Positions 1-64,000 of a stretch of 64,000 nucleotides of DNA are shown in pieces. The notes under the pieces were generated by a model. That model made no database searches. It had not been told where the DNA came from and saw only the letters and a program-made list of their open reading frames with translations. How positions within the stretch are numbered: the first letter of the stretch is position 1; each line of letters opens with the position of its first letter. The DNA comes from an uncultured bacterium. Its GTDB lineage: Bacteria > Armatimonadota > JACIXR01. The stretch is from NCBI GenBank assembly GCA_938041455.1, contig CALITO010000002.1, positions 81,396 to 145,395 of the forward strand. Reading direction: 5' to 3'. A program made the translations under genes and the position numbers.

Positions 1-1720
1 TAGTGAGCGGAGCATTTATCGCATCCGCAAGCCAGTGAGGAAGAGTTGAATAGAAAGCATTATGAAAGGCGAGGGATTCATTATAAAGTTTTGAGTAGTT
101 ACTTAGGGCGTAACGGGCTACATCCTCGGCGCTCTCGAACCATTCTTCATATTTGTGGCCAAGTAAACGATCTACATAATCGTAAAGGTTAGGGAAATAC
201 CAAGAGAGAAGGAATAGGACCTCCTTCTCCTCCTTGGGAGCAAGCGTTAACTTAACCGTGAGGCATCCGTCTCTTCCCTCTTTCTGGATAACTATCCCCT
301 TATCGGAAAACTCCCTCCAGAGGGAGGCATAGTCCTCCCAAAGGGCAGGTTGGGCGGTAGAATTGGTAGCGATGAACATACTACCCATCGTGGGCGCCTC
401 TTTTGGAAGCCCGCTACCTAATCTATACTCAACTCCTGTGAGGTAGGAAACGATGTTGCGGAGGAGAGTATCCCAACCTGGACCTGTTGCCGGCCAACCA
501 CCCCAAACAGCAGTGGCGAAGACCATCACCTTCCCCTCACCATATTTGCCCTCTATCAGAATGGGCTGGCCGTTAGAAGCACTTGCTACCACCTTCCCCC
601 AAGGTTTCACCGCCTCAATTTGGTTGTAACCACCTATACGGATGACATCGGGAGGCAGGTTCTGGAATACTGGATGGGAGGAATCCTCAGCCACCAATTC
701 AACAGATTGGTTAACGCAGTCAAAGGTGTCTTTGAAGTTTACAGGGACAATATCTTCCACGGTGGTTCCTGAAAGCTTGCCCCAACGTTCTTCATTGAAG
801 CCATAGAAGGAATCCCATCCACCTGTGAGGAGGAAAGGCACCCCCATCCTCACCGCTTCCCGTAGTATTTTCATATTTTCCTCCCCCACAGTATCCGCCA
901 TCCTGAGGGTTTCAGCGAGCCAGACGAGGTCGTAATCCCGCTTCAACTGGGCGGGGTCATTAGTAGGCAAAACCACCCTTTCCCCTTGCACTCGCACCCA
1001 GTGAAGTTCCAAGTTCCTTGCCCTCAGTGCCTTCTCCAATTGTTGCCGATAACCCCCATTAGCAGGGCGAGCTACCACAAGGACCCTCACTGGACGGGAG
1101 AAAGAGGCAGGTTCACCCAGAGGAACACTCAAATTCACCCCATAAAATCCCCTCTGGAAGAGCAAGCGGTTGGAGACCTTTCCACTGTATCCTTCACCTA
1201 TACCTACCATATTTTGAAGGGAGAAAAGAAGAGAAGCCTCGCATTTCTTAGCGGAATCATTCTTTAACTTAAAGTGGAAGAAGGCAAGGGGAAGGGCGGA
1301 ATTTTTGTAATCTTGGGGGATAAAAGGAGAGAAGGAGGTTAACTGGACCTGGATGGGCAACGCTGAGTCCAAGTAGTCGAGCCAAGCGAAGGGGAACTCA
1401 CCCCTATATTTTATTTTCTCTACTGGTGGGAGCACCTCGTGGTCCAGCTGGAGCACTCGGGCAATAGGAGCCTTTCCTTCCTCTCTCACCCTAATCGCGA
1501 AGAAGGAACGAGGGCTCTGATAAGGATTGGCGGTGTTGTTAAAGATTTGCCATTCTTCGAGAGCCCCATTTGGGCGTATCTCTATTGTTCCAGCCCCTAA
1601 TCCACCGAGCACTATCCCCGAACGACCGGCATAGTTAGCCTTTGTGAATTCGAAATTCGCACCCAAAAGAGGAAACACCACGAACATAGTCAACACCATT
1701 TCCCAAACCTTCAAGTTCAT
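1..1720 (-). CDS. GH116 (GBA2-type glucosylceramidase/beta-glucosidase) N-terminal region with inserted GATase1-like domain; partial, runs off the left edge
   Basis: Not in ORF track because it has no stop inside the window. Manual minus-strand translation from ATG at 1720 (preceded by AAAGGAGGAG): MNLKVWEMVLTMFVVFPLLGANFEFTKANYAGRSGIVLGGLGAGTIEIRPNGALEEWQIFNNTANPYQSPRSFFAIRV... typical of GH116 N-terminal domain; continues open to position 1. Confidence 0.85.
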   Translation of the reverse strand, partial: MNLKVWEMVLTMFVVFPLLGANFEFTKANYAGRSGIVLGGLGAGTIEIRPNGALEEWQIFNNTANPYQSPRSFFAIRVREEGKAPIARVLQLDHEVLPPVEKIKYRGEFPFAWLDYLDSALPIQVQLTSFSPFIPQDYKNSALPLAFFHFKLKNDSAKKCEASLLFSLQNMVGIGEGYSGKVSNRLLFQRGFYGVNLSVPLGEPASFSRPVRVLVVARPANGGYRQQLEKALRARNLELHWVRVQGERVVLPTNDPAQLKRDYDLVWLAETLRMADTVGEENMKILREAVRMGVPFLLTGGWDSFYGFNEERWGKLSGTTVEDIVPVNFKDTFDCVNQSVELVAEDSSHPVFQNLPPDVIRIGGYNQIEAVKPWGKVVASASNGQPILIEGKYGEGKVMVFATAVWGGWPATGPGWDTLLRNIVSYLTGVEYRLGSGLPKEAPTMGSMFIATNSTAQPALWEDYASLWREFSDKGIVIQKEGRDGCLTVKLTLAPKEEKEVLFLLSWYFPNLYDYVDRLLGHKYEEWFESAEDVARYALSNYSKLYNESLAFHNAFYSTLPHWLADAINAPLT

Positions 1721-1747
1721 CTCCTCCTTTGAAAATTATTAAACCCC

Positions 1748-3442
1748 TCAGAAGTTGGGAGGGGAACTCGTTTTCACAGGGACGAGTTTTACAGCATCAG
1801 CGACGACATTGCCATCCGCTTTGTTGGAAAGAATTATCTGAGCTGGCGCTCCCGGCTTAAAATAAAATCGCCCTAAAAGATGCCAGCGAGAGAAATCTTT
1901 CGCCATATTAACCGTCTTCCTTGTGATCCCTTTCCCAGAGTGTATCTCAAAAACCGCGTTTGAAGCGTGGTCCTTATTGGGGTCTTCACCAAACCAAACA
2001 TACACATCGTAATAACCTTCCTTCTCTATCTTAGGAGACCAATAAGCCTTCTTCTCACCTCCACCCTTGTTCGCCCAAAGACTACTCCCTCCATAATCTC
2101 CTCCCGCCCTCGCTAAATACCATTCTCCCACCGTCCTGAATTGAGGAGCAGGAAAACTGTCATCTATTACTATGCTCTCTCCCTCCTCCTTTATCTCAAA
2201 AGAGGCATTAAGTCCTATTTGAACATTTCCCTTGGATTTATTGATTATGCGGGGGAAACCGATAAAACGATTGCTCGTTATTACGCCATATCGGACATCT
2301 TCACCAAGGTAAACCTGGGGGGCATCCCGATTAAAAAGGCAGCCGTTCACTATAATATCTCCGCTTAAAGCCTCAATGGCGGGTAATTTCTTTCTGTCCT
2401 TATCCCAATAATCGAAGTTGCAGTTTTGGAAGGAAATGGTCCCTTTTCCCTCTATCCTCGCTATTTGGTTGGAAGGTCCCCAAAAGGCACAATTTTGAAG
2501 TAGGATGTTTCCTGTGTTCGTCGGCTTCACTACCACTTCTATGGGATCTTCACCAGCAAAGGAAACGAACTCGCCGTTAGTAATGAGCAGACCATAGGTA
2601 GCACAATCCTCAACCAAGAGGGCTATTTCCGTAGCATCAGCCCCGATGCCGAGAAAATTACCATTCGCTACCCCGTTTTTCGTCCTTATGAACCTATAGC
2701 CGATTCTATAGCCAAAGCAGAAGGTGTTGAAAACATATTCCCAATCCGTCCTGCCGATGATGAAAGCCTCACCATGTTTCCAAAGATAATCTCTAATTCC
2801 GCTCTTTTCATCCCAAGTCCAAAACGGCCAGAAATGGATATTCTCCACCCGGCCGATGTCGTAGCATTGGTCTATATAGAGCCCCCGTCTTAGTGGCTGG
2901 GCGTAAAGCCCCCGAATGTAATGCCTCCCGCAGGGATGGGTTCCGAGATCGACCGCTTGATAAGGGTTCACTATCAACACATCTATGATTGAACAATTGT
3001 CTCCCCTACCCCTTATTGTCCAAGGGTAAGGGCGGATGTTATCAGGTTTCTGGTTGGGATAGAAGATGGTGACTCCCTTGAGAGTAGAACCCGTATGGAG
3101 AGTTATGAAGGGCGTTCCATTCTCGTCTCCTTCCCCCTCCACAGCCAGGAGAGTCGTGCCCTTATATTGAGACCAAGTGCTAGGCGCTGTCCAGACCCCT
3201 TCAAGCGTTACATAGGGAGGAATGGAAAGGTGTCCTTTTATAAGATAATTCCCCCTGGGGACGAACACTATCCCTCCTCCCTCTGCTCCACAGGCATCCA
3301 GCGCCGCTTGGAAGGCGGATGTATCATCCGCTACGCCATCCCCCTTTGCCCCGAAATCCCTTACATTATAAACGCCTTCCCGCTGAGCAAAAGCACCAAA
3401 GTTTAAAAACGCAAAGACCGAGAAAAGCAAGAGTCCTTTCAT
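1748..3442 (-). CDS. Secreted pectate lyase superfamily (Pectate_lyase_3-type) right-handed beta-helix protein with golvesin-like C-terminal domain
   Basis: Signal peptide; YNVRDFGAKGDGVADDTSAFQAALDACGAEGGGIVFVPRGNYLI motif; C-terminal GYYDVYVWFGED...VVADAVKLVPV resembles golvesin/Xly CBM-like domain. Confidence 0.82.
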   Translation of the reverse strand: MKGLLLFSVFAFLNFGAFAQREGVYNVRDFGAKGDGVADDTSAFQAALDACGAEGGGIVFVPRGNYLIKGHLSIPPYVTLEGVWTAPSTWSQYKGTTLLAVEGEGDENGTPFITLHTGSTLKGVTIFYPNQKPDNIRPYPWTIRGRGDNCSIIDVLIVNPYQAVDLGTHPCGRHYIRGLYAQPLRRGLYIDQCYDIGRVENIHFWPFWTWDEKSGIRDYLWKHGEAFIIGRTDWEYVFNTFCFGYRIGYRFIRTKNGVANGNFLGIGADATEIALLVEDCATYGLLITNGEFVSFAGEDPIEVVVKPTNTGNILLQNCAFWGPSNQIARIEGKGTISFQNCNFDYWDKDRKKLPAIEALSGDIIVNGCLFNRDAPQVYLGEDVRYGVITSNRFIGFPRIINKSKGNVQIGLNASFEIKEEGESIVIDDSFPAPQFRTVGEWYLARAGGDYGGSSLWANKGGGEKKAYWSPKIEKEGYYDVYVWFGEDPNKDHASNAVFEIHSGKGITRKTVNMAKDFSRWHLLGRFYFKPGAPAQIILSNKADGNVVADAVKLVPVKTSSPPNF

Positions 3443-3596
3443 ATAAAATCTCTCCTTTTACCATAATAGAAAGCGATCCCCGCGTGGTCAATTAGTTTTT
3501 TCCAAGCTCTGGTTTAACGATGTTATCATAGTTTTCTTGACAAGCCCCTTTATTCATCTGAAAATATCAAAAATAATTAGAAGGAGGTTTTGAAAA

Positions 3597-5606
3597 ATGC
3601 GTGTAGAAATTGCCCTCTTCTTCCTTCTCGTGGCTTGCTTGGCTAATGCTTCCCAGCTTCGCATTATCCCTAAGCCCCAATATGAGACCATCAAACCCTT
3701 TGTCTTTGCGATAGAGAAAAAGGCACACATCGTGATTGGACAAGGATGCGATAAGACCATAGCGGAGATCCTTGGAGAAGACCTAGCAGTTCTTGGTGTT
3801 CAAAAGGAAGAAATCGCTTCCTCATTTATAAAGAAGGTGGAGAAGCCCATAATCTTCGGCATGCCTTCCCGGGACGAAAACATTGCCTCCTTCGTCAAAG
3901 AAAAGAACATAGAGGTGCCGTCGCTACCACGAGAAGGCTATCTATTGGAAGTGGAGAAGGATTATGTTCTTATCTTAGGGAAGGACGGCGACGGCGTCTT
4001 CTGGGGAATGCAAACCCTACGCCAGATGCTCTCCGGTGAGAAGGGTAAGGTGAATATTCAGGGAGCGAGGATAGTAGATTATCCTAAATTGCGCTGGAGG
4101 GGGATAACTGATGATGTCAGCCGTGGTCCCATACCAACCTTAGAATTTATGAAGAATACCATCCGTATTTTGAGCGCCTTCAAACTCAATATGTATACAC
4201 CATATATAGAACTTCACGCCTTCAATTTCAAATCGCATCCCGATATGTGCGCTCCGGGGGAAGGGCTTTCCCCCGATGAGATGAAAGAACTTGTGGCATA
4301 TGGGCGAAAATACCATGTGGATGTTTTCCCATCCCTTCAATCCTTCGGACATTCCGATAAGCTTTTGAGTAAACCCCAGTATAGGCACTTAGCTGAGATT
4401 GAAGAAGGACCATGGAGCCTGTCTCCAGCAGTAGAAGAGACTTATTCTCTCCTTAAGGATTTATACGAAGAGTTAGCCAAAATCTTCCCTTCCCCATTTT
4501 TCAACATAAATTGTGACGAAACCTATGATTTAGGTCAGGGCAAAAGCAAACCTATAGCGGACGAGATTGGACCCCAAAATCTCTATCTCCAGCATATAAC
4601 AAGGCTTTATAATATGCTTAAGGAAAAGGGGAAAAGGGTAATGTTCTGGGGAGACATCGCCCTCCATTATAAGGAAATAATACCCAAGCTCCCTTCCGCT
4701 ATCATCGTCCTTAACTGGGATTATGGGGGCGCACCATCCTTCGAGTGGAGATTGAAGCCGTTTTACGATGCTGGATTAGAACAGTTCGTCTGCCCAGGCG
4801 TTTCCTGCTGGAGTCGCATCTTTCCCGATTTTGAGAACGCAACGATGAACATTGACAACTTCGTTAGGGATGGCGTGAAATACAAAGTGAGGGGAATGCT
4901 CAATACAACCTGGGATGATGACGGGGAGAACCTTTTCGGTTATAACTGGTATGGCATAGTCTTCGGCGCAGAGGCTGCGTGGAAGGGTGGTAATGTGGAT
5001 AGAGGAGATTTCGATAGCCGATTTGATAACGCCTTCTTCGGCTCCTCTACCCATATTGTGGAAGCGATTAACCTCCTCAGCCAAACTAACCATTTTATGG
5101 CTCCCGGTATGTCTCCCGATAACTTTTTCTGGGAGGACCCCCTCAACTCCCTAACGCGTGCAGATGCTCTGGAAAAAGCAAGGGAGATAAAATTAAGGGC
5201 AGAGAGAGCTTTGAGTATTTTGGGAGAGGATAAGGGGAAGGTGAAGAAGAACAAGACCGCTATACCCTACCTTGTCTTTGCTGCAAATAGACTACTTTTC
5301 CTTGCAGATAAGATAATAGGAATGGCGGATGTTCTATCCTTTTATAATTCGGCTCGGGAAAATCCCAGCGAGGGAAAAGAAAAACTTGAACGAGCACAAG
5401 GTATCCTCCAGAACCTTATAGACCACCTATATAAGCTGAGGGAGAACTATAAGACGCTTTGGTTAGCGGAGAATCTCCCCTTCTTCCTACACAACAATTT
5501 AGAGAAATATAATGGCTTAATAAGGTATCTTGAAGCAAAGAGAGAGCAGGTTTTAAAGGCAAAGGAGGCAATAGGTAAGGGCGAAGCATTACCCCCTCTG
5601 GAATGA
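3597..5606 (+). CDS. GH20-like beta-N-acetylhexosaminidase, secreted
   Basis: Signal peptide; RIIPKPQYE...EGYLLEVEKDYVLILGKDGDGVFWGMQTLRQML zincin-like N-domain then PKLRWRGITDDVSRG TIM barrel and NINCDETYDLG Asp-Glu pair; AGAAGGAGG upstream. Confidence 0.8.
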   Translation: MRVEIALFFLLVACLANASQLRIIPKPQYETIKPFVFAIEKKAHIVIGQGCDKTIAEILGEDLAVLGVQKEEIASSFIKKVEKPIIFGMPSRDENIASFVKEKNIEVPSLPREGYLLEVEKDYVLILGKDGDGVFWGMQTLRQMLSGEKGKVNIQGARIVDYPKLRWRGITDDVSRGPIPTLEFMKNTIRILSAFKLNMYTPYIELHAFNFKSHPDMCAPGEGLSPDEMKELVAYGRKYHVDVFPSLQSFGHSDKLLSKPQYRHLAEIEEGPWSLSPAVEETYSLLKDLYEELAKIFPSPFFNINCDETYDLGQGKSKPIADEIGPQNLYLQHITRLYNMLKEKGKRVMFWGDIALHYKEIIPKLPSAIIVLNWDYGGAPSFEWRLKPFYDAGLEQFVCPGVSCWSRIFPDFENATMNIDNFVRDGVKYKVRGMLNTTWDDDGENLFGYNWYGIVFGAEAAWKGGNVDRGDFDSRFDNAFFGSSTHIVEAINLLSQTNHFMAPGMSPDNFFWEDPLNSLTRADALEKAREIKLRAERALSILGEDKGKVKKNKTAIPYLVFAANRLLFLADKIIGMADVLSFYNSARENPSEGKEKLERAQGILQNLIDHLYKLRENYKTLWLAENLPFFLHNNLEKYNGLIRYLEAKREQVLKAKEAIGKGEALPPLE

Positions 5607-5678
5607 TGTAAAGGGACGCGAAGCGCCCTCCTAATAGGATTACTTTTTTCTCGTAAATCCTTTATTATTTAATTTATA

Positions 5679-8564
5679 ATGGAAATCAGAGAGAGATTCG
5701 CTAACCCTCCTACAGAATGCTTCCCCTATATCCTTTGGCAATTGGGGGAAGCGGCCCTCCCCGATAATCTATCCTCCATTCTCGCACGGCTTAAAAACCT
5801 TTGTTCCGGGCTAATAATCCAAGCTTCAACTAAGCAAAGAGAAGCGATCAAGAAAATCTGCCTTTCTGCTAAAAAGGATGGCTTACCCATCTATCTTGTC
5901 CTCCCCCCTTTATCCCCCTTCAACTCCTATCTCCAAGCGACAAGGGTAGTTATGAGGCAGGGAGGAATGATCGAGCTGCCCGTGAAAGGCAAGCCCCTTT
6001 GGATCGGAGCTATTTCCTTCCCATCCCCCACTCAACCCACCATTGTTCATTTGGAGCAGTTCATACAAGAGGGTGTCCTGAGATGGACCGCTCCTTCGGG
6101 TAATTGGGATGTCCTACTGATATCCTCTCTGCCTTATGAGGAAAGGGAGAGCCCCACAGAAGTAGCGAACTTTTGGATGGAAGAACTTGCCGACCTTACA
6201 CCCCCTCTCGCTGGCTTCTATATCCCCCATATAGACCTCCGGCCCTTCCCTTGGCGAGATGATATCCCTGACGAATTCCAGCGAAGACGAGGCTACCCCT
6301 TCCGACCCTCCTTCCCTTCCCTTGCCCTTGATTTAGACGAAAAATCGCCCAAATTCCGCTACGATTTCCGGAGAACAGTCTACGAAGTGTGGAGGGAAAA
6401 TATAGAGGGAATTCTTTACATCCTACGAAGAAAGGGATTATCTCTTCTCGCCGCCCCTGATATAAAAGAACACTGCTGGGGAGAAATCCTCCTTCTTGCC
6501 TCCCACCTTCCCTCACCCGTCCTCAAACTTTCTGGTAATCCCTTCATAGATGAGCTAACGGGCACCCTCCTTTCCTCCTTTTCTTCCCTTTCATATATAG
6601 AGATAAAATGGTCATCGTCCCCAGAGGCAATCCAGAACCAGATGCACCAACTCTCCTCTTGGGGAATAGGAGGTGCCATTCTATCCTTTCCCTCCCTCCC
6701 TTTTGAAATCGTTCCTTGGGGTGAACTACTCCTTCCCCGCATCGCCTCATACCAAGCCCGTTTACATTTCCTTCTCTCTCATCTCCCCAGAACCGCAAGG
6801 ACCGCCCTTCTTTTACCTCGTCTTTCTCTCTGGGCACATCAAAGATTGGGCGAAGATGACGAATATTTCCGCGCTATAGAGAGGGATATCTTCTACCTTT
6901 GCGAACTTCTCCATAAAATCCATTATGATTTCATTTTGATTGACGAAGATGACCTACCCAATTTAAGCCAACTGCAAACTGTTATCCTTCCTTCAATCTC
7001 CACCTTGAAACGAAGCACATTAGGCTGGCTGGAGAGATTCTACGAGGGGGGAGGGAATCTCCTCGCTTTGGGAATGTTACCCTTCCGTTCCGAGGAAGGC
7101 GTGGATAGGGATCTACAAAACGATGTGCGTTCTCTCTTCAAGGTAAATATAGAAGATGTCAACAACCTTTACCTTCTCTCCTCCACTATGGGATTGGAAG
7201 GCGGGGTAACCTACGCAATAGGAAGGATACATCCTATTTCCGAGGGAAAAATATTTTCCTATCAGCCAGCTGTTAATCCCGATAGGAGAGAAGCTCTCCG
7301 GCAAACGAGGCAAATCCTTCGCAACTTTTCTCAACCGGACTTGGATTCCTTACAAGAAGACATTCTCTGCCACCCCCGAGGTGGGAGGTTATTCCTTCTC
7401 TTCAACAAGGGAGAGAAACCTGCTAAGGTGAACGCTATGCTTCCCTCCCAAGGAATACCCTACAAATTGGAACCCCGAACTGGGGAAAGCAAGAGACTTT
7501 TTGTTTATTCCTTGATGGAAGATGGACGGATCATCATCCCTGAGGAGCTTTCACCCCGGGCTCTTTCCATTATTTTTCTTGATGAGGGAGAACAACTCCA
7601 CATAGACCAGTCTAACTTTCCTATTGAGGAGTTGAGGATCAAAGAAACAGAAGTTGAGGTGTTGGGCTGGCAGACAACACCCGAGCCACCCTTTGTGGTT
7701 ATAGAATATAAAGGAGAGCGAAGATTTTCAGAAGGCATTTCCTCCCCTTCTCTACCGTCCATTCCCCTGCCCTTGGAATGGGAGATTAAACCACAAAATC
7801 GCAATGTTTTACCCCTCAAAAGGTGGCGCTTTCAAAGGAAAACCTCTTGGTTATCCCACCTTGCTCCCCCAAAAAGGCTCCAGGAAAGCTGGCCATTTCT
7901 ACCTGGCGGTTATAAACCTATGGGAGAAACTTGGTATCAAACGACGTTTCTCCTACGGGAAATAGTGAAAGATGTATCCTTACACTCTGAATGTCCCCTG
8001 CAAATCCTCTTTATAAACGGAAAGCGGTTGAAGGGGAAAGAGGAAATTCCTTTAGGGGAATTCCTCGTGGAGGGTCTGAACTACCTCACCTTTCTTATAA
8101 ATCACAACAAATACCCCTTTATGCCTTTAATTCTATTGAAGGGAGACTTCTCCCTTTACCTATTTGAGAGAGAATGGGCTATTGGTAAGAGAAAATCTAC
8201 CCTCCAGGTGGGTTCCTGGACGGAGCAAGGGTTTCCCTTTTATGTGGGAACGATGGATTATATAACGATGTTCACACTTCCCAGCCTCTATGTGGGCAAG
8301 AAAGCTATACTTTCCTTTGGCCAAATAAAGGAGATGGTGGAGGTAGAGGTAAACGGACAGAAAGTAGGGTTTCTCTACTCGCCTCCCTGGGAGCTGGAGA
8401 TAGGGCAAGCTTTAAGGGAGGGAGAAAACGAACTCGTGCTAAGGATCACGAATTGTCCACCACCTAACCCCGCTGAGCAGGCCTATCCTTCGGGACTGCT
8501 TGCGCCTTCTCAGATACTCATCTTTAACAAGGTTTCCCTTACTCTTCCCCTTTTAAGAGGGTGA
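5679..8564 (+). CDS. GH106-like (alpha-L-rhamnosidase-like) large glycosidase-related protein with galactose-binding-like C-terminus
   Basis: 961 aa; DEFQRRRGYPFRPSFPSLALD...FRYDFRRTVYEVWRENIEG resembles GH106-like barrel; C-terminal beta sandwich VEVEVNGQKVGFLYSPPWELEIGQALREGENELVLRITN. Confidence 0.65.
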   Translation: MEIRERFANPPTECFPYILWQLGEAALPDNLSSILARLKNLCSGLIIQASTKQREAIKKICLSAKKDGLPIYLVLPPLSPFNSYLQATRVVMRQGGMIELPVKGKPLWIGAISFPSPTQPTIVHLEQFIQEGVLRWTAPSGNWDVLLISSLPYEERESPTEVANFWMEELADLTPPLAGFYIPHIDLRPFPWRDDIPDEFQRRRGYPFRPSFPSLALDLDEKSPKFRYDFRRTVYEVWRENIEGILYILRRKGLSLLAAPDIKEHCWGEILLLASHLPSPVLKLSGNPFIDELTGTLLSSFSSLSYIEIKWSSSPEAIQNQMHQLSSWGIGGAILSFPSLPFEIVPWGELLLPRIASYQARLHFLLSHLPRTARTALLLPRLSLWAHQRLGEDDEYFRAIERDIFYLCELLHKIHYDFILIDEDDLPNLSQLQTVILPSISTLKRSTLGWLERFYEGGGNLLALGMLPFRSEEGVDRDLQNDVRSLFKVNIEDVNNLYLLSSTMGLEGGVTYAIGRIHPISEGKIFSYQPAVNPDRREALRQTRQILRNFSQPDLDSLQEDILCHPRGGRLFLLFNKGEKPAKVNAMLPSQGIPYKLEPRTGESKRLFVYSLMEDGRIIIPEELSPRALSIIFLDEGEQLHIDQSNFPIEELRIKETEVEVLGWQTTPEPPFVVIEYKGERRFSEGISSPSLPSIPLPLEWEIKPQNRNVLPLKRWRFQRKTSWLSHLAPPKRLQESWPFLPGGYKPMGETWYQTTFLLREIVKDVSLHSECPLQILFINGKRLKGKEEIPLGEFLVEGLNYLTFLINHNKYPFMPLILLKGDFSLYLFEREWAIGKRKSTLQVGSWTEQGFPFYVGTMDYITMFTLPSLYVGKKAILSFGQIKEMVEVEVNGQKVGFLYSPPWELEIGQALREGENELVLRITNCPPPNPAEQAYPSGLLAPSQILIFNKVSLTLPLLRG

Positions 8565-9534
8565 GTTCCTTGTCTATAGCCTCTAAATCCAGAGGGTAGC
8601 GGGCAAATCTCTCCCTCACATAGAGCATAGCAAGGTAATTCTCCAATGGCATCCCTTTGAAGGGGACATTGCTTGTGCATAATATGTGCCCTCCCCCAAG
8701 GGAAGCATCTCTTATTGCCCGTAATGTATCAATGATGACTTCCCTCGGGGATTCCGTATGCAAGATAGCACAGTTCACATTCCCGCAGAGGCAAACCTTG
8801 TCCCCATATAACCTTTTTACTACCCCTATATCCACTTTCGCCACCGGATCAAGGGAGTGAAGGGCATGAGGACGGGCAGAAAGTAACTGGTCTATGATTG
8901 GCATAATGTCGCCATCAGTATGTAAGATTACATAAAATCCCAATTCCCTCTGAGCACCAATTATCTCCTGCAAGTAGGGGGTTACGAATTCAGCGAACAT
9001 CGTAGGAGAGAAAAACGGACCAGCATTAAAGCAGTAATCGGTGCAGTGGGTAACACAATCTAATCCCGCGTCTCTCAATCTCTTACTTCTTTCTATTGCC
9101 TCATTCTTCATTCTTTCCGCCTGCCGATGAGCTTCTTCCCTGTGGTCAAAAAGGAAATATACAAAGGTTTCCATCTGCTCACCCGAAGGAATACCGTATG
9201 TCCCGCTCGCCTCGCAGGCTATCAGGTATTCCTCTCCTGCTTCCTTTCTGAGAAATTTGATGGTGAAGATTTCGTCTTCAATAGTGGGTAGCCAATTAAC
9301 CCTTATTATGGAGTAATCCAAAACTTCCGCTACTTTCAACATAAGGAGTGCATTTTGGATTAAGAGGTTTTCCCTTTCCCTTTTTGTGGTGTTCTTCAAA
9401 TCTTCTCCCGTTATGAATCTAACACCCTTACCTAAGAGTTCCTCCGTCAGTTGAAATTCCAACTCAAATGTAGGGACTATGTCATCGGGTTGTCTAAGCT
9501 CCAAGGCAGCTATCGCTCTCTCACGGGGTTTCAT
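8539..9534 (-). CDS. Uroporphyrinogen decarboxylase superfamily protein (URO-D-like, putative methyltransferase type)
   Basis: 331 aa; MKPRERAIAALELRQPDDIVPTFELE..., VILHTDGDIMPIIDQLL, LCGNVN; preceded by AAAGGAGGTGCTAT. Confidence 0.8.
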   Translation of the reverse strand: MKPRERAIAALELRQPDDIVPTFELEFQLTEELLGKGVRFITGEDLKNTTKRERENLLIQNALLMLKVAEVLDYSIIRVNWLPTIEDEIFTIKFLRKEAGEEYLIACEASGTYGIPSGEQMETFVYFLFDHREEAHRQAERMKNEAIERSKRLRDAGLDCVTHCTDYCFNAGPFFSPTMFAEFVTPYLQEIIGAQRELGFYVILHTDGDIMPIIDQLLSARPHALHSLDPVAKVDIGVVKRLYGDKVCLCGNVNCAILHTESPREVIIDTLRAIRDASLGGGHILCTSNVPFKGMPLENYLAMLYVRERFARYPLDLEAIDKELTLLKGEE

Positions 9535-9613
9535 ATAGCACCTCCTTTAGGGTAAATTCATCAAAACTCATTTTATCGCCTAAGGTTATCCATTGTTAAA
9601 AGATTTATCAAAC

Positions 9614-10252
9614 TCAATAGCCTGTCTCCATAGCACTGTACAATTCCTCCGAGAGATGACAGGTATCATTTATAGTGACTATCTGCCATCCCCATTCTTC
9701 ATAGAAATCCAGTATATTTATATTAGCATTTGCTTGCTTGATCCTTCTGAAGGGTTTGAGAGTGCCCAAGATGTAGCAGATGAAAGCCCTTATTGGTCCT
9801 CCGTGGGCAACAAGCAATATTTCTTCTTCCCTGTGCTTGTCCTTAACTACCTCCAAAAATTCAACCACCCTTTTCTGCATAGCCAAAAGTCCTTCCCCTT
9901 TAGGAGCGGATATTTCTCCCTTATACCAAAGTTCCAAAGAATCACCCCAGCCTGATTTTATTTCCTCAAGTGTCAACCCCTCCCACTCGCCAAAATCGGC
10001 CTCTTGTAAAGCGGAAGCTTCTACAATTTCTAACTTATGAGGGATGGCGATTATTTCTGCTGTTTTCTTAGCCCTTATGAGAGGGCTGGTATATATCGCT
10101 TTCAATTTCGTTTTATTGAGCCTCTTTGCCAATAACTCGGCTTGAACTATCCCCTTGGCGTTTAGGGGCATGTCTGTTTTACCCTGCATCTTTCCTCCGT
10201 TGTTCCACTCGGTCATTCCGTGTCGGATTAAATACAACCTTGTTGCACCCAT
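9614..10252 (-). CDS. Histidine phosphatase superfamily (phosphoglycerate mutase-like)
   Basis: LYLIRHGMTEWN...G, LLVAHGGPIRA motifs. Confidence 0.88.
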   Translation of the reverse strand: MGATRLYLIRHGMTEWNNGGKMQGKTDMPLNAKGIVQAELLAKRLNKTKLKAIYTSPLIRAKKTAEIIAIPHKLEIVEASALQEADFGEWEGLTLEEIKSGWGDSLELWYKGEISAPKGEGLLAMQKRVVEFLEVVKDKHREEEILLVAHGGPIRAFICYILGTLKPFRRIKQANANINILDFYEEWGWQIVTINDTCHLSEELYSAMETGY

Positions 10253-10255
10253 AGG

Positions 10256-11311
10256 CTAAAACTTCTCTCCTTTCTCCGGTAGGTCTATCTTAATGGAGCC
10301 TAAAACAAGGGTGGAGATTCTTTCCCCATCTTTTAGGGGGGTTAAGAGATGGAGTTTCCTTTCACTAAAATCTAATCTTTTCATAATTCCCACCTCTATA
10401 TACTCGCCCTCCTGGTCCATCAATCCCACATATCTATTCTGCAAATCGTCATCCCTGATTATGCTCACTCTTCTTCCCAGCATCCTTTCCAGAGAGAGGA
10501 TGGAACCTCTCCTATCTCCACCCTCCTCCACCAAGACTATTCCCCATCTGTCCCCTTCACCCCATAACAACTTACCCCCCCATTTTTCTTCCAACATTGC
10601 TACCAGGGGAAGGGGAAGAGGGTGAGAGGAAAAGATAGGGGAATTTCTGAAACGAATCTGCTCTAAGGACAAAGTAATGAGGGAAGCGTCCCTGAAATGG
10701 GAGATGATCTTCCTCTCCCTGTTTGCTTTCCTTTCTTCAAAGGAGCGCACGAGTGCCAAGGGAGAAGGGGGGAGGCGGTATATCTTCAACCAACTTGTTT
10801 TTTCCCAACCTCTGAGGATATGCTCTACTTCTCCTCCCTTCTGAAGAGCAACGAGATAATTTGGGCGAATTGCTTCTATTTTGAAGCTCTTTAGTTTTCG
10901 CGCGGGCATACCACTTACTAACCCCGTAGTATCCACAAGGACCAATTCTGCTCCCATAGAGAGAGCCTTCTGCACCATCTTTTGGGTGCCCAGGACCATA
11001 TCGAGGAAATGTCCCTCGGGAGATATATCACCCACAAAGTAGAGAGCAGAAAGAGGTATATCAGCCAGCTCCCTCATATGGGGGTGGGCAAATCCCATCC
11101 CAATGGTGCCCGGCGGTCCTATATCGGATTGCCCGATATCGGCGTCAACAACCGCCACTTTTTTGTGAAGCTGAAGAGCATGAAAGGCGAGGGCAGCACA
11201 GAATGTGCTCTTCCCCAAATCCACCGCTCCCACCACCATTGCCACTCCTCCCTCTCTTATTATTCTCTCTGCTTCTTCTCGCCACACAGAGTGAAGTTCA
11301 AATTTCCTCAT
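10256..11311 (-). CDS. Clp1/Grc3-type polynucleotide 5'-hydroxyl kinase family P-loop protein
   Basis: GGVAMVVGAVDLGKSTFCAALAFHALQLHKKVAVVDADIGQSDIGPPGTIGMGF; VDTTGLVSG. Confidence 0.78.
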   Translation of the reverse strand: MRKFELHSVWREEAERIIREGGVAMVVGAVDLGKSTFCAALAFHALQLHKKVAVVDADIGQSDIGPPGTIGMGFAHPHMRELADIPLSALYFVGDISPEGHFLDMVLGTQKMVQKALSMGAELVLVDTTGLVSGMPARKLKSFKIEAIRPNYLVALQKGGEVEHILRGWEKTSWLKIYRLPPSPLALVRSFEERKANRERKIISHFRDASLITLSLEQIRFRNSPIFSSHPLPLPLVAMLEEKWGGKLLWGEGDRWGIVLVEEGGDRRGSILSLERMLGRRVSIIRDDDLQNRYVGLMDQEGEYIEVGIMKRLDFSERKLHLLTPLKDGERISTLVLGSIKIDLPEKGEKF

Positions 11312-12357
11312 TGGTAACTATCTATTACATAAATAAGTAGTTCGGTTAGAAAAAGCAAATCGTCCTCCAGCACCCATTCCTCCTCTGAATGTGCCACGCT
11401 CAGATCACCCGCTCCAAAGACAATGCTCTTTATCCCCTTGCGGAGAAAATTGGCCGCATCAGTCCAACTCCTCATCCCCCCAAAAAGCACTTCTCTTGCC
11501 CTGCTCCTCATAAATTCCTCTATGTATTTGCTTACAGAAGGAGGAGCGGATAATTCCCAGGGATAGGCTATATCTATCAAACGAAATCTCACACCCTCTC
11601 CCTCCAAAAATTCCTCAACTTCCCTTTTTGCCTCCTCTATGTCCACATTGGGAAGTATTTGGATATCCACCTGCATCCGGCAAGAAGATGGCACAACAGT
11701 TACGAAATCTCCCCCCTGAATAACTGAGAGGTTTACAGTGGGAGGAGGAAACAAGGGATGCTGTTTCTTCATAAAGGAGAAGTTGGAAAGCCTGTTAAAG
11801 AGGAAAAACGCCTTTAAGATGGCGTTTTCACCTTTCTCGGGTGTAGAGCTGTGAGTAGCTTTGCCCATCACTTCTATCTCGAACTCCAAAGAGCCTGTCT
11901 CCGCTATACAGGTTACAAAATTGGTGGGCTCCAACACTATCGCTTCCTTCGCCCTTACCTCCAAGAGCTCCGAACCCTTACCTTCTCCTTCTTCGTCCAC
12001 AGTTAGAGCTACCTGGCAAGCTCCTTTGGAATGACTTAAAGCGACCAATAGAGAGGCTAATTGCCCCTTGGCATCAACAACTCCCCTACCGATAAAGCGA
12101 CCATTTATCTCCCTCAGCTCATAGGGGTTGGGATGCCCATAGGGAGGAAGGGTATCTAAATGAGTAGATAGAAGAAGAGAACTGTCTCCCCTTGCCCCTA
12201 TCAAGTTGAAGCTGCTCGGCTTAACTTCTTGGGTCCACACGACGAAGCCTATTTTTTCAAGAAAACCTTTAACCTCCTCAGCAAGGGTAGCCTCTTCCCC
12301 TGGAGGGCTGGGTATGCTCACCAGCTTCTTGAGCATCGTCCTTATCTGCTCTCTCAT
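11308..12357 (-). CDS. M20 family metallopeptidase (ArgE/DapE/LysK-like)
   Basis: LLSTHLDTLPP..., GRGVVDAKGQLASLL, VDEEGEGKGSE, VAHSEEEW. Confidence 0.85.
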   Translation of the reverse strand: MREQIRTMLKKLVSIPSPPGEEATLAEEVKGFLEKIGFVVWTQEVKPSSFNLIGARGDSSLLLSTHLDTLPPYGHPNPYELREINGRFIGRGVVDAKGQLASLLVALSHSKGACQVALTVDEEGEGKGSELLEVRAKEAIVLEPTNFVTCIAETGSLEFEIEVMGKATHSSTPEKGENAILKAFFLFNRLSNFSFMKKQHPLFPPPTVNLSVIQGGDFVTVVPSSCRMQVDIQILPNVDIEEAKREVEEFLEGEGVRFRLIDIAYPWELSAPPSVSKYIEEFMRSRAREVLFGGMRSWTDAANFLRKGIKSIVFGAGDLSVAHSEEEWVLEDDLLFLTELLIYVIDSYQ

Positions 12358-13091
12358 TTCTCTACCCTACATATAATGGAGACGCCGAAGGGGAAGGAAA
12401 TGCCCCTCGCTATGAGTTTCGCTTCCCGGAGGAGAAGAGAATAGAGCAGATTGTTTAAAAAAGGAGGAAGGATTATCAAAGAACTTTTCGGCTGTTTATT
12501 TGCTCTCCTCAGGATTTTTTGAAGCATCCGAAACAAAGCAATGGGGAAAAAGGGAAGGACTATCGCGTGGGAAATGAACTTGATAGAGAAGCCCACTCCT
12601 TCCAATTTCCCTTTTATTTCCCCCTTTGAATAGCGGCGAAAATGCCCGAGGGCTTCGTCATGTTCACTCCAAAGAAACTTATAAGCTGGCACCGTCACCA
12701 ATAATATCCCCCCTTTTTTCAGAACGCGATACATCTCCCTTAAGCCTTTGACATCATCTGCTAAATGTTCAAGGAGGTCTAAGGCAAGGACGAGGTCGAA
12801 AGTTTCCTCCTTAAAGGGTAGAGCTTCCGCTCTACCCTGAATAAGGAGAGCATCCTTTTTTCTCCGCTTAGCAAAGGTCAACGCCTTAAAGGATATGTCT
12901 AAACCTACTATTTGCCCATCAAATAAGGGAAGATTTGCCCCTGTTCCGCAACCTATATCCAATACCTTTAGAGGTTTAATATTCCCCAAAGCAGAGAGAA
13001 CTATCTGCCTTCGTCCCTTAAACCACCAATAGAAATCCTCAAGGATGAACATCCTCTCGTATTCTTCCTCTTTCATCCTTTTCCTCTCCAC
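12354..13091 (-). CDS. Class I SAM-dependent methyltransferase
   Basis: VLDIGCGTGANLPLF; DLVLALDLLEHLADDVKGLREMYRVLKKGGILLVTVPAYKFLWSEHD. Confidence 0.85.
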   Translation of the reverse strand: MERKRMKEEEYERMFILEDFYWWFKGRRQIVLSALGNIKPLKVLDIGCGTGANLPLFDGQIVGLDISFKALTFAKRRKKDALLIQGRAEALPFKEETFDLVLALDLLEHLADDVKGLREMYRVLKKGGILLVTVPAYKFLWSEHDEALGHFRRYSKGEIKGKLEGVGFSIKFISHAIVLPFFPIALFRMLQKILRRANKQPKSSLIILPPFLNNLLYSLLLREAKLIARGISFPFGVSIICRVEK

Positions 13092-13780
13092 CTCGTTTTG
13101 AAAATATCCAATAAAGAGGAAAAACCATTTTTCAGCACTTTTACCTTAGAGCCTGGAGAATGACGCCAGCGCACGGGCACCTCCTTTATCTTGTAGCCCA
13201 ATTTTCTGCCGATATAGAGCACCTCAAAATCAAAAGAGAAACCCTTTAACCTCTGCCTTCTGAAGACCTCCTTGGCTACTTCGCGACGAAAGAGTTTGAA
13301 ACCGCATTGGGTATCGTGGATGTCAGGGAGGAGGAAAACCCTTACAAAAAGGTTGAAAACCCTGCCCATAAATTCCCGATGAAACGGCTGGCGGACCTCC
13401 AATTTAGCTCCTCTGAAAGCTCGGGAGGCAATGGCTATGTCGTATCCTTTTTCTATCCAGTGGAAAAGGTTGGGGAGTTCCTCTATGGGAGTCGAAAGGT
13501 CGGCATCAGAGAAAAGTATATATTTCCCATTAGCTTGTAACACCCCCATCTTAACTGCATAGCCCTTTCCTTGGTTGGAGGGTAATCTTATCAGTCTAAG
13601 TTCCTTATGATTTTTCTTTTTCTCCTCCACAATAGAGGCAGTTGAGTCAGTGGAGCCATCGTCAACAACGATTACCTCAAAGGGGTATCCCCATTGCTCC
13701 ATAAACTCCAATATCCTGTCAAGACTTTGGTTCAATCTACCCGCCTCGTTATAGGCGGGAACAATGACAGAGAACTCCAT
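13073..13780 (-). CDS. Family 2 glycosyltransferase (dolichyl-phosphate glucosyltransferase-like)
   Basis: FSVIVPAYNEAGRLNQSLDRIL...VIVVDDGSTDST...FSDADLSTPIEELP; DTQCGFKLFRRE. Confidence 0.88.
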   Translation of the reverse strand: MEFSVIVPAYNEAGRLNQSLDRILEFMEQWGYPFEVIVVDDGSTDSTASIVEEKKKNHKELRLIRLPSNQGKGYAVKMGVLQANGKYILFSDADLSTPIEELPNLFHWIEKGYDIAIASRAFRGAKLEVRQPFHREFMGRVFNLFVRVFLLPDIHDTQCGFKLFRREVAKEVFRRQRLKGFSFDFEVLYIGRKLGYKIKEVPVRWRHSPGSKVKVLKNGFSSLLDIFKTRWRGKG

Positions 13781-15216
13781 TAGAAATCGTATTCTGCTCT
13801 TATTTCCAAGCCGATTCCTCGCTCCACCTTCCCCCCTGTTTCAATTCTGTAGGGATTGATACCTAAGGTGAGCGATTTATCATTACCTAAATCATAAGGT
13901 AGTAGCAGGTTCAAACTGGAGGACTTCGTGGGATTAGGAGAACTCCTTTGGAGAGTAATCTGGGCTATTTGAACAATGAAAGGGTACCCTTTGTTGACAT
14001 CAAAACGAAGGAATATCCCTTTGGAATCTGGGCCGAAGGGAAAGCCCATCGCGTAACCCTTGTAGAGATAGTCATTGTTGGGGTTCTTATGAGTATAGGT
14101 TTCTCGGTCAACATAAACATATTCAAGATGGAGTTTGAAATCCTTCCAATCCCTTCGTCCGCCAATAAGAAAGGCAGCCTTGCGGGGCACATGGTAAGGG
14201 AAAGTAGTGATATCATCTATGAACCAATCACCATATAAAGCTCCCTTTGGATAATTCCTCGCTACTTCTAACCCCACTACTACATTCACATTATAGTCGT
14301 TTTCCCAGAAATATTGGACTGCGTAGAGAGGTAGGATAGGCAAGAAGGCGAAAAAATTGGGAAATTTATCCGAGATGTGAACTTCATATATCGCAAAGTC
14401 CCAGTCTTTGATGTTTTTCTCTATCCTTCTGGCAAGGTAGTATCTTCTAATTCCGCCTGCTTTGTAGGTTGTGTGAAACTGTTTGAAATTGAACCAGCCG
14501 AGTGAACCAGCCTTGAAATCCTTGCTAATGAGCAGGTAATCATAGGGAGGAGGATTATCTCCAAGCCAAATTGAACTGGCATAGCCCGGGCCAAGGCGGA
14601 CGTATCCCCTCCCTACTTCCCAATCCGCATCCCACAAGGGGGCTTTGATGATAGCGCTATCCAGAAGGGAAAAATCTGAAGGTTTGGCAGCCAACCACCG
14701 CCGCTCATTACTGGAAGATAGGTAAAAAAATCCTTGTTCAAGAGGTATCACTATCGGTATCCTATAGAGAAGACGAGAATCGCTCTTGTCTCTATCGTTT
14801 ATTTCATAGTGATAAGTGCCGGCGAATCTGCTCCCCCAGAAAATCTCCCTATAGTATGAGAGTTCCAATTCCTCTTTTGCTTTTTCGGGATCCACACCTA
14901 TAACTTTTAACTCCCTTGAGAACTCCTCTATCAACTTCCCTAAAACATAGAGGTCCTCATCGGCGAAATCCCAAGGCTTTTGGTTAGCCCTCTCTATGAG
15001 TTCCTTAACTACATCCGCTGCCTCCTTCCGAGAGAAGGTGCCATCGGAGAAGAAAAGTCTGCTTGGCATCCCTATCAAACCCTTAGCAGCCATACTACCC
15101 AAAACGCTCATCAGCCAACTACGGGAGGAAATCTGGTCAGATGAGAGAGGAAAAGCCCAAAAGGAATAGAAGCAAAGGACCATAACAAAGGAATTCCTCA
15201 ACAATGTTCTTCTCAA
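13780..15216 (-). CDS. Capsule assembly Wzi-like outer-membrane protein, secreted
   Basis: Signal peptide; 478 aa beta-rich; DWEVGRGYVRLGPGYASSIWLGDNPPPYDYLLISKDF resembles Wzi-family barrels. Confidence 0.55.
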   Translation of the reverse strand: MRRTLLRNSFVMVLCFYSFWAFPLSSDQISSRSWLMSVLGSMAAKGLIGMPSRLFFSDGTFSRKEAADVVKELIERANQKPWDFADEDLYVLGKLIEEFSRELKVIGVDPEKAKEELELSYYREIFWGSRFAGTYHYEINDRDKSDSRLLYRIPIVIPLEQGFFYLSSSNERRWLAAKPSDFSLLDSAIIKAPLWDADWEVGRGYVRLGPGYASSIWLGDNPPPYDYLLISKDFKAGSLGWFNFKQFHTTYKAGGIRRYYLARRIEKNIKDWDFAIYEVHISDKFPNFFAFLPILPLYAVQYFWENDYNVNVVVGLEVARNYPKGALYGDWFIDDITTFPYHVPRKAAFLIGGRRDWKDFKLHLEYVYVDRETYTHKNPNNDYLYKGYAMGFPFGPDSKGIFLRFDVNKGYPFIVQIAQITLQRSSPNPTKSSSLNLLLPYDLGNDKSLTLGINPYRIETGGKVERGIGLEIRAEYDF

Positions 15217-15219
15217 TTT

Positions 15220-15585
15220 TTATCCTCCTTTCTCCTCCACTTTCACAACTTCGTTATTCTCGTTGAGGTAAGCCACTTTATAACGCCAATTCTTTACTTC
15301 CTCCTCGCTTACCAATTTATAAGCTAATATCAGTAGAGGATCGCCAGGATAAGCAAGGCGTGCTGAGGGACCATTCAATATTATTTCCCCCCTACCTCCC
15401 GCAATGACATAGGTCGTGAAGCGCTCACCATTATTCAAGTTTAAAACCTGCACCCTCTCTCCCGGTAATATATCTGTTTGTTTTAGGATTTCCTCGTCGA
15501 TAGTTATACTACCTTCGTAGTGAAGCAGGACACTCGTTACTTTAGCATTATGTATTTTGGCATAGAGCATCTCCCTAAAAGTCAA
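15220..15585 (-). CDS. panD: Aspartate 1-decarboxylase
   Basis: 121 aa; MTFREMLYAKIHNAKVTSVLLHYEGSITIDEEILKQTDILPGERVQVLNLNNGERFTTYVI with GS self-cleavage site, LNGPSARLAYPGD. Confidence 0.92.
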   Translation of the reverse strand: MTFREMLYAKIHNAKVTSVLLHYEGSITIDEEILKQTDILPGERVQVLNLNNGERFTTYVIAGGRGEIILNGPSARLAYPGDPLLILAYKLVSEEEVKNWRYKVAYLNENNEVVKVEEKGG

Positions 15586-15686
15586 AACCTGTCACCTTCC
15601 TCTACGGGGGTCTAAAGCGAAGGCGAGAAAACTGTTAGATATTTTAAATCTTTACAAAGAAAAGTCAAGAGAAAATGGTCATAGTG

Positions 15687-15714
15687 TTGACGAAGGGTGA
15701 AATACCATTATAAT
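15687..15714 (+). promoter_or_regulatory. Sigma70-type promoter for initiator tRNA: TTGACG-N16-TATAAT
   Basis: -35 at 15687-15692, -10 at 15709-15714, 19 nt before tRNA. Confidence 0.65.
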
Positions 15715-15732
15715 ATATAAAGTGAAAGGGAC

Positions 15733-15809
<77 letters not shown>

Positions 15810-16015
15810 TAATCATTAAAACACGCGGTTTTGTTGAATAAAGATAAACGCATTCTTCTCTTCAGCAGCTTCCCCCCTTTCCTTAAACTTCGTCACCCCT
15901 TCGAGAGGGAAAGTGAACGTTCTTTAAAGTATTTAACAAAACTTAAAACCTCGGTTCGTCAAGACCTGGAGTATGTGTTCAATCCCAAATTTTCCTTAAA
16001 TATAAGTAAAAATAC

Positions 16016-16043
16016 TTGCTAAAAAGGAAAGAATATATACAAT
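16016..16043 (+). promoter_or_regulatory. Candidate promoter TTGCTA-N16-TACAAT
   Basis: Upstream of the 16077 ORF, followed by GAGGAGGTG ribosome-binding site. Confidence 0.5.
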
Positions 16044-16076
16044 AAGAAAAACACTATTTGAGGAGGTGAACCGATT

Positions 16077-16619
16077 TTGAAGAGGTGGTTTGTATTATTG
16101 TTTGTATCGGTTTGTGTTGTCGGTCTTTGGGCACAGGAAGAGCCCGAGAGACAGTTAATCTACTCGGGTAAGATAGGTATCTTCCGCCCCAGCGACTCCG
16201 ACCTACGGGACGCTGTGGGGGAAAGCTGGTTTCTTATTGGCTTGGACGCGGAATCCCCCCTCGCCCCCGATGCCTCTTGGGTTTATTCCCTGGAGTATCT
16301 TCACAAGTCCGGCAGAGGGGGGACTTTGACCGAAATACCCCTCCTTATCACTTGGCGAAAGACACAGGTCTCCGCTGAACCCTCCCTTTTTGAGCAACCC
16401 GAACCACAGTATTACCCCTACATAGGGGTTGGATTAGGGCTCTACTATTTGAAGGCTGAAAACGGGACCAGCGATTCCACTTGGAAGACCGGTTTCCATA
16501 TCCTCGCGGGTGCTCGCTTCCCTTCCAATATGTTCGCTGAGCTGCGGTGGAATACGATTGGAAAGTGGCATGATACAGATTGCGGGGGCTATGCCCTGAT
16601 GGTGGGAATCAGATTTTAG
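16077..16619 (+). CDS. Secreted outer-membrane beta-barrel-like protein of unknown function
   Basis: TTG start after GAGGAGGTGAACCGATT; signal peptide; C-terminal alternating aromatic strands ending GGYALMVGIRF. Confidence 0.65.
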   Translation: MKRWFVLLFVSVCVVGLWAQEEPERQLIYSGKIGIFRPSDSDLRDAVGESWFLIGLDAESPLAPDASWVYSLEYLHKSGRGGTLTEIPLLITWRKTQVSAEPSLFEQPEPQYYPYIGVGLGLYYLKAENGTSDSTWKTGFHILAGARFPSNMFAELRWNTIGKWHDTDCGGYALMVGIRF

Positions 16620-16634
16620 GAGGGTTGCTCACTT

Positions 16635-17207
16635 ATAGAAGAAGTTATTCGTATATTCCGCAAATTAGAGGCAATAAGGGAAGGGCATTTCCTCTTAGCT
16701 TCTGGGTTGCATAGCCCCATATATTTTGATAAGATGAGGGTGCTATGCAACCCAGAGGCGTCTTCTTTTTTATTGGAGAAACTCGCTGATAAAGTTAGGG
16801 GGAAGGATATCCAAATGGTGATAGGTCCCTCCTTGGGGGGAGCGATAATCGCCTTTGAAATAGCGAAGCGCCTGGGCTTGAAATGCGCTTTCGCAGATAG
16901 AGCGGGCGATAAAAGGGTGATAAGACCAAGGGATGTTTTGAAAAAAGGAACGAAGGTGGGAGTAGTGGATGATATTTTGACCACTGGTAAATCCATCAGG
17001 GAAACGCTTTCTGCCTTGGAAGAACATAAGGTCGAAGTGGCTATAATAGGGGTTATCCTTGACCGTAGCGGAGGCAAGGTAGACCTGGGCATTCCACTTG
17101 TTTCCCTCGCTTCCATAGAGGTAGAGTCCTATAAACCGGAGGAATGTCCCCTCTGCCAAAAAGGTATTCCTCTTGAAGCCTATGGTAGCACTAGGGGGAA
17201 GGAATGA
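16635..17207 (+). CDS. pyrE: Orotate phosphoribosyltransferase; start proposed upstream of ORF-track TTG (16707)
   Basis: In-frame upstream residues IEEVIRIFRKLEAIREGHFLLASG complete the conserved N-terminus; VVDDILTTGKSI PRPP motif; no ATG/GTG/TTG upstream, start probably ATA at 16635. Confidence 0.85.
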   Translation: MEEVIRIFRKLEAIREGHFLLASGLHSPIYFDKMRVLCNPEASSFLLEKLADKVRGKDIQMVIGPSLGGAIIAFEIAKRLGLKCAFADRAGDKRVIRPRDVLKKGTKVGVVDDILTTGKSIRETLSALEEHKVEVAIIGVILDRSGGKVDLGIPLVSLASIEVESYKPEECPLCQKGIPLEAYGSTRGKE

Positions 17208-18465
17208 GCAAGACCAGCGAGGCGTTTCCCTTAAAATAGCGCCCTACCGCTTTCTTAACATCCCTTATCGTTACACCCTTGACCAGTTGGGGGAATTCAT
17301 CTATGTAGTGATATCCCAAGCCAATCGCTTCAAAGAAAGCCATTTTGAAAGCTTGTTCCTTGATAGGGGAAAGGGAAAGCAGGTAATCGCCTATTAGCTT
17401 GTCCTTCGCTTTCTCCAATTCCTTTTCTTCCATTTTATCTAACGAGGAGAGTTCGTTTATTATCGCTTCCCTTGCTTCCTCCACCCGCAAAGGGTCGACA
17501 GCGGACCAAAGAAGGAGATGACTTTTTCCCAATAAGGGAGGGTAAAGGGAGCCCAGCTCGTAGGATATGCCCAATCTCCAACGGAGGGCTTTGGCAAGCA
17601 TAGAGGAAGTCCCTTTACCTACCAAAGTATTTATCAACTCTAACACAGGATAATCTGGATGGTTAATGCCCGGCAAAGGGATCCCTATCAAAAGGTAGGC
17701 GAAGGGAGCGGGGCGTTGTATGACATCTGCTTGGGGGTGAACAAGAGAACGGTAGGAGGGGTAATGGAAAGAAACACTTTCACCCCTGGGAAGAACACCG
17801 AATATGTCACTTACGAGTTTGGATGCGTTAATCGGTTCCACATCACCTACTATTGCGAGAAAAACATTCTGGGGTTGAAAATAAACAAGGTGAAGGGAAC
17901 GAAGTTCTCCAAGGTCCAGTTTCTCCAAACTTTCCTTTGTGCCGTTCAACAGTCTTGCATAGGGATGGTCGCTCCCATATATGCTTTCTCTTAAACGAGC
18001 ATAGGCGCAGATGAAGGGCTGGGCAGATGTCTCCTCTGCCTCTAAAATAGCTCTCTTCTTCTCCCTTTCAAATTCATATTCATCCAGCAGAGGAGAGAAC
18101 AGGATTTCCTTTAGAAGAAAAAGCGCCCGCTCTAAGGAGGTAGAAGGGCAAGACAGAAAGAATGCCCAATAGTTGGGATTAATCTGGATTTGGAGGTCTA
18201 TAAGGTTGTCCTCCAATATCTGGGCTATCTCGTCCTTCGTTCGCTGCTTTGTCCCAAGAGGCATTAACCGTAATAGGAGGCTGCCCGCTCCCGGTGTTTC
18301 CTCTACTCCGCTTCCCCCTCTTATGATCGCCACAATGCTAACGAGCTCTTTACTCTCTCTATGTGATACTACAACAGTTAAGCCATTGGCAAGCTTGTTT
18401 TTATTCGTTTGGGAATGGGCGGATGTAAGGAAAATTAAGAGTAAGAGGTAAAAAAATCTTTTCAT
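17191..18465 (-). CDS. M16 family peptidase-like protein, apparently lacking HxxEH (non-catalytic subunit)
   Basis: NGLTVVVSHRESKELVSIVAIIRGGSGVEETPGAGSLLLRLMPLGTK: M16 fold but metal site absent. Confidence 0.82.
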   Translation of the reverse strand: MKRFFYLLLLIFLTSAHSQTNKNKLANGLTVVVSHRESKELVSIVAIIRGGSGVEETPGAGSLLLRLMPLGTKQRTKDEIAQILEDNLIDLQIQINPNYWAFFLSCPSTSLERALFLLKEILFSPLLDEYEFEREKKRAILEAEETSAQPFICAYARLRESIYGSDHPYARLLNGTKESLEKLDLGELRSLHLVYFQPQNVFLAIVGDVEPINASKLVSDIFGVLPRGESVSFHYPSYRSLVHPQADVIQRPAPFAYLLIGIPLPGINHPDYPVLELINTLVGKGTSSMLAKALRWRLGISYELGSLYPPLLGKSHLLLWSAVDPLRVEEAREAIINELSSLDKMEEKELEKAKDKLIGDYLLSLSPIKEQAFKMAFFEAIGLGYHYIDEFPQLVKGVTIRDVKKAVGRYFKGNASLVLLIPSP

Positions 18466-19769
18466 CTTTTAGGGGTTAGAGAAACGAAACAATAGGCATC
18501 CCCTCGGAGGAAACGCCCCCATTTCTCCTTAACTTCCTCAAAAGTTATTTCCTGCACTAACTGGGGATACTCGCAGGCAAAGGAGTAATCCGCAATGCTT
18601 TCGTAAAATCCGAGGATATGTGCTTGGTCAGAGTAGGTTTCGCAATTTCGGAAAAAGGAAAAGAGGAGGCTCTTTTTTGCCTTAAAAAGAGTTTCCTCAT
18701 TGATAGTATCCTTTAATCGGAAAATTTCTTCCAAAACATTCTTCCGAACTTCTTCTATGACATCGCCCCAGGTAGAAGCATAGATGAGAAAAACTGAAGG
18801 GTATCTTTGAGTAAGAAAAAAGGAGCGAATCTCCGATACATATCCCTTTTCCTTCAATTGTTTGAAGAGCTTACCATCTTCAATCATTTGGTCAAGCAAA
18901 TCCATCGCTACAATTTCCCTTTTTTCTTCTACACCGGGAGCAGGAAAGCCGAAGGCAATGTAACTTCGCACCCCTTTATCTGTAGTTGGTATGGAATAAG
19001 GCTGGAAGTCACGAGAAGCACTACGAATCTCTCTAAGGGGTGGCGGGGGAGATATAGGAGAAGGTGGAGGAGAATTGCTTGCCCAACTTTGGAAAAACTG
19101 CCTCGCTAATTGGAAAACTTTCTCGCTTTCAACTTTGCCCACTACTATTAAACTAGCCAACTGGGGAAGATAATAACTTCGCCAGGCGGATAGAAGGTCT
19201 TCCCTACTTATTTTAGCAACAGTTTCCTCATTTCCCGGCACGGGGTTGCGATAGGGATGTTCGTTAAATATCAAGCGGGAGACCTCCCAAGCGCATTCCT
19301 GAAAGGGATTACTCGCTCCTTTTATCTCCGCTATCACTATTTTCTTTTCCCTTTCCAGTTCCTTTTCTTCAAATAAGGGGTGCTGAACCAGGTCTGAGAG
19401 AAGCTCCATAACTTGAGGGAGAAAATCGGGTCTCGTCTCTACCGAAAAATAAGTGAAATCCTGTCCCGTCTCGGCACTTATCTTCCCTCCCATTTCCTCT
19501 ATCTTCTCGTCCACTGCCCCTGGAGGGTATTTACTTGAACCATTGAATATCATATGTTCTAAAAGATGAAGGAGACCCGGCTTATCACCATCCCTCGCCG
19601 AACCAACTTTCAACCAAAGTTGGATGGAAAGGAGTTCCAACTCTTGCCTAGGTAGGACTATAACCCTCATCCCATTGGGCAAAGTTTGAACATTAACCTG
19701 TTCCTTGAGCACGAAAGCAAGGGATAAAGCGCTTATCAGAATGAGGAAAAATCCTTTCTTCATCCTCAT
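18462..19769 (-). CDS. M16 family zinc peptidase (catalytic)
   Basis: PNGMRVIVLPRQELE...KPGLLHLLEHMIFNGSSKYPPG with HxxEH. Confidence 0.9.
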   Translation of the reverse strand: MRMKKGFFLILISALSLAFVLKEQVNVQTLPNGMRVIVLPRQELELLSIQLWLKVGSARDGDKPGLLHLLEHMIFNGSSKYPPGAVDEKIEEMGGKISAETGQDFTYFSVETRPDFLPQVMELLSDLVQHPLFEEKELEREKKIVIAEIKGASNPFQECAWEVSRLIFNEHPYRNPVPGNEETVAKISREDLLSAWRSYYLPQLASLIVVGKVESEKVFQLARQFFQSWASNSPPPSPISPPPPLREIRSASRDFQPYSIPTTDKGVRSYIAFGFPAPGVEEKREIVAMDLLDQMIEDGKLFKQLKEKGYVSEIRSFFLTQRYPSVFLIYASTWGDVIEEVRKNVLEEIFRLKDTINEETLFKAKKSLLFSFFRNCETYSDQAHILGFYESIADYSFACEYPQLVQEITFEEVKEKWGRFLRGDAYCFVSLTPKR

Positions 19770-19917
19770 AAAAATATTAAATGTATCTCTTACCCTGAGG
19801 CAAATAAAAAGTGGTCTGAAACACCTCTATAGAAATTTCGCTTGCGTTATTTAACAAGTCTGTTTAAAAATTTAGTGGAGACTTAGTGGTTTTTTCTATA
19901 AAATTTTCGCCAATATA

Positions 19918-19946
19918 TTGACTTATTTTGCTTATTTATCTATCAT
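19918..19946 (+). promoter_or_regulatory. Sigma70-type promoter of dcw cluster: TTGACT-N17-TATCAT
   Basis: -35 at 19918-19923, -10 at 19941-19946, upstream of mraZ. Confidence 0.65.
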
Positions 19947-19972
19947 AGTGGTAGATAATGGAATAATAGTGG
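19946..19972 (+). promoter_or_regulatory. Candidate MraZ operator: three TA[G/A]TGG direct repeats with 10-11 bp period
   Basis: TAGTGG 19946, TAATGG 19956, TAGTGG 19967; two further TAGTGG at 19873 and 19884. Confidence 0.6.
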
Positions 19973-19988
19973 AGAAAGGAAAGTGAGT

Positions 19989-20441
19989 ATGTTTACTGGC
20001 TTATTTGTCCATACATTAGATGATAAGGGAAGGTTAATACTCCCAGCGAGATTTCGGTTATCACTGGGAGAAAGGTTCTATCTGACCAAGGGTATTGGGG
20101 GTTGCGTCTTCTTACTGGGAGAAGATAGTTGGAGAAAATTAGCAGAGCAACTTATGAAATTGTCCTTTTTTGATAAAAACGCCGTGACACTTCAAAGACT
20201 TTGGATAGGAGGAGCGGAGGAAGCATCCTGCGATAAGCAGGGGAGGTTAGCCATACCCCTTTCCCTAAGGGAATACGCGGGAATAAGAGAGAACAGCGAT
20301 GCTGTAATCATAGGTATCGGCAACCGTATAGAGATATGGAGCAAGGAAAGGTGGGACAAGGTAGAAGGGGGACTAACTCCTGAGGCAATTGCGCAGGCAG
20401 CAGAGCAGTTAGGACTTTTGGAGGGACGTTTTAGTTTGTAG
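19989..20441 (+). CDS. mraZ: Transcriptional regulator MraZ (ORF track begins at GTG 19983; ATG 19989 preferred)
   Basis: MFTGLFVHTLDDKGRLILPARFR and second DKQGRLAIPLSLREYAG repeat. Confidence 0.95.
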   Translation: MFTGLFVHTLDDKGRLILPARFRLSLGERFYLTKGIGGCVFLLGEDSWRKLAEQLMKLSFFDKNAVTLQRLWIGGAEEASCDKQGRLAIPLSLREYAGIRENSDAVIIGIGNRIEIWSKERWDKVEGGLTPEAIAQAAEQLGLLEGRFSL

Positions 20442-21341
20442 ATGAAGATTTACCATCAGCCCGTGATGGTAAAGGAGGTAGCGGAGATATTACAACCTGA
20501 AAGAGGCGGTATATATGTTGACTGCACCGTAGGAGAAGGAGGACATTCAGAAGCTCTTCTTCTTCGTCTCCCTCCTTCTGGCGCCCTCGTTTGCATAGAT
20601 AGGGACGAGGAAATGTTAAAAATCGCCAGAGAGAGATTGCAATCTCTCCACCCTAACATCCATTTTATAAATGCCAATTTCTCACAGATTGCGGAGCTCT
20701 TGGAAAGGCTTAATATCCGGGAAGTGAACGGTTTCCTTTTCGACCTCGGACTTTCCCTCCGCCAGATACAATCTTCTGAAAGAGGCTTCAGCTTTCAATT
20801 AGACGGACCATTGGATATGAGGATGAATAGAAGCCAACTCCTTAAAGCCCGGGATTTAGTAAATAAACTTCCCAAGAACGAGCTGACCTCCATTTTCCGA
20901 GAGTTGGGAGAGGAACCCTTTGCCGAGAGGATAGCCTCAGCGATAGTAAAGAGAAGAGAGCAAAAACCAATATGCTCTACAGTAGAACTCGCTGAAATTG
21001 TTAAGAAAGTCGTTAAAAGAAGAGGATATGTTCATCCAGCAACCCGGGTCTTTATGGCTTTAAGAATAGCAGTGAACAATGAATTGGAAGAGATACGTTC
21101 CGCTCTACCGAGTGCCATCTCTCTGTTGAAAAAAGGGGGACGCATTTGCGTTCTTTCCTATCATTCCCTTGAAGACAGGATTGTCAAGCAAATATTTAGA
21201 ATGAACAGGGACAAACTAAATCTGTTGACCTCCAAACCTCTACGGCCCACAAGGGAAGAAGTTTCCCTAAACCCCAGAGCGCGAAGTGCCAAGCTTCGCG
21301 CAGCAGAGAGGAGGGTAGATAATGGTAAGTGCTCTACCTAA
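20442..21341 (+). CDS. rsmH: 16S rRNA (cytosine1402-N4)-methyltransferase
   Basis: YHQPVMVKEVAEIL, DCTVGEGGHSEALL, LFDLGLSLRQIQSSERGFSF. Confidence 0.97.
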   Translation: MKIYHQPVMVKEVAEILQPERGGIYVDCTVGEGGHSEALLLRLPPSGALVCIDRDEEMLKIARERLQSLHPNIHFINANFSQIAELLERLNIREVNGFLFDLGLSLRQIQSSERGFSFQLDGPLDMRMNRSQLLKARDLVNKLPKNELTSIFRELGEEPFAERIASAIVKRREQKPICSTVELAEIVKKVVKRRGYVHPATRVFMALRIAVNNELEEIRSALPSAISLLKKGGRICVLSYHSLEDRIVKQIFRMNRDKLNLLTSKPLRPTREEVSLNPRARSAKLRAAERRVDNGKCST

Positions 21342-21663
21342 AAGGAAACCTCGCCCTCGAATAACTCCAGAGCCCCGCCTTTCACCCAAAGGCTTACCAG
21401 GAGGGTTGAAAATAGTCCTAATAACCTTTACCCTCTTCATAGTTTTCTGGTTCCTCAGTGTGGTGGTAGAAGGAGAACTAAGACGGATGTCCGTTAAGAA
21501 GAACCAATACCTCAAATACAATAAAGTTCTACGCGAAGAGAGATTGTCTCTTCAAAGGGAACTCGAAAAATTGACTTCTCCCTTGAGCATTCAGAAGTTG
21601 GCGGAAGAGCAAAATATGGTGTTACCTACCAAGGTTTATCATCTTAAGGTAGGGGACTTATGA
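21322..21663 (+). CDS. ftsL: FtsL-like cell division protein
   Basis: Position between rsmH and ftsI; single TM followed by coiled coil and LSIQKLAEEQNMVLP. Confidence 0.75.
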   Translation: MVSALPKRKPRPRITPEPRLSPKGLPGGLKIVLITFTLFIVFWFLSVVVEGELRRMSVKKNQYLKYNKVLREERLSLQRELEKLTSPLSIQKLAEEQNMVLPTKVYHLKVGDL

Positions 21664-23438
21664 GAAACCATCTTAGACTTACGCAAAGAAGGGGTAGACA
21701 ATTCACAAGGCTGGTAATATTTTATTTCTTACTACTGGTAGGCAACCTCGGCTATCTCCAGATAGTAAAATTCCCCCATTATAAAAAAATCGCTCAACAA
21801 CAAACCTATAAAAGAATGGAGATCTTACCGCAAAGAGGGACTATCTACGACCGAAATAGACGAGTTCTTGCGGAGGAACTGTTAGGAGGTTCTGTTTTCC
21901 TTCGCCCACGGCATGTAAAAGATGCAAACCTTCTATTCACCAAATTAGCCCCCCTCCTTCCCCTCGATGAAGAAAAGCTGATGGATAAACTGCTCGGTCC
22001 TCGCGAACTAACCCCCATAGAAAGGAACATAGATTATTCCAGATTTGAAAAAATAAGGAAAATCGTTCGTGAACATCATATTTCAGGAGTAGAACTAACG
22101 GAGGAAAGAAAAAGATTTTATCCCTATGGACATATCTTCTCTCATCTCTTGGGGTTTCTCAACATAGATCAAGAACCTCTCGAGGGATGTGAGAAAACAC
22201 TTAACCATTACTTAGGAGGTAGAAAGGGGATAGCCGAAGGTGCATGCGACATTCAGGGAAATCTTGTTCCCACTGCCTCTCGTATAATACAACCACCCGA
22301 GGATGGGGCAAGTGTGGTGTTAACCGTGGACTTAGATATACAACGAATCGTGGAAGAAGAGTTGGATAAAGCAATGGAAACACTTAAACCGAAAGCAGCC
22401 ATAGCGATCGTTATGAACCCCCAAAATGGGGATATACTCGCTTTAGCGAACCGTCCTACCTTTGACCCAAACAATCAAAGCCGGTACCCAACTGATTACA
22501 AACGTAATAGAGCGGTGACAGACCTTTATGAAGTAGGCTCCGTACTCAAGCCCACAATAATAGCCGCCGCCCTTCAGGAGGGAGTAATAACCCCTTCCTC
22601 TCGTTTCTATTGTGGAGGGAAACTACAGTTGGGGGAGAGGACCATTTCCTGCGTCGTTCATCATAAAGGTGGACACGGTAGCGTCACCCCAGAGAAGATA
22701 CTCCAGGTATCTTGCAATGTGGGAGCAGCACAAGTGGGGTTGAAGATGGGAGCTAAAAGACTTTACCAAGCGCTAGAGAATTTCGGTTTTTCTCAAACCC
22801 TTACAGACGAGATCTTCGGAGCCCACCCCGGAATCATACCTCCCTTGGAAAAATGGGACAAAGTAAGAACAGCAAATGTAGCCTTCGGACAAGGAATAGC
22901 TATTACTCCCCTCCATTTAATAACCGCTTTCTGCTCCCTCCTTAACGGAGGCATCCTTTATAAACCTCGTATATTGAAGGCGGTTATCCAACCTGATGGA
23001 GAGGAGATAACGGTTGAACCCGAGGTTATTTCCCATCCCCTTTCTCCAGAGGTAGCAAATATGGTTAAGAATATGCTTGAGAAGGTAGTGGAAAGTAAGG
23101 GGGGAACCGCTTACGGATACGCAAATATTGAAGGGATAAGGATAGGGGGAAAAACAGGAACGGCGCAGAAGGTAATAAACGGCGTATATACTAATGAGGT
23201 AGTTGCTTCATTTATAGGTTTCTTCCCCGTTTCTGACCCCCGTTTAGCTATCCTCGTTCTTATAGACCAACCGCAAATAAACCGCTGGGGGGCAACAGCC
23301 GCGGCCCCCATTTTCAGGCAAATTGCCCAAAGAAGCCTTGCCTACCTGGGATATAATCCCACCTTAACCCAAACCACCCTTAACACCCTCCAGGCTGTTG
23401 CCTCCCAGCGGCCTTCTCATCTTGAAAATGCACCCTAA
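21660..23438 (+). CDS. ftsI: Peptidoglycan D,D-transpeptidase FtsI/PBP3
   Basis: RGTIYDRNRRVLAE; YEVGSVLKP (SxxK); SCN; GGKTGTAQK. Confidence 0.95.
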   Translation: MRNHLRLTQRRGRQFTRLVIFYFLLLVGNLGYLQIVKFPHYKKIAQQQTYKRMEILPQRGTIYDRNRRVLAEELLGGSVFLRPRHVKDANLLFTKLAPLLPLDEEKLMDKLLGPRELTPIERNIDYSRFEKIRKIVREHHISGVELTEERKRFYPYGHIFSHLLGFLNIDQEPLEGCEKTLNHYLGGRKGIAEGACDIQGNLVPTASRIIQPPEDGASVVLTVDLDIQRIVEEELDKAMETLKPKAAIAIVMNPQNGDILALANRPTFDPNNQSRYPTDYKRNRAVTDLYEVGSVLKPTIIAAALQEGVITPSSRFYCGGKLQLGERTISCVVHHKGGHGSVTPEKILQVSCNVGAAQVGLKMGAKRLYQALENFGFSQTLTDEIFGAHPGIIPPLEKWDKVRTANVAFGQGIAITPLHLITAFCSLLNGGILYKPRILKAVIQPDGEEITVEPEVISHPLSPEVANMVKNMLEKVVESKGGTAYGYANIEGIRIGGKTGTAQKVINGVYTNEVVASFIGFFPVSDPRLAILVLIDQPQINRWGATAAAPIFRQIAQRSLAYLGYNPTLTQTTLNTLQAVASQRPSHLENAP

Positions 23439-23520
23439 ATAGTTTAATATATTTAAAAGAAAAAGAATAGCATTTCTGAAACGAGTCGTCGTTTTTACCT
23501 TCGCTATACTATTTTAAAAA

Positions 23521-25014
23521 ATGCGCTTGACTAAACTGCTACATAATACGGAGATAGTAAAGAGCAGAGGCGATTTATCCCGGGAAATCAAGGGAATCTC
23601 CCACGATTCCCGTGAGATAAAGCCCGGTTATCTCTTCGTAGCCATCAGAGGTGAACAATTTGATGGACACGATTTTATTAATGAAGCAGTTGAAAAAGGG
23701 GCCTCCGCTTTAGTAGTAGAGGATGAAGCGAAATTACCACTTCTCGGACCCCCCTCCATCGTTGTTCGCTCCTCACGTAAAGCACTTGCCGAGCTAAGTG
23801 CCCGTTTCTACAACCACCCCTCTCGGAGGTTAAAACTAATAGGCGTCACCGGCACCAATGGCAAAGGACTTACCTGTCATTTCCTCTTCCATATTTTTCG
23901 AGCCTTTGGATATAAAGTAGCATACCTTGGTTCATTAGGAGCCTGGCTGGACCAAGAGCCCCTCACCTGGCCCAACAAGACAACACCCGAGGCACCACTC
24001 GTTCAAGAAACCCTTGCCAAAATCGCAGAGAAGAACGGTGATGTGGTTGTTATGGAGGTCTCATCCCACGCCATTGCTCAACATAGAAGTTGGAGTTGCG
24101 AGTTTGATATGTGCGTCTTTACTAATCTATCCCAGGACCACCTTGATTATCATAAGGACATCGAATCCTATTTCCAAACGAAACTGAAACTTTTCCTGGA
24201 TTATCCGCCCTGTTCCTCTAAATCCTTCACCTCCATCTTAAATGTAGACGACCCCTATGGAAAACGCATCCTAAAAGAAATAAGGACCCCTTTTATCACC
24301 TATGGCACCTCTAACGAGGCTTTCGTAAGAGGCTATATAGTTAGACAAGACTTCACCTCCCTGCTCTTCCATCTCATAACTCCCGCGGGGGAAACAGATG
24401 TTCGTCTTCCTCTCGGTGGATTATTCAATTTCCCCAATGCCCTTGCGGCAGCCGCTACCGCCTTCGCCCAGCAGATACCTTTAGAAACGATTAAGCAAGG
24501 GTTAGAGTCAACTACTCCCTTACCGGGAAGATTTGAAAACCTTAACGAGGGACAAGATTTCCCGGTCATAGTGGATTATGCTCACACACCTCAGGGGATA
24601 GAGGAGCTCTTGATATCCATAAGCCCTTTATGCAAAGGGAGAAAAATCATTGTTTTCGGATGCGGAGGCGATAGAGACAGAAGTAAGCGGCCCCTGATGG
24701 GTAGAATCGCCGCTGAACTCTCTGATGTGGCGATAATCACATCCGATAATCCCCGTAGTGAAAAACCGGGAAAAATCATAGAGGAAATACTCTCTGGTAT
24801 ACGGGAAGAAAATAGGTCAAAAGTTATAGTAGAAGAGGACAGAGAAAAGGCGATATCTTTAGCGATCCGGATTGCCAAGAGAAACGATTGCTTGCTTATA
24901 GCAGGAAAGGGCCACGAGACCTATCAAATATTCGCCGATAGGGTCATCCACTTTGATGACCGAGAGGTGGCAAAGAGACTTATAAAGGAGAGGCTAAATG
25001 CAACTCCCTCTTAA
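23521..25014 (+). CDS. murE: UDP-N-acetylmuramyl-tripeptide synthetase, DAP-type motif
   Basis: SRE(I)KPGYLFVAIRG, GVTGTNGKGLTCHF, DYAHTPQGIEELL, TSDNPRSEKP. Confidence 0.95.
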   Translation: MRLTKLLHNTEIVKSRGDLSREIKGISHDSREIKPGYLFVAIRGEQFDGHDFINEAVEKGASALVVEDEAKLPLLGPPSIVVRSSRKALAELSARFYNHPSRRLKLIGVTGTNGKGLTCHFLFHIFRAFGYKVAYLGSLGAWLDQEPLTWPNKTTPEAPLVQETLAKIAEKNGDVVVMEVSSHAIAQHRSWSCEFDMCVFTNLSQDHLDYHKDIESYFQTKLKLFLDYPPCSSKSFTSILNVDDPYGKRILKEIRTPFITYGTSNEAFVRGYIVRQDFTSLLFHLITPAGETDVRLPLGGLFNFPNALAAAATAFAQQIPLETIKQGLESTTPLPGRFENLNEGQDFPVIVDYAHTPQGIEELLISISPLCKGRKIIVFGCGGDRDRSKRPLMGRIAAELSDVAIITSDNPRSEKPGKIIEEILSGIREENRSKVIVEEDREKAISLAIRIAKRNDCLLIAGKGHETYQIFADRVIHFDDREVAKRLIKERLNATPS

Positions 25015-26365
25015 GGAAGTCTGCTTGGCTTTAGGTAAAGAGGAATGCCCCTCTGATTTGGTAATCAGGGGAGTCTCCACCGATAGCCGTATACCTCAGA
25101 AGGATTGTCTTTTCTTTGCCATTAAGGGAGAAAAATTCGACGGGCACGATTTCCTATGGCCTGCATACGAAAATGGCTGTCTTGCAGCAGTAGTCCACTC
25201 TCCGCCACCTTCTCCCCCTCCAATTCCCCTCATAGAAGTGGAGGATACACTTAAGGCACTGGGTATACTGGCAAGTTATTACAGAAGTAAATTTTCTCCC
25301 ATCTGCCTTGGAGTAACAGGTAGCACAGGGAAAACCACTACAAAGGAAATGCTCGCCCACCTCCTTGGAGCAAGGTACCAGGTTCTCAAAACAGAGAAAA
25401 ACTATAATACAGAAATAGGGGTGCCATTGACACTTTTCCGATTGAAAGGGACACACTCCGCGTTAGTGGTGGAGATGGCAACGAGAGGAAAGGGACAAAT
25501 CGCCTGGCTTGCCCATATAGTTAAGCCGAAAATAGGGATAATAACCAACATTGGACCAGCTCACTTGGAATTCTTCAAGAGCATAGAAGAGATAGCGGAG
25601 GCAAAGGCAGAACTACTCAAAGCTCTACCACCTGATGGTGTCGCAATTCTAAACGCTGATGACCACTTCTTTTCCTTCTTAAAGAAACGAGCCAATTGTC
25701 AAGTCCTTTCCTTTGGGATGTCGCCCCAGGCAGATATATCCTGCGAGATTATGGGAGGGAATAAGCCTTTGTCTCTCAAGTTAAAAACCCCAAAGGGCGA
25801 AAGTATCGTTGAAGCTCCCTTTAAGGGTGAACACGATGTCCTAAATCTTCTGGCTGCGGTAGCAGGCGCCTTCTCTGCGGGCCTTTCCTTAGAGGAAATA
25901 GAGGGACGAATCCCCACCTTATCCCGCCCCCCTATGCGAATGGAATTACACGAACTTACACCTGGTCTCCTGCTCATAAACGACGCCTATAATTCTAATC
26001 CGTCTTCTTTGAGAGCAGCTCTTCGATTCCTGAAAGGGCAAGAGGGACGAAAAATTGCCGTGCTTGGCGATATGTTGGAATTAGGAAAGGATAGCAAAAA
26101 AATCCACTTTGAGGCGGGTAGATGGGTAAAGGATGCAGGAGTGGATTTTCTAATAACTATAGGGGAATATGCCCAGTTTATGGGAGAAGGAGCAAGGGAA
26201 AGTGGCTTACCTCCTGAGAAAATCGCTTCCTTCCCTAATAAAGAAGAAGCCCTGCCTTTCCTGTTGGAGCTTGTGAGAGAGGGAGATGTGATTTTAGTAA
26301 AGGCTTCACGGAAATTGGCATTGGATAAAATCGTGGAGGAATTGATAAAATGCCATTCCTCTTAA
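24998..26365 (+). CDS. murF: UDP-MurNAc-tripeptide:D-Ala-D-Ala ligase
   Basis: GVTGSTGKTTTKEML, NDAYNSNPSSLRAAL, AVLGDMLELG. Confidence 0.95.
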   Translation: MQLPLKEVCLALGKEECPSDLVIRGVSTDSRIPQKDCLFFAIKGEKFDGHDFLWPAYENGCLAAVVHSPPPSPPPIPLIEVEDTLKALGILASYYRSKFSPICLGVTGSTGKTTTKEMLAHLLGARYQVLKTEKNYNTEIGVPLTLFRLKGTHSALVVEMATRGKGQIAWLAHIVKPKIGIITNIGPAHLEFFKSIEEIAEAKAELLKALPPDGVAILNADDHFFSFLKKRANCQVLSFGMSPQADISCEIMGGNKPLSLKLKTPKGESIVEAPFKGEHDVLNLLAAVAGAFSAGLSLEEIEGRIPTLSRPPMRMELHELTPGLLLINDAYNSNPSSLRAALRFLKGQEGRKIAVLGDMLELGKDSKKIHFEAGRWVKDAGVDFLITIGEYAQFMGEGARESGLPPEKIASFPNKEEALPFLLELVREGDVILVKASRKLALDKIVEELIKCHSS

Positions 26366-27294
26366 AATCCTCCCTTCTGGCCTTTGCCATTTCTTGTTTG
26401 CTCTCTTACCTTTTGATTCATTTCTTCAGGGGGATGGGCGTGGGACAGAGGATAAGCATGGATGCTCCAGAGAGACACCGCAAAAAGGAGAACACCCCTA
26501 CTATGGGAGGAATAGCCATCGTCATATCAACCTGCCTCGCTTATATTCTGATGGGGGGTAAGAATTCCTTGCTTCCTCTTTCCCTTTTGGGCTTCGCCTT
26601 AATAGGCTTTATAGACGATTTTCTAAGCATAAGGAGGGGCAAATCGCTGGGCTTAAAGGCACGCCACAAACTCCTATTTCAAGCGATGTTCTCCCTCCTT
26701 TTACTATTCTCCCTGAAAGACTTCTCCACTATAATCTATTTTCCGGGTCCCCTGAGGTATTGGGATTTGGGCTATTTCTTCTATCCCCTTTTCGCCCTCC
26801 TTTTACTCGTCGGATTCTCCAATGGGGTGAATTTAACCGATGGATTAGACGGGCTCGCTGGAGGGTGTTCAGCCATAGTCGCCGCGGGGATGGCTATGGT
26901 GGCTCTCTCTCTTGCTGAACAAGATAACAGCCTTTTCTTGGCTGGTTTGAGTGGAGCTTGTCTCGGCTTTCTCTGGTTTAACCTGTATCCCGCCAAGCTA
27001 ATTATGGGTGATACGGGCTCCCTAGCCTTAGGTGGTTCCCTTGCTTTTTCATCCATTCTCCTTAAGACGGAAATCGTCTTCATCTTTATGGGACTGGTAT
27101 TCCTTGCTGAGACGGCTTCCGTTATTATCCAGGTCATTTCCTTCAAGACCAGTGGAAAGCGAGTCTTCAAAATGACTCCCCTTCACCACCACTTCGAACT
27201 ATCTGGTTGGGAAGAACCGCTTATAACAACCCGTTTCTGGCTAGCCACGCTTGTAATAACACTCATCGGTTACTGGCTAGCCCTTCTGAGGTGA
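26350..27294 (+). CDS. mraY: Phospho-N-acetylmuramoyl-pentapeptide transferase
   Basis: KKENTPTMGGIAI, LTDGLDGLAGG, MTPLHHHFELSGW. Confidence 0.96.
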   Translation: MPFLLKSSLLAFAISCLLSYLLIHFFRGMGVGQRISMDAPERHRKKENTPTMGGIAIVISTCLAYILMGGKNSLLPLSLLGFALIGFIDDFLSIRRGKSLGLKARHKLLFQAMFSLLLLFSLKDFSTIIYFPGPLRYWDLGYFFYPLFALLLLVGFSNGVNLTDGLDGLAGGCSAIVAAGMAMVALSLAEQDNSLFLAGLSGACLGFLWFNLYPAKLIMGDTGSLALGGSLAFSSILLKTEIVFIFMGLVFLAETASVIIQVISFKTSGKRVFKMTPLHHHFELSGWEEPLITTRFWLATLVITLIGYWLALLR

Positions 27295-27299
27295 AGGTA

Positions 27300-28649
27300 A
27301 TGTTCAAGGGGAAGAAAATCAACATAATAGGCTTAGGAAACACAGGGATAGCAGCTGCGGAGGTTTTGGCCCCCGCAAATGAGGTGGCTATTTTTGACCG
27401 CAAGGAGGTCCCCATCCCACCCCAACTGGAGAATTTACCTCTCAAATTTCATTTAGGTGACCCTTTATATCAGGGGGCGGAAGAGGCCGATTTGATAATC
27501 ATAAGCCCGGGTGTTCCACCAACGGAACCATTCGTAGAAAGAGCAATAGCCTCAAAAGTTCCCATAAGAAGCGAAATAGAAATAGCCTATCAACTTTGTC
27601 CTGCCCCCATCGTTGCCGTGACAGGCACTGATGGTAAAACCACCACAACTTCCCTCATAACTCATATTTTGAACAGGGCAGGAAAGCGAGCGATAGCGGC
27701 GGGCAACATCGGCAATCCTTTTATAAAAGTGGTGCCTACCCTCTCTCCTAAAGACATAGTAGTGTTGGAGGTATCTAGTTTCCAACTCGAATGGATAGAA
27801 TTTTTCCGTCCCCATATCGGCATTCTATTGAATATATCAACGGACCATTTGGAGCGTTATCCATCCCTAAAGGAATATGGAAAAACCAAGATGCGACTGT
27901 TCCAAAATCAAAACGAGATGGATTTCGCTATCCTCAACGGAGACGATCCCCTCGTTTGTAGCCTCTCCAAGGATTTGCCCTCCCATCGCCTTTTCTTCTC
28001 CCTTTATTCCCCGGTTGAGGAAGGAGCCTTTACCAAGGGGGAGAAAATCTATATAAAAATTAAAGGAAACGAAATTTCAATTCCCCTCTTCCCTACCCGC
28101 TTAGAGGGATTGCATAACCTACAAAATATCCTTGCTTCTTTCCTCGCAGCTTTTCTTCTCCATGTTCCACCTGATGAAATCTCTCAAGCGGTATCAACAT
28201 TCCAACCATTGGAGCACCGTATGGAAAAGGTAGGGTATATAAATGGTGTGCTTTTTGTGAACGACTCCAAAGCAACAAATCCCCACGCCGCCTCCAAAGC
28301 CCTCGCTTCCTTCTCTTCGCCCATTGTCCTAATAGCAGGAGGAAGATTGAAAGAAGGAGCAGATTATGAAATGCTCTTCAGAAGATATAAACATAAACTC
28401 AAAGCGACGGTCTTAATCGGTGAAGCAACCCCTTTGCTTGAGAAAATAGCGAGAAAAGCAGGGATAAAATCGGTTTACAAAGGAAGGGATTTGAGGGAAG
28501 CAGTGAAGCAAGCTTTCCGCCTTTCCTCGCCGGGGGACACTGTTCTATTTTCACCCGCTTGCTCTAGTTTCGATATGTTCGCAAATTTTGAGGAAAGGGG
28601 CAAACGTTTTAAGGAAATCGTCCAAAGCTTCTGGGAGGGAGGAAAATAA
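27300..28649 (+). CDS. murD: UDP-N-acetylmuramoylalanine--D-glutamate ligase (start corrected from 27207)
   Basis: MFKGKKINIIGLGNTGIAAAEVL, VTGTDGKTTTTSLI; ATG 27300 follows mraY stop. Confidence 0.95.
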   Translation: MFKGKKINIIGLGNTGIAAAEVLAPANEVAIFDRKEVPIPPQLENLPLKFHLGDPLYQGAEEADLIIISPGVPPTEPFVERAIASKVPIRSEIEIAYQLCPAPIVAVTGTDGKTTTTSLITHILNRAGKRAIAAGNIGNPFIKVVPTLSPKDIVVLEVSSFQLEWIEFFRPHIGILLNISTDHLERYPSLKEYGKTKMRLFQNQNEMDFAILNGDDPLVCSLSKDLPSHRLFFSLYSPVEEGAFTKGEKIYIKIKGNEISIPLFPTRLEGLHNLQNILASFLAAFLLHVPPDEISQAVSTFQPLEHRMEKVGYINGVLFVNDSKATNPHAASKALASFSSPIVLIAGGRLKEGADYEMLFRRYKHKLKATVLIGEATPLLEKIARKAGIKSVYKGRDLREAVKQAFRLSSPGDTVLFSPACSSFDMFANFEERGKRFKEIVQSFWEGGK

Positions 28650-29731
28650 TGAGCAGGTTGTTAAGGACCATAGAAACGAAAGCGAGATTTATCATATCCT
28701 TCTGTGTTATATGGCTCATGGTATGCGGGACAATATTTGTTATCAGCTCAGCGAAATATCCCTCGGGCAGGAGTCCATTCTCACAGCTTGTCTTTTTACT
28801 CGTAGGGCTGTTCGCTTTTTTAGCAACCTCCTCCATTAATTACGAGAAGCTCGCTTCCTACTCATGGCTTCTTTATTTTCTCGCTTTGTTCCTCCTCATA
28901 GCGACGATTATCCGGGGGCGCCTCAGATGGATCCACATAGCGGGTCCTTTCGAGTTACAACCCTACGAATTTGCCAAGATAGCGGTAGTAATTTTTCTCG
29001 CTACATTATTAGCCAAGCAAAGAAATCTCCATAATTTTGGGAAGACGGCTCTGTTCCCTCTACTTGCTCTCCTGCCCTTTATTGCCCTTTTGATTTGCCA
29101 ACCTCACTTCGGCGCTTGCGTCCTTCTATTCACAACCTTCCTTGTTATGCTTTTTCTCAGAGGGGTTAAGATTTCCCACATACTCTGCGTCCTGGGAATA
29201 GGTTTACTTCTACTTTCTATCCTCCTTGTCTCAAATCCTAACCGGCGTCAACGCATAACCTCCCTATTTGAGAACGACCCTTTGGGTAAAAGTTATCAAA
29301 AGAACCAAGCATTAGTCGCAATTGGCTCTGGCGGTCCATGGGGTAAAGGCCTAGGAAACAGTATTATGAAGTTGGGTTTTCTGCCGGAAGCACACACCGA
29401 TTTCCTTTTCGCCATTGTCGCAGAGGAATTGGGGTTTTTCCTGACCTGCGTCTTCGTTTTAATGCCCTTTGGACTTTTTCTTCTCTCCTCCTATATTGTG
29501 AGTTTCTCAGCCCTATCGCTCTTAGGAGTTATATTAGGGGGAGGGCTGGCATCATTATTCGCGATTCAGTTCTTCATAAATTTGACCATGGTTTCCACCC
29601 CCTATTTCCCCGTGGTAGGACTTCCCCTACCCTTTTTTGCTTACGGGGGTTCCTCCCTTATTAGTTCCTGCCTTGCTGCGGGCATACTCAATAATATAGC
29701 GAGAGCCAGGGAGGTGAAAAATCGCCAATAA
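28649..29731 (+). CDS. ftsW: Peptidoglycan glycosyltransferase FtsW (SEDS family)
   Basis: SEDS topology, LRWIHIAGPFELQPYEFAKI, LPEAHTDFLFAIVAEELGF, PLPFFAYGGSSLI. Confidence 0.94.
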   Translation: MSRLLRTIETKARFIISFCVIWLMVCGTIFVISSAKYPSGRSPFSQLVFLLVGLFAFLATSSINYEKLASYSWLLYFLALFLLIATIIRGRLRWIHIAGPFELQPYEFAKIAVVIFLATLLAKQRNLHNFGKTALFPLLALLPFIALLICQPHFGACVLLFTTFLVMLFLRGVKISHILCVLGIGLLLLSILLVSNPNRRQRITSLFENDPLGKSYQKNQALVAIGSGGPWGKGLGNSIMKLGFLPEAHTDFLFAIVAEELGFFLTCVFVLMPFGLFLLSSYIVSFSALSLLGVILGGGLASLFAIQFFINLTMVSTPYFPVVGLPLPFFAYGGSSLISSCLAAGILNNIARAREVKNRQ

Positions 29732-29736
29732 AGAGG

Positions 29737-30825
29737 ATGAGCCAGAAGCGGGTGTTATTCGCTGCGGGAGGAACAGGAGGACATATTTTCCCCGCGCTCG
29801 CGATAGCCGAGGTTCTACAGCGAGAGAAAAAAGCAGAAGTTTTGTTTATAGGCGGGAAGGATATGGAGCTCTCCCTCATCGCCCCCCATTACCCCTTGAT
29901 GATGCTTCCTGTAATGCCTATGAAACGCTTTCCCTCTCTTATTTGCAAACCGCTTCTTGCTTTTCTTAAGAGCATCATCTTATCCCTCCTCTTCCTTTTC
30001 AAAGAACATCCTTCCGTTGTAGTGGGTATGGGAGGCTACCCCTCCCTCCCCCCTTTGCTGGCTGCTGCCTTCTTAAGAATTCCCATCGTCATCCACGAGC
30101 AAAACATCATTCCGGGAAGGGTCAATAAATTGCTCGCTTATTTTGCTAAGAAGATACTAATATCATTCCCTGAAACGGCAAGCTTCTTCCCTCCCTCCCG
30201 CACCAAGTTGGTCGGTTTACCTATTCGCTCCTCCTTGAGAAAAATAGACAAGACAATAGCACGCCAGAAATTGAAGCTCACCCCTTCAGCACCAACAATT
30301 TTAATAAGCGGAGGGAGTAGAGGTGCCCTTTCCCTTAATAAGGCAATAGTAGAAATTCTCCCCTTACTTCTTAAGGAGGGGATACAAGTAATGCATATTT
30401 GCGGCCTGGCGCACTACCAGCAATTTAAGGAGAGCACCCAGAATATTGATGACCGCTATCTTCTCTTACCTTTCACCTCGGAGATGCATCTTTTTTATTC
30501 CGCTGCTGACTTGTGCATTAGCAGGGCTGGCGCCTCCACATTGGCGGAGCTATCTTTCTTCGCTTTACCTTCTATTCTTATTCCTTATCCTTATGCTATT
30601 GCTCAGCACCAGTTTTTGAACGCCTTGCTTTTTCAGAAGAGGGGAGCAAGTCGTGTCCTCTTAAACGAGGCACTGGGGGAGCCCAGAAAGCTTTACGAGG
30701 AGATTTCTCACCTTCTTTCTTCACCCCAGCAATTAGAGAAGATGTCAGCGTCCGCCCGTTCCCTTTACCTACCAGGAGCATCCTTAGAAGCAGCAAATGA
30801 AATTGAGGAGGTGATAAGAAGATGA
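29737..30825 (+). CDS. murG: UDP-GlcNAc--undecaprenyl-PP-MurNAc-pentapeptide GlcNAc transferase
   Basis: VLFAAGGTGGHIFPALAIAEVL, HEQNIIPGRVNKLL, CISRAGASTLAEL. Confidence 0.96.
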   Translation: MSQKRVLFAAGGTGGHIFPALAIAEVLQREKKAEVLFIGGKDMELSLIAPHYPLMMLPVMPMKRFPSLICKPLLAFLKSIILSLLFLFKEHPSVVVGMGGYPSLPPLLAAAFLRIPIVIHEQNIIPGRVNKLLAYFAKKILISFPETASFFPPSRTKLVGLPIRSSLRKIDKTIARQKLKLTPSAPTILISGGSRGALSLNKAIVEILPLLLKEGIQVMHICGLAHYQQFKESTQNIDDRYLLLPFTSEMHLFYSAADLCISRAGASTLAELSFFALPSILIPYPYAIAQHQFLNALLFQKRGASRVLLNEALGEPRKLYEEISHLLSSPQQLEKMSASARSLYLPGASLEAANEIEEVIRR

Positions 30826-32180
30826 GGATACATTTTATAGGCATAGGAGGGGCTGGAATGAGTGCTTTAGCCACCATCTGCTTAGCGATGGGGCACGAGG
30901 TCACCGGTTCAGATATCTTGGAGAACGAAGCTATCCGCCGCCTTCGCTCAATGGGTGCCCGTATATACATCAACCATTCGCCACATAATATATCAGGTGC
31001 CGAGCTCGTTGTTTATTCCTCGGCTATAAACCCAGAAAATGTTGAACTCCTATCCGCTGAGGAGAAAGGATTGCCAATATTGAAAAGAGGTGAACTACTC
31101 GCTAAATTGATGGAAGGAAAAAGGAGCATAGTGGTAGCTGGCACCCACGGGAAGACGACCACTTCCTCCCTTATATCCTTTATGCTAGAGAGAAATTCCT
31201 TGGACCCAACGATTATCATTGGGGGAGAGGTTAACGATATCGGGGGAAATGCTAAACTGGGGAAGGGAGAACTTTTTGTCGCAGAGACAGACGAAAGCGA
31301 CGGTTCCTTTCTCCTCCTTTCCCCCTGGATAGCAGTGTTAACCAATATAGATTCAGACCACTTAGACTTCTATGGGTCTATGGCTGATTTGGTGAAAGCT
31401 TTCTTAAATTTCTCCTCCCATGTAAGAGAGGATGGTTATATCATTGCTTGTTTTGACGACTCTTGGCTCCGCCAAATGAAGTTTCCTCGCCCTACTCTCT
31501 CTTACGGCCTTTCCGAAGGGGCAGAGATGAGAGCAAATAACATCAGGGTATCCTCAACAGGAACATCCTGCAATGTTTATAAAGGTAATAAGGAACTTTT
31601 TGACCTTAATTTAAAACTGCTGGGAAGAGAAAATGTCTCTAACGCTCTTGCTGCTATAGCAGTGGGGAGAATCCTAGGTCTTCCTCCAGAAGGAATTAAG
31701 GCATCCCTTGAAAGTTTCATAGGGGTGCATAGAAGATTGGAGAGGATAGGTTCCTTCGATGATATCCTCGTCTATGACGATTACGCTCATCATCCAACGG
31801 AGATATCCGTGACTTTGAGAACCTTAAGAGAAGCTTTCCCCAACCGCAGACTTGTCTGTGCCTTTCAACCCCACAGATATACCCGAACGAAACTGCTTTA
31901 CAGGGAAATAGCAGAAGCCCTAAAAGCAGCGGATATCCTCCTTATAACCGACATTTACTCCGCGGGAGAAAAACCTATAATGAATGTTTCCAGCCAGCTC
32001 ATCCTAAACGCTTTAAAGGAAAAGGGTAAGGAAGCCATATATGTAGAAGAGTTGGAGGCAGTCTCGAACCACCTTTTGAAGTTGTCTAAGCCAGGTGACA
32101 TAATCATCACGCTTGGAGCAGGTAATATAAATTATGCAGGTTATGAGGTCCTGAAAAGAGCGGGAGTATGCCCAACCTGA
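30822..32180 (+). CDS. murC: UDP-N-acetylmuramate--L-alanine ligase
   Basis: IHFIGIGGAGMSALA, VAGTHGKTTTSSLI, DDYAHHPTEI. Confidence 0.97.
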   Translation: MRIHFIGIGGAGMSALATICLAMGHEVTGSDILENEAIRRLRSMGARIYINHSPHNISGAELVVYSSAINPENVELLSAEEKGLPILKRGELLAKLMEGKRSIVVAGTHGKTTTSSLISFMLERNSLDPTIIIGGEVNDIGGNAKLGKGELFVAETDESDGSFLLLSPWIAVLTNIDSDHLDFYGSMADLVKAFLNFSSHVREDGYIIACFDDSWLRQMKFPRPTLSYGLSEGAEMRANNIRVSSTGTSCNVYKGNKELFDLNLKLLGRENVSNALAAIAVGRILGLPPEGIKASLESFIGVHRRLERIGSFDDILVYDDYAHHPTEISVTLRTLREAFPNRRLVCAFQPHRYTRTKLLYREIAEALKAADILLITDIYSAGEKPIMNVSSQLILNALKEKGKEAIYVEELEAVSNHLLKLSKPGDIIITLGAGNINYAGYEVLKRAGVCPT

Positions 32181-33055
32181 AGTTATTGGAGAAGATGGTA
32201 AAGGGAAAAATTCTCTACGGGGAACCCATGGCCCGTCATACATCCTTCCGAATAGGAGGAAAGGCTGAAGCGCTCTTCTTCCCTAGCGACGAATCCGATC
32301 TCATCACCTTCCTCTCCATACTAAGAAAGGAAAATAAGCCCTATTATTTACTAGGTAATGGGACGAACATTCTCGTCTCAGATAAGGGATTGAAAGAAGT
32401 AGTGATAAAGGTTGGTAAGCATCTCACGGGCTTCTTTCCCCAAGAGGGGAGAGTTATGAGTGGAACCCCGCTTCCCAGGTTTTTAAACAACATTTCTCGC
32501 TTGGGCCTCGCGGGACTAGAGAATTTAGCGGGCATACCGGGTACCGTAGGTGGAGCCATAAGGATGAACGCGGGCATACCCTTATTTTCTATCGGAGAAG
32601 CTCTTAAAGCGGTGAAGGTATTTTATGAGGGAGAAGTTGTATGGCTAAAAAGAGAGGAGGTCACCTTCTCCTACAGAGAAACCTCCCTCGGAGAAGCAGT
32701 CATTTTGGAGGCTATTTTTAACTTGACTCCTGATTCTCCTTACCGGATAAGGGAACGGTTCCAAAATGCCCTCCTCAGAAGGAGAAAATCCCAACCTATT
32801 AAAGCTTATAGTGCAGGGTGCATTTTCAAAAACCCTCCTTTTGCAAGCGCAGGTGAACTGTTGGACAAAGCAGGAGCAAAGGGAATGAGGCAGGGCGGCG
32901 CCTATGTCTCGCGTAAGCATGCTAATTTTATCATCAATAGGGGAGACGCCACCGCAGAAGATGTCTTCCTCCTCATTCAAAGATGCAAAGAACTAGTAAA
33001 AGAGAAGTTCAACATAGAACTACAGTTGGAAATCCAACTTTGGGGGGAGTTCTGA
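32168..33055 (+). CDS. murB: UDP-N-acetylenolpyruvoylglucosamine reductase
   Basis: MARHTSFRIGGKAEALFFP, LGNGTNILVSDKGL, AGIPGTVGGAIRMNAG, YSAGCIFKNP. Confidence 0.96.
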   Translation: MPNLKLLEKMVKGKILYGEPMARHTSFRIGGKAEALFFPSDESDLITFLSILRKENKPYYLLGNGTNILVSDKGLKEVVIKVGKHLTGFFPQEGRVMSGTPLPRFLNNISRLGLAGLENLAGIPGTVGGAIRMNAGIPLFSIGEALKAVKVFYEGEVVWLKREEVTFSYRETSLGEAVILEAIFNLTPDSPYRIRERFQNALLRRRKSQPIKAYSAGCIFKNPPFASAGELLDKAGAKGMRQGGAYVSRKHANFIINRGDATAEDVFLLIQRCKELVKEKFNIELQLEIQLWGEF

Positions 33056-33056
33056 T

Positions 33057-33992
33057 ATGAACAAGACAAGAGTAGCTATCCTGGCTGGTGGCATATCCTC
33101 CGAACGAGAAATCTCCCTCCTTAGCGGAGAAATGGTGCTTAAAAATTGCCCGAGGGACAAATATATTCCTTTCTTGCTTGATCCTAAGGACCTACTGGAA
33201 AAGGAAAAATGGAGCGATTTTATAAGGGAACTTAAAAGCGCCGATGTGATCTTCATAGCGCTCCATGGGAGAATGGGAGAGGATGGCGTTATTCAGGGTT
33301 TGCTGGAAAGTCTTGGCATACCCTATACAGGATCGAGCGTCCTTGCCTCCGCCTTAGCAATGGATAAAGTAAAATCAAAACAGATTTTCTACTTTTACAA
33401 TATCCCTACCCCTCCCTGGAGACTATTAGAAAAGTCAAAACCTATTCCTCCTTTAACCTATCCTCTGGTCATAAAACCGCAAAGGCAAGGTTCCTCCGTA
33501 GGAGTAACGATAGTGCTCTCAGAGGAAGAATTACCCCACGCTTTAAATAAAGCCTTTCAATATGACCCCCTAGCCATTGCAGAAAATTATATAAAGGGCA
33601 GGGAACTATCCGTGCCCATCTTAGAGATAGACGATGTCCCTACCACTCTGCCTGTTGTGGAGATAATCCCAAATGAAGGCTTTTACGACTATTATCATAA
33701 ATATACCCCGGGCTCTACAAGGGAAATCGCCCCCGCCCCCTTGAAAAAAGAAACTGAAAAAAAGGTGAAAGAGGTGGCTTTAGCAGCTTATAAAGCATTG
33801 GGCTGCGCGAATTTCGCCAGGGTAGACCTTAAACTTGACGAAGAAGAAAACCCCTTCGTTTTAGAAGTCAACACTATTCCCGGTTTGACCCCTCTCAGCC
33901 TCCTCCCCCTCTCTGCCCAAGCTATGGGTATCTCCTTTTCTCAATTGATAGATATCATTATTCAAAACGCTCTGAGGAAAAGTAGAATATGA
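33057..33992 (+). CDS. ddl: D-alanine--D-alanine ligase
   Basis: VAILAGGISSEREISLLSG, LHGRMGEDGVIQGLLESLGIPYTGSSVLASALAMDK, EVNTIPGLTPLSLLP. Confidence 0.96.
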   Translation: MNKTRVAILAGGISSEREISLLSGEMVLKNCPRDKYIPFLLDPKDLLEKEKWSDFIRELKSADVIFIALHGRMGEDGVIQGLLESLGIPYTGSSVLASALAMDKVKSKQIFYFYNIPTPPWRLLEKSKPIPPLTYPLVIKPQRQGSSVGVTIVLSEEELPHALNKAFQYDPLAIAENYIKGRELSVPILEIDDVPTTLPVVEIIPNEGFYDYYHKYTPGSTREIAPAPLKKETEKKVKEVALAAYKALGCANFARVDLKLDEEENPFVLEVNTIPGLTPLSLLPLSAQAMGISFSQLIDIIIQNALRKSRI

Positions 33993-34729
33993 AGAGATGG
34001 GAACACCGCTCCCCACCGAGGAAAAGAATCTACTTTAGTTCTTTTCTTTCTTTATGTATCTTGTTAATATTCTGGTATCTCCTGCCCCTCTTTCTTTTCC
34101 CCCTGCAAAATCTCGCTATCTTCGGCAATTCCCATATCCCCCAGGAAATGCTCTCCGAGCAACTCCTCCACTACCTCAAGGGCAAACCCCTCTTACAAAT
34201 TAGTCAAAAGTGTATCTCCTCCCTTCTGCGAGAAAATAATTGGGTTAAAAAAGCGGAGATATACAAGATACCCCCTCGCGTCCTCCTCCTAAAGGTTAAA
34301 GAAAAAACACCCTTCCTAATTATTTTCCCACAGAATAGGGAACCTTTATTGATAGATGAAGAGGGCTATGTAATTGAAAACCCCACTCAAATGAAGGGGC
34401 TACCAACCTTGTTTCTCACCTCTGTGAATATTAGCGAAAATAACATCCTTTCCCATCCTTCCCTTGAGAGTATAGAAGCGCTTAGGGAGCTTCTCAACCA
34501 ATTGAGCGAAACATCCATACAAGTTGAAAGGATTCTCCTTTCACCCGAGGGGGAAATAAGTGTCTTTACAAGAGGAGGAGTAGAGATTATAATAGGGGAA
34601 CCTCGGGAACTTTCCACAAAACTCGCCCTTCTCAGGGTTTTGTGGGAGAAGATACCTAATATAGAGAAGAGGCTTCTCTATATAAACTTGTCTTACCCTC
34701 CTAAACCTGCTATAATGATAAAGGAGTGA
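33989..34729 (+). CDS. ftsQ: FtsQ/DivIB-type POTRA cell division protein
   Basis: TM then POTRA: LQNLAIFGNSHIPQEMLSEQLLHYLKGKPLLQI...WVKKAEIYKIPPRVLLLKVKEKTP. Confidence 0.85.
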   Translation: MKRWEHRSPPRKRIYFSSFLSLCILLIFWYLLPLFLFPLQNLAIFGNSHIPQEMLSEQLLHYLKGKPLLQISQKCISSLLRENNWVKKAEIYKIPPRVLLLKVKEKTPFLIIFPQNREPLLIDEEGYVIENPTQMKGLPTLFLTSVNISENNILSHPSLESIEALRELLNQLSETSIQVERILLSPEGEISVFTRGGVEIIIGEPRELSTKLALLRVLWEKIPNIEKRLLYINLSYPPKPAIMIKE

Positions 34730-35448
34730 AAAAGGAGCTCATCTTATCCCTCTCTATCGTCTCTATAATGCTGGGGGCTCTTCTCGCTCTGGGTATAAGA
34801 ACCCAGCAGACCTATACCCCTATCTTGCCCACCACTAATCCCCGTGAGTTATCAGCTATATTTAAGACTTTGCAGGAGACGAACAAAAAACTTCAGGAAG
34901 AAATCAGGATCTTACAAAATAGGATAACAGATTATGAGGAGAAATTATCCAGTGGAAAAGGGGCTATCCAAGCCCTTAATGAACAACTTCAAACCATAAA
35001 GGTTCAAGCAGGGCTCACCGATGTTATGGGCCCGGGCGTCATTATCACGCTCGCTGATAGTGGTTACCGAGCTCCCTTAGCGGAACTACAAAATCTCTAT
35101 ATAGTCCATGATTATGACCTTCTCCAAGTGATTAATGAGTTAAAGGCTGCAGGGGCAGAAGCAATAGCCCTAAACGGACAACGGCTCTCGTTCTACTCTG
35201 CCATTCGCTGTGTAGGTAATGTAATACAAGTGAACGGTGTCCCCATAGCATCACCCTATAAGATAGAGGCGATAGGAGACCCCGATGTCCTCCTTAGTGG
35301 GTTGAAGCTACCTGGGGGCATAGTGGATTTGCTGACTAATTCAGGGCTTAAGGTGGAAGTTAAAAAAGCGGAGCAGCTCGTTTTACCCCCTTATAGTGGT
35401 CCGGGAAGTAGTAGATTGGGTTTTGCCCAGCCAGTGGGAGGTCCCTGA
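34726..35448 (+). CDS. DUF881 family protein
   Basis: TM + coiled coil + GPGVIITLADSG...LLQVINELKAAGAEAIALNGQRL typical DUF881. Confidence 0.88.
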   Translation: MKKELILSLSIVSIMLGALLALGIRTQQTYTPILPTTNPRELSAIFKTLQETNKKLQEEIRILQNRITDYEEKLSSGKGAIQALNEQLQTIKVQAGLTDVMGPGVIITLADSGYRAPLAELQNLYIVHDYDLLQVINELKAAGAEAIALNGQRLSFYSAIRCVGNVIQVNGVPIASPYKIEAIGDPDVLLSGLKLPGGIVDLLTNSGLKVEVKKAEQLVLPPYSGPGSSRLGFAQPVGGP

Positions 35449-35450
35449 GA

Positions 35451-35822
35451 GTGCTCCTTTTACTTCCCGCTTTTGGTTTGTTGGTCAGCTTCCTAATAGT
35501 GTATTTCACCCATATAACTGTGCCCCTTATTTATGCACCTTACCTTTCCGTTGCTATACTTGCTGCCTTTGACTCAATAGTAGGAGGAGTTAGAGCGGGT
35601 TTGGAGAGGAAATTCGATAACTCCATCTTCCTTTCCGGTTTCTTCGTGAACACCGCAGCGGCTGCTCTATTAGCCTGGATAGGAGACCTTGTAGGGGTAG
35701 CACTCTATCTTGCCGCGGTAGTTGCCTTTGGGGTAAGGATTTTTCAAAATTTATCCCTTATAAGACGACTCCTGCTTCAAGAGATTACCTATAGGAGGGA
35801 TAAGTCTGGGGGAGAGAGATAG
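35451..35822 (+). CDS. sbp: Small basic protein (DUF1290 family)
   Basis: Four TM, YAPYLSVAILAAFDSIVGGVRAGLERKFDNSIFLSGFFVN. Confidence 0.92.
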   Translation: MLLLLPAFGLLVSFLIVYFTHITVPLIYAPYLSVAILAAFDSIVGGVRAGLERKFDNSIFLSGFFVNTAAAALLAWIGDLVGVALYLAAVVAFGVRIFQNLSLIRRLLLQEITYRRDKSGGER

Positions 35823-37050
35823 AGACATCATCACGGGATTAGATGTAGGAACAACGAAGATATGTGTTCTCGTGGTTAGGGTAGTAAATGGAGAACTACA
35901 AACGATGGCTCTGGGGCTTCATCCCTCTGAGGGCATGCGTAAGGGGCTTGTCGTGGATATACAAAAGACGAGCGCCGACATAAGGTCAGCTATATTGAAG
36001 GCGCAAACTATGGCGGGGAGGGAAATAACCCAAGCGGTAGTTGGCGTGACGGGTAGGCATATCTCTTCCCATAATGTGAGGGGAGCAGCAACTATCACGA
36101 ATTATAAGGGAGAGATTAAAGAAGAGGATGTGGAAAGGGCTCTCGAGAATGCAAGGGAAAACCTCCTCCTCTCTAAAGAGAGGGAGATCATCCACATCGC
36201 GCCACGGCAATTCATAATAGACGGAGAGGAAGGGATCAGACAGCCGGAAGGGATGTTCGCTCAACACTTGGAGGTGGAGGCCCACATAGTGACTGGAGCT
36301 TCCTCCTTCCTTAACAATTTAGTGAAAAGCGTGGAGCTCGCTGGCGTGAGAGTGGAGGATCTTTTGCTCCAGTCCCTAGCTGCAAGCGAGGCGGTCCTGG
36401 AGGAGGCGGAAAAGGATATCGGGGTCGCCCTTGTGGATATAGGGGGTGGCACAACGGACCTCGCCATATTTAAAGATGGAAGTATATGCTTCTCCTCTTC
36501 TCTTCCCTTGGGAGGAAATCATTTGACCTCGGATATAATGGTGGGGCTACGCACGACCTCGAGCGAAGCGGAAAGACTTAAGAAAGAGAAAGGTTACGCC
36601 ATAGCTTCCCTACTAGATTCCCAGGAGGCGATAGAGGTGAGAATGGTGGCAAGGGAAGAGCCGATGTATCTCCCACGGCGTGTTCTTGCCGAGATAATAG
36701 AAGATCGTCTTACAGAGCTCTTCCAAATAGTGGGTAAGGAAATAGCCAAAGCGAATGTGGGAGACATACTGCCTGGAGGAGTAGTCCTCACGGGGGGCAC
36801 CTCCCTTTTACCCGGAATAGATCACCTTGCTGAAAAGGTGTTGAATATGCCGGCACGCATCGGCTTGCCCAAAGGGGTTAAAAGCCTTCCTGAATCCCCC
36901 TTCTCCCCTCTCCATTCCACGGCGGTGGGCTTGGTACTCTATTCTTATAAATACCACCCCCTCCCTATTAAAAGGTCTTTTAAAAGGAAAAATTTTGTTG
37001 CAAGGTTTTTCCATTCCCTCTATAATTTTCTTGCCCACTTTTGGAGATAA
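35806..37050 (+). CDS. ftsA: Cell division protein FtsA; start proposed at CTG 35806 rather than track GTG 35872
   Basis: Upstream in-frame LGERDRDIITGLDVGTTKICVLVV restores actin-fold phosphate-1 motif; AGGAGG at 35793-35798; C-terminal amphipathic helix NFVARFFHSLYNFLAHFWR. Confidence 0.92.
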   Translation: MGERDRDIITGLDVGTTKICVLVVRVVNGELQTMALGLHPSEGMRKGLVVDIQKTSADIRSAILKAQTMAGREITQAVVGVTGRHISSHNVRGAATITNYKGEIKEEDVERALENARENLLLSKEREIIHIAPRQFIIDGEEGIRQPEGMFAQHLEVEAHIVTGASSFLNNLVKSVELAGVRVEDLLLQSLAASEAVLEEAEKDIGVALVDIGGGTTDLAIFKDGSICFSSSLPLGGNHLTSDIMVGLRTTSSEAERLKKEKGYAIASLLDSQEAIEVRMVAREEPMYLPRRVLAEIIEDRLTELFQIVGKEIAKANVGDILPGGVVLTGGTSLLPGIDHLAEKVLNMPARIGLPKGVKSLPESPFSPLHSTAVGLVLYSYKYHPLPIKRSFKRKNFVARFFHSLYNFLAHFWR

Positions 37051-37090
37051 CTTTCGTTAATTTTAAAAATAATGAAAAGGGGGTATTGAA

Positions 37091-38170
37091 TTGCCCAACA
37101 AAGAGGATATAAAAGGAGCAAACATAACCGTGCTCGGCGTTGGCGGCGCGGGATGTAACGCTGTCAACCGAATGATTGAAGCACAGGTAGAGGGTGTAGA
37201 GTTTGTTGCAGTGAATACCGATAAGCAAGTTTTGGGCTTGTCGAAGGCACCTCACAAGATACAGATAGGGGCGAAGCTCACGGGAGGATTAGGAGCAGGT
37301 GGCGACCCCGAAATTGGCAAGCAGGCTGCAGAGGATAGCGAAGAGGAACTGAGAAAAGCAATGGAGGGGGCCCATATGGTATTCATAACCGCGGGAATGG
37401 GGGGAGGGACTGGCACAGGGGCCTCACCCATTATAGCCGAGATCGCTCGCTCTAAGGATATTGGAGCCCTTTGTATTGCTGTTGTCACCCGCCCTTTCTC
37501 TTTCGAAGGCACTAAACGGGCAAAGATAGCGGAGGAAGGAATCCAATTACTCAAAGAGAAGGTAGACGCCCTAATAGTCATCCCTAATGACCGCCTACTT
37601 AACATCACAGAGGAAAACCTTACCCTCGTGGAAGCTTTTAAGTTAGCCGACGATGTATTGCGTCAAGGGGTGCAAGGTATCTCAGATATAATAGTGGTCC
37701 CCGGGTTAATAAATTTGGATTTCGCCGATGTGAAATCCGTCCTCCAGGGGGCGGGTACCGCCTTAATGGGAACTGGCGTTGCCGAGGGAGAAAACAGAGG
37801 AGTAGAAGCAGCTACGGCAGCAATCCAAAGCCCTCTTTTGGAAAGCTCTATGAGCGGAGCGAAGAAATTGCTCGTTAACATAACTGCTGGACACGACATC
37901 TCCTTAAAGAACGATGTGGAGAAGGCAATGGCTTTTCTCTCTCAACGAATGGATGCTAAGGAAGACGATATAAAGCTTGGTGTCGTCATAAAGGACGAAA
38001 TGCAAGGAAAATTGCAAATAACTGTTATAGCTACAGGTTTCCAGCCCCAGCCTATGGAGCAACCACCCTTTTTGAGAAAGGAAGAAGGAGTAGAGGAGAA
38101 AAAAGTAGAAATCCCTATACTTATAGAGGAGGAACTTGACATACCTACCTTCCTTCGCAAAAGATTTTAG
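37091..38170 (+). CDS. ftsZ: Cell division protein FtsZ
   Basis: TTG start; [26 protein letters not shown]-terminal [11 protein letters not shown]. Confidence 0.98.
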
Positions 38171-38195
38171 TGAAATTATCCGAGAGGAGGGGGGA

Positions 38196-41100
38196 ATGCC
38201 CACCATGGAAAAATTTATGGGAAGGAGTATACTTGTTTGTATGCTCATTTTTCCCCTTGCTCTTTCCCTTGCCTTAGAACGCCCCTGGATTTGCGACACC
38301 TACTTTTACTGGTATACCTGGGACTACGATAAGAAACTGGGCAATTGGTTGGGAGGAGTATACAACACCCCCTTAAGTGGCTATTACGATTCCCGCACTT
38401 ATAAGGATAACAAACGCTCCCTTTGGCAAGCAGGAGAGTGGGGGATAACCCATCACTTCATAGATTACTGGGCTCCCGATTGGCTGGGCGAGGGAGGAGT
38501 GATGAGGGAGAAGATCGTCTTCAAAGCAGCAGAAGACCTCCAAAAGGAAGGCTACGACATCTGGATGTCTTATTATCAAGACGGCTGGAATTTTGACACA
38601 AAACACTTCTCCAATAATATCTCCCAAAAACGAGACACCTTCCTCTGGCTTCAGCTCTTCTCCTCCTCCCCTGTCCTTGTAAGGTTAAACGGACTCCCTT
38701 ACAAGCTTATATATTCCCGTAATGGCTTTCCCCAAACCACTATTGATAACGAGGGCTTCGCTTCTTATCTCCGCTCTATCTATCCTTCCATACAAACACT
38801 TAACGAAGAATGGGGAACTAACTTCTCCTCCTTTGATGAGGTAAAAATGAATTTCAATTCCCCCGGGCATCAACGAGCATATTCCATAAAATATCAATAC
38901 GAGATATGGAGGAAGGAATGGGAAAAACTTGATAAACTCGTCCAGCAAGAGTTCGGTTTGCCCGGTATGAGAGTTTCTTTTGATGTAGGTTATGAACCTT
39001 TTATGGGCTTTAACTATTCCCTATTCGCCAAAATCCTCGGTGGTCCTCATTCTTACGCAGGCATCTTCGGGCAACCCCAAGAGCAAGATGTGGAACGCTT
39101 CATTCAATCGATAGTCGCTAAAAAATATAACACTGTTTTCTTTGACCACTTCAAAAATTTCTATACAGATTGGGAAATTCGCATCCCTGGCACCTGCTAT
39201 CCTCCCGAACCTTTCCATTTTGACAGGTTCTGGTGTAGTGCCCTCCTCCGTTACTCAGAAGCATTGCTTCACCTCTCCTGGAACGAGTGGTGGGAAGGTT
39301 CCAACCTTGAACCATGCTGGGAACATGGCAAGAAATACTGCGAAAAGAATCTTTTTTGGGCAACATTGATGTGGGAGATCTTTCCCCAACTCCGGGACTT
39401 CGGCAAAGGGGCTAAAGTTGCTCTTCTTCTAAACGAGTGGCCCCTCCTCTCAGGCGAAGGCAATATAAAAGAACTATACCAAACCATACAAATGCTCCGT
39501 CAATTGAATATCCCATTTGACCTAATCCCTGATGACCTCCTCTCAAGGGAAACGCTCTCCCATTTCCAACTCATCATCGCTCCCTCTTGTGAGGTGGGGT
39601 TCGGCTACAATCAGAATGGGGAGAGGGTTTTGGATTTGCTCCTCGATTGGCTGAAGCAAGGGGAGAATCGCAAGTTGATAGTCTCGGGGAATGCGAGGCT
39701 ATACCAAGTTCTGGGACTTGAAGAAACAAGAAAAGAAGGGGCGATCGAACCGGGCAAGGATTTGAATGTCTTCGTTGATTTTGGAGAAAAGGGGGATGAG
39801 AAATTCATCCTCAAGGGGGCTTCCTCACAGGAGGATTGGGGCGCTCTCCCCCCAGAAGCCTATGGAAAAGCGGAAAGGAGACTAACTGTTAGATGGCTCC
39901 CCGGTGCGGGAACAAGAACCACCTTGCTTCTCCCTCTATCCCCTAAAAGGGAACTCGTCCTTCGTTTCCGTGCCAATGCCCTCTGGGATAACCAAATTGC
40001 ATTCCTCCTTAACGGTAAGGAGGCGGGAAAGATAAATATTCTGCCGGGTTGGAATGATTACGAATTGAGAATACCTGCTTCGCTGGTGAACGATTATATG
40101 GGGGAACTCACACTTGATTTCCAAAAGGCAAACATACCATCTCAATTAGACCCGCAGAGGTTTCCCGCCGAGAACAGAGTCTGCAATATAGCAATTGATT
40201 GGCTCCAACTTTCCACACCCAACTTCCCCCCAGGAAAAGAGGAAAACATCTATTCACTTCCCCAACAAAGCGTTGTCTTCCAAAAAAACTTCCTCCCCTT
40301 GTCCTTCCCCTTACCATATCGTAAAGTGCCCGCTATATATCCCCAAAGAGGGATAATCCTTTCTCACTATAGGCTCTCCAACATCCCCAGAGATATGATT
40401 ATACCCTTTTCCAAAGGGGAGGTTTTCTATATCAACGGCTCCCTCAGTGATATAGAGGATAAGAGATACTGGGGGACTATATTGAAATGGGCTGGTTTTC
40501 CTCCGCCTGAATATGTGAGTGGAGAGAACATAATAGGAAACATTTACTGGGTGGATAACACAGCAATCGTTCTCGCTTATAACCATAATATAAAGAAAGA
40601 ACCCATTTTGACCATCAAAGTCCCTGCGAAGAACCTACCCTTAGCGGAGGCTATCTCCTTAAATAGCGACGGTGCCTCGTTCAAGAAAATAACTTATAGA
40701 AAAAGTGGAGAATTTATAGAAACTAAAACAAAACTTTCCTATTATGCCTCCTTTGCTTTTGTGTTCTCTCCTATAAAGTTGTTGAACAATTCCTTCACCA
40801 TAGTCAAGGGCGGGAAGACCGCCTTACCCCTTGAGATAGAGAACTTGACTGATAAACCCCAGCAAGTGATAATACGCCTCAGAGCTCGCTTCCCCACCCT
40901 CATTTCAAGGGAAATCAAGCTATTATTACAACCCAAGGCACGAAAAATCGTCAGATTCCCCCTTTTAGCTAAGGATACAATAGATTGGGGACAAAAGACA
41001 ATTGTGGTGGAGTTTGAGGGCGACTGGGGAAGATCCATTTTTCCAAGACCCTTAATAGTAATGGATTTGCCTAACTTGGTCTTAACCAATAAAGTAGTAG

Positions 41101-43241
41101 ATTGTAAAAATCCCAAGATAATCATTCGCAATGAGCCGAATCCCTTCGTCCAAACCTCACCTGCTCGGAACCTACTTATTAAATTGGACGATAATCTAAT
41201 CAATGCGGGGGATTTAGAAGCAGGTAAGGAGCTCGCAATCTCCCTACCCTCCCTCACTCTTTCCCCAGATTATCCTGACCTCGTTCAAAAGGAATTGACG
41301 ATTACCTATTATTCGGGTGGGATAAAACAAGAAAAGAAAGAAACAATTTATTATGCGGTGTATCCTTCTTCTGTCTCAGCATTTAAGGGAGCAATACAGT
41401 CCATCTTCGTATTCAATCCTCGTTCCTCCGTTTTGGAAAACGAGCTATTGGAGATTCCTTGGAAGGGCGAAAAAGTGAGTGTAAGAAATGAGCGAGGGTT
41501 AATAGTTCCATCTTGTATCCAAAATGGGAAGCTTTATTTTGCCCCAACGGTTGCTCCAAAAAACTCTGCGGTATACTATATTTCCCACTGGGAAGAACCC
41601 CCCACGACGGACCTGTCGTTCAAAAGGGAGAAGAATTTAGTAAAAATAGAGAATTCGTATTTCTCCCTTGTTTTTGACGAGGACAGGGGAGGATCTCTTA
41701 TATCCTTTCTATCCAAGATAACGAATAAGGATTATGGAGGGGGTGTTTCGGGCGCATCCTATGGAGAATTCGGCAGATTTGACCCCCTCAATCCCGCGAT
41801 AAGCGCCGACAAATTCATAAAAGACCAGATAAAATACCAATCAGAAGGCAAGGGCAAAATTCAGGTGCTTGCTTCCTCTCCCTTATATATATCGCTCTTA
41901 ATCTCCTATGAGGATGACTCTATAAAGGCAAGGCAGTATGTAGATGTCTATGCTTTCCGGGATTCCTTCCGTATCCGCTCAGAAGTTGAGCCGAAGAAAC
42001 CTTACCCTGAAATAAGCCCATTTGCCTTGAAATTAACCACACACTCCCTCTCAAAAATTTACCCCAATTTCGTTGGAATAGAAACTCAAGATCCCTCCCC
42101 CCACTTTGGTTGGAGAGAAGGTCCATATGTTCCTCCTTACATCACTTTTATGGAACCAAACAGATTTCCCGAAAGCATCTCCTTCATTCTAAGGGATAAG
42201 AAGAATTTAACCCATATTCGCTATGGTTTCTTCCCACCCCTAAGGGGTAAACCCGGACCCCGCACTTACGCCTGGGTTGAGTTCCTCTCCAAAGAACCGA
42301 AGCCATCCTATGTAGACCTCCTTATTAAGCTCCATCCAGGTTACCATATCGTTGCTGAGGAAAGTTATAATGATTTTCAAACCCCTCCTTACTTCGTGGT
42401 TTCTGGAAAAATTCACCCCGAAAGAGTAGAGCAATCCACAGTTTATTCCCCTCCCTGGTTAGATACCTATAGGGTTAACCGCATCAAGTTCACTATCCTG
42501 CCCAGGGAAGACCTCCACGACGAGGTAGTTAGCATTAGGCTCCCTTTAGAAGATGACATCGTGGAGGACTCTTTCAAGGCGATGGAATATGGTGAAGATT
42601 GGGAATTGTTGGGAGAAAGACTCTGTATTTATGATAAAGGAAGCGGGGAATTAAGATTTCTCTTGAGCGGTAGGAGTGAAAAAGGAATTCCTCGCCAGTT
42701 TCTTATCTATTTCGCCAAGGGGAAAGAAAAACCCTCTCAAAGTCCCGCTTTTTTACTTCCTGCCGAGCGTTTGTTGAATCCTTCGTTTGAAGCCGAGGGA
42801 GAAGGATGGGCTTTCAACAACGCTTCCCTATATAGTGAAGAAGCACATAGTGGGAAATATTGTGCCCTTTTGTCCCTTTCCACCGGGCAAGGATACTCCC
42901 TTCTCACTAACGATTCCTTGAAAGTTATCCCTCATTCAAGATATAGAGTTTCCTTCTATGCCAAGGTGTTAGAAGGCCGGGGGCTTTTAAGAACTAACTT
43001 CTACCAGGACCAAAGATACGATTTCGAACAGGTAGTCGTTCCCCTCATAAATGACGGAAAGTGGCACAAATACGAGGTAGAGGTCCCCACAGGTGATTTT
43101 CCTCCCAATGTGCATCCCTATTTTCGCCTATGGGCAATAGGAAGTCCTCAGGTTGTGCTTGTTGATGATGTAGAAGTTGTCCCTTTGGAAAGAAGAGAAA
43201 AAGTAGATATAATCATTGGTGAAAAGGAGGAATTGAAATGA
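38196..43241 (+). CDS. Very large secreted multidomain protein: GH99/WbsX-like barrel, GATase-like domain, beta-sandwich regions, C-terminal CBM4/9-like module (start corrected from 38136)
   Basis: ATG 38196 after GAGAGGAGGGGGGA; signal peptide; SWNEWWEGSNLEPCWEHGKKYCEKNLFWATLMW; VALLLNEWPLLSG...LIIAPSCEVGF; C-terminal LLNPSFEAEGEGWAFNN...VVLVDDVEVVP. Confidence 0.68.
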   Translation: MPTMEKFMGRSILVCMLIFPLALSLALERPWICDTYFYWYTWDYDKKLGNWLGGVYNTPLSGYYDSRTYKDNKRSLWQAGEWGITHHFIDYWAPDWLGEGGVMREKIVFKAAEDLQKEGYDIWMSYYQDGWNFDTKHFSNNISQKRDTFLWLQLFSSSPVLVRLNGLPYKLIYSRNGFPQTTIDNEGFASYLRSIYPSIQTLNEEWGTNFSSFDEVKMNFNSPGHQRAYSIKYQYEIWRKEWEKLDKLVQQEFGLPGMRVSFDVGYEPFMGFNYSLFAKILGGPHSYAGIFGQPQEQDVERFIQSIVAKKYNTVFFDHFKNFYTDWEIRIPGTCYPPEPFHFDRFWCSALLRYSEALLHLSWNEWWEGSNLEPCWEHGKKYCEKNLFWATLMWEIFPQLRDFGKGAKVALLLNEWPLLSGEGNIKELYQTIQMLRQLNIPFDLIPDDLLSRETLSHFQLIIAPSCEVGFGYNQNGERVLDLLLDWLKQGENRKLIVSGNARLYQVLGLEETRKEGAIEPGKDLNVFVDFGEKGDEKFILKGASSQEDWGALPPEAYGKAERRLTVRWLPGAGTRTTLLLPLSPKRELVLRFRANALWDNQIAFLLNGKEAGKINILPGWNDYELRIPASLVNDYMGELTLDFQKANIPSQLDPQRFPAENRVCNIAIDWLQLSTPNFPPGKEENIYSLPQQSVVFQKNFLPLSFPLPYRKVPAIYPQRGIILSHYRLSNIPRDMIIPFSKGEVFYINGSLSDIEDKRYWGTILKWAGFPPPEYVSGENIIGNIYWVDNTAIVLAYNHNIKKEPILTIKVPAKNLPLAEAISLNSDGASFKKITYRKSGEFIETKTKLSYYASFAFVFSPIKLLNNSFTIVKGGKTALPLEIENLTDKPQQVIIRLRARFPTLISREIKLLLQPKARKIVRFPLLAKDTIDWGQKTIVVEFEGDWGRSIFPRPLIVMDLPNLVLTNKVVDCKNPKIIIRNEPNPFVQTSPARNLLIKLDDNLINAGDLEAGKELAISLPSLTLSPDYPDLVQKELTITYYSGGIKQEKKETIYYAVYPSSVSAFKGAIQSIFVFNPRSSVLENELLEIPWKGEKVSVRNERGLIVPSCIQNGKLYFAPTVAPKNSAVYYISHWEEPPTTDLSFKREKNLVKIENSYFSLVFDEDRGGSLISFLSKITNKDYGGGVSGASYGEFGRFDPLNPAISADKFIKDQIKYQSEGKGKIQVLASSPLYISLLISYEDDSIKARQYVDVYAFRDSFRIRSEVEPKKPYPEISPFALKLTTHSLSKIYPNFVGIETQDPSPHFGWREGPYVPPYITFMEPNRFPESISFILRDKKNLTHIRYGFFPPLRGKPGPRTYAWVEFLSKEPKPSYVDLLIKLHPGYHIVAEESYNDFQTPPYFVVSGKIHPERVEQSTVYSPPWLDTYRVNRIKFTILPREDLHDEVVSIRLPLEDDIVEDSFKAMEYGEDWELLGERLCIYDKGSGELRFLLSGRSEKGIPRQFLIYFAKGKEKPSQSPAFLLPAERLLNPSFEAEGEGWAFNNASLYSEEAHSGKYCALLSLSTGQGYSLLTNDSLKVIPHSRYRVSFYAKVLEGRGLLRTNFYQDQRYDFEQVVVPLINDGKWHKYEVEVPTGDFPPNVHPYFRLWAIGSPQVVLVDDVEVVPLERREKVDIIIGEKEELK

Positions 43242-43957
43242 GAACCAAAATATCGTTTTATTTAGTTATATTGAGCATTGCCGCACTATGTGCTGCTCCG
43301 AAGGTTGGAGAGCAATTTAACTATAAGATAAAGCTTTCCATAACTCCGGACAAAGGGCAACCGATGACTATGGAGCTACTCTTTAACCAAAAGATTAAGT
43401 CTGTGAACAAAGACAATTCTTTTGTTGTAGAGATAACCCAAAAACTTCCCCAACAAACGACGCAAAAACAAGCAAATATCCAACCTTTCTCGCTCACCCT
43501 GAGGATAGACAAAAATGGCAAGCCAACCATTATGGGGAAGAGTCAAAGCGCTTCCCCACTGCCTGCACCCCCTAGTATGTTACCTTCCCTCGCTGGCATA
43601 TTACCTATACCACCAAACCTTTCTAAGGGAAAGAGCTTCAGTATAACTGTGCCGGAAAATCCCAAATCGCCCATTGTTTTCAAACATCTGGGTGAAGCGA
43701 ACTATAAAGGAAAGAAATATCCCAAAATATCTATGACTATTCCCTCTACAACTTTTTCCTCTTCTTCCCCCCAAGATGAGACTAAGGTGGCATTAAAGGG
43801 AGAAGGGGTGTTCTTCACCCTTCCCGGGGATAACAGGATTCTCAACGGCAAGCTCACCCTCAAGGTGGAAACAAAAGGATATTCCTATACACCGGAAAAA
43901 AAGAAGATCCCCTTAGACTCGAAAAGCACAATCGTTGTGGAAATAGAGAAACTTTGA
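43238..43957 (+). CDS. Secreted protein of unknown function, apparent paralogue of the next gene
   Basis: Signal peptide; GEQFNYKIKLSITPDKGQPMTMELLFNQKIKSV...LTLRIDKNGKPTIMG. Confidence 0.7.
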   Translation: MRTKISFYLVILSIAALCAAPKVGEQFNYKIKLSITPDKGQPMTMELLFNQKIKSVNKDNSFVVEITQKLPQQTTQKQANIQPFSLTLRIDKNGKPTIMGKSQSASPLPAPPSMLPSLAGILPIPPNLSKGKSFSITVPENPKSPIVFKHLGEANYKGKKYPKISMTIPSTTFSSSSPQDETKVALKGEGVFFTLPGDNRILNGKLTLKVETKGYSYTPEKKKIPLDSKSTIVVEIEKL

Positions 43958-43959
43958 AC

Positions 43960-43978
43960 AGTTAGAAAGCGTCTAACT
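43960..43978. repeat. Perfect inverted repeat AGTTAGA-AAGCG-TCTAACT in intergenic gap
   Basis: 7-bp arms at 43960-43966 and 43972-43978, 5-nt loop. Confidence 0.6.
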
Positions 43979-44010
43979 ATTCAGAGACTACCAAAAAGGA
44001 GGTATATAAT

Positions 44011-44988
44011 ATGAGGTTTTGGAAAAGGTTGTTTTGGATTGGATTATTGGTGATATTTTCCCTGCCTTTCGTCATAGCCCAGGAAAAAGTTACTCTGGAG
44101 TATAAGTTCAAGGAAGGGCAGACACTGTATATGCTGGTGGCCATTCAAGGGCAAGTTAGCATCCAACTGCCAGAGAGTGTCCAGCAAGAGGCTATGTCCC
44201 CTGCCTTCCCAATTAGTATGGCGCTGATTGTCTCCCAGAAGACTTTGAAAGTCTACAGCGATGGCGCAGCGGATATGGAATACAAGTTCGTTGATGGGAA
44301 GATATATATGATGGGGCAGGAGATATCCCTCCTCGAACAACAGCAACAACTTCCCCAAACAATACGCCTTAGGATAGGTAAGAAAGGGAACATAATCAAA
44401 CTGCTCACCCCTATATCCACACAACAAGCTCCGGGGATAGTCGGCATTGGCTTTGACCCCAATATGTTCATAAATAACCTCTCCCAAGTTCCCGTCCTTC
44501 CGGAGCAGGAGGTAGGAATAGGGGATAAATGGGAATTGAAAATGGACATCGATTTGGCCCCCTTGGGTAAATTTAACATACTTTCCAAGATGAGTTTGAC
44601 AGGCTTCGAAAAAGTAGGGGATAGAAATTGCGCCAAGATAGCAATAGATGTTCCACCTTTCCCCTTCCAGTTAAACATCCCTATGGCGATGCCAGGTGCG
44701 GTTCCTCAAGAGCAAGAAGTTCCTACTCTCCCTATGAATGGTCAAATGGAAATGAAGGGGGACATGCTTTTCGATTACCAAAACGGGTATATGGTTTCTC
44801 AGACGGGCAGACTGAAGATGATTATGAATATGGTAATGCCCGCTCCGGGGGCTCAAGAGATGGCTTCACAGCTTACAACAAATATAGATATGAAGTTCAA
44901 GATAAGTCCCCTAGAGAAGAAGCCCCAACTGCCTACACCAACTCAAATTCAGCAGATATTCCAACCTCCACAACAAGAGCAAACATAA
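44011..44988 (+). CDS. Secreted protein of unknown function (DUF6263-like)
   Basis: Signal peptide; KVTLEYKFKEGQTLYMLVAIQGQVSI...LRLRIGKKGNIIKLLTPIS; preceded by AAAAAGGAGG. Confidence 0.7.
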   Translation: MRFWKRLFWIGLLVIFSLPFVIAQEKVTLEYKFKEGQTLYMLVAIQGQVSIQLPESVQQEAMSPAFPISMALIVSQKTLKVYSDGAADMEYKFVDGKIYMMGQEISLLEQQQQLPQTIRLRIGKKGNIIKLLTPISTQQAPGIVGIGFDPNMFINNLSQVPVLPEQEVGIGDKWELKMDIDLAPLGKFNILSKMSLTGFEKVGDRNCAKIAIDVPPFPFQLNIPMAMPGAVPQEQEVPTLPMNGQMEMKGDMLFDYQNGYMVSQTGRLKMIMNMVMPAPGAQEMASQLTTNIDMKFKISPLEKKPQLPTPTQIQQIFQPPQQEQT

Positions 44989-44993
44989 AAGGG

Positions 44994-45018
44994 GGGAGGC
45001 GACCAAAGGTCGCCTCCC
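44994..45018 (+). terminator. Strong hairpin GGGAGGCGACC-AAA-GGTCGCCTCCC, terminator-like without U-tract
   Basis: 11-bp perfect stem, 3-nt loop, immediately after the 44988 stop. Confidence 0.55.
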
Positions 45019-45031
45019 TCAAACCAAGATT

Positions 45032-45820
45032 ATGAATCCTTCTGCGAGGAGGATAATAACCTTCACCTCAGACTTCGGTTTAGAAGACCCCTTCGTCGGT
45101 ATAGTGAAGGGGGTCATCCTATCCATAAATCCTCAAGCAACGATAGTGGATATAACCCACCTAATCCCACCACAAGATTTGTTCCAGGCTGCTTTGACCC
45201 TACGCTCCGCTTACCGATTTTTCCCTCCTCGCACAATCCATCTCGCTGTTGTAGACCCAGGTGTAGGCTCAGCTCGCAAACCCATCGTAATAGATTCTCC
45301 ACCCTATCTCTTCGTGGGACCAGATAACGGCATCTTTTCCCTCGTGCTCGGAGATAATTTCTCTGCTTACCTGCTTGAAAATCCCCGTTTCTTTCTACCC
45401 CAAGTAAGCCAAACCTTTCACGGAAGAGATATATTCGCTCCGGTAGCAGCCCACTTGTCCCTCGGCGTTCCTCCCTCAGCTATGGGGAAGAAGTTGCAAT
45501 GCGTAGAGAAGTTGCCGTTTCCCTCCCCTTCTTTCATAAGTGCCACCAGAGTCAGAGGGCAAATTCTCACCTTCGACCGCTTTGGTAACGCCATAACAAA
45601 TGTTACTGCTGAACTATTGGGAGAGGATAGGCAAGTAAAGGTCCAAGTGGGTGAAACTTTGATAGAAGGCTTAAGCACCTCCTATGGAGAAAAACCCCCC
45701 TTCACTCCCCTTGCCATAATAGGAAGCAGCGGATTTTTGGAAATAGCGGTAAATCTCTCCTCCGCTCGTGAGCATCTAAAGTTGAAAAAGGGAGATGAGG
45801 TGGAAATTATACTTCTTTAA
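45032..45820 (+). CDS. SAM hydroxide adenosyltransferase (DUF62 / chlorinase-fluorinase superfamily)
   Basis: ITFTSDFGLEDPFVGIVKGVI, VVDPGVGSARKPIVI, FVGPDNGIFSLVL, TFHGRDIFAPVAAHLS. Confidence 0.93.
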   Translation: MNPSARRIITFTSDFGLEDPFVGIVKGVILSINPQATIVDITHLIPPQDLFQAALTLRSAYRFFPPRTIHLAVVDPGVGSARKPIVIDSPPYLFVGPDNGIFSLVLGDNFSAYLLENPRFFLPQVSQTFHGRDIFAPVAAHLSLGVPPSAMGKKLQCVEKLPFPSPSFISATRVRGQILTFDRFGNAITNVTAELLGEDRQVKVQVGETLIEGLSTSYGEKPPFTPLAIIGSSGFLEIAVNLSSAREHLKLKKGDEVEIILL

Positions 45821-45977
45821 GTAATTCCTCCAACTTCTCTAACTTTTCCCTACAATGATTTAAAATAGAGTTAAACCTCTTATCTTCTCTATATGGAGAA
45901 AAAATAAGAGCCAAAATAACCCCACACAGAGTTCCTCCAATCAAAAGGAAGGAAAGAAGAAGCTTCTCTTCCTTCAT
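45807..45977 (-). CDS. 56-aa YtxH-like small membrane protein (not in ORF track)
   Basis: Manual translation MKEEKLLLSFLLIGGTLCGVILALIFSPYREDKRFNSILNHCREKLEKLEELLKEV; ATGA overlap with upstream response regulator stop. Confidence 0.7.
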   Translation of the reverse strand: MKEEKLLLSFLLIGGTLCGVILALIFSPYREDKRFNSILNHCREKLEKLEELLKEV

Positions 45978-46378
45978 ATTTCGTATCGCTTTTCTACCTC
46001 TTCCTCCTCCATACTGCGGAATATCCTGCGCACGAAGCTAATGAGCTCGAATGGGCTGAATGGCTTCGTTAGATAGAGGGTTACACCTGATTGCCAACCT
46101 CGGAAGACATCCGCATCCTGTGCTTTAGCAGTGAGCATTATCACGGGGATATCCCGTGTTTTTGGATCAGCTTGCAATCTCTGCATAACCTCAAAACCGT
46201 CCATCTGGGGCATCATTACATCCAAGATGATAAGGTCAGGCTTCTCCTGCTCCACTTTTTGCAAAGCTTCCTTCCCATCATAAGCAGCAACAACTTCATA
46301 TCCCGCGTGCTCCAAATTAACTTGAACAAGCCTGACTATAGGTCTTTCATCATCCACAACCAAAATTTTCTTTGGCAT
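45974..46378 (-). CDS. Single-domain response regulator (REC)
   Basis: KILVVDDERPIVRLVQVNLE, LIILDVMMPQMDGFEVM, IPVIMLTAKAQD, LTKPFSPFEL. Confidence 0.93.
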   Translation of the reverse strand: MPKKILVVDDERPIVRLVQVNLEHAGYEVVAAYDGKEALQKVEQEKPDLIILDVMMPQMDGFEVMQRLQADPKTRDIPVIMLTAKAQDADVFRGWQSGVTLYLTKPFSPFELISFVRRIFRSMEEEEVEKRYEI

Positions 46379-46411
46379 AACTCTCCTCCTTCGCGATGAT
46401 TTTTAAATTAT

Positions 46412-46440
46412 ATACTAATGATACCTTACCCATTTGTCAA
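46412..46440 (-). promoter_or_regulatory. Sigma70-type promoter of response regulator: TTGACA-N17-TAGTAT
   Basis: Reverse strand: -35 at 46440-46435, -10 at 46417-46412. Confidence 0.6.
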
Positions 46441-46478
46441 TTCAAATATTGCTATTAAAATTATATATCAATTAAACG

Positions 46479-47123
46479 ATGTTAGAAGCGCTCAAGGCTG
46501 ACATCCAAGCAGTATTTGAGAGAGACCCAGCAGCAAGGAATATATGGGAGGTTCTCACCTACCCAGGACTGTGGGCAATAATTTTCCATCGTATCGCCCA
46601 CCTGCTCTGGGAAGCTAACCTCCGTTTCTTAGCCCGCCTTATCTCCCAGGTTAGTCGTTTCCTTACCGGCATAGAGATACATCCAGGTGCAAAGATAGGC
46701 AAGGGTTTCTTCATAGACCACGGTATGGGTGTGGTGATTGGCGAGACGACCATCATAGGTAACAATGTTACCCTCTATCAAGGTGTCACTTTGGGAGGAA
46801 CGGGTAAAGAAAGGGGAAAGCGTCATCCTACAATAGATGACGATGTAGTGATAGGGGCAGAAGCGGTTTTATTAGGACCTATCTATGTGGGGAAAGAAGC
46901 AAGGATAGGCGCGGGTTCTGTAGTCCTCAAATCCGTTCCACCTCGTTGCACAGTTGTGGGCGTCCCCGCCCGTATAGTGCGTAGAGAAGGGAAGAAAATC
47001 CCTCCCTTGGAACACGCTCGTATAAGTGACCCCCTGGAGGAGCGTTTCCGGGAGTTAAATCAGCGTCTCACCTTCTTAGAGGAAAGGATAAAGGAATTAG
47101 AAAAAGTAACGAGAAATGCCTAA
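46479..47123 (+). CDS. cysE: Serine O-acetyltransferase
   Basis: [47 protein letters not shown] hexapeptide repeats. Confidence 0.95.
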
Positions 47124-48156
47124 GGTCCTTGTGGCGATGAGTGGAGGGGTGGATTCCTCCCTTTCTGCTTTCCTCCTTGTTAGAGAAGGCTACGAGGTTA
47201 TAGGTGCCACTATGAACCTCGCGGAGGCTAACCCTAAAGCATTGGAGGATGCCCAAAAAGTTGCCCAATTGTTAGGTATACCCCATTATACCCTTGACCT
47301 CCAAGACGATTTCCAAAAAGAGGTGCTTCAACCTTTCCTTAAAGGATATAGTGAAGGGAAAACCCCCAATCCTTGCATACTTTGTAATAGATATATAAAG
47401 TTCGGCACCCTTTGGAAGAAAGCAAGAGAATTGGGCTGTGATTTCTTAGCTACGGGACATTATGCCCGCATTGGAAAGGATAGCCGAGGAAGAACTGCGT
47501 TGATGAAGGGAAAATCAACAAGGGAGCAATCCTATTTCCTTTACAACATCCCTTCCTACTTGTTGGAGAATATCATTTTCCCCCTGGGTGAGTGGGAAAA
47601 GGAAGGGGTTAGAAAAAAGGCAGAGGAGGTGGGTTTACCTGTAGCTCAAAAAGAAAAAAGCAAGGACCTTTGCTTTGTAAGGGAAGGCGACTATCGATTC
47701 TGGATGCGTAAACTTGCACCAGAAGCATTTCAAAAAGGTCCTATAGTAGATAGGGAAGGGAAATTCTTGGGTTGGCATAAGGGTATAGCAAACTATACAA
47801 TAGGACAGAGGCAAGGATTGGGCATCCCTGCGGGAATACGCTTGTATGTAAAGGAGATAAGGACAAGCAATAATACCATCGTGGTGGGAACCGAGGAAGA
47901 GATAGAAGCAAAAGCGGTTTGGGCTACCGCGCTGAATTGGCTCTCATTACCCCCAGAGGAAGGCGAGAAAGTAGAAGCTAAGATTCGCTATGCTTCCCCA
48001 GCTCGGCCTGCTTATGTGTTTTGGGAAGGGGACAACATCAAGGTTGAGTTCAGTGAACCCATAAGGGCTCCCTCCCTCGGACAATCAGTGGTATTATATC
48101 AAGGCGAAATAGTGCTCGGAGGAGGCACAATATGCAAGATATCCTGGCTGAAATAG
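47116..48156 (+). CDS. mnmA: tRNA-specific 2-thiouridylase
   Basis: [59 protein letters not shown]. Confidence 0.96.
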
Positions 48157-49034
48157 GAAGATTGAAAAAAGACAGGAGAGCAGTTATCCTTGCCCATAAC
48201 TATCAACCTCCCGAGGTCCAGGATATAGCCGATTTCTCCGCTGATTCCCTTGAGCTCGCAAAGTATAGTATGAGCATAGATGCTAAGATAATAGTGCTTT
48301 GCGGAGTGCGCTTTATGGCGGAGATGGCTCATATTCTCAATCCCGATAAGATAGTGCTTTTGCCGGACGAATCTGCAGGGTGTCCCCTTGCCGATAGCAT
48401 AACTCCAGAAGATGTAAGAAAATTAAGAGAGGAATTTCCCGATGCTATCTTCCTCGCCTATGTCAATACCTCCGCAGCAGTGAAGGCAGAATGCGATATA
48501 TGTTATACATCGGCAAATATCCTGGATGTAATTAGTAAGCTACCAAAGGATAGAAAGCTCGTCGTGCTTCCGGATAAGCATCTTGCTCGCTGGGTGAGGG
48601 AAGAAACGAAAAGAGAAATAATTATTTGGGGAGGAGAGTGCCCTGTTCATAAAGCTATAGATGAAGAAAACATCCTAAAAATGAAAAATCTTTCCCCTCT
48701 TTCAGCTGTGATGGTGCATCCAGAGTGCAGAGAGAAGGTGGTAGCTTTAAGCGATTTCGTGGGAGGAACGGGTGGAATGATAAGATTTGCTAAAACAACG
48801 GGGTATTCAAGCTACATAGTGGGCACCGAAAGGGATATGTGTCATAAGTTGAAGAGAGAAATTCCTACCAAGAATTTCCTCCCTGCTAACGAGGAGGCGG
48901 TCTGCCAGGATATGAAGAAAACAAACCTTCTCAAAATCCTTCACACCCTCCAAACCCTCGAGTATCAAATCCTGTTGGATGTAGATATAAGGGAGAGAGC
49001 CAGAAGAACGATAGAAAAAATGTTTTCCCTCTGA
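48132..49034 (+). CDS. nadA: Quinolinate synthase A
   Basis: VILAHNYQPPEVQDIADFSADSLELAK, VLLPDESAGCPLADS, PDKHLARWV, GGECPVH. Confidence 0.97.
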   Translation: MQDILAEIGRLKKDRRAVILAHNYQPPEVQDIADFSADSLELAKYSMSIDAKIIVLCGVRFMAEMAHILNPDKIVLLPDESAGCPLADSITPEDVRKLREEFPDAIFLAYVNTSAAVKAECDICYTSANILDVISKLPKDRKLVVLPDKHLARWVREETKREIIIWGGECPVHKAIDEENILKMKNLSPLSAVMVHPECREKVVALSDFVGGTGGMIRFAKTTGYSSYIVGTERDMCHKLKREIPTKNFLPANEEAVCQDMKKTNLLKILHTLQTLEYQILLDVDIRERARRTIEKMFSL

Positions 49035-49098
49035 ATCCTACCTCGGGACGCGAACATCCTACCTTCCGGAGAATTGCGGGATAATTTTTGGATTTATC

Positions 49099-49126
49099 TT
49101 GTCAAAATTCTATTTTAGATTAAAAT
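49099..49126 (+). promoter_or_regulatory. Candidate mtaB promoter TTGTCA-N16-TAAAAT
   Basis: -35 49099-49104, -10 49121-49126; GGAGG before ATG 49154. Confidence 0.5.
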
Positions 49127-49128
49127 AG
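49110..49128. promoter_or_regulatory. Perfect palindrome CTATTTTA-GAT-TAAAATAG overlapping the mtaB -10; candidate operator
   Basis: 8-bp arms at 49110-49117 and 49121-49128. Confidence 0.55.
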
Positions 49129-49153
49129 TATAAAATAAAGGAGGAATTCTGAT

Positions 49154-50524
49154 ATGAATAATCGTATGGCCTATGAAAACTGGCAAGAGATGATTTTTGG
49201 TACTGCCAAATATCCTATTAGATGCGGTTTCTCCTTGGAAATAGGGGGTGGCGAGGTAATCCCAGAAATAAAGCCCCATCCTCGCCCTGGAACGGAGGGA
49301 GACTTGAGAACGCTTCTTGAGGAGTATGGGCGTATGACGAAGGATATAATGGAGAGGGCGATAAATCTGGGCCTTCCCTCATTAATGCTGGAGATAGAGC
49401 ATGTAGCCCAACTCACCCTTAATCCAAACTGGGGGGAAGAGGTAACAAAGCATTGTAAAGAGATTTTATATCAATTTCATCAAAAATATGGCATAAAATG
49501 TGCCCTTCGCTCTACTATCGCGGATATAAGAAGAAGTGAGCATAATTTGAGAGAAAGCAGGGAAACAGAGCTCCTCTTAGAGGGGTTTGAAAGATGTGCC
49601 CGAGCAGGAGCAGATGTGCTTTCTATAGAATCCATCGGTGGTAAAGAAGTTTTTAATTACGCGATTACTAGACAAGATATTATAGGAGTTCTTTTTGCCA
49701 TCGGGGTTTTGGGGTGCAAGGATATGGAATTCCTCTGGGATAATATCGTTGCGATAGCCAGTTCTCACAACTCTATACCCGGGGGAGATACCGATTGTGC
49801 CCAGGCCAACACGGCGATGATGCTGGCGGGAGGAATTGCAGGAGGCGATTTTCCCCACACTATTGCTTCCCTCATACGAGCAATGGCTGGAGCCCGCTCC
49901 CTCGTTGCAGTGGAGAGGGGAGCGATAGGACCCCTCAAGGATTGTGGCTACGAAAACCCCATAATAAAGGCTATAACAGGTGTTCCCATCTCTATGGAAG
50001 GTAAAACATCGGCCTGTGCCCATATGGACCTAATGGGCAATCTTTCCGCCGCAGTGTGCGACCTTTGGAGCAATGAAGCAGTAGAGTATAGAGAGATGTT
50101 CGGGGGCTCCAGTGTTGCTGTTTTCACTGAGATTCTCGGCTACGACGCCTCCCTTATGAACGCAGCAATTCTATCAGGCGCAGCTCAATGTCTTAGGGAT
50201 TTACTAGTAGCCTCTGACAAATATAGAGACCCTCAAGCCCTTGTTATCGCCCCTGATATAGCCTGGGAAATAGGTAAAGCGATAGCAGAAACACAAGGAT
50301 ATTATTCGCGAGCGAAAGCAGCCTCCCTTAAAGCAGGGGAGATAATTAAGAGAGAAGTAAAAGAGGGGAATTTAGTATTATCCCGAAAAGAATTAACCGC
50401 CCTGGACAATGCCCTCTCCGAGCTTTCCTCCCTCACGGATGACGAGGAGAAATTCACTGCGGAGATGGTTAAAAAATACCAAGAACTCGTAGAAGAGTTC
50501 CTGCCCTCTTCCTACGGGCTATAG
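49154..50524 (+). CDS. mtaB: Methanol:corrinoid methyltransferase
   Basis: MAYENWQEMIFGTAKYPIRCGFSLEIGGGEVIPE; GIKCALRSTIADIR; GGDTDCAQANTAMMLAGG; CGYENPIIKAITGVPISMEGKTSACAHMDLMGNLSAAVCDLWSNEAVEY; ends FLPSSYGL. Confidence 0.95.
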   Translation: MNNRMAYENWQEMIFGTAKYPIRCGFSLEIGGGEVIPEIKPHPRPGTEGDLRTLLEEYGRMTKDIMERAINLGLPSLMLEIEHVAQLTLNPNWGEEVTKHCKEILYQFHQKYGIKCALRSTIADIRRSEHNLRESRETELLLEGFERCARAGADVLSIESIGGKEVFNYAITRQDIIGVLFAIGVLGCKDMEFLWDNIVAIASSHNSIPGGDTDCAQANTAMMLAGGIAGGDFPHTIASLIRAMAGARSLVAVERGAIGPLKDCGYENPIIKAITGVPISMEGKTSACAHMDLMGNLSAAVCDLWSNEAVEYREMFGGSSVAVFTEILGYDASLMNAAILSGAAQCLRDLLVASDKYRDPQALVIAPDIAWEIGKAIAETQGYYSRAKAASLKAGEIIKREVKEGNLVLSRKELTALDNALSELSSLTDDEEKFTAEMVKKYQELVEEFLPSSYGL

Positions 50525-50541
50525 AAAGGAGGTATTTAGTA

Positions 50542-52293
50542 ATGTCCATCCGAAAGAAGGTCCTTTCCGCTATTTTGAAACAGAAAACTGATTCCTACCT
50601 CTGCTTATCTGCTAATCCTACCCCTACTTTTGAACAAATGAAGGAAGTCAACAGCTACTTCCCTCTTGCTCACAAAGAACCCGAGAAGATGGCTACCCTT
50701 GCATTAGCAGGACATAAGTTGGTGGGTTTTGACGCGGTAAGAATCCCCTTTTGCCAGACCATCGAGGCTGAAGCCCTCGGTTGCGAAGTTTTTATAGGAA
50801 ATGACAATATGCCTGTGGTTATCTCCCATCCCTATCATATAGGGGAAAAACCTTCCTTTCCCGATGATTTCCTTGAAAGAGGCAGAATTCCTACCCTTTT
50901 AGAAGCGATTAGCCTTATCAAAAGCGAGACAAAAGGCACACCTCTCATAGTGGGAATTGTGGGTCCTTTTACACTAACGGGTTATCTTTTGGGAACGACC
51001 AATCTCCTTATGCAGATGGCTATATCGCCAGAACAAGTCCTCCCTTATATGGAAATCGCCTTGATGGCAGAGGAAACGCTTGCTAGGGCGATAGAAGAAA
51101 GAGGTGCGGATATCATATGCGTGGAGGATATGGCAGCCTCAACCGATATGATAAGCCCAGAGATGTATAGGAAATTTGTGTTACCATCTCAGAAGAAATT
51201 GTTCGCCTCCCTATCGCTCCCCTCTATTCTTCATATCTGCGGAAATGTCACTCCTATAATAGAGGATATGGCGGATAGCGGAGCCGATGCCTTAAGTATA
51301 GATGATAGGACAGATCTCCTGAAGGCAAGACAGTTTACGATAGGTAAAACCTCCTTGCTCGGCAATATAAATCCCTCCTCTATACTCCTCCAAGGAGATG
51401 AAGAAAAAGTTCGGGAAGCGGTAAGAAGAGCAATAGGGGAGGGAATAGATATAGTGGCACCTGGCTGCGCCGTCCCCCTTGGGGCACCGCTCTCCAACCT
51501 CCGCGCTATGGTGGATGAAGCCCACAAGATAAAACCGAGGGAAACGCTGGGGGTAATCCCTTCCTCTGTTCGTCCTTTCAAAATATATGGGATAAGCGAA
51601 ACAGAAGAGGCAAGAGAATCTGTAGAAGAGGTTTCTCCCTTTCCTGAAATAAGAAAGGCGGTTCTGAGAGGAGATAAGGAGAGCTGCTCCCGAGCCACGG
51701 AGGAAGCACTCGCTTATGCAACTCCTGAGGAAGTTATGGAGAAAGGATTGGTTAAAGCTATGGAAGAGATAGGAAAACTGTGGGATGAAGGTTATTTCTT
51801 CTTGCCCCAGGTAATGCTTGCCGCCGACGCCCTTATGGAAGGAGTGAAGTTATGCGAGGAGAGAATGGAAGGGAAGTTACAAAAGAAGGGCAAAGTGGTT
51901 CTCTTTGTAGCAAAAGGAGACATTCATACAATTGGTAAGAACATAGTGAAAACCTTGTTGTCCGCTGCGGGCTTTGAGGTTATAGACCTCGGAGTGGATG
52001 TGGATGATGATAAGGTAATCCAAGCAGTTAAGGAATACAAACCTATTATGTTGGGGGGCTCCGCCTTGATGACAACTACTATGTCTGCTTTCCCCCGCAT
52101 AGCGGAGAGATTATATAAGGAAGGAATAGAGGTCCCCTTCGCCTGCGGTGGCGGAGCAGTTAATGAAGAATTCTGCGATACATTCCCCCTTGGTATTTAT
52201 GGAGGAGAGGCAAAAAGAGCCCCGCTAATTGCCGAAGCAGCCGCAGAGGGTAAAAATTGGAAAGAAATAAAGGAAATGATGAAATACCTATAA
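50542..52293 (+). CDS. Fused MtaA-type methylcobamide methyltransferase (N-term) and MtaC-type corrinoid protein (C-term)
   Basis: N-term ILHICGNVTPIIEDMADSGADALSID and IVAPGCAVPLGAPL zinc ligands; C-term VAKGDIHTIGKNIVKTLLSAAGFEVIDLGVDV...PIMLGGSALMTTTMSAFPRIAERLYKEGIEVPFACGGGAVNEEF. Confidence 0.93.
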   Translation: MSIRKKVLSAILKQKTDSYLCLSANPTPTFEQMKEVNSYFPLAHKEPEKMATLALAGHKLVGFDAVRIPFCQTIEAEALGCEVFIGNDNMPVVISHPYHIGEKPSFPDDFLERGRIPTLLEAISLIKSETKGTPLIVGIVGPFTLTGYLLGTTNLLMQMAISPEQVLPYMEIALMAEETLARAIEERGADIICVEDMAASTDMISPEMYRKFVLPSQKKLFASLSLPSILHICGNVTPIIEDMADSGADALSIDDRTDLLKARQFTIGKTSLLGNINPSSILLQGDEEKVREAVRRAIGEGIDIVAPGCAVPLGAPLSNLRAMVDEAHKIKPRETLGVIPSSVRPFKIYGISETEEARESVEEVSPFPEIRKAVLRGDKESCSRATEEALAYATPEEVMEKGLVKAMEEIGKLWDEGYFFLPQVMLAADALMEGVKLCEERMEGKLQKKGKVVLFVAKGDIHTIGKNIVKTLLSAAGFEVIDLGVDVDDDKVIQAVKEYKPIMLGGSALMTTTMSAFPRIAERLYKEGIEVPFACGGGAVNEEFCDTFPLGIYGGEAKRAPLIAEAAAEGKNWKEIKEMMKYL

Positions 52294-52424
52294 GGCATAT
52301 CCCTTATTATACACATATAGCAACCCTCTTTTTAGAATTTCAAAATTCCCCTTAAAGACAATTATTGCTTTCCTCAGAAGAAAAGGTTAAGATTTCCTCA
52401 AAATCTAAAGAGAGGAGAGATTCT

Positions 52425-53951
52425 ATGCAGGTTCGGAGAGCGCTTGTCAGCGTTTACGATAAAACGGGAATAGTGGAATTCGTCACTGCTCTTCAAGAGA
52501 TGGGTATAGAGGTCATCTGCACGGAAGGAACATCCGCCTTTTTGAAGGACCAAGGTCTTTATGTTAGGGAAGTCTCCGAGATCACAGGATTTCCTCCTCT
52601 CCTTTTTGGAAGGGTCAAGACTCTCCATCCCTATGTCTTCGCTCCTATATTAGCAAAAAGGAACGGGGAGAACTTAAGCGAATTGAGGGAGATGGGCCTT
52701 GAACCCGTTGACCTCGTCTGCGTCAACCTCTATCCGTTTGAAGAAATAATCGAGGAAAATCCTTCCCTACAAGAGGCATTGGAGATGATAGATATAGGGG
52801 GGGTCTCCCTCCTGAGGGCGGGAGCGAAGAATTTCCCCTTTGTGGCGGTCATCTGTGACCCCGCCGATTACCAATGGGTCATAGAGGAACTGAGACAGCA
52901 TGCGCTTTCCCTTCCTGAGGAGACCTTAAGGGCATTAGCTATAAAGGCTTTCAGAAAAACCGCCCTTTACGACCTTCACATCTGGCAATATCTATCCCAG
53001 ATAGAGGAAGAATTCCCCCCCCTTATCCATCAGTTCCCTTTGGAAAAGGTTCAAACACTTCGCTATGGTGAGAATCCCCATCAGAAGGCGGTTTTCTATC
53101 GGTTTCTCCCTTCGTTTTCCCTCGGTAATCTTCGTCAATTGGGTGGTAAAGAGCTATCTTTCAACAATATCCTCGACATAGACGGGGCTATGCGTTTGGT
53201 AGAAGAATTTCAAGAACCTTGTGCTGTAGTGGTCAAACACACGAGTCCCTGCGGTGTTTCCATTGACGAGGACATCGTCTCCGCCTATATAAAGGCGAGG
53301 GAAGCCGATGCGGAATCGGCTTTTGGAGGGGTAGTGGCGGTTAATAGAGAGGTGGGTAAGGAACTCGCTGAGGAAGTGGCATCCACTTTCATAGAAGTAT
53401 TGGTTGCTCCTTCCTTTACCCAAGAAGCAATAGAGTTATTGAAGAATAGGCGAAAAAATTTAAGGCTCATTCGAGTAGAGATGGAAAAGAGGAAATGGTG
53501 GGATGTAAAGGGAGTAAAGGGAGGGATATTGCTACAAGATGGGGACGAGCTAACTTATAGGGAGGAAGAACTGAGGGTAGTGACAGAAAAGGCACCGTCG
53601 CTTGGAGAGATGGAAGATTTGCTCTTTGCCTGGATTGTTTGCAAGTATGTAAAATCAAACGCTGTGGTAGTGGCGAAGAATAAGACAACTTTGGGAATAG
53701 GTGGAGGCCAGCCAAGCAGGGTGAGATCAGCGAGGATAGCGCTTGAGGCTGCGGGAGAGAAAGCAAAGGGAGCGGTTATGGCTTCCGATGGCTTCTTCCC
53801 ATTCCCCGACTCGGTTGAATTAGCCAGCAAATACGGCATAGGGGCTATAATCCAACCCGGTGGTTCCCTTAGAGATGAGGAAGTTATCCAGAGGGCTAAC
53901 GAGCTTGGCATAGCGATGGTCTTCACCGCCATCCGCCATTTCAGACATTAG
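52425..53951 (+). CDS. purH: Bifunctional AICAR formyltransferase/IMP cyclohydrolase (start corrected from 52365)
   Basis: RALVSVYDKTGIVEFVTALQEMGIEVICTEGTSAFL; RYGENPHQKAVFY; HTSPCGVS; ESAFGGVVAVN. Confidence 0.96.
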   Translation: MQVRRALVSVYDKTGIVEFVTALQEMGIEVICTEGTSAFLKDQGLYVREVSEITGFPPLLFGRVKTLHPYVFAPILAKRNGENLSELREMGLEPVDLVCVNLYPFEEIIEENPSLQEALEMIDIGGVSLLRAGAKNFPFVAVICDPADYQWVIEELRQHALSLPEETLRALAIKAFRKTALYDLHIWQYLSQIEEEFPPLIHQFPLEKVQTLRYGENPHQKAVFYRFLPSFSLGNLRQLGGKELSFNNILDIDGAMRLVEEFQEPCAVVVKHTSPCGVSIDEDIVSAYIKAREADAESAFGGVVAVNREVGKELAEEVASTFIEVLVAPSFTQEAIELLKNRRKNLRLIRVEMEKRKWWDVKGVKGGILLQDGDELTYREEELRVVTEKAPSLGEMEDLLFAWIVCKYVKSNAVVVAKNKTTLGIGGGQPSRVRSARIALEAAGEKAKGAVMASDGFFPFPDSVELASKYGIGAIIQPGGSLRDEEVIQRANELGIAMVFTAIRHFRH

Positions 53952-53984
53952 CCCACCCGAATATCAGCAAAACAGGTTTTCCTC

Positions 53985-54818
53985 TTATAGGGTTTTCCTC
54001 AAGTGCCAGTAAACACGGTGGATTTTTGCTCCTACCGCTCGCCAATAATAGCAAATAGGTCCTACCCAAGGGATTATTGCCCTCTTATATCCCAAAGCCT
54101 TCAAATCCCTTATGCTCCTCCTTAATAACTCGCTTCCTATCCCCCTTCTCCGCATATCTTCCCTTGTCCCCGTAGGACCGAAATAGCTGGGGTTGACTAC
54201 CTCGTAAGCAGCAAAGGCAACGATTTCGCCCCCCACCTCCGCTATGTGGCAGGAGATGGGACGGTTCTTGTAAGCGGACATCGTCTCCTCTAACCAGCCT
54301 CTGGAGAAATTCGCCAACATAAATTTGCTTAATGCTTCCTTATCCCTCTCCTCTAATCGCCTTATAATAACGCCGGGTATCTCCTGCTCTTCATGATGGA
54401 AATCCTCAAGGTCCAAGAACATATCCACCTCCTCCCCTGCTACTCTTTCATAGCCTTGCCTTAGGAAAAAGCACAAGGCTTCCGTATAGCGGGGGTCCAG
54501 CCCAGCAAAGAAATACCATAACCCACCTCCCACTTGAACTTCTTTCGCTCCTAAAAGCTTGGCTTCCCTCTCCCATTCCCTCAATATGGCGCTCCCGTAT
54601 CCCTTATCCCCAGCTATAGCCTTAATGTAGGCGGTTTCTCCTCGCTTGACCCCCAATATCACCCCCTTCCCTTCCTCTATGAGGTTCAAAGAGGGAGTAT
54701 AGCAGGTGTCCTCAAATACCCTTTGATATACTTGTTTGGAGGTAAAGTTATCCAGATAAAGCTTTGCATTTAGGAAATCGGTTACCCATTCGACATCCTC
54801 TCTCTCCATTATCCGCAT
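53985..54818 (-). CDS. GNAT acetyltransferase with two GNAT-like halves
   Basis: N-half KAIAGDKGYGSAILREWEREAKLLG; C-half FGPTGTREDMRRRGIGSELLRRSIRDLKALGY. Confidence 0.82.
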   Translation of the reverse strand: MRIMEREDVEWVTDFLNAKLYLDNFTSKQVYQRVFEDTCYTPSLNLIEEGKGVILGVKRGETAYIKAIAGDKGYGSAILREWEREAKLLGAKEVQVGGGLWYFFAGLDPRYTEALCFFLRQGYERVAGEEVDMFLDLEDFHHEEQEIPGVIIRRLEERDKEALSKFMLANFSRGWLEETMSAYKNRPISCHIAEVGGEIVAFAAYEVVNPSYFGPTGTREDMRRRGIGSELLRRSIRDLKALGYKRAIIPWVGPICYYWRAVGAKIHRVYWHLRKTL

Positions 54819-54833
54819 TTTCCTCAGCTCCTT

Positions 54834-55637
54834 TCAGAAATTGAATTCGCATTTTATCCTCACGCCCTTCGTTATTTCCTTTATCCATTCCCTAAGCTCG
54901 GTTTCATATTCGGGCGATTTGGCATATTCCAATCTCTCAAGTGCCTCTTTACCGAATTGACCGTAGAGCTTTTTAATTCTTCCCCCGACAAAACTATCTA
55001 TGTAATGGAGGGTGTCAAAACCCAGGAAGTCAAAACCCAACTTCTCGGCTTGACTAACGAGGTTTTCCAATTCTCGTTCTGTGAAGAAGGGTAAAATCGG
55101 GTTTATTAATATACCAGTTTCTATTTCCTTCTCCTTCAACTTCAATCCCGCTTGAATGCGTTGGGAAGGGGAGGAGGCATATGGTTCAAATACCTTAGCT
55201 ATTTCATCGTTTAACATCGTTATAGAAAAACAAACCTTTACATTGGGATGCTTTACCAAGAGGTCTATATCCCTTGCGACCCTTGCCGATTTCGTGAGTA
55301 GGAAAAGAGAGAAATCCGTCTCTATGAGGAGGCTAAGGCAATCCCTGGTTATTTGATAAAGTTCTTCAATGGGCTGATAAGCATCGCAAACAGTGGAGAT
55401 GAATATGTGCCCTTTCTTATACTTCCTTACCTCCTTCTTCAATATCTCTCCCGCATTAAGCTTAACCTCCACCCAGCTTCCCCATTCTTCTATCTTTCTC
55501 CGTCTCCAGCGGGATATGTAGACCGAATAGCAGTAGCGACAGGAATGTTCACACCCCACATAGGGGTTCAAGGTAAAGAAATTCCCCCCACTGCTACGAT
55601 TTAGCAAGGAACCAATTTTCTTTAAAATGACCTCCAT
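54834..55637 (-). CDS. Radical SAM protein (SplB-like / Rv2578c-type)
   Basis: FFTLNPYVGCEHSCRYCYSVYISR CxxxCxxC; ISTVCDAYQPIEELYQITRDCL. Confidence 0.88.
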   Translation of the reverse strand: MEVILKKIGSLLNRSSGGNFFTLNPYVGCEHSCRYCYSVYISRWRRRKIEEWGSWVEVKLNAGEILKKEVRKYKKGHIFISTVCDAYQPIEELYQITRDCLSLLIETDFSLFLLTKSARVARDIDLLVKHPNVKVCFSITMLNDEIAKVFEPYASSPSQRIQAGLKLKEKEIETGILINPILPFFTERELENLVSQAEKLGFDFLGFDTLHYIDSFVGGRIKKLYGQFGKEALERLEYAKSPEYETELREWIKEITKGVRIKCEFNF

Positions 55638-55638
55638 C

Positions 55639-56811
55639 CTATCTTTCTCTCGAATATATAGGTTGGAGGGAGGTGACGAACCTTTTCAATCTATCGAGTG
55701 CCTCCTTCAAATCGGAAAGGGAAGCAGCGTAAGTGCATCGGATAAAACCTTCTCCACTTTCTCCGAAAACCGAACCGGGGATGACTACTACTTTTTCTTC
55801 CTGTAAAAGCCTTTCAGCAAACTCTTCCGATGACAAACCGAACTTCTTTATAGAAGGGAAGATATAGAAAGCCCCCTTTGGTTCCACAACTTCAAAACCT
55901 ATCTCCTTTAATCCTTGGTAGAAGAAACGCCTCCTTTGGTCGTAGGATTCCCTCATACTTATGACTTCCTCCTGAAGCTTGAATGCCTCGATCGCTGCTC
56001 TTTGGGCTATGGTAGGGGCGCAGAGCATTGTATACTGGTGAATTTTCATCATTGCCTCAATTATTTCCCTTGGACCCACCGCATATCCAAGCCGCCAACC
56101 AGTCATTGCGTAGGCTTTGGAGAAACCGTTTACCAGGATGGTTCTTTCCCTCATTTTAGGGAGAGAAGGAAAACTGACGAACTCAACATCGTAGACGAGT
56201 TGGTCATATATCTCGTCAGAAATAACGAGCAGGTCATATTTTTCCCCAATTCTTGCTATCTCCTCCAGGCTTTCCCTATCCATCACCGCACCGGTGGGGT
56301 TGTTGGGATAGCTTAAGATGAGGAGCTTCGTCCTATTCGTTATCGTTTTCTCCAGTCTTTCGGGATTTATCTTGAACTCTTCTTCGGGGAAAGTAGGTAA
56401 TATCTTTGGTTTACCACCTGCTAATATCACACAGGGTATATATGAGACATAGGAAGGTTGGTGAATTATCACTTCATCGCCGGGGTCTATTATAGCCCTA
56501 ATAGCGAGGTCCAAAGCCTCGCTCGAACCCGTGGTGACGAGGATTTCCCCCTCAGGGTCGTAGGAAAGCCCGTAGAGATTGAACAAGTGTTCGCTTATTG
56601 CTTCCCTTAGTTCTAAAATTCCCCAGTTCGATGTATAGGTGGTGAAGCCGTTTTCCAGAGCGTAGATCCCGCTCTCCCTGATATGCCAGGGAGTGGAGAA
56701 ATCCGGCTCCCCCACCCCAAGAGAGATGACATCTTCAACTTGGGAGGCTAGTTCAAAGAATTTCCTTATCCCCGAGGGGGGAATCTCGCTTACCCGCTTG
56801 GATATTTTCAT
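55639..56811 (-). CDS. PLP-dependent class I/II aminotransferase
   Basis: VISLGVGEPDFSTPWHIRE, ILSYPNNPTGAVM, VNGFSKAYAMTGWRLGYAVGP. Confidence 0.93.
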   Translation of the reverse strand: MKISKRVSEIPPSGIRKFFELASQVEDVISLGVGEPDFSTPWHIRESGIYALENGFTTYTSNWGILELREAISEHLFNLYGLSYDPEGEILVTTGSSEALDLAIRAIIDPGDEVIIHQPSYVSYIPCVILAGGKPKILPTFPEEEFKINPERLEKTITNRTKLLILSYPNNPTGAVMDRESLEEIARIGEKYDLLVISDEIYDQLVYDVEFVSFPSLPKMRERTILVNGFSKAYAMTGWRLGYAVGPREIIEAMMKIHQYTMLCAPTIAQRAAIEAFKLQEEVISMRESYDQRRRFFYQGLKEIGFEVVEPKGAFYIFPSIKKFGLSSEEFAERLLQEEKVVVIPGSVFGESGEGFIRCTYAASLSDLKEALDRLKRFVTSLQPIYSRER

Positions 56812-57287
56812 GGCGAGACGGCAAGCCTTCTATTCGGTTTCTCCTCCACGAATAGCTCCCTGTCATCTTTATATTTTTTAAGGAGGAAATGCGTCTCCGT
56901 GGAGGTGACCCCCTCTATTGTGGCGAGCTTGTTGGCTACGAAGGAAGCCACTTCCTTGAGGTTTTTCCCTTCCACAACTATTTTTAAATCGCTTCTACCA
57001 GATACGAGATACACAGAATGCACCTCGGGAAAGCGATATATCCTCCTGGCTATCTCGTCAAAGCCAACATCCCTCTTGGGAAGCACCTTTATGTCAATAA
57101 AGGCGAATACTCTTTCCTTCCCCGCTCTTTCCCAATCTATCACTGCCTTGTATCTGCGGATTATTTTCTTCTCCTCGCATTCCTTTATTATCCTCTTAAT
57201 TTCTTCTACATCCTTCCCTGTGAGGGCGGAGATTTCCTCCGGAGAAAGACGAGCATCTTGTTCCAACAGCTTGAGCACTTCTTCCAA
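56808..57287 (-). CDS. Lrp/AsnC-family transcriptional regulator
   Basis: LLEQDARLSPEEISALTGKDVEEIKRIIKECEEKKIIRRYKAVID plus RAM domain. Confidence 0.9.
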   Translation of the reverse strand: MEEVLKLLEQDARLSPEEISALTGKDVEEIKRIIKECEEKKIIRRYKAVIDWERAGKERVFAFIDIKVLPKRDVGFDEIARRIYRFPEVHSVYLVSGRSDLKIVVEGKNLKEVASFVANKLATIEGVTSTETHFLLKKYKDDRELFVEEKPNRRLAVSP

Positions 57288-57381
57288 CTGCTTTTGCCTC
57301 CTTTCCCTTATTAGAAATTAATTATAAACAGGAATGAGCCCACTGTAAAATCTTCTACCCCATATCAACAAAACTTCCCTT

Positions 57382-58437
57382 TTAAACTATCCTGAGGTCC
57401 TTTGGGAAACGGGTCAGGTTCCTTGAGGAACCTTTCCCTATCAAAACCATATCCTCTAACCTCACACCACCCAAACCTTCTACATAGACACCAGGCTCTA
57501 TTGTGACCACCGCTGAGGAAGGGAGCTTCTCTTTGTTCCCAGGAGCTAAGCTGGGGATCTCGTGCACTTCCCTTCCCACACCGTGCCCTAATGAATGGGT
57601 GAAGAACTCAGCTAATCCCTTACCTCTTAGTTCATCCCTTGCCAGTTCGTCTATTTCTCCCCCTCTTTTCCCCTCTCTTATCCCTTCTATAGCCCGTTCT
57701 TGTGCCTCAAGCACAGCATCATAAATTTTTAAGAGGTCCTCATTGGGTTTCCCGAAGAAGAATACACGGGTTATGTCAGAACAATAACCCTTAACCCTTG
57801 CCCCAATATCTATGAGGATAACATCGCCTTTCTTCAACTTCCTCTGAGTGGGCTTCGCATGGGGCAGGGCACTTCTCTCCCCGAAAGCCACTATGCTCTG
57901 GAAGGCGAGTTCTTCCCCCTTCCTCTTTATCAAGAACTCGAGCTCCACTGCCAAATCCTTCTCGCTCATCCCTTCCCTAAGAACGTTTAAGCATTGGGAA
58001 AGGGCTTCCTCGCTAAGTTTCAAAGCCTCTTCCATCCTTTCTATTTCCCAATCCCTCTTTAGCGTCCTTTCCTTTTCCACAAAATTCCTAAGGGGAACAA
58101 GGGAGATACCCTTAAGTTTTCTCCGCAGCGCTCTATATATCCCATAGCTAATATACCCCTCCTCAAACCCCAATCTTCTAATTCCCCTACTTTTGATATG
58201 TTCACTTATCGTCTCCCAGAAGGAATCCTTCACCAGTATCACCTCATAGTTAGGAGCTTCTTCCTTAGCCTGAGTGTAATACCTCCCATCTACAAAAAGA
58301 ACAGGATTCTCCAAAAGCAGAAGTGCTCCCAGAGAACCGTAGAACCCACTCATATAGGCAATATTCTCCCTATGAGTTATGAGCAAGGCATCCACATGTT
58401 TCTTCTCGAGTTTTTCTAAAAGGTGGGAAGTAAGCAT
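57382..58437 (-). CDS. pepQ: Xaa-Pro aminopeptidase (M24)
   Basis: KKGDVILIDIGARVKGYCSDITRVFFFG, HSLGHGVGREVHEIPSL, VVTIEPGVYVEGLGGVRLEDMVLI. Confidence 0.92.
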   Translation of the reverse strand: MLTSHLLEKLEKKHVDALLITHRENIAYMSGFYGSLGALLLLENPVLFVDGRYYTQAKEEAPNYEVILVKDSFWETISEHIKSRGIRRLGFEEGYISYGIYRALRRKLKGISLVPLRNFVEKERTLKRDWEIERMEEALKLSEEALSQCLNVLREGMSEKDLAVELEFLIKRKGEELAFQSIVAFGERSALPHAKPTQRKLKKGDVILIDIGARVKGYCSDITRVFFFGKPNEDLLKIYDAVLEAQERAIEGIREGKRGGEIDELARDELRGKGLAEFFTHSLGHGVGREVHEIPSLAPGNKEKLPSSAVVTIEPGVYVEGLGGVRLEDMVLIGKGSSRNLTRFPKDLRIV

Positions 58438-58878
58438 TTATTTCTCCTCCAGAATCATCTTCAAAGCTCTTAGGGCAAGGATGTAGCTTGCCCCTCCGAA
58501 ACCATAGATTCCACCAAGGCAGACGGGAGCAATGACGGAATGTTGCCTGAATTCCTCTCGGGAATAAATATTGGAGAGATGCACCTCTATCGCGGGCAAC
58601 CTTACGCTAACCAAGGCGTCCCTTATCGCTATACTGTAGTGAGTATAAGCGCCTGGGTTTATTATTATCCCTTGAGTATCCTTGAGGGCATTGTGTATTT
58701 TCTCTATTATCTCCTTTTCTCCGTTATATTGCACTATTTCTACATCTATCCCCAATTTCTCTGCCTCTTCCCTGATCGATTTGTTTATTTCCTCTAAACT
58801 TCGCCTTCCATATACCTCAGGCTCCCTTACTCCTAACATATTGAGGTTGGGGCCATGGATGACAAGGACTTTCATCAC
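58438..58878 (-). CDS. aroQ: 3-dehydroquinate dehydratase type II
   Basis: VLVIHGPNLNMLGVREPEVYG, IIINPGAYTHYSIAIRDAL, EVHLSNIYSREEFRQHSVIAPV. Confidence 0.97.
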   Translation of the reverse strand: MMKVLVIHGPNLNMLGVREPEVYGRRSLEEINKSIREEAEKLGIDVEIVQYNGEKEIIEKIHNALKDTQGIIINPGAYTHYSIAIRDALVSVRLPAIEVHLSNIYSREEFRQHSVIAPVCLGGIYGFGGASYILALRALKMILEEK

Positions 58879-59996
58879 TACACCTCCTCTAACAGTCTAT
58901 TTAGGGTGGATTTTACCACTTTTAGCCATGCTTGTCTCCATAAATCAAGCGAGAATTCTTGCAGGACGATTCCCCTTTGCCATTCTCCAATCTCACCCCG
59001 TTGGGGATAAACTTCCACTATCTTTTCAGCAAGGGAATAAGCAGTGGGTTCACATTTAATCGTGGGTAAGTCCAATAACCCCCCTACATTGGTGGAAATT
59101 GTAGCTACCCCACATGCCATTGCTTCAAGGGCGGAGAGAGATGTGCCCTCTCCATATAGAGAAGGGACAAGACAAAGACTAGCTTCCTTATAAAGCTCTA
59201 CCATCTTATCCCAAGATATATGTCCCAAAAATTTGACCTTTCCTTCCAATCCCAGTTCCTTTGTTTTCTCCAGCAGATTCCAAGCGTAAGCTGGTTGTCC
59301 TAACCCTCCCGTTACCAACATATAGGTAGAGGGCAATTTATCCTTTATTTGAGCGAAAGCTTCTATAGCAAGGTGTATTCCCCGAGAAAAATAGAGGTTG
59401 CGTGGGACAATTATCGCATCGCCTTTCCTTTTTTGTGGCGGAGAAAATAGTCGAGCATCAACGCAATTTGGTATGAACCACCGATTTTGGGCCACTTCTT
59501 CAAATTTTCTTTCCCCAGGGGAAATTTCCAAGCCCATCTCTTTGAAGAAGAATGTATCGTTGGCGACGAAGGAAGTAGATTTTTCAAAGGCGAACTTGGC
59601 AAGCCACCTCTTGACCGTTCCCGCTCTTGAGTGAGGGGCATTATCCCAAGTGACACCATGGGAAATAACTATCGTTCCCTTATGCCAGCGAAGAGGGAGA
59701 AAATAAGGAGGATAATGGATGACGAGAACAGCATAGCGGGGAAGACGAGGAGCTACAAGGAATAGGAAAAGCGGTAAAAGCCAAAAATCGCGTCCTCCAA
59801 GGCGAGGTAGAGGAAATAAGGGATTGACATAAGGGGGAAGATTTTTATTCCACCTTTGGTAGACCTCCTGCTCATAACCTTTTTCCTTCAACAGTTGAAA
59901 AAGGTTGTAGAGATAGATATCCGCCCCTCCCTTTAAAGGGAGGTAAGAGTAAGTTATATGGGCTATTTTATACCTCTTCATATTTTGTAAAGGCAT
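58878..59996 (-). CDS. GT4-type glycosyltransferase (start placed at 59996, not track start 60176)
   Basis: MPLQNMKRYKIAHITYSYLPLKGGADIYLYNLFQLLKEKGYEQEVY; C-terminal LVPSLYGEGTSLSALEAMACGVATISTNVGGLLDL. Confidence 0.88.
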   Translation of the reverse strand: MPLQNMKRYKIAHITYSYLPLKGGADIYLYNLFQLLKEKGYEQEVYQRWNKNLPPYVNPLFPLPRLGGRDFWLLPLFLFLVAPRLPRYAVLVIHYPPYFLPLRWHKGTIVISHGVTWDNAPHSRAGTVKRWLAKFAFEKSTSFVANDTFFFKEMGLEISPGERKFEEVAQNRWFIPNCVDARLFSPPQKRKGDAIIVPRNLYFSRGIHLAIEAFAQIKDKLPSTYMLVTGGLGQPAYAWNLLEKTKELGLEGKVKFLGHISWDKMVELYKEASLCLVPSLYGEGTSLSALEAMACGVATISTNVGGLLDLPTIKCEPTAYSLAEKIVEVYPQRGEIGEWQRGIVLQEFSLDLWRQAWLKVVKSTLNRLLEEV

Positions 59997-60045
59997 ATCC
60001 CTTTTATAGGTGTGTTCCCTCCGCTCTTGAAAGAAGAGGAAGACC

Positions 60046-62214
60046 ATGTTAAAATTATATGAAGAAATGTTAAGGGTTATCAAAGTTTTATTAAAAATAG
60101 CGGGTTCGTTACTCCTTTTAATTTTTGTAGGGGTAGTAGGGTATTTCTTAGCTTGTATGGCAAGCGTGCGCTCCATTATCCTGGAGGATTTGGAGACCTA
60201 TAGCCAGGTGCTTAGTAATGCGACCCGAATTTACGATAGAAACGGCAATCTTCTCGCCGACCTATCGGGAGAGCTTCGGGAGTATGTTCCTCTAAGGGAT
60301 ATACCCCCTGCCCTTCAACTTGCCACGGTGGCAAGTGAAGACCGCCGCTTTTTCCAACATAGCGGGATAGACCTCCGAGCTATAATGCGTGCCCTTTACC
60401 AAGATTTGAAACATAAGGAGATAGTGGAGGGCGGTTCTACAATCACCCAACAGCTTGCTCGCAATCTTTACCTTTCCCAGAGGAAGTCCCTCTCCAGAAA
60501 AATGCAAGAAATGGCTATCGCCATTCGCCTGGAGCGACATTACAGTAAGGAAGAGATATTGGAGATGTATTTGAACAAGGTTTATTACGGTAGCGGAGCC
60601 TATGGGGTGGGAATAGCTTCCAAAATTTACTTCGGAAAGCCCGTGAGCCAGCTTAATTTAGCAGAATGTGCCTTGCTCGCCGCTATACCCCGCCGCCCTA
60701 ATGATTACTCCCCCTATAGGAATCCAGAGCTCGCCCTCAAGATGAGAAATACTGTGCTTGATAAGATGTGGAAGATGGGATTCATCAGAAAGGAGGAAGC
60801 AGAGAAAGCGCAGAAGGAACCCCTCAAATTGGCTCACCAACAGGCTCCCCAAACAGCGAGGTTCAAGGCTCCCCACTTCGTGTTCTGGGTTATAGATCAG
60901 TTGGCGGAAAAATATGGGGAGGATTTCGTGTATAAAAGTGGCTTAAAAATTTATACAACCTTAGACATAAAATTACAGGAAATAGCTGAAAAAGCGATCA
61001 AGAGAGGATTAGAAAAGGCGAAAGGGCTAAAGGTGTCTCAAGCTGCTCTCGTGGCTTTGGATTATAGAACAGGCCATATACTTGCTATGGTAGGAGGAAA
61101 AGATTTTAGGGAAAGCCAATTTAATAGAGCGGTACAGGCAAGACTTCAAGCGGGTTCCGCATTCAAAATCTTCGTTTATACCGCGGCAATAGATAAAGGG
61201 TTTGAACCCCAAGATACAATTATGGATACCCCTGTCTCCTATAGGAGCGCAAACGGCGTGTGGCGTCCCAAGAATGCAGATGGACACTATAGGGGGAAAG
61301 TGACGCTCAAATACGCCTTCGCCCAATCCATAAATGTGCCCGCCGTGAAGTTAGCAGATAAAATAGGGATAGAAACTGTGATTGAATACGCTCATAAAAT
61401 GGGAATAACTACCCCCTTGGAACCATATCTTTCCACCGCGATTGGCTCCTCTGGAGTAAGAGTTTTGGATATGGCGTCCGCCATAGGGGTGATTGCCAAT
61501 AATGGGGTTCGCTGCGAACCTCAGAGTATACTGAAAATAGAGACAAGCAAGGGTGTTATTTTGGAACACAACAAACCCGTTTCCTTTCCCGTTATCCCTA
61601 CCGAGACGGCGGAAACTATGCAGGAGATGTTGAGGGAGGTTGTCTTGCGAGGGACAGGCAGGCGAGCCAGCAGTGTGCCTGGGGCAGCAGGTAAAACAGG
61701 CACATCCGATGATTATAGGGCAGCTTGGTTCGTTGGCTACACCCCTAAACTCGCCTGCGCGGTTTGGGTAGGCAATGACGATTACACACCTATGTCAAGG
61801 GTCTATGGTGGCACGGTCCCCTGCGCGATATGGGCTGACTTTATGGGGCAGGCGAGCGCCCTTTGGGAAGAGAAAAACAAGGGGCTTACTTCGGAGGACG
61901 AGGAAATGGTAAGGGTCCGCATTTGTGATGACACGGGGTTGCTTGCCACCCCTTATTGCCCTTCAACACATATTCAGGAGTTTCCCAGAGGTTCCCTGCC
62001 CAGCGAGAGATGTAATCTCCATACCGGTGATTTTGTAGAGGTTAATATTTGTAATGAATCAGGCAAAATCGCTACTCCCTATTGCTCCTCTACAACGAAG
62101 AAGAAAGTTCATATAGATAAAAGACCTACGGAGATCTGCGATATACATAAAGCTCTCCCTAAAGAGAGTAAACCCAAAAATGAGGCGGATAATCAACCCT
62201 TGGGAAACCAATAA
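60046..62214 (+). CDS. Penicillin-binding protein 1A (GT51 + transpeptidase)
   Basis: ASEDRRFFQHSGIDLRAIMRAL, EGGSTITQQLARNLYL, KMQEMAIAIRLERHYSKEEILEMYLNKVYYG; GSAFKIF, GKTGTSDDYRAAWFVGYTP. Confidence 0.96.
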   Translation: MLKLYEEMLRVIKVLLKIAGSLLLLIFVGVVGYFLACMASVRSIILEDLETYSQVLSNATRIYDRNGNLLADLSGELREYVPLRDIPPALQLATVASEDRRFFQHSGIDLRAIMRALYQDLKHKEIVEGGSTITQQLARNLYLSQRKSLSRKMQEMAIAIRLERHYSKEEILEMYLNKVYYGSGAYGVGIASKIYFGKPVSQLNLAECALLAAIPRRPNDYSPYRNPELALKMRNTVLDKMWKMGFIRKEEAEKAQKEPLKLAHQQAPQTARFKAPHFVFWVIDQLAEKYGEDFVYKSGLKIYTTLDIKLQEIAEKAIKRGLEKAKGLKVSQAALVALDYRTGHILAMVGGKDFRESQFNRAVQARLQAGSAFKIFVYTAAIDKGFEPQDTIMDTPVSYRSANGVWRPKNADGHYRGKVTLKYAFAQSINVPAVKLADKIGIETVIEYAHKMGITTPLEPYLSTAIGSSGVRVLDMASAIGVIANNGVRCEPQSILKIETSKGVILEHNKPVSFPVIPTETAETMQEMLREVVLRGTGRRASSVPGAAGKTGTSDDYRAAWFVGYTPKLACAVWVGNDDYTPMSRVYGGTVPCAIWADFMGQASALWEEKNKGLTSEDEEMVRVRICDDTGLLATPYCPSTHIQEFPRGSLPSERCNLHTGDFVEVNICNESGKIATPYCSSTTKKKVHIDKRPTEICDIHKALPKESKPKNEADNQPLGNQ

Positions 62215-63901
62215 AGAACGGATAAAGCTCACTTTTTATTTTTCTTCCGCTTTATTTTTCCTCCTTGCCTTTTATCTTTGGTATCTGCAGGTTTTTAAAG
62301 GGGAGGAGATGCGCCGTCTTTCTGAGAGCATTTGTATCAAGTTAGCAACAATACTACCCCCCAGAGGGCTTATTTTAGACCGTAACGGAGAGGTGATCGC
62401 CACTAATGTGAGGAAGTATAGGGTTCTACTAATAGGGAAAAATGTGGAGGAGCAAGCCCTGCAACGCCTTGCCCAAATCCTTGGGCGTTCTCCCCAGCTT
62501 CTCCGAGAAAGAATTGATAAACAGGCTATATTTGATGTAGTGGAATTGGAAAGGGATATTACCTTTGATAAATTGGTCCGCCTGGAAGAAGCGCTGCCTT
62601 TTCTCCCCTCTATATTGATAGAGGAAGTGAACCAAAGATATTATCCTTACAAAACACTTTCCGCTCACTTAATAGGCTATGTAGGGGAAATATCCAAGGA
62701 GGAATTGGAGTCCTGGAAAGCAAACGGATACGAGATGGGGGATATTATTGGCAAAGCGGGTGTGGAAAGGCTTTTCGAAGAAGACCTTAGAGGCGAGAAA
62801 GGGGGACAGAGAGTAGAGGTTGATGTAAAAGGACAGATAAGGAGATTATTGGAAAGAATAGAACCCCAAAGTGGGCAAGAGATTCGCTTAACCATAGACA
62901 TAAACATCCAAAGGGCGGCAGAAGAGGCTCTCAGCGGGAAGAGGGGAGCGGTGGTGGCTATGAATCCCCATACGGGAGAGGTCCTCGCCCTCGCCAGTAG
63001 CCCTTCCTTCGACCCTAACTTATTCGCTTCTCCTGAGGGTAAGGAGGAGGAACGCCTCGCTCTTCTAAGGGATAATAGATACCCTTTTCACAACCGAGCG
63101 ATAGCTGGCGTTTATCCACCCGGTTCCATCTTCAAACTTGTTACAGCCACCGCCGGCTTAGAAGAAGGCAAAATTTTCTCCTCCACAAGTATCTTTTGCC
63201 CCGGCGGATTACAAGTAGGGAAAAGGTTTTTCCGCTGTTGGCGCAAGCATGGCACCGTTGACTTCCTCTCTGCCATAGAACAATCTTGCGACACATATTT
63301 CTACAAAGTTGGACTCCTGGTAGGAGCACAGGAATTGGCAAAATGGGCGAGGAAATTTGGTTTGGGAGAAAAGACGGGAATAAGCCTCCCAGGAGAAGCG
63401 AAAGGTTTTATCGCGGATGAGGAATGGAAGGAGAAGAACATTGGTGAGAAGTGGTTCCCCGGTGACACCGCTAATATGGCTATAGGACAAGGTTTCATTC
63501 AAATGACACCATTGCAAGCTTGCAGAATGGTTTCGGTTTTTGCTAACGGTGGTTATTTGGTGAAGCCGATCATAGTTTTAGGGGAAAAGGAGGAAAGAAT
63601 TCCCCTTGGTATATCCCAAACCGCCCTTGAATTGATAAAGAAAGGGATGGAGAGAGTGGTGATGGGGGATAGAGGAACAGGTAGATTAGCGAGAATACAG
63701 GGGATAAGGGTAGCGGGGAAAACGGGGAGTGCTCAAGACCCTCCGAGAAAGAAAACCCACGCCTGGTTCGTTTGCTTCGCTCCTGCGGAAAACCCCCATA
63801 TAGCGGTAAGTGTGGTTGTTGAAGAGGGTGGGATGGGCTCAAGTGCAGCAGCTCCCATAGCGAAAAAAGTGTTGGAAGCTGCTTTCAAGGTAGGAAAATG
63901 A
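62180..63901 (+). CDS. mrdA: Penicillin-binding protein 2 (MrdA-type)
   Basis: LPPRGLILDRNGEVIATNVRKYRVLLI; YPPGSIFKLVTA; SCDTYFYKVG; VAGKTGSAQDP. Confidence 0.93.
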   Translation: MRRIINPWETNKERIKLTFYFSSALFFLLAFYLWYLQVFKGEEMRRLSESICIKLATILPPRGLILDRNGEVIATNVRKYRVLLIGKNVEEQALQRLAQILGRSPQLLRERIDKQAIFDVVELERDITFDKLVRLEEALPFLPSILIEEVNQRYYPYKTLSAHLIGYVGEISKEELESWKANGYEMGDIIGKAGVERLFEEDLRGEKGGQRVEVDVKGQIRRLLERIEPQSGQEIRLTIDINIQRAAEEALSGKRGAVVAMNPHTGEVLALASSPSFDPNLFASPEGKEEERLALLRDNRYPFHNRAIAGVYPPGSIFKLVTATAGLEEGKIFSSTSIFCPGGLQVGKRFFRCWRKHGTVDFLSAIEQSCDTYFYKVGLLVGAQELAKWARKFGLGEKTGISLPGEAKGFIADEEWKEKNIGEKWFPGDTANMAIGQGFIQMTPLQACRMVSVFANGGYLVKPIIVLGEKEERIPLGISQTALELIKKGMERVVMGDRGTGRLARIQGIRVAGKTGSAQDPPRKKTHAWFVCFAPAENPHIAVSVVVEEGGMGSSAAAPIAKKVLEAAFKVGK

Positions 63902-63918
63902 AACGGATTTTGGGGAGT

Positions 63919-64000
63919 TGGTGCCGAGGGGGGGAGTCGAACCCCCACGAGCGGTGAAGCCCACCTGATTTTGAGTCAGGCGCGTCTGCCAGTTCCGCCA
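63919..64000 (-). tRNA. tRNA-Leu (CAA), partial: 5' acceptor strand beyond window edge
   Basis: Reverse strand TGGCGGAACTGGCAGACGCGCCTGACTCAAAATCAGG...GGGGGTTCGACTCCCCCCCTCGGCACCA; anticodon loop CTCAAAA; encoded CCA. Confidence 0.93.

What the first reader, a model, noticed from the sequence alone, without database searches (positions are those of the whole stretch)
49154..52293. Two-gene methanol:corrinoid methyltransferase system: mtaB plus a fused MtaA-MtaC protein in a non-methanogen
49154-50524 matches MtaB end to end by eye. 50542-52293 combines an MtaA-type UroD domain with zinc ligands (LHICGN, GCAVPLGAP) and an MtaC-type corrinoid domain (GDIHTIGKNI, PIMLGGSALMTTTM, PFACGGGAVN). In methanogens and acetogens these are normally three proteins; the order resembles the fused chloromethane enzyme CmuA. 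It would let methanol-derived methyl groups pass from MtaB to a corrinoid tethered to the second methyltransferase. The final acceptor (THF or CoM) is unknown; no CoM genes are seen here.
Basis: partly seen in the sequence, partly recalled or inferred. Interest (0 to 1): 0.72.

Follow-up and report, generated by a model that had tools for sequence, protein, structure and literature searches.

The report
Methanol methyltransferase with fused MtaA-MtaC
A bacterium of the Armatimonadota carries a two-gene version of the usual three-gene methanol-demethylating system, with the B12-carrying protein joined to the enzyme that passes its methyl group on, in a genus that lacks the marker enzymes of the two textbook destinations for that methyl group (acetate or methane).

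Summary
49154-50524 is a full-length MtaB with all three zinc ligands. 50542-52293 is one open frame: an MtaA-type URO-D domain (Zn ligands H/C/C), a disordered linker, and an MtaC-type corrinoid domain with its axial His. The pair recurs in five Armatimonadota assemblies from two families, so it is no frame error. Both fused domains group with split bacterial MtaA/MtaC; AU tests reject joining them to CmuA. It is a separate fusion of CmuA-like layout. A RACo-type activase sits elsewhere in the genome beside a second corrinoid protein. The three genomes of the genus lack FTHFS, ACS (CdhC), MtrH and ComA, so neither acetogenesis nor CoM is a supported exit. Apart from other URO-D proteins, the only recognisable methyl-corrinoid partner is a MetH-like Hcy-Fol protein without cobalamin module, next to MetF. 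Best reading: an assimilatory route from methanol to methionine or the C1 pool; methanol as substrate and the acceptor are inferred. Fused URO-D/corrinoid proteins are known (CmuA, MtsD/F/H, an mtaA-mtaC fusion mentioned in Moorella), so this is a new variant of a known kind.

The parts
49099..49126 (+). promoter-like site TTGTCA-N16-TAAAAT upstream of mtaB
   Evidence: 10 of 12 matches; the region has 9 such sites against 5.4 expected, so weak
49154..50524 (+). mtaB, methanol:corrinoid methyltransferase (456 aa), GGAGG upstream
49628..49630 (+). MtaB E159, aligned with M. barkeri MtaB zinc ligand E164
   Evidence: ligand identity in M. barkeri from own knowledge
49796..49798 (+). MtaB C215, aligned with zinc ligand C220
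49943..49945 (+). MtaB C264, aligned with zinc ligand C269
50542..52293 (+). mtaAC, fused MtaA-type methyltransferase and MtaC-type corrinoid protein (583 aa), AAGGAGG upstream, 17 bases after the mtaB stop
50554..51528 (+). URO-D/MtaA domain, residues 5-329
51232..51240 (+). H231-x-C233, two of the three predicted zinc ligands (LHICG)
51466..51468 (+). C309, third predicted zinc ligand (PGC)
51547..51630 (+). interdomain linker, residues 336-363, predicted disordered and variable in length between the two families
51646..52161 (+). MtaC-type corrinoid domain, residues 369-540 (B12-binding_2 plus B12-binding; homology runs to about 579)
51925..51927 (+). H462, predicted lower axial cobalt ligand in GDIHTIG

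Best explanation
A two-gene methanol:corrinoid methyltransferase system. MtaB (zinc enzyme) cleaves the C-O bond of methanol and methylates Co(I) held by the C-terminal domain of MtaAC. On a flexible linker the charged corrinoid domain swings back to the zinc site of the N-terminal MtaA-type domain of the same chain, which passes the methyl to an acceptor, most likely a thiol. A RACo-type activase encoded elsewhere resets Co(II). Since the genus lacks FTHFS, ACS, MtrH/CmuB and a CoM synthesis gene, the methyl probably enters assimilation: homocysteine to methionine, and/or the folate pool, involving the cobalamin-less Hcy-Fol MetH-like protein and MetF. Shown: architecture, conserved catalytic residues, recurrence, ancestry, absence of those marker families. 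Inferred: methanol as substrate, intramolecular transfer, acceptor, physiological role.
For: Family and structure matches. Zn ligands of MtaB (E159/C215/C264) and MtaA domain (H231/C233/C309) and H462 conserved in all five systems. Two-domain model (pLDDT 87.9, pTM 0.79) with a disordered linker at 336-363. Pair conserved in G000, G207, G208 and in another family, G056/G057. MtaB joins the split bacterial MtaB clade (support 100), the MtaC domain the split MtaC clade (100), the MtaA domain the split bacterial MtaA clade (98). In G000 this is the only MtaC-grade gene and the closest MtaA. One RACo activase, adjacent to a second corrinoid protein. FTHFS, CdhC, MtrH, ComA absent from all three genomes of the genus; pterin-binding proteins are only DHPS and the Hcy-Fol protein beside MetF. 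FTHFS also absent from G056/G057, but present in 8 of 10 genomes with unfused mtaA relatives.
Against: No biochemistry. NCBIfam equivalog cut-offs for MtaB/MtaA/MtaC are not reached. The Hcy-Fol protein may use only the separate MtgC-like corrinoid protein. The URO-D MtaA-type enzymes with known product methylate CoM; homocysteine as acceptor has no direct evidence. MetE was not searched for. Genomes are drafts (97% complete).
Confidence: 0.55

Rival explanations
1. Dissimilatory methanol use with THF as acceptor: the corrinoid domain is discharged by the Fol module of the Hcy-Fol protein (or by the MtaA domain) to give methyl-THF, which is oxidised by MetF/FolD for energy.
For: Fol module and MetF are encoded by adjacent genes; the Fol module matches methyl-THF:corrinoid methyltransferase PRK07535 over nearly its full length; CmuA/CmuB in M. 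extorquens feeds THF with MetF, FolD and PurU (PMC3621897).
Against: No FTHFS, CdhC or MtrH in three genomes; MetF sits with the homocysteine module, suggesting methionine synthesis; PRK07535 cut-off not reached (238 against 259 bits).
Confidence: 0.2
2. Acceptor is coenzyme M or another dedicated thiol, as in methanogens, made by a route not recognised here.
For: The MtaA domain keeps the fold and zinc ligands of M. mazei MtaA.
Against: ComA absent from the genus (other CoM routes not tested).
Confidence: 0.12
3. The URO-D domain is a second donor-side enzyme (as in CmuA, where it demethylates chloromethane), so that MtaAC collects methyls from methanol through MtaB and from another substrate through its own URO-D domain, and a separate protein discharges it.
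For: Same domain order as CmuA, in which the URO-D part is the donor-side enzyme (PMC13222342); 25 URO-D-family matches in the genome could supply separate acceptor enzymes.
Against: The domain groups with MtaA, not CmuA; AU p=0.001 against joining them. The corrinoid motif of the CmuA orthologues is GNTQDIG, here GDIHTIG.
Confidence: 0.1
4. Sequencing or assembly frame error that joins two genes.
For: None.
Against: Same fusion in four other assemblies from two families.
Confidence: 0.01

Closest known systems
MtaABC methanol:CoM methyltransferase of Methanosarcina (2i2x, 4ay7)
   Same: All three parts present, with conserved zinc ligands and corrinoid His; folds match (MtaA TM 0.94 over the target; MtaC third).
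   Different: MtaA and MtaC are one chain; bacterial; no CoM synthesis gene found.
Unfused mtaB-mtaC-(CobW-like)-(activase-like)-mtaA(URO-D) clusters of Bacillota and other bacteria (L055, L057, L064)
   Same: Closest relatives of all three parts in trees.
   Different: Separate mtaA and mtaC, activase-like gene in the cluster (by eye); most of these genomes have FTHFS.
CmuA chloromethane methyltransferase/corrinoid protein (M. extorquens CM4, pCMU01)
   Same: URO-D domain followed by corrinoid domain in one chain of similar length.
   Different: 26% identity; its orthologues read here have GNTQDIG without axial His; donor-side enzyme that works with CmuB; no MtaB. Tree tests reject a common fused clade.
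MtsD/MtsF/MtsH fused corrinoid/methyl transfer proteins of Methanosarcina acetivorans (PMC7374477, PMC10762971)
   Same: Corrinoid and MtaA/MtbA-type methyltransferase in one chain.
   Different: Act on methyl sulfides; corrinoid domain N-terminal (own knowledge, not tested here); archaeal.
Moorella thermoacetica Mothe_c14370, described as 'mtaA and mtaC fused together' (PMC13391211)
   Same: Reported as a fused MtaA-MtaC gene.
   Different: Sequence not available here; listed as a solitary copy without mtaB. Possibly a CmuA relative, as all five intact fusions read from the 399-genome Bacillota survey were; this is inference.

Membership tests
MtaB methanol:corrinoid methyltransferase | Full-length PF12176 match and zinc ligands E/C/C | tested here: met
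MtaB methanol:corrinoid methyltransferase | NCBIfam equivalog cut-off NF040651 (720 bits) | tested here: not met
   660 bits; name suggests a methanogen-based model
MtaB methanol:corrinoid methyltransferase | Methanol:Co(I) methyl transfer activity | not testable with these tools
   needs assay
MtaA/CmuA family (URO-D methyltransferase) | TIGR01463 cut-off and Zn ligands H-x-C...C | tested here: met
   283 against 235 bits
MtaA methylcobamide:CoM methyltransferase (equivalog) | NF040654 cut-off (400 bits) | tested here: not met
   324.5 bits
MtaC corrinoid protein | Helical cap plus Rossmann B12 domains with DxHxxG | tested here: met
MtaC corrinoid protein | Equivalog cut-offs NF040655/NF040669 (420/450 bits) | tested here: not met
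   233 and 252 bits; tree places it with split bacterial MtaC
CmuA chloromethane methyltransferase | Orthology with characterised CmuA | tested here: not met
   26% identity; AU tests p=0.001 and 4e-6 against a joint clade with CmuA orthologues
CmuA chloromethane methyltransferase | URO-D then corrinoid domain in one chain | tested here: met
Acetogenic methanol pathway | FTHFS and ACS present in the genome | tested here: not met
   none in three genomes of the genus
CoM-dependent (methanogenic) methanol pathway | CoM synthesis (ComA) | tested here: not met
   Mcr not searched

The most novel reading that the evidence does not exclude
MtaAC is a methanol-dependent, folate-independent methionine synthase: MtaB charges the tethered corrinoid with methanol's methyl and the MtaA-type zinc domain puts it straight on homocysteine, so that methanol supplies methionine and SAM methyls in anaerobes without the Wood-Ljungdahl pathway.
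Probability: 0.2. Interest if true: 0.7.

Novelty: new variant of a known kind. Interest (0 to 1): 0.4.

Why it matters
It shows the MtaABC machinery reduced to two polypeptides, with the carrier tethered to its own presumed discharging enzyme, in a lineage with no sign of the two usual destinations of the methyl group. If methanol feeds methionine or the C1 pool, anaerobic methanol use by MtaB is not confined to acetogens, sulfate reducers and methanogens. A two-gene system with a tethered carrier could also be convenient to engineer.

Tried and rejected
Frame error: rejected by recurrence in five assemblies. Direct descent from CmuA: rejected by tree tests. Fusion widespread: 292 Armatimonadota genomes gave only the genus and family f10; the genome-contig scan, limited to two N-terminal peptide patterns, gave only unfused relatives besides; from 399 genomes of the Bacillota survey, five intact fusions were read and all are CmuA orthologues. 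Rfam: only two tRNAs in the window, no cobalamin riboswitch. Single origin of the fusion: not shown, not rejected (MtaB p-AU 0.40; MtaC support 93; MtaA support 76). Conserved gene neighbourhood in the genus: none beyond the pair itself, so the downstream purH is taken as coincidence. Not searched: MetE, Mcr, FolD/PurU, corrinoid synthesis.

Full report
Observation. The two ORFs are at the stated coordinates. The first is MtaB from end to end. The second holds a URO-D domain (5-329), a linker, and the two corrinoid-protein domains (369-540), best matched by M. mazei MtaA and M. barkeri MtaC. An AlphaFold model built from 28 sequences (pLDDT 87.9, pTM 0.79) shows two well-predicted domains and a disordered linker at 336-363; Foldseek returns MtaA 4ay7/4ay8 first and MtaC 2i2x_B third. 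Residues aligned with the M. barkeri MtaB zinc ligands, with the M. mazei MtaA zinc ligands and with the corrinoid His are all present and invariant in five systems (ligand identities from own knowledge of the structures). Each gene has a GGAGG-type ribosome site, 17 bases separate them, and a promoter-like site lies upstream: a probable two-gene operon between nadA-like and purH-like genes (neighbours by eye).

Reality of the fusion. The window lies in a 2.2-Mb draft genome, 97% complete. The same single-frame fusion next to mtaB occurs in both other species of the genus (72-73% identity) and in two genomes of another family of the phylum (46-47%). Contig lengths identify G207 with JACIXQ010000019.1, G056 with JAKBZR010000020.1 and G057 with JAMCWF010000032.1, the last titled Armatimonadetes, hence the phylum Armatimonadota (inferred). 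Among 292 genomes of the phylum no other full-length single-frame fusion of this kind was found. In a scan of one genome per species, restricted by its two N-terminal peptide patterns, the other relatives have mtaA and mtaC apart. L053 has mtaA directly upstream of mtaC, 76 bases apart, which could resemble the state before fusion.

Ancestry. MtaB groups with split bacterial MtaB (support 100), the corrinoid domain with split MtaC (100), the URO-D domain with split bacterial MtaA (98). Five other URO-D/corrinoid fusions from the Bacillota survey form one tight family, of which one was measured at 67-69% identity to characterised CmuA; they have GNTQDIG instead of a DxH motif and sit beside MtrH-like and URO-D-like genes (neighbours assigned by eye). 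Trees joining them with the present fusion are rejected (AU p=0.001 for URO-D, 4e-6 for corrinoid). The fusion is therefore separate from CmuA. One or two origins within Armatimonadota cannot be decided.

Genome context. Only two proteins carry the B12-binding_2 domain in G000: the fusion, and a 213-aa MtgC-like protein next to a RACo-type activase. There are 25 URO-D matches; the next closest to MtaA (L002/L015) scores 143 bits on the MtaA model against 324.5 for the fusion. FTHFS, CdhC, MtrH and ComA are absent from all three genomes of the genus. The pterin-binding proteins are DHPS and a 576-aa Hcy-Fol protein that matches MetH 3-589 and stops before the cobalamin module; the MtgC-like protein matches MetH 649-848, and MetF is adjacent to Hcy-Fol. 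FTHFS is also missing in G056/G057 (G057 only 64% complete) but present in 8 of 10 genomes with unfused relatives. In G056 the pair sits with three URO-D proteins, a corrinoid protein, a RACo-like protein, a DUF1638 protein and 2-oxoacid:ferredoxin oxidoreductase genes.

Mechanism. Charging by MtaB, tethered movement, discharge at the MtaA-type zinc site and reactivation by RACo follow from the established chemistry of these families; none is shown here. Literature: in Eubacterium limosum MtaA is described as a methylcobalamin:THF methyltransferase and is needed for growth on methanol (PMC10223405); Moorella MtaA1 is 29.7 kDa (PMC13391211); bacterial MtaA were analysed with AcsE and MetH (PMC13222342). 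From this I infer that acetogen MtaA is a pterin-type enzyme, so the URO-D type cannot be assumed to methylate THF. With zinc chemistry suited to a thiol, no ComA and a MetH-like protein lacking its own cobalamin module, homocysteine/methionine and the folate pool are the likeliest destinations. In two of eleven other MtaB-like loci of the phylum a homocysteine-methyltransferase-like gene lies nearby (L164, L165, by eye), which is weak support.

Comparison with the known. CmuA, MtsD/F/H and a fused gene mentioned in Moorella (PMC13391211) show that joining these domains is not new. I found no report of MtaB with a fused MtaA-MtaC, and no paper in the held library that names both mtaB and this phylum; most subscription journals are not in that library. 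New variant of a known kind.

Noticed in passing
L106:530-3120 (G000:C8 near 78028) and L014:8671-11311 (G000:C8 near 17670-20310): Possible distributed methionine synthase: Hcy-Fol protein without cobalamin module beside MetF; a separate MtgC-like corrinoid protein beside a RACo activase and an acetate-kinase-like gene.
   Followed up: partly
L127:5376-7223, L128:6129-7976, L129:5933-7783, L130:5588-7438, L131:5003-6886: CmuA orthologues (67-69% identity to characterised CmuA, measured for L129) with MtrH-like and URO-D-like neighbours in genomes of the Bacillota survey; suggests chloromethane use in such bacteria.
   Followed up: partly
L137-L172, 42 Armatimonadota genomes: A divergent MtaB-like clade (37-48% identity, zinc ligands kept in all 25 aligned) that often sits with separate corrinoid proteins, URO-D proteins, DUF1638 and sometimes a homocysteine-methyltransferase-like gene; substrate unknown.
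   Followed up: partly
G000, 25 places; window 8539-9534 is one: 25 URO-D-family matches in a 2.2-Mb genome, most only distantly like MtaA or HemE.
   Followed up: no
L048:3472-17232: Cluster with mtaB-mtaAC, three URO-D proteins, corrinoid protein, RACo-like protein, DUF1638 and 2-oxoacid:ferredoxin oxidoreductase genes; resembles the mlp gene clusters of PMC10418091.
   Followed up: partly
L053:4947-6825: mtaA directly upstream of mtaC (76 bases apart) in an FTHFS-bearing genome; possible pre-fusion order.
   Followed up: partly
window 19983-38170: Cell-division and peptidoglycan gene cluster, mraZ-like to ftsZ-like, by eye.
   Followed up: no
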